This document shows, one piece after another, positions 1-21,513 of a stretch of 21,513 nt of DNA. The stretch comes from Oscillospiraceae bacterium (lineage in GTDB: Bacteria; Bacillota; Clostridia; Oscillospirales; Oscillospiraceae). The position numbers were made by a program, and so were the translations under genes. The notes below the pieces were generated by a model. It worked only from the letters and a program-made list of their open reading frames with translations. It ran no database searches and was not told where the DNA came from. The stretch's first letter is position 1. Every line of letters starts with the position of its first letter. The stretch covers positions 1 through 21,513 of the forward strand of contig JAFTGG010000172.1 of assembly GCA_017458025.1 (NCBI GenBank). Reading direction: 5' to 3'.

Positions 1-1678
1 ACACATCCCACGGATTCTGGGTGCGATCCTTGACGCCGAGGGAGATCTTGCGCTTCTCCGCGTCGAAGGAGATGACGTACACATCCAGATGATCGCCGAC
101 CTTGACGATCTCGGAGGGATGCTTGATGCGGCTCCAGGACAGCTCGCTGATGTGGACCATGCCGTCCACGCCGCCGATGTCGACGAACACGCCGTAGCTG
201 GTCATGGACTTGACGACGCCGTCATAATGCTTGCCGACCTCGATGTTGTCCCAAACTTCCTTCTGCGCGGCGGCGCGCGCCTCGCTCAGAACGCTGCGGA
301 TCGAGCCGACCACGCGGCGGCGGGCACGGTTGACCTCGGTGACGCGCAGCTTGACCGGCTGCTTGACCATCGTGCTGAGGTCCGCGTCGCGGGGCTGACC
401 GCTCTGGGACGCGGGAACGAACACGCGAACGCCCTTGACGGACACGACGACGCCGCCCTTGTTGACCTCTGAGACGGTGCCTTCGAGCACGGTCTTCTCG
501 TCGACCGCCTTCTCGATATCCTCCCAAACCTTGACCGCGTCGAGGCGCTTCTTCGAGAGCGTCGCATAGCCTTCCACGTCGTTGACGCGGACGATGTAGG
601 TCTCGATCTCGTCGCCGACATGGACGATGTCCTCGACCTTGGCGTCGGGATCGGCGCTCAGTTCAGAGATGGGAATATAGCCGGCCTGCTTGCAGCCCAG
701 ATCGACCTGGATCTCGGTGGAACCGATCGCCGTGACGACGCCGGTGACCTTGTCGCCTGTATTGAGAGTCTTAAAAGACTTTTCGAGCATTTCCTCGAAG
801 GACTCGCCCTCGGCCGCTTTGGTTTCGTTCTTGATTTCTTCCGTCATGGTTGCATATACCTCCTTAATGATGCTAGCAGGCGTTGATGCGCCGGCGGTAA
901 GTCCCGCAGTGATGCAACCAAAAAAGACGTCCGGCGAGAGCTCGTCCGCCGTCTCGATCTGGACGACGCGCCGACAAGCCTCTTTGCAAATCTCTGTCAA
1001 ATGTCTCGTGTTAGCGCTTTTGCGGTCTCCGACTACCACCATCACGTCAACTTTGGCGGCGATTTCCGCCGCTTCCGACTGGCGCTTCTGCGTAGCTCCG
1101 CATATTGTATCACAAACTTTTAGATTTGTACACTCTTTTTTTAGAAATTTTAAACAACTTTCCCAAAGCGCGCGGATACAAGTTGTCTGCGCCACGGCGA
1201 GCACAGGCCGCCCGCGATCAAAGGCGCCGCTTTGGAGCCATTCCCGCACCGCCTCCGGCGAATCGCAGACCGCCGCGCCGCGGCAGCGGCTCGCGATGGC
1301 GATGACCTCGGGGTGCTGCGCCTCGCCGACGATAACGACCTGTACGCCGTTCCGTTCGGCGTCCGAAACCAGCTGCTGCGTGCGGCGCACATTGGGGCAG
1401 GTCGCGTCCACGATCTCCGCGCCGCGCGCCGTCAGATCCTCCATGACCTCGCGCCGCTCGCCGTGGGAGCGGATCAGCACCGCCTCGCCGGCGCGCGCCT
1501 CGCCGGAAGCGGCGATCCGCCGCATGCCGAGCGCCTCCAGCTCCGCGATGACGTTCGCGTTGTGGATAATGCTGCCGAGCATCGCGCCGCCGCGCACGCG
1601 CGCGGTCTGCTCCGCCAGCTCCACCGCCCGCTCCACGCCGTAGCAGAAGCCGGCGGACTTTGCCAGAATGACGTTCAT
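1..1678 (-). CDS. ispH-rpsA: IspH-ribosomal protein S1 fusion (3' end outside window)
   Basis: Bifunctional protein; 559 residues are visible and the frame stays open at the left edge. Residues 1-277 are 4-hydroxy-3-methylbut-2-enyl diphosphate reductase, the last MEP-pathway step making IPP/DMAPP with a [4Fe-4S] cluster. The cluster cysteines lie in [15 protein letters not shown] and DTICGAT; substrate-site residues lie in GSIIHN, IRSHGE and QHPEV; the C-terminal signature GLTAGASTP is present. From Met278 (codon 845-847) three S1 RNA-binding repeats follow, roughly residues 308-380, 394-464 and 479-552; a fourth probably lies outside. No stop separates the halves: IspH runs through IIKEVYAT into MTEEIKNE. 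This fusion is known in Clostridia. The ATG at 1676-1678 overlaps the plsC stop. An AAGGAGG at 859-865, 11 nt before Met278, could allow separate S1 synthesis. Confidence 0.95.
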
Positions 1679-2277
1679 TTCTTCTCGTACTCCCGTCCCA
1701 GAGCATAAGCGCGGCGCATGATCTCGTCGGCGTACTCCTGGTACTCCTCCGCCGTGCCGTGACGCGCGGCGGTCTTGGGCGCGTAGGGCTCGCCGAAGAC
1801 AATATGCGTCATACGGAACAGCTTGCGCTTTTTGCCGGCGTAAACCGGCAGCAGCGGCGCGCCCGTGCGCATCGCGATCATCACGACGCCGCCCTTGGGG
1901 CGCACGTCGCCCTCGCGCTCGACGCGCGTGCCCTCCGGAAACACCAGCAGATGCGCGCCGTCCTTGATGGTCTTGATGGACGTCTTGACGGCGGCGAGGT
2001 CGCTGTGCCCGCGGTCGACGGGAAAACCGCCGAGATGCGTCAGAAGCCAGCCGAGGAAAGGCTTATCAAACAGCTCCTTCTTCCCCATGATGCGCACCGG
2101 CACGTTCCGCGGCAGCGCGAGGCAGATGAGGAACGGGTCAATGGCGTGGGCATGATTGCCGCAGAGCACCACCGCCCGATCCTTCGGCACGTTCTCTCGC
2201 CCGTGGATCGTAAACGGGAACAACAGCCAGAGGATCGGGTAAAAGATGAAATGAAAGATGCGATAAAATCTTGTCAT
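1675..2277 (-). CDS. plsC: 1-acyl-sn-glycerol-3-phosphate acyltransferase
   Basis: A 200-residue PlsC/LPLAT-family protein that would acylate lysophosphatidic acid to phosphatidic acid at the inner face of the membrane. The N-terminus is hydrophobic (about residues 7-23). The catalytic HX4D motif is NHAHAIDP (His42, Asp47) and the glycerol-phosphate-binding motif is FPEGTR at residues 113-118. The length matches the short bacterial members of the family. The start overlaps the end of cmk and the stop overlaps the ispH-rpsA start, both as ATGA, so translational coupling is likely. cmk-plsC-ispH is a recurrent gene order in Clostridia. Confidence 0.93.
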   Translation of the reverse strand: MTRFYRIFHFIFYPILWLLFPFTIHGRENVPKDRAVVLCGNHAHAIDPFLICLALPRNVPVRIMGKKELFDKPFLGWLLTHLGGFPVDRGHSDLAAVKTSIKTIKDGAHLLVFPEGTRVEREGDVRPKGGVVMIAMRTGAPLLPVYAGKKRKLFRMTHIVFGEPYAPKTAARHGTAEEYQEYADEIMRRAYALGREYEKK

Positions 2278-2957
2278 TTCCCGATTTTCTCCCGTATCGT
2301 CCTGAGCAGCAACGTCCGGCTCTGCTCGAAATCGAGGTCCGAGGTATCGACCAGCACCGCGTCCTCCGCCTGCTTGAGCGGCGCGACGTCGCGGTGCGAG
2401 TCGTTGTAATCGCGCTCCTTGAGCTCGGCGAGCACCTCGTCGTAAGGCTTCGGCGTACCGCGCTGCTCCAGTTCGAGGAAGCGCCGCTTCGCGCGGACCT
2501 CCGCGTCGGCGGTGAGAAAGATCTTGACCTCCGCGTCCGGCAGGACGACCGTGCCGATGTCGCGCCCGTCCATGACGACGCTCTGCTCGCGCGCGAGCCT
2601 CCGCTGCATGTCCAGCAGGAACGCGCGGACCGGCGGCAGCGCCGACACGTCGGAGGCGTACATCGAGATCTGCGGCAGGCGGATATCGTCGGTCACGTCC
2701 TCGCCGTTTAAATACATGCGCTGCAGGCCGTCGTCCCCGTGCTTCATGCCGATCTCGATCGACGGCAGCATCGCCGAGACCGCCGCCTCGTCCCGCGGCG
2801 CAACGCCCTTGCGGAACGCCGCGAGCCCGATGACACGGTAGATCGCGCCGGTATCGACGTAAGTAATGCGCAGTTCCCTCGCGACCGCTTTCGCCAGCGT
2901 GCTCTTGCCCGCGCCGGACGGCCCGTCCACCGCGACGGCATAATGTTTCTCTGTCAT
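2274..2957 (-). CDS. cmk: (d)CMP kinase
   Basis: Cytidylate kinase, 227 residues, phosphorylating CMP and dCMP to the diphosphates with ATP. The P-loop is GPSGAGKST at residues 12-20, and YVDTGAIYR and DGRDIGTVVLP are family hallmarks. The ATG at 2955-2957 was chosen because AAGGAG sits 6 nt upstream and the P-loop then falls at its usual place near the N-terminus. The same frame stays open further upstream, but that stretch lies inside the preceding baiN-type gene and is arginine-rich shadow sequence. The gene follows baiN by 16 bp and overlaps plsC by 4 bp. Confidence 0.95.
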   Translation of the reverse strand: MTEKHYAVAVDGPSGAGKSTLAKAVARELRITYVDTGAIYRVIGLAAFRKGVAPRDEAAVSAMLPSIEIGMKHGDDGLQRMYLNGEDVTDDIRLPQISMYASDVSALPPVRAFLLDMQRRLAREQSVVMDGRDIGTVVLPDAEVKIFLTADAEVRAKRRFLELEQRGTPKPYDEVLAELKERDYNDSHRDVAPLKQAEDAVLVDTSDLDFEQSRTLLLRTIREKIGK

Positions 2958-2973
2958 AGCGCTCTCCTTATCT

Positions 2974-4203
2974 TTATCGTTCCGCGGCGGCCTCGCCGGC
3001 CGCCTTGCCCGTCGCCCACGCGATCTGTAAATTGAACCCGCCCGTGTAGGCGTCCACGTCCAGCACCTCGCCCGCGAAATACAGCCCCTCGACCAGCTTC
3101 GACGCCATAGTGCCCGGATCGACCTCGCCGACCTTGACGCCGCCGGAGGTGACGATCGCCTCCTCCACGCCGCGCGGGCCTGTGACCGCGATCTCAAACG
3201 CCTTGAGCGTTTTGATAAGAGCGCGGCGCTGTTCTCTCGTGACGGAATTTGCCTTTGTGTCCGCCGGAATCCCCGTGCGGCGCACCATAACAGGGATCAT
3301 GCTCCTCGGCACAAGGCCGCCGAGCACGTTGTCGAAATCCTGATTGCTCCGCTCGGCAAAATCGCGCAGCAGGCGCTCGTCCAGCTTTTTTTCGTCGAGC
3401 GCCGGCTTCAGGTCGACGATAAGCCGGTAGCGGTCTTTCTCCCAATCCCGCATGTGCGCGCTCGCGGACAATACCAGCGGGCCGCTGACGCCGAAGTGCG
3501 TGAACAGCAGCTCGCCCAATTCTTCATAGATGATCTTGTTCTTTTGGTTGCGTGCCGTCAGCGTCACATTGCGCAGCGACAGCCCCTGCATCGCGGCGCA
3601 GTCAGGATCGTCGCTTGCGAGCGGCACCAGCGAGCCGCGCGGCGGCACGACGGTGTGCCCAACCTGTTTGGCGAGCCGATATCCGTCGCCGGTGCTGCCC
3701 GTCGCGGGATAGGACACGCCGCCGGTGGCGACGACCACCGCGACGGCGGGGTAGCTCGCACGCCCGCTTTTGACGCCCGCGACACGCCCGTCTTTCAGGA
3801 CCAGCGCCGCCGCGCGGTCGGATACCAGCCTGACGCGCAGCCGCTTCAGCTCTTTTTCAAGCGCGCCGCTGACGTCGAACGCGCGGTCTGACACCGGATA
3901 GACGCGCTTGCCGCGCTCCACCTTCAGCGGGACGCCCAAGTCCTCAAAAAACGCCATAGTATCCCGCCCTTCCCAGCGGGAAAAAGCGCTGTAAAGGAAC
4001 TTTCCGTTACGCGGCACATGAGCAATCAGCTCGTCGCAAGCGCTGTCGTTCGTCACGTTGCAGCGGCCTTTTCCCGTGATGTTGAGCTTCTTGCCGAGGC
4101 GCTCGTTCGGCTCCAGCAGCGTCACGCCCGCGCCCTTGCGCGCGGCGCTGATCGCCGCCATCATGCCGGCGGCTCCGCCGCCGGCGACAACGACCTCACT
4201 CAT
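2974..4203 (-). CDS. BaiN/HI0933-family FAD flavoprotein
   Basis: A 409-residue NAD(P)/FAD-dependent oxidoreductase of the HI0933/YhiN/BaiN family. The N-terminal dinucleotide-binding loop is VVAGGGAAGMMAA, followed by the family signature NITGKGRCNVTN near residues 42-53. The C-terminus has the second FAD contact, GLYFAGEVLDVDAYTGGFNLQ. Some relatives are described as acting in bile-acid dehydroxylation (BaiN), but most members sit in housekeeping clusters like this one with no proven substrate, so I do not assign a reaction. The start overlaps the end of the MurR/RpiR gene by 8 bp, and cmk follows 16 bp downstream. Confidence 0.88.
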   Translation of the reverse strand: MSEVVVAGGGAAGMMAAISAARKGAGVTLLEPNERLGKKLNITGKGRCNVTNDSACDELIAHVPRNGKFLYSAFSRWEGRDTMAFFEDLGVPLKVERGKRVYPVSDRAFDVSGALEKELKRLRVRLVSDRAAALVLKDGRVAGVKSGRASYPAVAVVVATGGVSYPATGSTGDGYRLAKQVGHTVVPPRGSLVPLASDDPDCAAMQGLSLRNVTLTARNQKNKIIYEELGELLFTHFGVSGPLVLSASAHMRDWEKDRYRLIVDLKPALDEKKLDERLLRDFAERSNQDFDNVLGGLVPRSMIPVMVRRTGIPADTKANSVTREQRRALIKTLKAFEIAVTGPRGVEEAIVTSGGVKVGEVDPGTMASKLVEGLYFAGEVLDVDAYTGGFNLQIAWATGKAAGEAAAER

Positions 4204-5059
4204 CTTCCACCTTGCCGAAAATCGAGAACTTCTCCCAGATATGCTCCAGCTCGGAAAAGCTGGCGGAAACGTCAGTGCCTTTTTTGCGCGCGCACGCGAG
4301 GATCAGCGCGTTGAGCATGCTCATCGGCGCGGCGAGCGAGTCGACAAACGAGATCATCTCGTTGTGGACAAGCAGCGCGCTCTCCGCAACGCGGGCGAGC
4401 GGCGACATCTCGCTGTCGGTCAGGCCCACGATGGTCGCGCCGCGGTCGCGGGCGAATTGGATCGTCTTGAGCGCAAGCTCCGAGTAGCGCGGAAAACAGA
4501 TGGCGAACACCACGTCGCCGGGGCCGACGCGGAATATCTGGTCAAAGACCCCCGCGGCGCCGCCCTGCACGAAGGTCACGTTGTCGTAGATCAGGCGGAA
4601 ATAAAAATTTAAGTATCCCGCGAGGAACGAGGACGAGCGGAAGCCCACAATGTAAATGCGCTTCGCGGCCGTGATCGTGTCCACCACGCGCTCGAACTCC
4701 GCGGCGTCCGTCTGGTCGATCGCCATGCGGATCTTCTCCATGTCGCGGTGCAGCACGTTCGTCACAAGATCGCTGCCGCCCAGCACGCCGTCCGACGCCT
4801 GGATGCGCTGAATGGACGTCAGCTTGCCGCGGATCATCTCCTGCAGCGCGCGCTGCATGCTCGGATACCCGTCGTACCCCAGCTGCGTCGCGAAGCGGAC
4901 GACGGTCGACTCGCTCACCTGCACGGTTTTGCCGAGCTTGCTCGCGGTCATGAACGCCGCCTTGTCGTAGTTGTCCAAAATGTATCGCGCAATCAGCTTC
5001 TGACCCTTGGAAAAGCTGATCATGTTCTTTTCGATCGTATGTAATATGTTCTTCGCCAT
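4196..5059 (-). CDS. MurR/RpiR-family transcriptional regulator
   Basis: A 287-residue regulator with an N-terminal RpiR-type helix-turn-helix (about residues 1-77, with KLGKTVQVSESTVVRFATQLG as the recognition region) and a C-terminal SIS sugar-phosphate-binding domain (about 110-250, containing YIVGFRSSSFLAGYL). Such proteins usually sense phosphosugars and control amino-sugar or sugar catabolism. No sugar operon is adjacent; it sits between rluB and the baiN-type gene, so its target is probably elsewhere. No strong Shine-Dalgarno is seen before the ATG (only GGG about 8 nt upstream), so its expression may be modest or coupled to rluB, whose stop is 11 bp upstream. Confidence 0.9.
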   Translation of the reverse strand: MAKNILHTIEKNMISFSKGQKLIARYILDNYDKAAFMTASKLGKTVQVSESTVVRFATQLGYDGYPSMQRALQEMIRGKLTSIQRIQASDGVLGGSDLVTNVLHRDMEKIRMAIDQTDAAEFERVVDTITAAKRIYIVGFRSSSFLAGYLNFYFRLIYDNVTFVQGGAAGVFDQIFRVGPGDVVFAICFPRYSELALKTIQFARDRGATIVGLTDSEMSPLARVAESALLVHNEMISFVDSLAAPMSMLNALILACARKKGTDVSASFSELEHIWEKFSIFGKVEDE

Positions 5060-5070
5060 ACGGTATTTCC

Positions 5071-5778
5071 CTATCTTTCGTCAAATTCGCGGACTTCCTC
5101 CACGGTCAGATCCCGCCACTTGCCGCTGGGCAGGCCGCCGAGCGGCAGATGATGCTCCGCCACGCGCCGCAGCCGCTTGACGTGCAGCCCCACGGCGGCG
5201 CACATGCGCCGGATCTGGCGGTTTTTGCCCTCGTGAATAATCATTTCCAATTCTGCCGTCTCTTTGCCCTCGCGCAGCGTGCTCACGCGCGCGGGACGGA
5301 TCGGCTCGCCGTCGACCGCGGTCAACGCCGCGAGCCTTACCGCCGCGCCGCGCACGTCGCCGGCGACAGTCACGCGGTACGTTTTGTCGATTTCATAGCG
5401 CGGGTGAAGGATACGCTGCAGCCACGCGCCGTCGTTGGTCAACAGCAGCAGCCCCTCGGAATCGAGGTCGAGCCGCCCCACCGGCACAACGCGCGCGCCG
5501 CAGTCCGCGACCAGCTCCGCGACGGTGGGCCTGCCCTGTTCGTCGGACATCGTGCAGACATAGCCGCGCGGCTTATTGAGCATCAAATAGCGCTTTTGCT
5601 CCGGAACCGCCAGCGGCTTGCCGTCGACCAATATCTCGTCGGCGTCCGGATCGGCGCTTTGCCCCACCGAAGCGGCCGCGCCGTTGACGGTGACGCGTCC
5701 GGCTTCGATCCAAGCCTCCGCCGTCCGGCGGGAACACAGCCCCGAGGCGGCAATCAGTTTTTGTAACCGCTGCTCCAA
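5071..5778 (-). CDS. rluB: RluB/RsuA-family pseudouridine synthase
   Basis: A 235-residue rRNA pseudouridine synthase. An S4 RNA-binding domain occupies about residues 1-60 (LQKLIAASGLCSRRTAEAWI), followed by the catalytic domain with GRLDLDSEGLLLLTNDG, where Asp104 is the expected nucleophile. Family members of this type modify large-subunit rRNA (RluB) or 16S rRNA (RsuA); RluB is the usual assignment in this gene neighbourhood, but the sequence alone does not settle it. The start is TTG at 5776-5778, preceded by TAGGAG at 6 nt spacing, 9 bp after the dacF stop. Confidence 0.9.
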   Translation of the reverse strand: MEQRLQKLIAASGLCSRRTAEAWIEAGRVTVNGAAASVGQSADPDADEILVDGKPLAVPEQKRYLMLNKPRGYVCTMSDEQGRPTVAELVADCGARVVPVGRLDLDSEGLLLLTNDGAWLQRILHPRYEIDKTYRVTVAGDVRGAAVRLAALTAVDGEPIRPARVSTLREGKETAELEMIIHEGKNRQIRRMCAAVGLHVKRLRRVAEHHLPLGGLPSGKWRDLTVEEVREFDER

Positions 5779-5787
5779 TACTCTCTC

Positions 5788-6906
5788 CTATCGCATCGCG
5801 CCGAACAGGGCGCGGAGCCTTGCCGATACCGTCGGTCTTGCCGCGGCTTTTGCCGCCCCGACGCCGTTCGCCGCAACCAACGCGACGCGCCCGACCTCTG
5901 TGCCGTCCAGCAGAACAACCGCTTCTCCGGCGCGCTGTCCCGCGTTCACCGGCGCCTGCGCCGCGGCAGGCGTCTCCACGCGCAGCGTCAGCGCTTCGCC
6001 GTCCGCGACCGGATACGAAAAGCCCTCCGCCGCGACAAGCGCCACACAGGGCGCTTCTCCGCCGCGCACGGCCGCCATCGCGTACGTTTCTCCGCGCTCC
6101 GCGGCGCTCCCGCGCCGGTACGACGAGAAGCCGTATTCGTAGAGCGCCGTGTGGTCCTTCCAATCGTCGCCGTCGTGCAGCGTCACCGCGACGAGCCGCA
6201 GCCCCTCGCGCTCGGCGCAGGTCACGAGCGTCCGCCCCGCTTTGCCGGTGTAGCCGGTCTTGCCGCCGATGCAGCCGTCGAGCGAAGCGAGCAGCTTATT
6301 GTGGTTTGACAACGTTCGCGTTCCCGCCGTCGCCGTCGTCGCGGAGACGATCTGCGCGAACGCCGGCACGCGCATCGCGTACGCCATCAGCCGCGCCATG
6401 TCGGCGGCGCAGGAATAGTGGCCCGCCGCGTCAAGCCCGCTCGGGTTCGCAAACGCCGTATGCGTCATGCCGAGTTCGGCAGCCGTCTCGTTCATCCACT
6501 CCACGAACCGCTCCGTGCCGCCGCCGCAATAGTCCGCGATGCACTCCGCCGCGTCGTTGCCGGACGGCAGCATCAGCCCGTAGAGCAGCGCCTCCATCGT
6601 GAGCCGCTCGCCCTCGGCAAGATACATCGACGAGCCCTCTTTGAGATGCTCGCGCTTGACCGTCACGACGTCTGTGAGACGGCTGTGCTCCAGCGCGACC
6701 AGCGCGGTCATGATCTTCGTCGTGCTGGCGATGGGCAGCTCGCCCGTCTCGTTCTTCGCGAGCAGCATACGCCCGCTGTCCGCGTCCAGCAGCACATAGG
6801 CGGACGCCGAGACCGGCGGCGCGGTGGCAGACTGACAAGGGATACCGCTTGTCAGATAAAGCGGCGCAAGGAGGACTAAAATGAATCGGCGCGCGGCGCG
6901 CGGCAT
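5788..6906 (-). CDS. dacF: D-alanyl-D-alanine carboxypeptidase, DacF/DacB type
   Basis: A 372-residue class-C low-molecular-weight penicillin-binding protein that would trim the terminal D-Ala from peptidoglycan stem peptides outside the membrane. A signal peptide is visible (RR followed by a hydrophobic run, about residues 6-22, then small residues near 28-35). All three active-site motifs are present: STTK (Ser61, Lys64), SGN (115-117) and KTG (216-218). A C-terminal PBP5-like beta-rich domain follows. In spore formers the homologues at this locus are sporulation-linked and usually followed by spmA-spmB; here rluB follows directly. A perfect 10-bp inverted repeat touches the start codon and overlaps its ribosome binding site. 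Confidence 0.93.
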   Translation of the reverse strand: MPRAARRFILVLLAPLYLTSGIPCQSATAPPVSASAYVLLDADSGRMLLAKNETGELPIASTTKIMTALVALEHSRLTDVVTVKREHLKEGSSMYLAEGERLTMEALLYGLMLPSGNDAAECIADYCGGGTERFVEWMNETAAELGMTHTAFANPSGLDAAGHYSCAADMARLMAYAMRVPAFAQIVSATTATAGTRTLSNHNKLLASLDGCIGGKTGYTGKAGRTLVTCAEREGLRLVAVTLHDGDDWKDHTALYEYGFSSYRRGSAAERGETYAMAAVRGGEAPCVALVAAEGFSYPVADGEALTLRVETPAAAQAPVNAGQRAGEAVVLLDGTEVGRVALVAANGVGAAKAAARPTVSARLRALFGAMR

Positions 6907-6936
6907 AAGACCACTTCCTTAAACACAAGTGGTCTT
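6907..6936 (-). promoter_or_regulatory. Hairpin overlapping the dacF ribosome binding site
   Basis: A perfect inverted repeat with 10-bp arms (AAGACCACTT / AAGTGGTCTT) and a 10-nt loop ends at the base before the dacF ATG. The only Shine-Dalgarno-like sequence, AAGGAAG, is split between the loop and the 3' arm, so the folded RNA would hide it. There is no U-run after the hairpin, so it does not look like a terminator for gerW. A CATACTAA sequence at 6935-6942, reminiscent of a SigE -10 element, overlaps the 5' arm; a transcript starting from it would lack most of that arm. Confidence 0.55.
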
Positions 6937-6956
6937 AGTATGCCCAGACGCGCGCT

Positions 6957-7349
6957 TTAGTAGATGCCTTTTTCTTCTTTTTTCTTCGCGACGAAGTTCT
7001 CGACGCGGTCCATGACCTCGGGCACAAGATCGAGCACGCGGTCGATCGGGCCAACCGCCGGCAGCGCCACCGGCACGACGCGCGTAACGCCGTCCTTGAT
7101 GATGAGAAAGCTGACAGGATCGATCTTGACGCCCGCCGCGCCCGCGCCGCCGAACTTGTCGACAGTCCTGCCGTAGTCGCTGCCGCCCGTGCCGAAGCCG
7201 AAGCTGACGCGCGAGACGGGAATGACCGTCACGCCGTCGGGCGTGGTGATGGGCTCGCCGATAATGGAGTTGGAATCGACCATCTCGCGGATCTTGGTCA
7301 TCGTGGTCTCCATGAGGTCGCTCAACGGTTTCTTCTCGATAGTATCCAT
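6957..7349 (-). CDS. ytfJ: GerW/YtfJ-family sporulation protein
   Basis: A 130-residue protein of the spore YtfJ family. The conserved core is present: a start-proximal helix, then GEPITTPDGVTVIPVSRVSFGFGTGGSD, a glycine-rich middle, and VKIDPVSFLIIKDGVTRVVP. In Bacillus, GerW (YtfJ) is a forespore protein needed for proper germination; its biochemical activity is not known to me. AAGGAG stands 8 nt before the ATG. It is 14 bp downstream of the DUF2953 gene, which is also its neighbour (YtfI) in Bacillus, supporting both calls. Confidence 0.9.
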   Translation of the reverse strand: MDTIEKKPLSDLMETTMTKIREMVDSNSIIGEPITTPDGVTVIPVSRVSFGFGTGGSDYGRTVDKFGGAGAAGVKIDPVSFLIIKDGVTRVVPVALPAVGPIDRVLDLVPEVMDRVENFVAKKKEEKGIY

Positions 7350-7363
7350 GTTCGTCTCTCCTT

Positions 7364-8056
7364 CTATGCGATTTTATCTTCCGTATCGTTTTGCACTTTC
7401 TGTTCCGGTCCCTTGTGCGCCAATTGGTCGTGTTTCTGCGCCTTTTTGAAGCGCAGGAACCACTTTGCCATCGGAACGACCAGCGCGAACACGATCGCAA
7501 ACAGGTCGCATACGCGCAGCGAAAGCCCCACGCTGCCGAACGCCTCCGTGCCTTCCGCGTCGTAGTTCATGCGCAGGCGCAGCGACGGGTTCGGAATGTA
7601 GAACTTCTCCTCCGCCTTGGGCATCAGCGCGAACACCGCCGCATTCGCCATGCCGAAGCTCATCGCCACGTCCGCGGGATCGCGGCCGCCGAAGACGAGC
7701 GTCAGATCCAGCGGGTCGATACGCGTGCGCCGGCAGGCGCGCCGCACCATCGCGCCGAGCGCGGAAAGCGCGGTCTCAAGCAGATCGAGGATATCCTCAA
7801 GCGTCGGTTTCGGAATCGCGCGCTTTTTCTTCGGCTTTTCCTCTTTTTTCTCCTCCGGTTCCTCTGCCTTGGGCTTCTTTTCCTTCTTGGGCTTTTTCGG
7901 CTTTTTCTCTTTCTTCGGCAGAACGGTCAGCTTGATCGCGCCCACGCGCAGCCTGACGCGCAGCTCGTCCCCAAACGAAACGATCGCGCCGATACGCAGA
8001 AAACCGATCAAAAGGAAGACCAGCAGAATTATGCCGATGATCTTGAGCGCCGTCAA
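7364..8056 (-). CDS. DUF2953 membrane-anchored protein (YtfI-like)
   Basis: A 230-residue protein with one N-terminal membrane segment (about residues 4-27, including IIGIILLVFLLIGFL), then a strand-rich stretch and a long Lys/Glu/Pro-rich linker (about residues 48-80). The C-terminal half (RTRIDPLDLTLVFGGRDPADVAM and following) matches what I know of DUF2953. A second hydrophobic stretch (LFAIVFALVVPMAKWFL) lies near the C-terminus. No function is established; the pairing with GerW points to sporulation or the envelope. The start is TTG at 8054-8056, preceded by AGGGGGCGG. It lies between scpB (24 bp upstream) and gerW (14 bp downstream). Confidence 0.8.
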   Translation of the reverse strand: MTALKIIGIILLVFLLIGFLRIGAIVSFGDELRVRLRVGAIKLTVLPKKEKKPKKPKKEKKPKAEEPEEKKEEKPKKKRAIPKPTLEDILDLLETALSALGAMVRRACRRTRIDPLDLTLVFGGRDPADVAMSFGMANAAVFALMPKAEEKFYIPNPSLRLRMNYDAEGTEAFGSVGLSLRVCDLFAIVFALVVPMAKWFLRFKKAQKHDQLAHKGPEQKVQNDTEDKIA

Positions 8057-8080
8057 GCGACCGCCCCCTTTCGTGAAAGC

Positions 8081-8698
8081 TCAGTCTTCTTCCGGCAGCG
8101 CCGGCTCCGGCTCGGCCGGCCCGTCCGACATGTCGAACAGTCCGCCGTCGTCGCCGATGCGGAGCTGGCCCTCGGGCTCGATGCCCGGCATTTCCGGCAG
8201 CTCCTCAAGCGAGCTCAGATGGAACACGCGCAAAAATTCCTTCGTCGTACGGTACAGGCGCGGGCGTCCCGGCACCTGCAGGCGCCCGCACTCCTCAATG
8301 AGCTTGCGCTCCTGCAGCAGCCCCATCGTGTACGAGCTGTCCACGCCGCGCACTTGGTCGACGTAAGCGCGCGTGGTCGGCTGGTAGTAAGCGATGATGG
8401 TCAGCACCTCAAGCGCGGGCTGGCTCAGCTTCGCGCTCTTGCGGATCTCGAACGCCTTGCGGATCGCGTCCGCGTAGTCCGGCGCGGAGCAAAGCTGATA
8501 CGCGTCGTCCATGCGCACAAGACGGATACCGCGCCGCTCGTAGGCATAGTGATCCTCGAGTTTTCGCAGCAGCATCTCCGCCGTCTCTTTGTCCAAGTCG
8601 AGCGCGAGGCAGATGCGGTCGATGGCGACCGGCTCGCCGGAGGCAAACAAAATGCCCTCGATGGCGGCCTCAAGCTCTTTTAAATCCCATGTAGCCAA
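8081..8698 (-). CDS. scpB: Segregation and condensation protein B
   Basis: ScpB, a winged-helix partner of ScpA and SMC in the bacterial condensin that compacts and separates chromosomes. The family N-terminus is clear (LKELEAAIEGILFASGEPV), as is the region LEVLTIIAYYQPTTRAYVDQVRGVDS in the second winged helix, and a typical acidic tail follows. The start is uncertain: TTG at 8696-8698 is placed 10 nt after GGAGG, whereas an in-frame TTG at 8705-8707 lies only 1 nt from that sequence and is less likely. The length of 205 residues is usual. It follows scpA after 74 bp. Confidence 0.93.
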   Translation of the reverse strand: MATWDLKELEAAIEGILFASGEPVAIDRICLALDLDKETAEMLLRKLEDHYAYERRGIRLVRMDDAYQLCSAPDYADAIRKAFEIRKSAKLSQPALEVLTIIAYYQPTTRAYVDQVRGVDSSYTMGLLQERKLIEECGRLQVPGRPRLYRTTKEFLRVFHLSSLEELPEMPGIEPEGQLRIGDDGGLFDMSDGPAEPEPALPEED

Positions 8699-8772
8699 TG
8701 TGAACAATCCTCCGGATCATCGCCATAGTTCGCGGCTGCCGCGCCGGCGGCGAGCGCAATGGCGTCATTCTC

Positions 8773-9558
8773 TCACAGCGTCAGCGTTTCCGGCGCGTCC
8801 TTCTCATAATCCACCGTGCAGTCGGTATCCGAGCCCACGAGCCGAATGACCTTTTCGCGGCACAGCTCCAGCACCGCGATGAACGTCGCGACGATCTCGC
8901 TGCGCGAGCGGCTGCCGCGGAACAGCAGCAAAAACCGCGTAATGCCGAAGCTCTTGAGCCGGTCGACGATCTCGTGCGCCTTGTCCGTCACGGAGTACGG
9001 CTCGCGCCGCACGATCTCGTTAAACGCCGCCCGGTCCGGCGGCGCGAGCCGGTCGGCGCGGTCGGAAATTGCCTCCATCGCCTCGATGAGGTCGCCCTTT
9101 TCATGGTCGTATTCGTAGATCGCGCCGCGCTCCGTCGCCTCCGGCGGACGCGTCATCGTGTTGCGCCCGAACTCGCTGAGATTCGACATGGTCTCCGTCA
9201 GCATCTTGACGCGGAGATAGGTGTCCTTCTGCTGGCGCTCCTGCAGGGAGCGGATCAGCTCGTCCATCTCGCTCTGCGCCTCCTCGTCCTCAAGCGAGAG
9301 CAGCATGCGCGTTTTGATGTACATGAGATGCGCCGCCATCGTGATAAATTCGCTCGCGATTTCAAGATCGAGCCGCTTGCGCTGTTCGAGGTACGCGAGG
9401 TATTGGTCGAGGATCAACGCGATGGGGATATTCTGTATTTCGATCTTGTTTTTCGAGAGCAGAAACAAAATCAGGTCAAGAGGGCCTTCAAAGTCCTGCA
9501 AGGCCTCCTCGTTGCGCTCCTGCACGACGCTTTCGAGTTTAAAGATGGGATTGTCCAT
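8773..9558 (-). CDS. scpA: Segregation and condensation protein A
   Basis: ScpA, the kleisin subunit that bridges the SMC heads, 261 residues. The N-terminal kleisin motif is DFEGPLDLILFLLSKNKIEI, followed by the helical YLEQRKRLDLEIASEFITMAAHLMYIKTRMLL region and a C-terminal winged-helix segment. The ATG at 9556-9558 is preferred because GAGG stands 9 nt upstream; a TTG five codons earlier has no ribosome binding site. The reading frame begins just beyond the end of the M50 protease gene, 11 bp away, which implies co-transcription. Confidence 0.94.
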   Translation of the reverse strand: MDNPIFKLESVVQERNEEALQDFEGPLDLILFLLSKNKIEIQNIPIALILDQYLAYLEQRKRLDLEIASEFITMAAHLMYIKTRMLLSLEDEEAQSEMDELIRSLQERQQKDTYLRVKMLTETMSNLSEFGRNTMTRPPEATERGAIYEYDHEKGDLIEAMEAISDRADRLAPPDRAAFNEIVRREPYSVTDKAHEIVDRLKSFGITRFLLLFRGSRSRSEIVATFIAVLELCREKVIRLVGSDTDCTVDYEKDAPETLTL

Positions 9559-9569
9559 ACCAAAAATCC

Positions 9570-10241
9570 TCAATAGAAGATCAGATTTACAAACGCGTTG
9601 TACACAGCGCTGACCGCCCGGCCGAGAAAGCCGTCGAGCACGCCGAAGAAAATGAGCGCGTAAAGCACAAACACGCCGTAGCGCTCATAGCGCATCAGTT
9701 TCATGTACGCCGCGTCCGGCAGCACCGCGAACAGCACCTTGGAGCCGTCGAGCGGAGAAATCGGGAGCAGGTTGAACACGCCGAGGCCGACGTTCATCTG
9801 CGCGGCAATCATCAAAAACGCGTAGAACCAGCCCCAGGCCGCCGTATCCGGCGAGCGGTAAAGGATCGCGCGGCCGCCCAGCATCAGCACGAGCGCCAGC
9901 AGCAGATTGGACGCCGGTCCCGCCAACGCGGTCAGCGCCATGCCCTGCTTGGGGCGCTTGAAGTACCGCATATCCACCGGCACAGGCTTCGCCCAGCCGA
10001 AGCCGAGCGTCAGCATCGCCGCGAGCCCGAGCCAATCAATGTGGTGCAGCGGATTCAGGCTCAATCGGTGCTCACGCTTCGCCGTCGGGTCTCCAAGCGC
10101 GTAGGCGGCAAGCCCGTGGCAGGTCTCATGCACCGTCAGGCAAAGCAGCACCGCAACGAGCCGCAGCGAAGCGGAGAGCATCGCGGTCATATCCAATGAG
10201 GCAAAATAATCCCGAAAGGCGTTCAACGCAGTTTCTCCCAT
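9570..10241 (-). CDS. Site-2 protease family (M50) membrane protein
   Basis: A 223-residue membrane zinc metalloprotease-like protein. The zinc-binding HEXXH is HETCH at residues 38-42 within a membrane helix, and the third ligand motif is in LLPISPLDGSKV. About five to six hydrophobic segments are visible. It belongs to the short, PDZ-less group usually placed beside scpA-scpB in Firmicutes; the substrate is unknown. The start is uncertain: ATG at 10239-10241 or TTG at 10251-10253, neither with a clear ribosome binding site, and a TTG at 10224-10226 follows GGGAG. It is the first gene of the long minus-strand run, with a promoter about 45 bp upstream. Confidence 0.88.
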   Translation of the reverse strand: MGETALNAFRDYFASLDMTAMLSASLRLVAVLLCLTVHETCHGLAAYALGDPTAKREHRLSLNPLHHIDWLGLAAMLTLGFGWAKPVPVDMRYFKRPKQGMALTALAGPASNLLLALVLMLGGRAILYRSPDTAAWGWFYAFLMIAAQMNVGLGVFNLLPISPLDGSKVLFAVLPDAAYMKLMRYERYGVFVLYALIFFGVLDGFLGRAVSAVYNAFVNLIFY

Positions 10242-10265
10242 GCGTTTATGCAAAAATCAGAGAAT

Positions 10266-10292
10266 GATATACTTTAACTAGATTAGTATACC
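10266..10292. repeat. Near-perfect inverted repeat over the M50-operon -10 box
   Basis: Arms GATATACT (10266-10273) and AGTATACC (10285-10292) with an 11-nt centre; seven of eight positions are complementary and the eighth can pair as G-U in RNA. The repeat covers the promoter -10 box and the predicted start point, the usual place for a repressor operator. No regulator is identified, and a TA-rich -10 region can give such symmetry by chance. Confidence 0.35.
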
Positions 10293-10313
10293 ATTCCCTC
10301 TCGACTTTTACAA
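10285..10313 (-). promoter_or_regulatory. Sigma-A-type promoter for the M50-scpA-scpB gene run
   Basis: On the minus strand TTGTAA (10308-10313), a 17-bp spacer and TATACT (10285-10290). The -10 is preceded by TGG, giving the TGn of an extended -10. The predicted start is near 10278, about 37 nt before the M50 ATG. It is the clearest vegetative-type promoter I found for the twelve-gene minus-strand run. Confidence 0.7.
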
Positions 10314-10326
10314 GCAATTTTTGCAA

Positions 10327-10348
10327 TTTCCCCTGCATTTCCCCTGCA
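10327..10348. repeat. Tandem 11-bp direct repeat
   Basis: TTTCCCCTGCA occurs twice in a row without mismatch (10327-10337 and 10338-10348), between the tsf terminator and the promoter of the M50 gene. No function is known to me; it may be a small slippage duplication or a binding site upstream of the promoter. Confidence 0.8.
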
Positions 10349-10377
10349 AAAAGACCGCGGCGGCTGCCGCGGTCTTT
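10348..10377 (-). terminator. Rho-independent terminator after tsf
   Basis: On the minus strand a perfect 12-bp stem (AAAGACCGCGGC / GCCGCGGTCTTT) with a 4-nt loop, followed by further U residues. It starts 24 bp after the tsf stop and separates rpsB-tsf from the M50 operon promoter. Confidence 0.92.
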
Positions 10378-10400
10378 CAATATGCGTTATGCGCTTGTGT

Positions 10401-11321
10401 TTACTTCTTCAGGCCGGCGAGCTGCGCGATCTCCGCTGCAACGTCCTCCTGCTTCTTCTCGATGCCCTCGCCCTTCTCAAAGCGGACGGCGCCGACGAAC
10501 TCGACCTTGCCGCCGAGCGCCTTGGCGGCCTTCTCCATGTACTGCTCGACCGTGACGTCGCCGTCCTTGACGAACGCCTGCTGGAGGAGGCAGTTCTCGG
10601 AGTAGAACTTGTTGAGCTTGCCCTTGACGATGTTCTCCTTGACCTGCTGCGGCTTGGCGGCCATCTTCGGGTCGTTGTCCATCTGGGCGAGCATGATCTT
10701 CTTCTCTTCCTCGATGACGGCGTCCGTGACCTGGCTCTTGTCCCAGAAGCGCGGGTTCAGCGCCGCGATCTGCATCGCGACGTCCTTGCCGATCTCGGTC
10801 GCGTCGATGCCGCCCTCGACCTTGAGGTTGACGATGACGCCGATCTTGCCGCCGGCGTGAATATACGGGACGGAAGTGTTCTCCGCAAAGCGCGCGAAAC
10901 GGCGGACCTTGATGTTCTCGCCGATGACGAGGACCATCTCGTTCTGCTGCTCCTGCACGGTGCGCTCGCCGCCGTTGAACTTGAGCGCGAACAGCGCGTC
11001 GAGGTCGGCGGGATTCTCCTTCGCGACGGTTGCCGCAACGCCCTTGACAAAGTCCTGGAACTTCTCGTTCTTGCCGACGAAGTCGGTCTCGGCGTTGACC
11101 TCGACCGCGACGCCCACGCCGTCGATCACGCCGGCGTACGCCATGCCCTCGGCGGCGATGCGGCCGGCCTTCTTGGCGGAGGCGGCCATGCCCTTCTCGC
11201 GCAGCCACTCGACGGCCTTATCCATGTCGCCGTTCGACTCGGTGAGCGCCTTCTTGCAGTCCATCATGCCGACGCCGGTCATCTCGCGCAGCGTCTTTAC
11301 GTCTTGTGCGGTAAATGCCAT
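10401..11321 (-). CDS. tsf: Elongation factor Ts
   Basis: EF-Ts, 306 residues, the nucleotide exchange factor that regenerates EF-Tu-GTP in the cytoplasm. The N-terminal UBA-like domain (VKTLREMTGVGMMDCKKAL) and the core motif AVEVNAETDFVGKNEKF are both clear, and the length is normal for the family. ATG at 11319-11321 was chosen because GGAGG lies 9 nt upstream; a longer in-frame version would begin inside the intergenic region. It follows rpsB by 74 bp with a hairpin in the gap. pyrH and frr, which often follow tsf, are absent because a terminator comes next. Confidence 0.97.
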   Translation of the reverse strand: MAFTAQDVKTLREMTGVGMMDCKKALTESNGDMDKAVEWLREKGMAASAKKAGRIAAEGMAYAGVIDGVGVAVEVNAETDFVGKNEKFQDFVKGVAATVAKENPADLDALFALKFNGGERTVQEQQNEMVLVIGENIKVRRFARFAENTSVPYIHAGGKIGVIVNLKVEGGIDATEIGKDVAMQIAALNPRFWDKSQVTDAVIEEEKKIMLAQMDNDPKMAAKPQQVKENIVKGKLNKFYSENCLLQQAFVKDGDVTVEQYMEKAAKALGGKVEFVGAVRFEKGEGIEKKQEDVAAEIAQLAGLKK

Positions 11322-11354
11322 TTTCTGATTCCTCCAAATATTTATCAAAGTCGT

Positions 11355-11385
11355 GAAAACGGAGCGAGGCTCTGCCCCGCCCCGT
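11355..11385 (-). terminator. Attenuator-like hairpin between rpsB and tsf
   Basis: In the minus-strand RNA a 12-bp stem (two G-U pairs) with an AGA loop occupies 11359-11385 and is followed by UUUU (11355-11358). It starts 10 bp after the rpsB stop and ends well before the tsf ribosome binding site. The short U-run suggests partial termination or a processing site that lowers tsf relative to rpsB, rather than a full stop, because tsf has no evident promoter of its own in the remaining gap. Confidence 0.55.
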
Positions 11386-11395
11386 CAAAGTGCAA

Positions 11396-12139
11396 TTACG
11401 CTTCCGCCTCGGCTTCGCCCTCGGCCTTCTCAGCCACGGCGTCCTCCAGAACCTCGCCCTGCTTGCCCTCGATCATGGCGTTCGCCATGACGCCGGCGAT
11501 CAGCTTGATGGCGCGGATTGCGTCGTCGTTGCCTGGGATCGGGTAGTCGATCTCGTCGGGGTCGCAGTTGGTATCCGCGATGGCGACGACGGGGATACCC
11601 AGCTTGTGCGCTTCCGCGATGGCGTTGCGCTCCTTGCGGGTGTCGACGATGAACAGCGCGCCGGGGAGCTTGTTCATCTCCTTGACGCCGCCGAGGTACT
11701 TCTCGAGCTTCTCGATCTCGCCGAGGTGCTTCATGACTTCCTTCTTGGGCAGCATATCGAACGTGCCGTCCTCCTGCATGCGCTTGAGCTGGTTGAGACG
11801 GTCGATACGGGTGCGCATGGTCTTGAAGTTGGTCATCATGCCGCCGAGCCAGCGCGCGTTGACATAGTACATGTTGCAGCGAAGCGCCTCGTCTCTGATG
11901 GCCTCCTGCGCCTGCTTCTTGGTGCCGACGAACAGCAGCGTCTTGCCGTCCTCGGAGAGCTGACGCACGAAGTTGTAGGCCTCTTCGAGCTTTTTGACCG
12001 TCTTTTGCAGGTCGATGATATAGATGCCGTTGCGCTCCGTGTAGATATAGGGAGCCATCTTGGGGTTCCAGCGACGGGTCTGGTGACCGAAGTGGACGCC
12101 TGCTTCGAGCAGGGCTTTCATGGATACGACGTTTGCCAT
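11396..12139 (-). CDS. rpsB: 30S ribosomal protein S2
   Basis: Ribosomal protein S2, 247 residues, a small-subunit assembly protein. The start motif [22 protein letters not shown] and the later [20 protein letters not shown] and [15 protein letters not shown] blocks are diagnostic. The C-terminus carries an extra Glu/Ala-rich tail (about the last 18 residues). AAAGGAG lies 7 nt before the ATG. It is first in an rpsB-tsf operon with its own promoter about 100 bp upstream. Confidence 0.98.
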
Positions 12140-12237
12140 TTTGTTTCTCCTTTTGTTTTGTTGTTGCCTCCGGAGACTTCAGCCCCTCTGCTCACCCTTG
12201 CGGGCACAAACAAAGAGTCCGCCTCCGTGCGGAATGC
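12140..12237 (-). promoter_or_regulatory. rpsB leader, possibly structured
   Basis: About 98 nt separate the predicted start point from the rpsB ATG. The leader can form small stems: TCCG-CA-CGGA near the 5' end, CCC-GCAA-GGG with a GNRA-type loop in the middle, and the palindrome CTCCGGAG near the 3' end. Leaders of ribosomal protein genes are often bound by the protein product, but I do not recognise a known family here. Confidence 0.3.
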
Positions 12238-12243
12238 CCTGAT

Positions 12244-12272
12244 AGAATAGCACAACGTTTCGCGGATTGCAA
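12244..12272 (-). promoter_or_regulatory. Sigma-A-type promoter of rpsB-tsf
   Basis: On the minus strand TTGCAA (12267-12272), a 17-bp spacer and TATTCT (12244-12249), with TGC just before the -10 giving an extended -10 element. Predicted start near 12237. Confidence 0.72.
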
Positions 12273-12282
12273 GTATTTTTTC

Positions 12283-12319
12283 AGGCAATACCTTATAATT
12301 TCGGCGCGCGGTATTGCCT
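12283..12319. repeat. 10-bp inverted repeat between ymxH and the rpsB promoter
   Basis: Perfect arms AGGCAATACC (12283-12292) and GGTATTGCCT (12310-12319) with a 17-nt centre. It starts 8 bp after the ymxH stop and ends 10 bp before the rpsB -35 box. On the minus strand it is followed by GAAAAAATAC, so it lacks the U-run of an intrinsic terminator. It could be an mRNA 3'-end stabiliser for ymxH or a protein-binding site. Confidence 0.6.
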
Positions 12320-12327
12320 TAGAGCTT

Positions 12328-12615
12328 TTACCATCTTTTTTTGCCGCGTTTTGGCGGCGGCGGTCCGTCGCGGCGCGGGAATGAATGCTCGATGAGGATC
12401 ACGTCGTCCCCGATGCGCTTGATACAGCGCCAAGGTATGTAATACTCCTCCCCGCGCCCGAACAGTCCGAAAAACTTGAGCGGCCCCGGCACGATGATCG
12501 CCGTGATCTCGCCCTCGGGAATACGGATATCCAGATCGCCGACGTAACCGAGGCGGCAGCCGTCGTTGATGTTGATGACCTCCTTACAGCGGAGGTCGGT
12601 GAAGCGTTGGTCCAT
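12328..12615 (-). CDS. ymxH: YlmC/YmxH-family sporulation protein (PRC-barrel)
   Basis: A 95-residue PRC-barrel-like protein of the YlmC/YmxH sporulation group. The family core is plain: LRCKEVININDGCRLGYVGDLDI, then an IxGxI-like strand, KFFGLFGRGEEYYIPW and IKRIGDDVILIE. The tail is basic and proline-rich (PPPPKRGKKRW). PRC-barrels bind proteins or RNA; the precise role of YmxH is not known to me. The ribosome binding site GAGGTGG is partly inside the 3' arm of a hairpin just upstream. It follows the P-loop ATPase gene by 51 bp. Confidence 0.87.
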   Translation of the reverse strand: MDQRFTDLRCKEVININDGCRLGYVGDLDIRIPEGEITAIIVPGPLKFFGLFGRGEEYYIPWRCIKRIGDDVILIEHSFPRRDGPPPPKRGKKRW

Positions 12616-12622
12616 GATCCCA

Positions 12623-12654
12623 CCTCTTTCCGTACATCGTATGTCGGAAAGAGG
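12623..12654 (-). promoter_or_regulatory. Hairpin covering the ymxH ribosome binding site
   Basis: Perfect 10-bp arms (CCTCTTTCCG / CGGAAAGAGG) with a 12-nt loop that can itself pair through ACAT/ATGT. The downstream arm in the minus-strand RNA contains most of the ymxH Shine-Dalgarno sequence, so transcripts running on from the ATPase gene would hide it. CATACGAT in the loop (12636-12643) fits the SigE-type -10 pattern CATAnnnT; a start 7 nt downstream would leave out the upstream arm. The matching -35 is weak. Confidence 0.5.
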
Positions 12655-12666
12655 AAGTCCGATACC

Positions 12667-13374
12667 TTATACCCGCTTGTCCAGATAGCTCTCACGCATG
12701 TGCATGCCGATCGGGAACACGTCGAAGCCGTGCCCCTCGACCTGCGGCGCAAGCGGCTCCATGACGCAGGCGCAGAGCGCGGGAACGCCGGAACGCTCCG
12801 CGACCTCGGACGTGAACGCCCAACCGCTCAGCACATCGTCCGCCCGCGTCTGGCGGATCAGGTGCGCGTTTGAGACAAGCCCCGTGACGCGCAGCCCGGT
12901 CGTCCGTTCGATGCTGCGGATATGCTCCGCCGCTTTGTCCGCCGTGTCGCTGCCGGGCCGGTTTGGGTTGACCACGCAGAGCAATTGGTACGCGCCGGAA
13001 TGAAAATATTTCTTAAACTGATTCAGGATCATCGCGCCGGCGGCGTCGCCGCCGCAGTCAAGCAGCACGCGGCAGCCCTCGTCCTCCAGCGGCGCGCGGA
13101 CGGATGCGGAGATCACCTGCAGCTCGGAGCCGTTGCGCCCGTTGAACGGGTCGGAATACACCCTGACGCCCGCCGCCTCCAGCGCGTCCTGCCGCTCGCG
13201 GGATCGAAAGAACGGGTTTTCGATGTCGAGGTCGGCGACGGCAAGCCGCTCGTTCGTCCGCTGTGCCAGTTGAAAAGCGAGCGATACGCAGAACTCCGTC
13301 TTGCCGCTGCCGAAGTGTCCCGTTACCGCGATGATGCGCGGGCCGTTGAGCATCTGTTCCCAAAAAGCGTTCAT
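12667..13374 (-). CDS. MinD/ParA-like P-loop ATPase of unknown function
   Basis: A 235-residue SIMIBI-type NTPase. The Walker A is GHFGSGKTE (about residues 19-27), the switch region is VADLDIENPFF, and a Walker-B-like LLDCGGD follows. LLCVVNPNRPGSDT and GLVSNAHLIRQT match the nucleotide-specificity regions of MinD/CobQ-like proteins. No transmembrane segment or DNA-binding domain is seen. I do not recognise a named family. GGGAG stands 6 nt before the ATG. It is the first gene of an operon with ymxH and is divergent from the T-box operon, so it could be linked to sporulation or to the oxidoreductase; neither is shown. Confidence 0.8.
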   Translation of the reverse strand: MNAFWEQMLNGPRIIAVTGHFGSGKTEFCVSLAFQLAQRTNERLAVADLDIENPFFRSRERQDALEAAGVRVYSDPFNGRNGSELQVISASVRAPLEDEGCRVLLDCGGDAAGAMILNQFKKYFHSGAYQLLCVVNPNRPGSDTADKAAEHIRSIERTTGLRVTGLVSNAHLIRQTRADDVLSGWAFTSEVAERSGVPALCACVMEPLAPQVEGHGFDVFPIGMHMRESYLDKRV

Positions 13375-13406
13375 ATGCCGCTCCCATCATGTCATGTTTT
13401 TCGTCC

Positions 13407-13435
13407 ATTCTATTTTCCCCCGCGGGGCGCGTCAA
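13407..13435 (-). promoter_or_regulatory. Sigma-A-type promoter for the P-loop ATPase-ymxH operon
   Basis: On the minus strand TTGACG (13430-13435), a 17-bp spacer and TAGAAT (13407-13412), about 33 bp before the ATG. It is divergent from the T-box promoter, about 60 bp away. Confidence 0.7.
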
Positions 13436-13494
13436 CAGGCATTTTGCCCTATGAACGCGGCATCAAAACGCGGTTTTTTGTGCAAAAGGCAATA

Positions 13495-13524
13495 TTGACG
13501 AAACAGCGCTTTACCGCGTAAAAT
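13495..13524 (+). promoter_or_regulatory. Sigma-A-type promoter of the T-box operon
   Basis: TTGACG (13495-13500), an 18-bp spacer and TAAAAT (13519-13524). The predicted start near 13531 is about 12 nt before the base of T-box stem I. Confidence 0.72.
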
Positions 13525-13530
13525 CAATAT

Positions 13531-13797
13531 ACAACTTAGAAAGACTGTGACGAAGACGGTCGGAGGCAGAATTGGCCACAGAGAGCCGGCGTTTGCTGAG
13601 AGCCGGAGCAAGGCTGCTTCCAAGGACCCATCACTTCCGAGTCGGGGCGCTGAGCGGGCAACCGGGTAAGCTCCCTCGTGACGGCTGCGTGAAGGCCAGG
13701 GGCTTGTTGGAGCCTATGAGCGGCGCGAAAGCGCAATTTGAGTGGTACCGCGGGTGTAAGTTACGCTCGTCTCAAAGGAATTTGAGGCGAGCGTTTT
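13531..13797 (+). promoter_or_regulatory. T-box riboswitch, predicted tRNA-Ile specificity
   Basis: A T-box leader that reads the charge state of a tRNA. Stem I base is GACT (13543-13546) with AGTC (13640-13643), separated by a kink-turn-like GTGAC from helix GAAG (13552-13555)/CTTC (13634-13637). The upper stem is GGAGGCAG with CTGCTTCC, topped by CAGAGAGCCGG...GAGAGCCGG. By analogy with known T-boxes, the three bases before the conserved A (13633) next to that helix are the specifier: ATC at 13630-13632, an isoleucine codon. The T-box proper is TGGTACCGCG (13743-13752); its TGGT fits an A discriminator base, as in tRNA-Ile. TTTGAG (13737-13742) pairs with CTCAAA (13771-13776) as antiterminator. 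Class call is near certain; specificity is a hand-folded prediction. Confidence 0.93.
13764..13797 (+). terminator. T-box regulated terminator
   Basis: A 13-bp stem (one G-U pair) with a GGAA loop, followed by TTTT. Its 5' strand shares CTCAAA (13771-13776) with the antiterminator, so the two structures exclude each other. The gene start lies 34 bp downstream. Confidence 0.92.
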
Positions 13798-13830
13798 CGT
13801 ATGTCTCGCCAAGCACAGGAGGAACAAACT

Positions 13831-16122
13831 ATGGTAAGCACAACCACCAACGCCCTGCTCGAAGTCGCGGAACGTATCCGCGAGCTGAGGATCCTCAGCG
13901 GCTACACAGAGGAAGAAATGGCGCGCATGACCGGCGTCAGCCTCGAAGAATACCAAGTGTACGAGGCGGGCGAGACAGACCTACCGTTCACCTTTATCCA
14001 TAAGTGCGCGCTGACCTTTGGCGTGGAGATCATGGAGCTGATGGAGGGCGACACGCCGCGCCTGACCGGCTACGCCGTCACGCGCCGCGGCAAGGGCCAG
14101 CTCACCGCCAAGGAGCCTGGTATCGAGATCAACTCCATCGCTCCCCTCTTTAAAAACCGCAAGGCGGACCCCTATTGGGTGCGCTACGAGTACAGCGAGG
14201 CGGAGCAGCGTCAGCCGATCCATCAGGTCACGCACAAGGGGCAGGAGTTCGACCTGATCATCGAGGGCCAGATGAAGATCAAAATCGGCGAGCACACCGA
14301 GACGCTCGGCCCCGGCGACTGCATCTATTACGACTCCGGCAAGCCCCACGGCATCATCGCCACCGGCGGCGCGGACTGCACGTTCCTCGCGGTCATTCTC
14401 GCGGAGGAGGAGGTGCAGTGGGAGCACGGGCACATCGTCCAGCCCGACGAGGCGCTTGAGAAGAAGGCCGTTTCCCTGCTCAAGCCCGCGCCGGCCTATA
14501 TGCGGGATTTCGTCACCGCGGCCGAGGACGAGACCGGCTATCCCCTCTCCGTCGAGTTCAAGAACACCGAACGCTTCAACTTTGCGTTCGACGTGGTGGA
14601 CGCCATCGCGGAAAAAGAGCCGGAGCGCCTCGCGATGGTGCACCTCGACCGCGAGAAGCGCGAGCGCCGCTTCACGTTCGAGCAGATGAAGAAGATGAGC
14701 GCCCGCGCCGCCAACTACTTCCGCGCGCTGGGTATCCAGAAGGGCGACCGCGTGATGCTGGTCATGCGCCGCAATTGGGAGTTCTGGCCGGTCATCGTCG
14801 GCCTGCATAAGCTCGGCGCGATCGCTATCCCCGCCACCGACCAGCTGGTGGAAAAGGACTTCGAGTACCGCTTCCAGACCGCGGGCGTCAGCGCCGTCGT
14901 CTGCGCCGCCTACGGCAACTGCGCGGCGGAAGCGGAGAAGGCGATGGAGCGCTGCCCCACCGTCAGGCTGCGCGTCATCAGCGGCGGCACGCGCGAGGGC
15001 TGGCACAGCTTCGACGACGAGTATGAGATGTATTCGAGCCGCTTCCAGCGCACGGAGGAGAGCATCTGCGGCGACGACACGATGCTCATGCTCTTTTCCT
15101 CCGGCACCTCCGGCTATCCGAAAGCCGTCGACCACAGCTGCAAATATCCGCTCGGCCACTACGTCACGGCGCGCTATTGGCACTGCGTCGATCCCGACGG
15201 CGTCCACCTCACCATCTCCGACACCGGCTGGGGCAAGGCGCTCTGGGGCAAGCTGTACGGACAGTGGATGAACGGCTGCGCGACCTTTGTCTACGACTTC
15301 GACCGCTTCAGCGCGGACGATATCCTGCCGCTGTTCGCGAAATACAACATCACGACCTTCTGCGCGCCGCCGACGATGTACCGCTTCTTTATCAAGGAAG
15401 ACCTGAGCAAATACGACCTCTCCTCCATCAAGCACGCCAGCATTGCCGGCGAGGCGATGAACCCCGAGGTCTACGAGCAGTTTAAAAAGGTCACGGGCCT
15501 TTCCATCATGGAGGGCTTCGGCCAGACCGAGACGACGCTCGTTATCGGCAACTTTGTCGGCACGACGCCCAAGCCCGGCTCTATGGGCAAGCCGAACCCG
15601 ATGTACTCCGTCGAGCTCATGGGCGCGGACGGCAAGCCCGTCAGCACCGGCGACACCGGCGAGATTGTCGTCTACACCGGCGCGGGCAATCCCTGCGGCC
15701 TGTTCAAGGGCTACTATAACGCTCCGGAGGCGACCGCCGAGCATTGGCACGACGACTACTACCACACCGGCGATCTCGCGTGGCAGGACGAGGACGGCTA
15801 CTTCTGGTATGTCGGCCGCGCGGACGACGTCATCAAGTCCTCCGGCTACCGCATCGGGCCGTTTGAGATCGAAAGCGTTATCATGGAGCTGCCCTATGTT
15901 CTGGAATGTGGCGTCTGCGCCGCGCCGGACGAGATCCGCGGTCAGGTGGTCAAGGCGTGCATCACGCTGACCAAGGGCGCCGAGGGCACGGACGAGCTGA
16001 AAAAGGAGATCCAGGACTACGTCAAAAAGCGCACCGCGCCGTACAAGTACCCGCGCATTGTCGAATTTCGCGACGAGCTGCCCAAGACAATCAGCGGCAA
16101 AATCATCAGAAACAAGCTGTAA
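13831..16122 (+). CDS. XRE-HTH/cupin/acyl-CoA synthetase fusion
   Basis: A 763-residue three-part protein. Residues about 7-72 are an XRE-type helix-turn-helix; about 133-190 a cupin (HKGQEFDLIIEGQMKIKIG...GPGDCIYYDSGKPHG); about 246-763 an ANL-superfamily acyl-CoA synthetase close to the medium-chain (ACSM/MACS) type. Ligase motifs are intact: SSGTSGYPK (423-431), GFGQTETT (562-569), TGD (646-648) and catalytic Lys757 in SGKIIRNKL. It would form an acyl-CoA from a short or branched acid, ATP and CoA. From memory, an archaeal MACS prefers 2-methylbutyrate. ATG at 13831 follows AGGAGG; an ATG 30 bp earlier lies too near the terminator. It heads the operon with the oxidoreductase and aminotransferase. 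The regulator-enzyme fusion suggests self-control or ligand sensing. Confidence 0.93.
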   Translation: MVSTTTNALLEVAERIRELRILSGYTEEEMARMTGVSLEEYQVYEAGETDLPFTFIHKCALTFGVEIMELMEGDTPRLTGYAVTRRGKGQLTAKEPGIEINSIAPLFKNRKADPYWVRYEYSEAEQRQPIHQVTHKGQEFDLIIEGQMKIKIGEHTETLGPGDCIYYDSGKPHGIIATGGADCTFLAVILAEEEVQWEHGHIVQPDEALEKKAVSLLKPAPAYMRDFVTAAEDETGYPLSVEFKNTERFNFAFDVVDAIAEKEPERLAMVHLDREKRERRFTFEQMKKMSARAANYFRALGIQKGDRVMLVMRRNWEFWPVIVGLHKLGAIAIPATDQLVEKDFEYRFQTAGVSAVVCAAYGNCAAEAEKAMERCPTVRLRVISGGTREGWHSFDDEYEMYSSRFQRTEESICGDDTMLMLFSSGTSGYPKAVDHSCKYPLGHYVTARYWHCVDPDGVHLTISDTGWGKALWGKLYGQWMNGCATFVYDFDRFSADDILPLFAKYNITTFCAPPTMYRFFIKEDLSKYDLSSIKHASIAGEAMNPEVYEQFKKVTGLSIMEGFGQTETTLVIGNFVGTTPKPGSMGKPNPMYSVELMGADGKPVSTGDTGEIVVYTGAGNPCGLFKGYYNAPEATAEHWHDDYYHTGDLAWQDEDGYFWYVGRADDVIKSSGYRIGPFEIESVIMELPYVLECGVCAAPDEIRGQVVKACITLTKGAEGTDELKKEIQDYVKKRTAPYKYPRIVEFRDELPKTISGKIIRNKL

Positions 16123-16139
16123 AGATAGGAGAAACGACT

Positions 16140-16370
16140 ATGAACAGACGATTCCGGCTCTCGTTCAACGCCGACAAGTGCAAGGGCTGCGAGATTTGCG
16201 TCAGCGTGTGCCCGAAGCATATCCTTGACATGGACGCGGCGGTGAACGCCAAGGGCTACCACCCCGCCTGCTGCACGGACGAGACGCAGTGCGTCGGCTG
16301 CGCCAGCTGTGCGCTGATGTGTCCCGACTGCTGCATCAGCATCTATAAATTAGAGGAGGGCGAGGCATGA
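16140..16370 (+). CDS. vorD: 2-oxoacid:ferredoxin oxidoreductase, delta (ferredoxin) subunit
   Basis: A 76-residue 2x[4Fe-4S] ferredoxin-like subunit. Two cluster motifs are complete: CKGCEICVSVCP and CVGCASCALMCP. In VOR/KOR enzymes this subunit passes electrons between the TPP/FeS core and external ferredoxin. Its stop overlaps the start of the alpha subunit as ATGA. AGGAG lies 8 nt before the ATG, 17 bp after the synthetase gene. Confidence 0.92.
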   Translation: MNRRFRLSFNADKCKGCEICVSVCPKHILDMDAAVNAKGYHPACCTDETQCVGCASCALMCPDCCISIYKLEEGEA

Positions 16371-17445
16371 GCAAGATCCTGATGAAAGGCAACGAAGCCT
16401 TTGGCGAAGCCGCGATCCGCGCGGGCGTCAAGTGCTATTTCGGCTACCCGATCACGCCGCAGAACGAGGTCCCCGAGTACATGAGCCACGAGCTGCCCAA
16501 GGCGGGCGGCGCGTTCCTGCAGGCCGAGAGCGAGCTCGCCGCCGTCAACATGGCGTTCGGCGCGGCGGCCGCCGGCGGACGCGTGTTCATCTCCACCAGC
16601 TCCCCCGGCCTCGCGCTGATGCAGGAGGGTCTGGGCTTCATCTGCTCCACGGAGGTGCCGCTCGTCGCGCTGAACGTGTCGCGCGGCGGCCCCGGCGTCG
16701 GCGGTATCCAGCCCGGGCAGGCGGACTACATTCAGGTCACGCGCGGCGGCTACAACGGCGACGCGAAGATCCCCGTGTTCGCGCCCGCCGGCATTCAGGA
16801 GTGCGTCGACCTCATCTATGAGTGCTTCGACATCGCGGAAAAGTACCGCAACCCCGTGATGATCCTCGCGGACGCGATGATGGGCCAGATGATGGAGCCC
16901 GTCGAGCTGCCGCCCAAAAAGGAGATCACGCCGGTCGACAGGATTCCGCAGGTCAAGCCGTGGGCCATCACCGGCACCGGACAGCATGAGGGCAGAAACG
17001 TCATCTTCTCGCTGCGCATGCAGCCGGACGTGCTGGAGGCCCATGTTGAGCACATGTTCGAGAAATACGCGCGGGCGGAAAAAGAGCTGGTGCGCTACAA
17101 CACCATCGGGCTCGAGGACGCCGAGGTCGTGTTCGTCGCGTTCGGCACGATGTCCCGCCTCTGCGTCGAGACGATGGAGATTATGGCGGAGCGCGGCGTC
17201 AAGGCGGGCCTGATCCGGCCTATCAGCCTATGGCCCTTCCCCGAAAAGGCGTTCGACGAGATCGGCCCCGGGACGAAGCTCGTCATCTCCACAGAGCTGT
17301 CTATGGGCCAAATGATCTACGACGTCAAGGTCGCGGCGAAAAACCGTTGGCCCGTCGGACTGATCCACCGCACCGGCGGCATCGTGCCGTCGTCCATCGA
17401 GATTGCGGACCGCGCGATGAAGCTCTTGGAGGAGGTGAACGCCAG

Positions 17446-17449
<4 letters not shown>
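16367..17449 (+). CDS. vorB: 2-oxoacid:ferredoxin oxidoreductase, alpha subunit (VorB type)
   Basis: A 360-residue alpha subunit with the pyruvate:ferredoxin-oxidoreductase domains I and II. The N-terminal segment KGNEAFGEAAIRAGVKCYFGYPITPQNE and the QAESELAAVNMAFGAAAAG stretch (conserved Glu for TPP activation) are typical. The C-terminal domain contains GTMSRLCVETMEIMAERGVKAGLIRP. It resembles VorB, the 3-methyl-2-oxobutanoate type, more than pyruvate enzymes, which are longer, but 2-oxoglutarate or other branched substrates cannot be excluded. Start and stop overlap the neighbours, so the subunits are probably made together. Confidence 0.92.
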
Positions 17450-18189
<740 letters not shown>

Positions 18190-18190
18190 G

Positions 18191-18715
18191 ATGATTAAAA
18201 AACTCTTTTTCGCCGGCAGCGGCGGACAGGGCGCGCTCGCCATCGGACAGCTCATCGCGAAGGCGGCTATGGAGGAGGGCAACGAGGTCACCTACCTTCC
18301 CTCCTACGGCCCCGAGATGCGCGGCGGCACCGCCAACGCGACGGTCGTCATCTCCGACAAGCCCATATCCTGCCCGCTCATCAACGAGTGCGACGTGCTG
18401 GTGGTGATGAACCTCCCCAGCCTCACCCTCTTCGAGCCGATGGTCAATCCCAACGGGCTGCTGTTCATGAACAGCAGCCTCATCCCCGAAAAGGCGAAGC
18501 GCTCCGACATCAGGGTCGTCGAGGTCCCCGCCAACGACGAAGCCGAGAAGCTCGGCATCGAGCGCGCCGCGAACATGGTCATGCTCGGCGCGATTTTGAA
18601 AGAGACCGGCATCGTCGGGTTCGAGACCGTCTACAACGAGCTGGAGCACATGTTCTCCGGCCGCAAGGCGAGGTTCCTTGAACCGAACCGCAAGGCCGTC
18701 GACCTGTATTTGTAA
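18191..18715 (+). CDS. vorC: 2-oxoacid:ferredoxin oxidoreductase, gamma subunit
   Basis: A 174-residue gamma subunit. FAGSGGQGALAIGQLIAKAA and the conserved SYGPEMRGGTANATVVISD are hallmarks of the PFOR gamma domain, which closes the CoA-binding side of the complex. GGAGG lies 9 nt before the ATG, which follows the beta stop by one base. With the preceding three genes it completes a four-subunit enzyme in the order delta-alpha-beta-gamma. Confidence 0.92.
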   Translation: MIKKLFFAGSGGQGALAIGQLIAKAAMEEGNEVTYLPSYGPEMRGGTANATVVISDKPISCPLINECDVLVVMNLPSLTLFEPMVNPNGLLFMNSSLIPEKAKRSDIRVVEVPANDEAEKLGIERAANMVMLGAILKETGIVGFETVYNELEHMFSGRKARFLEPNRKAVDLYL

Positions 18716-18732
18716 GGAAGGAGTTCCGCGCT

Positions 18733-19803
18733 ATGCTGAATATTCGTATTGAAAGAACCACCGCGCCCAAGGCGAAGCCCGATATGTCGAGGGTCAGCTT
18801 CGGCACGACCTTCACCGACCACATGTTCCTCATGGACTATAACGACGCCGAGGGCTGGCACGACGCGCGCATTGTGCCCTACGGCCCGCTGCCCATCGAG
18901 CCGAGCGCCGCAGTGCTCAACTACGCCATGAACGTGTTTGAGGGGCTCAAAGCCTACCGCACGGACGAAAACAAGATCCAACTGTTCCGCCCCGACTGCA
19001 ACATCGAGCGCATGAACAACTCCGCCGACCGTCTGAGCCTGCCCCGTCTTGACCCTGACGACGCGCTGCAGGCCATCAAAACGCTCGTCCGGCTCGATCA
19101 GGATTGGGTGCCAAGCGGTGAGGGGGAATCCCTTTACATTCGCCCGATCGTCATGTCTGTCGAGCCTGACGTTTCGCTCCACTGCACGGAGCGCTGCCTG
19201 TTCGTCGTGATCCTCTCCCCCGTTGGCTGCTACTATAAGACCGGACTCAAGCCGGTGAGCATCGCCATCGAAACCGAGGACGCGCGCACCGTGCGCGGCG
19301 GCACGGGCTACGCCAAGTGCGGCGGCAACTACGCCGCGGCGCAGCGCGCGGGCATGCGCGCCGAGGCGCAGGGCATCTCGCAGGTGCTCTGGCTCGACGG
19401 CGCGACGAAGCAGTACATCGAGGAAGTCGGCAGCATGAACGTCATGTTCAAAATAAACGGCGAGATCGTCACCCCGACGCTTGAGACCGGCACGGTGCTG
19501 CCCGGCGTGACGCGCCGCTCAATCCTGCAGCTTCTGCGCGACAAGGGCGAAAAGGTCACGGAACGCCTGTTCTCCGTCGACGAGTTCGTCAGGGCTGTCG
19601 AGGCGGGCGCCATCGAAGAAGCGTGGGGCTGCGGCACCGCCGCCGTCGTCTCGCCCATCGGCAAGCTCATCTACAACGGCAAGGAGTACCAAATCGGCGA
19701 CGGCAGCATCGGAACGCTGACGCAGGCGCTCTACGACGAGCTGACCGGTATCCAGTGGGGCCGCATCGCCGACGCGCACGGTTGGATCACGCCCGTTTGC
19801 TGA
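18733..19803 (+). CDS. ilvE: Branched-chain amino acid aminotransferase
   Basis: A 356-residue class IV PLP aminotransferase of the longer BCAT form. The PLP lysine is Lys195 in GTGYAKCGGNYAAA; EEVGSMNVMFKI and the late GTAAVVSPIG motif are also present, as is NVFEGLKAYR near the N-terminus. It exchanges the amino group of glutamate with Ile, Leu or Val 2-oxoacids. AAGGAG stands 9 nt before the ATG, 17 bp after the gamma subunit, with no terminator between, so it is the last gene of the T-box operon. This position makes a 2-oxoacid-to-amino-acid step the logical final product step. Confidence 0.95.
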   Translation: MLNIRIERTTAPKAKPDMSRVSFGTTFTDHMFLMDYNDAEGWHDARIVPYGPLPIEPSAAVLNYAMNVFEGLKAYRTDENKIQLFRPDCNIERMNNSADRLSLPRLDPDDALQAIKTLVRLDQDWVPSGEGESLYIRPIVMSVEPDVSLHCTERCLFVVILSPVGCYYKTGLKPVSIAIETEDARTVRGGTGYAKCGGNYAAAQRAGMRAEAQGISQVLWLDGATKQYIEEVGSMNVMFKINGEIVTPTLETGTVLPGVTRRSILQLLRDKGEKVTERLFSVDEFVRAVEAGAIEEAWGCGTAAVVSPIGKLIYNGKEYQIGDGSIGTLTQALYDELTGIQWGRIADAHGWITPVC

Positions 19804-19864
19804 CAAAATTTCGGACTTGCTGAAAAGTCCATCGAAAGCGCCCGAAAAGTAAAAAATATATCCG

Positions 19865-19926
19865 TCTCCCGCGTCGTATGTTTCTATTCCGCACGGAAAA
19901 AATAGAACTATCAACGACGCGGGAGA
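19865..19926 (+). promoter_or_regulatory. Long nested hairpin upstream of sigG
   Basis: Perfect 12-bp outer arms TCTCCCGCGTCG (19865-19876) and CGACGCGGGAGA (19915-19926), with an inner pair TTCTATT/AATAGAA (19882-19888 / 19901-19907) and CCG-CA-CGG at the tip. No U-run follows, so it is not an intrinsic terminator for ilvE. The 3' arm contains GGGAG, the only Shine-Dalgarno candidate for the upstream sigG start. Read-through RNA from the ilvE operon would therefore fold the site away. Confidence 0.65.
19876..19904 (+). promoter_or_regulatory. SigF/SigG-type promoter for sigG
   Basis: GTATG (19876-19880) fits the SigG -35 pattern GHATR, and GGAAAAAATA (19895-19904) fits the forespore -10 pattern GGnnAnAhTr, with a 14-bp gap (about 15 is usual). 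The predicted start near 19911 lies after the hairpin's 5' arm but before the GGGAG. In Bacillus, sigG is transcribed by SigF and SigG, so this fits the gene downstream. Confidence 0.55.
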
Positions 19927-19935
19927 TGGTGCTTT

Positions 19936-20706
19936 ATATTAGGCAAGGTTGAAATATGCGGCGTCAACACGTCGAAGCTTCCGGTTTTGTCCGCCTCCGA
20001 GATGGACGCTCTGTTCCTGCGCGTCAAAAGCGGCGACGTACAGGCGCGCGAGACGCTGGTCGAGGGCAACCTGCGGTTGGTGCTCTCCGTGATCCAACGC
20101 TTCGCGGGGCGCGGCGAGAATGCGGACGACCTGTTTCAGGTCGGCTGCGTGGGACTCATCAAGGCGATTGATAACTTTGACGTCAGCCAGAACGTCCGGT
20201 TTTCGACCTATGGCGTGCCGATGATTATCGGGGAAATCCGCCGGTACCTCCGCGACAACAGCTCGATCCGCGTCAGCCGCAGCATGCGAGACACGGCGTA
20301 CCGCATCCTCCAAGCCCGTGAAAAGCTCCAGCGCGAGTCACAGCGCGAACCGACGGTGGAGCAAATCGCAAAGGAGCTGGATATCCCGCGCGAGGAGGTC
20401 GTCATGGCGATGGACGCGGTAGTGGACCCCGTGTCGCTCTCGGAGCCCATCTACTCCGACGGCGGCGACACGGTGACGGTGATGGATCAAGTGCGCGACA
20501 CGAAAAACACCGACGAGGACTGGCTGGAGCACATCGCGCTCAAGGACGCGATGGCGCGGCTGACGCCCCGCGAGCGGCGGATTCTGGCGCTGCGCTTCTC
20601 CGACGGCAAGACGCAGATGGAGGTCAGCGATGAAATCGGCATCTCGCAGGCGCAGGTCTCGCGGCTGGAGAAAAACGCCATCAAAAGCATCAAGAAGCAG
20701 ATATAG
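19936..20706 (+). CDS. sigG: Sporulation sigma factor SigG (start codon non-canonical)
   Basis: Late forespore sigma factor. Region 2 (DDLFQVGCVGLIKAIDNFD), MIIGEIRRYLRDN, PVSLSEPIYSDGGD and region 4 (GKTQMEVSDEIGISQAQVSRLEK) match SigG closely. The SigG-specific N-terminus KVEICGVNTSKLPVL is encoded in frame at 19945-19989, yet no ATG, GTG or TTG lies in frame between the upstream stop (19903-19905) and TTG at 19987. The feature is drawn from ATA at 19936, 10 nt after GGGAG, giving 256 residues (Bacillus SigG has about 260). From TTG 19987 the protein would be 239 residues and lose that motif. Possibilities: an AUA start, a frameshift from ATG 19926, or a sequence error. Identity is secure; the start is not. 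Confidence 0.9.
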   Translation: MLGKVEICGVNTSKLPVLSASEMDALFLRVKSGDVQARETLVEGNLRLVLSVIQRFAGRGENADDLFQVGCVGLIKAIDNFDVSQNVRFSTYGVPMIIGEIRRYLRDNSSIRVSRSMRDTAYRILQAREKLQRESQREPTVEQIAKELDIPREEVVMAMDAVVDPVSLSEPIYSDGGDTVTVMDQVRDTKNTDEDWLEHIALKDAMARLTPRERRILALRFSDGKTQMEVSDEIGISQAQVSRLEKNAIKSIKKQI

Positions 20707-20707
20707 C

Positions 20708-20739
20708 AAAACGCACGGCGGTTTTCGCCGTGCGTTTTT
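20708..20739. terminator. Bidirectional terminator between sigG and the ABC permease
   Basis: A perfect 13-bp stem (AAAACGCACGGCG / CGCCGTGCGTTTT) with a GTTTT loop. It has T-runs on the 3' side on both strands, so it serves sigG on plus and the permease gene on minus. It starts 1 bp after the sigG stop. Confidence 0.93.
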
Positions 20740-20742
20740 GGT

Positions 20743-21345
20743 TTACAGCTCGCGCTTTTTGTACAGCGCGATCGACAGCCGCCACGAGAGAACGTAGAGC
20801 AGCAGCGGGAACACGCAAAGCGCCCAGTTGGGCACGGGAAACGCGTCGAACCGGCTCGTCGGGCGGTCGGCCACATAGGCGATCCCCACTCCGCCGAAGA
20901 CCGCGCCGGCAAACACGAGATAGGCGATCCGTCCTTTTTCCGCGCCGAACCGGAACAGGATCGGCAGCATGATCGCGGAAGCCAGCAGCCCGAGGGAGAT
21001 CGCCACCGTGACCGCGTCGCCCAGCCCCTCCCGATCGAAGGCGAGGTACAGAACCGCCTGCAGCGCGAGATAGAGCGCCGTGCAGATCGCGCCGTAGAGA
21101 TATTTCTCCGTCACATACTGCGCGCGGGAGACGGGAAACGCCTGCGCGTAGACCGTCCATTTCTCCCGGTCGTCGTAGGAATAGAGCGTCACCGGCATCA
21201 TTGCGACCATGACGCTCGGGTATGCCATAAAAAAGCTGTTTTGCGGGTTGAACACGGACGTGGCCAAAAACAAGGCGATCCCGATCAAATAGATCCGCAG
21301 ATATTTGACCGTCAGATACCAATCTTTCAGCAAAAGCCCTTTCAT
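20743..21345 (-). CDS. ABC-2 type transporter permease
   Basis: A 200-residue membrane protein with about six hydrophobic segments. The N-terminus MKGLLLKDWYLTVKYLRIY is the usual opening of ABC-2 permeases paired with a separate ATPase, as is SYDDREKWTVYAQAFPVSRAQYV (the amphipathic loop between helices 2 and 3). The substrate is unknown; such two-gene exporters often handle peptides or antibiotics. Its start overlaps the ATPase stop as ATGA, and GGGGGAG lies within the end of that gene. Confidence 0.85.
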   Translation of the reverse strand: MKGLLLKDWYLTVKYLRIYLIGIALFLATSVFNPQNSFFMAYPSVMVAMMPVTLYSYDDREKWTVYAQAFPVSRAQYVTEKYLYGAICTALYLALQAVLYLAFDREGLGDAVTVAISLGLLASAIMLPILFRFGAEKGRIAYLVFAGAVFGGVGIAYVADRPTSRFDAFPVPNWALCVFPLLLYVLSWRLSIALYKKREL

Positions 21346-21513
21346 CTCACTGCTCCCCCTTTCGCCATCATCACGAACAACTCCTCGATATCCACGCGCC
21401 CCGGCTCCATGCCGCGCGGCGCGTCCTCTTTCTTCATCAGCGCCTCGACGCCGTAGGGCGTCTCGCGCCTGCCAAGCACCGCCGACGGTTCGAGCGCCGC
21501 GAAGTCCTCCGCC
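21342..21513 (-). CDS. ABC transporter ATP-binding protein, C-terminal fragment
   Basis: Only the last 56 or so residues are in the window; the gene starts beyond the right edge. The tail VDIEELFVMMAKGG resembles the C-terminal end (IEDIFVYM-like) of ATPases paired with ABC-2 permeases. No Walker or signature motif is visible in this part, so the call rests on this tail and on the overlap with the permease gene. Confidence 0.72.
   Translation of the reverse strand, partial: AEDFAALEPSAVLGRRETPYGVEALMKKEDAPRGMEPGRVDIEELFVMMAKGGAVR

Follow-up and report, generated by a model that had tools for sequence, protein, structure and literature searches.

A predicted isoleucine T-box operon for the reductive carboxylation of 2-methylbutyrate, with an acyl-CoA synthetase fused to an HTH-cupin module

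Within the window, meaning the whole stretch of 21,513 nucleotides that was analysed and which comes from a relative of rumen and gut Clostridia, a T-box leader with an isoleucine specifier precedes six genes which are suggested to form an operon for the reductive carboxylation of exogenous 2-methylbutyrate to isoleucine. A probability of roughly 0.83 was assigned to this reading. The leader and its specifier, the gene set, their conservation, the pairing of paralogues with specifiers in related genomes and the failure to find ilvB and ilvC in the source genome were computed directly; substrate, direction and induction are what we infer from these sequences. According to the proposed mechanism, uncharged tRNA-Ile would pair with the AUC codon in Stem I and with the UGGU of the antiterminator, and read-through of the terminator would be restricted to times of isoleucine shortage. 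The synthetase would then convert 2-methylbutyrate into 2-methylbutyryl-CoA, with ATP going to AMP, and VorDBAC would join this thioester with CO2 at the expense of reduced ferredoxin, yielding 3-methyl-2-oxopentanoate, which IlvE would finally transaminate to isoleucine. The features are as follows, given as positions of the window and strand.

13495..13524 (+): sigma-70-like promoter TTGACG-18-TAAAAT, 10 of 12 consensus matches, by consensus match only
13538..13777 (+): T-box leader (RF00230), covariance model 73.5 bits, E 3.5e-16, also recovered in the genome-wide search
13543..13643 (+): T-box Stem I with three helices, in which 97.5% of alignment cells pair (82.4% for shuffled sequences)
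13630..13632 (+): specifier codon ATC (Ile), in the specifier columns of the RF00230 alignment, register from covariation, followed 3' by A and then the CUUC strand
13743..13752 (+): T-box motif TGGTACCGCG with the antiterminator bulge UGGU, from the RF00230 alignment
13763..13794 (+): intrinsic terminator with a 14 bp stem, from a hairpin search
13831..16122 (+): HTH-cupin-acyl-CoA synthetase fusion, 763 aa, with HTH_3, Cupin_2, AMP-binding and AMP-binding_C; nearest PDB sequence 3etc
13876..14040 (+): HTH_3 domain, residues 16-70, 31.8 bits over a Pfam cut-off of 23
14224..14394 (+): Cupin_2 domain, residues 132-188, 46.7 bits over a Pfam cut-off of 27.2, beta strands in the model
15232..15246 (+): synthetase residues 468-472 (GKALW), of which 468 and 471 differ by specifier class and Trp472 aligns with the pocket residue Trp259 of MacsMa
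16140..16370 (+): vorD, 4Fe-4S ferredoxin subunit, Fer4 36.7 bits over a cut-off of 21.1
16367..17449 (+): vorB, 2-oxoacid:ferredoxin oxidoreductase alpha subunit, NF005507 457.3 bits over a cut-off of 399
17446..18189 (+): vorA, TPP-binding beta subunit, TPP_enzyme_C, no NCBIfam cut-off reached (103.3 of 261.9 bits)
18191..18715 (+): vorC, gamma subunit, TIGR02175 87.4 bits over a cut-off of 81.1
18733..19803 (+): ilvE type II, branched-chain aminotransferase, TIGR01123 367.1 bits over 250.05 and NF009897 448.7 over 307

The score of the operon leader lies below the RF00230 gathering score of 93 (cmscan), and a default Rfam scan of the window returned no T-box, as the leader emerges only below that score; among 24 leaders of related genes, seven reach it (93.2 to 107.2 bits). 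Four T-boxes were found in the source genome by the genome-wide search, the operon leader being one of them. As single-sequence folding of Stem I was no better than that of shuffles (z -0.48), covariation was used instead, based on an alignment of 37 related leaders (22 Ile, 14 Val and 1 Leu; L095, L096 and L121 of the 40 picked were excluded, their 5' ends not being cleanly cut). Whereas 97.5% of the cells of this alignment pair in the three named helices, sliding the helices by 1 to 3 columns leaves at most 51.7% paired. The helix which starts one base 3' of the specifier is paired to 100% and shows two-sided changes in all four of its pairs across the 37 sequences; in the base helix, 9 of the 37 rows fail to pair columns 7 and 106. 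The specifier reading frame of the operon leader is thus fixed by Stem I covariation. Downstream, the terminator hairpin region folds with a z of -3.60, and the hairpin search found one terminator as compared to 0.8 expected in shuffles. In the RF00230 alignment the antiterminator would need the same 5' strand as the terminator, whose formation would therefore exclude it. All 115 parsed leaders contain UGGU, and 114 of them also have a terminator-like hairpin. Taken as a T-box, the operon leader combines a significant covariance match, a Stem I with the specifier in an internal loop, and the T-box motif with terminator and antiterminator. Promoter-like sites of the quality of that at 13495-13524 number three within 601 bases on both strands, as compared to 0.2 expected.

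The earlier note, made from the letters of this DNA, had described a promoter, a T-box with ATC as specifier and a closely spaced set of synthetase, four-subunit oxidoreductase and aminotransferase genes, and had recommended a covariance model for checking the specifier. This model located the leader and placed ATC in the specifier columns, the promoter was recovered as a consensus match, and the six genes 3' of the leader were found to follow one another closely, none of the overlaps or gaps exceeding 17 bases. The start of the synthetase is assigned to 13831, behind an AGGAGG, where the mechanical list of open reading frames had 13801. The oxidoreductase is of the VOR type, as it comprises four subunits with the alpha subunit above the VorB cut-off. 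For the synthetase the best NCBIfam match is MbcS (NF047394), although with 442.3 bits the curated score of 850 is missed. MbcS is an acyl-CoA synthetase for 2-methylbutyrate and isobutyrate (PMC10026030); there one enzyme serves both acids, whereas here the acids seem to be split between paralogues.

A closer counterpart of the synthetase is MacsMa of Methanosarcina acetivorans (3etc), with which it shares 50-51% identity over the synthetase part, the AMP-binding and AMP-binding_C domains and a Gly at residue 468, and from which it differs by the HTH-cupin module, absent in MacsMa, and by the residue at 471, where MacsMa has Val, not Leu. In PMC10455477, 2-methylbutyrate is given as the preferred substrate of MacsMa and Trp259 as critical for substrate binding. 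In the alignment, Trp472 of the synthetase corresponds to position 282 of the 3etc chain and hence to Trp259 with an offset of 23, an offset with which Gly459, Tyr460 and Lys461, as numbered in the same paper, fall on a Gly-Tyr-Lys of the 3etc chain. The synthetase therefore possesses a counterpart of the pocket tryptophan, and the two positions which sort by specifier class, 468 and 471, lie four and one residues before it.

This sorting became apparent from a comparison of relatives. Of 60 relatives searched for the protein, 55 gave a match at E <= 0.001, many of these matches being only distantly related AMP-binding proteins. Within the order, 157 of 396 genomes matched at E <= 1e-200, with at most two candidates scored per genome. 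From these, 100 regions were fetched, with preference for tandem pairs and, apart from these, mostly a single region per genus, which makes the sample non-random; loci L005-L034 and L055-L079, which are shorter repeats of other matches, were excluded from the specifier count. Together with the window, these regions hold 138 HTH-cupin-synthetase genes, 135 of which read for at least 600 aa without a stop. Specifiers were counted with a scored parser, other parsers being ambiguous (e.g., CAT versus ATC in CCCATCCCTTCC), and this count gave ATC for 77, GTA for 32, GTC for 5 and CTC for 1 of the genes, i.e., 77 Ile, 37 Val and 1 Leu; the remaining 23, with none or a misparse, consist of 19 without a T-box core, two unresolved cases and two odd codons. 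For both genes of L091 the scored parser gives TCT and GAG, which by eye read as ATC and GTA. Among the 37 two-copy loci an Ile and a Val leader are paired in 32 (28 ATC followed by GTA, 4 ATC followed by GTC); three have ATC followed by a copy without own leader, one is L091 and one shows none. The sole CUC (Leu) leader was observed at L038 around position 13421 (-), where it stands before a synthetase with Ala468 and Met471, ahead of vorDBAC and ilvE; the Leu case is hence one of a single gene, whose synthetase match breaks frame near the C-terminus. According to record titles, 43 of the best 80 out of at least 595 named records come from ruminants and 6 from other animal guts, 31 bearing no host word.

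Within 9 kb downstream and inside the fetched stretch, VorB follows 42 of 77 ATC genes and 30 of 37 Val genes, and IlvE follows 32 of 77 and 25 of 37, respectively. The 35 of 77 ATC genes without VorB in this range count against the 2-methylbutyrate reading and, together with the 79 of 286 non-carriers of the fused gene which also lack ilvC (see below), are the reason why the confidence in the 2-methylbutyrate route was tempered to the value given above.

In the first sample, all 76 Ile rows have Gly at position 468 and all 36 Val rows have Ala there; at position 471, Leu occurs in 75 of the 76 Ile rows, and the 36 Val rows have Met, Ala or Ser throughout. A second sample was drawn from named records (104 proteins of 118 genes, reduced to 96 by removal of proteins identical to ones already used) and gave Gly468 in 58 of 59 Ile rows and Ala468 in 28 of 28 Val rows, the lone exception being L199, an Ile-leader enzyme with Ala; Leu471 was present in 58 of 59 Ile rows and also in 2 of 27 GTA rows, and Trp472 in 96 of 96 rows. 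In a FastTree phylogeny built with an outgroup and 135 proteins (three of the 138, under 600 aa, were excluded), the Ile/Val/Leu label changes twice, which is the minimum for three states (L091 read by eye), and 17 times when genes lacking a parsed leader are treated as a fourth class. One clade of 43 rows (37 Val, 1 Leu and 5 without a parsed leader; support 100) holds all Val rows and the single Leu row, its sister comprises 55 rows (49 Ile and 6 without a parsed leader; support 98), and as further Ile rows lie deeper in the tree the Ile specifier looks ancestral. The Gly-to-Ala exchange and the change of specifier fall on one branch and are one event, not many; since paralogue and label go together, the row counts are not independent trials. 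Positions 58, 95 and 115 of the HTH-cupin part likewise sort by specifier class, and the sorting may therefore reflect ancestry as much as function.

The occurrence of a twin gene under a valine-tRNA leader in relatives nevertheless suggests that the RNA switch labels the acid of each enzyme, and by the same logic as applied to the Ile-leader enzyme, the Val-leader twin would take isobutyrate. Going further, it is tentatively proposed, with less than even confidence, that the specifier serves as a readable substrate label. Here, the T-box-synthetase unit would have been duplicated and its specifier switched from AUC to GUA or GUC, and once to CUC, with the Gly468-to-Ala exchange filling the pocket by about one methyl group and turning a 2-methylbutyrate enzyme into an isobutyrate enzyme. 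The HTH-cupin module would in addition enable each synthetase to regulate itself in response to the acid or the acyl-adenylate, and the operon would obey two signals, the missing amino acid via RNA and the present precursor acid via protein.

This module probably represents a second, ligand-sensing control. The structure model of the fusion (mean pLDDT 83.0, pTM 0.65) consists of five helices, a strand-rich region and a synthetase fold, with residues 258-757 forming the AMP-binding plus C-terminal domain; the VIA-align and Foldseek matches listed fall on the synthetase domain and are uninformative on the HTH-cupin part. When residues 1-250 were used as a database query, 1690 proteins were obtained at E <= 0.001, and as the search admitted only 0.55 to 1.75 times the query length, unfused proteins could not appear among them. 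Named relatives among the best 120 of the 1690 are called 'AMP-binding protein', 'cupin domain-containing protein' or 'acetyl-CoA synthetase', and in consequence pathway tools may well call these genomes isoleucine auxotrophs. BirA is an HTH joined to an adenylate-forming ligase and PuuR an HTH_3 joined to a cupin. The likeness to BirA is one of architecture, i.e., of an HTH with an adenylate-forming enzyme, and that to PuuR lies in the combination of HTH_3 with Cupin_2, both of which exceed their Pfam cut-offs, whereas the PuuR profile itself remains below its own (20.6 of 211 bits). For FadD1 of Pseudomonas aeruginosa, an acyl-CoA synthetase said to act as a transcriptional regulator, PMC12754631 describes DNA binding via the AMP-binding domain (leucine zipper); in the fusion, in contrast, a separate HTH-cupin module is the putative DNA-binding part.

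Adjacent but unfused pairs of HTH-cupin and synthetase genes occur in 9 of the 60 relatives' genomes (among the matches listed), one of which has a T-box, with the specifier AUC (L244), while in the fetched regions of the other eight no T-box was found. In L246, L247 and L252, the separate HTH-cupin and synthetase genes stand directly behind vorDBAC with no T-box detected, a combination which may constitute a catabolic sister system. With at least three such unfused pairs next to a VOR and no T-box detected, the direction of the reaction cannot be read from the enzyme set alone.

Weighing of alternative routes depends on the classical branched-chain genes, which were sought in the source genome (89% complete, 282 contigs). 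No match was found there for ilvC or leuC and nothing over cut-off for ilvB, for which two matches of about 23 bits were obtained; an ilvD-like dehydratase scores 584.7 of 618 bits, just under its cut-off, and lies on contig C14 of this genome (L163, 2449-4038). The sister genome G004, rated 100% complete, possesses the operon (L053), with ilvC and ilvD not found and ilvB matches below cut-off. Against the main reading count the incompleteness of the source genome, the genomes used being mostly drafts, the ilvD-like protein and the presence of ilvB, ilvC and ilvD in the genus-mates G008 and G010, the fusion being full-length in G008 and a fragment at a contig edge in G010. Across the 396 genomes of the order, ilvC is matched in 29 of 110 carriers (genomes with the fused gene, best E <= 1e-280) versus 207 of 286 non-carriers, counts which ignore kinship, and among carriers in 25 of 66 one-copy and 4 of 44 two-copy genomes; as the remaining 79 non-carriers are also without ilvC, its loss alone does not prove the 2-methylbutyrate route. 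These data bear on a route starting from propionate, by which the synthetase would form propionyl-CoA, the oxidoreductase would carboxylate it to 2-oxobutyrate and the acetohydroxyacid enzymes would finish isoleucine. Such use of an oxidoreductase is known from the literature, the route would likewise be isoleucine-controlled, and an IlvD-like protein is present below cut-off. It is, however, judged highly improbable because it needs ilvB and ilvC in addition to ilvD, with the first two not found over cut-off in the source genome and the latter two not found in the near-complete sister, and because it leaves the twins with Val and Leu specifiers unexplained. A start from 2-methylbutyrate is favoured, since it agrees with the nearest enzyme as well as with the specifier and the Val twin.

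A purely catabolic reading, in which IlvE and the VOR would act oxidatively on isoleucine and form 2-methylbutyryl-CoA, to reduce ferredoxin or to gain energy, was set aside on account of the T-box leader, which would turn degradation on during isoleucine shortage; an AMP-forming synthetase, moreover, by its family suits activation and not energy recovery. Even though VOR enzymes are usually described as oxidative and a VOR accompanies HTH-cupin and synthetase genes without detectable T-box in the three loci named above, this direction is considered highly improbable. Scarcely more can be said for a role in membrane lipid synthesis, to which the synthetase would contribute branched acyl-CoA primers in the manner of MbcS in Staphylococcus. 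The products of MbcS prime branched-chain fatty acids (PMC10026030), and MbcS is the best NCBIfam match of the synthetase. The missed MbcS cut-off argues against such a role, VOR and IlvE would be superfluous for lipid priming, and a T-box for Ile or Val is in keeping with the provision of amino acids; very little probability is thus left to this function. With respect to the 2-methylbutyrate route, the biosynthetic direction proposed in the earlier note is favoured by the comparative evidence, and of the classical genes whose absence it had named as a check, ilvC was not found over cut-off and ilvD only below cut-off; ilvB, too, was not found over cut-off, and leuC was without a match. Its substrate assignment is retained with 2-methylbutyrate as the most likely acid, while the addition 'perhaps also isobutyrate or isovalerate' is narrowed by the separate Val-leader paralogues and the one Leu-leader paralogue of relatives; neither the HTH-cupin fusion nor the paralogue system had been recognised in it.

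The need of rumen bacteria for branched volatile acids is long established, and the reductive carboxylation of 2-methylbutyrate to isoleucine is known from rumen ruminococci. For Methanobrevibacter ruminantium, too, this carboxylation was described as the probable isoleucine route (PMC2812497). The acid, the end product and the anaerobic carboxylation are common to the latter system and the operon, which differs by the arrangement in one T-box operon, by the regulator-fused synthetase and by the Val- and Leu-leader twins of relatives. With T-box leaders of amino-acid operons it shares Stem I, specifier, T-box motif and terminator. The carboxylation chemistry is hence already known, whereas among the matches listed from the openly licensed PMC literature neither a T-box before a volatile-acid synthetase nor the pairing of specifier and pocket nor an HTH-cupin-synthetase fusion was found. 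The operon is a candidate gene set for the branched-acid need of rumen bacteria with a built-in label of the acid-to-amino-acid pairing, and the specifier would allow substrate prediction from DNA alone.

The other three T-boxes of the source genome precede different genes. On contig C62 (L001, L160), a T-box reading CUG (Leu, by eye) stands before a LeuA-like ORF (297.6 of 532 bits) in this genome in which leuC was not found, followed by an acyl-CoA ligase of 823 aa, which is extended at its N-terminus, and by an ORF which by eye reads like pyruvate:ferredoxin oxidoreductase. On contig C246 (L161) the T-box precedes a TrpX-like ABC substrate-binding protein (197 of 390 bits), and on C122 (L162) it precedes an ORF that by eye resembles alaS. 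In the window itself, a housekeeping cluster occupies 1675-10253 (-) and encodes an acyltransferase, cytidylate kinase, an HI0933-like protein, an RpiR-type regulator, a pseudouridine synthase, D-Ala-D-Ala carboxypeptidase, YtfJ, ScpB, ScpA and an M50 peptidase. Beside the operon lie a sigma-70 family factor with regions 2, 3 and 4 at 19987-20703 (+) and an ABC-2 membrane protein at 20743-21345 (-).
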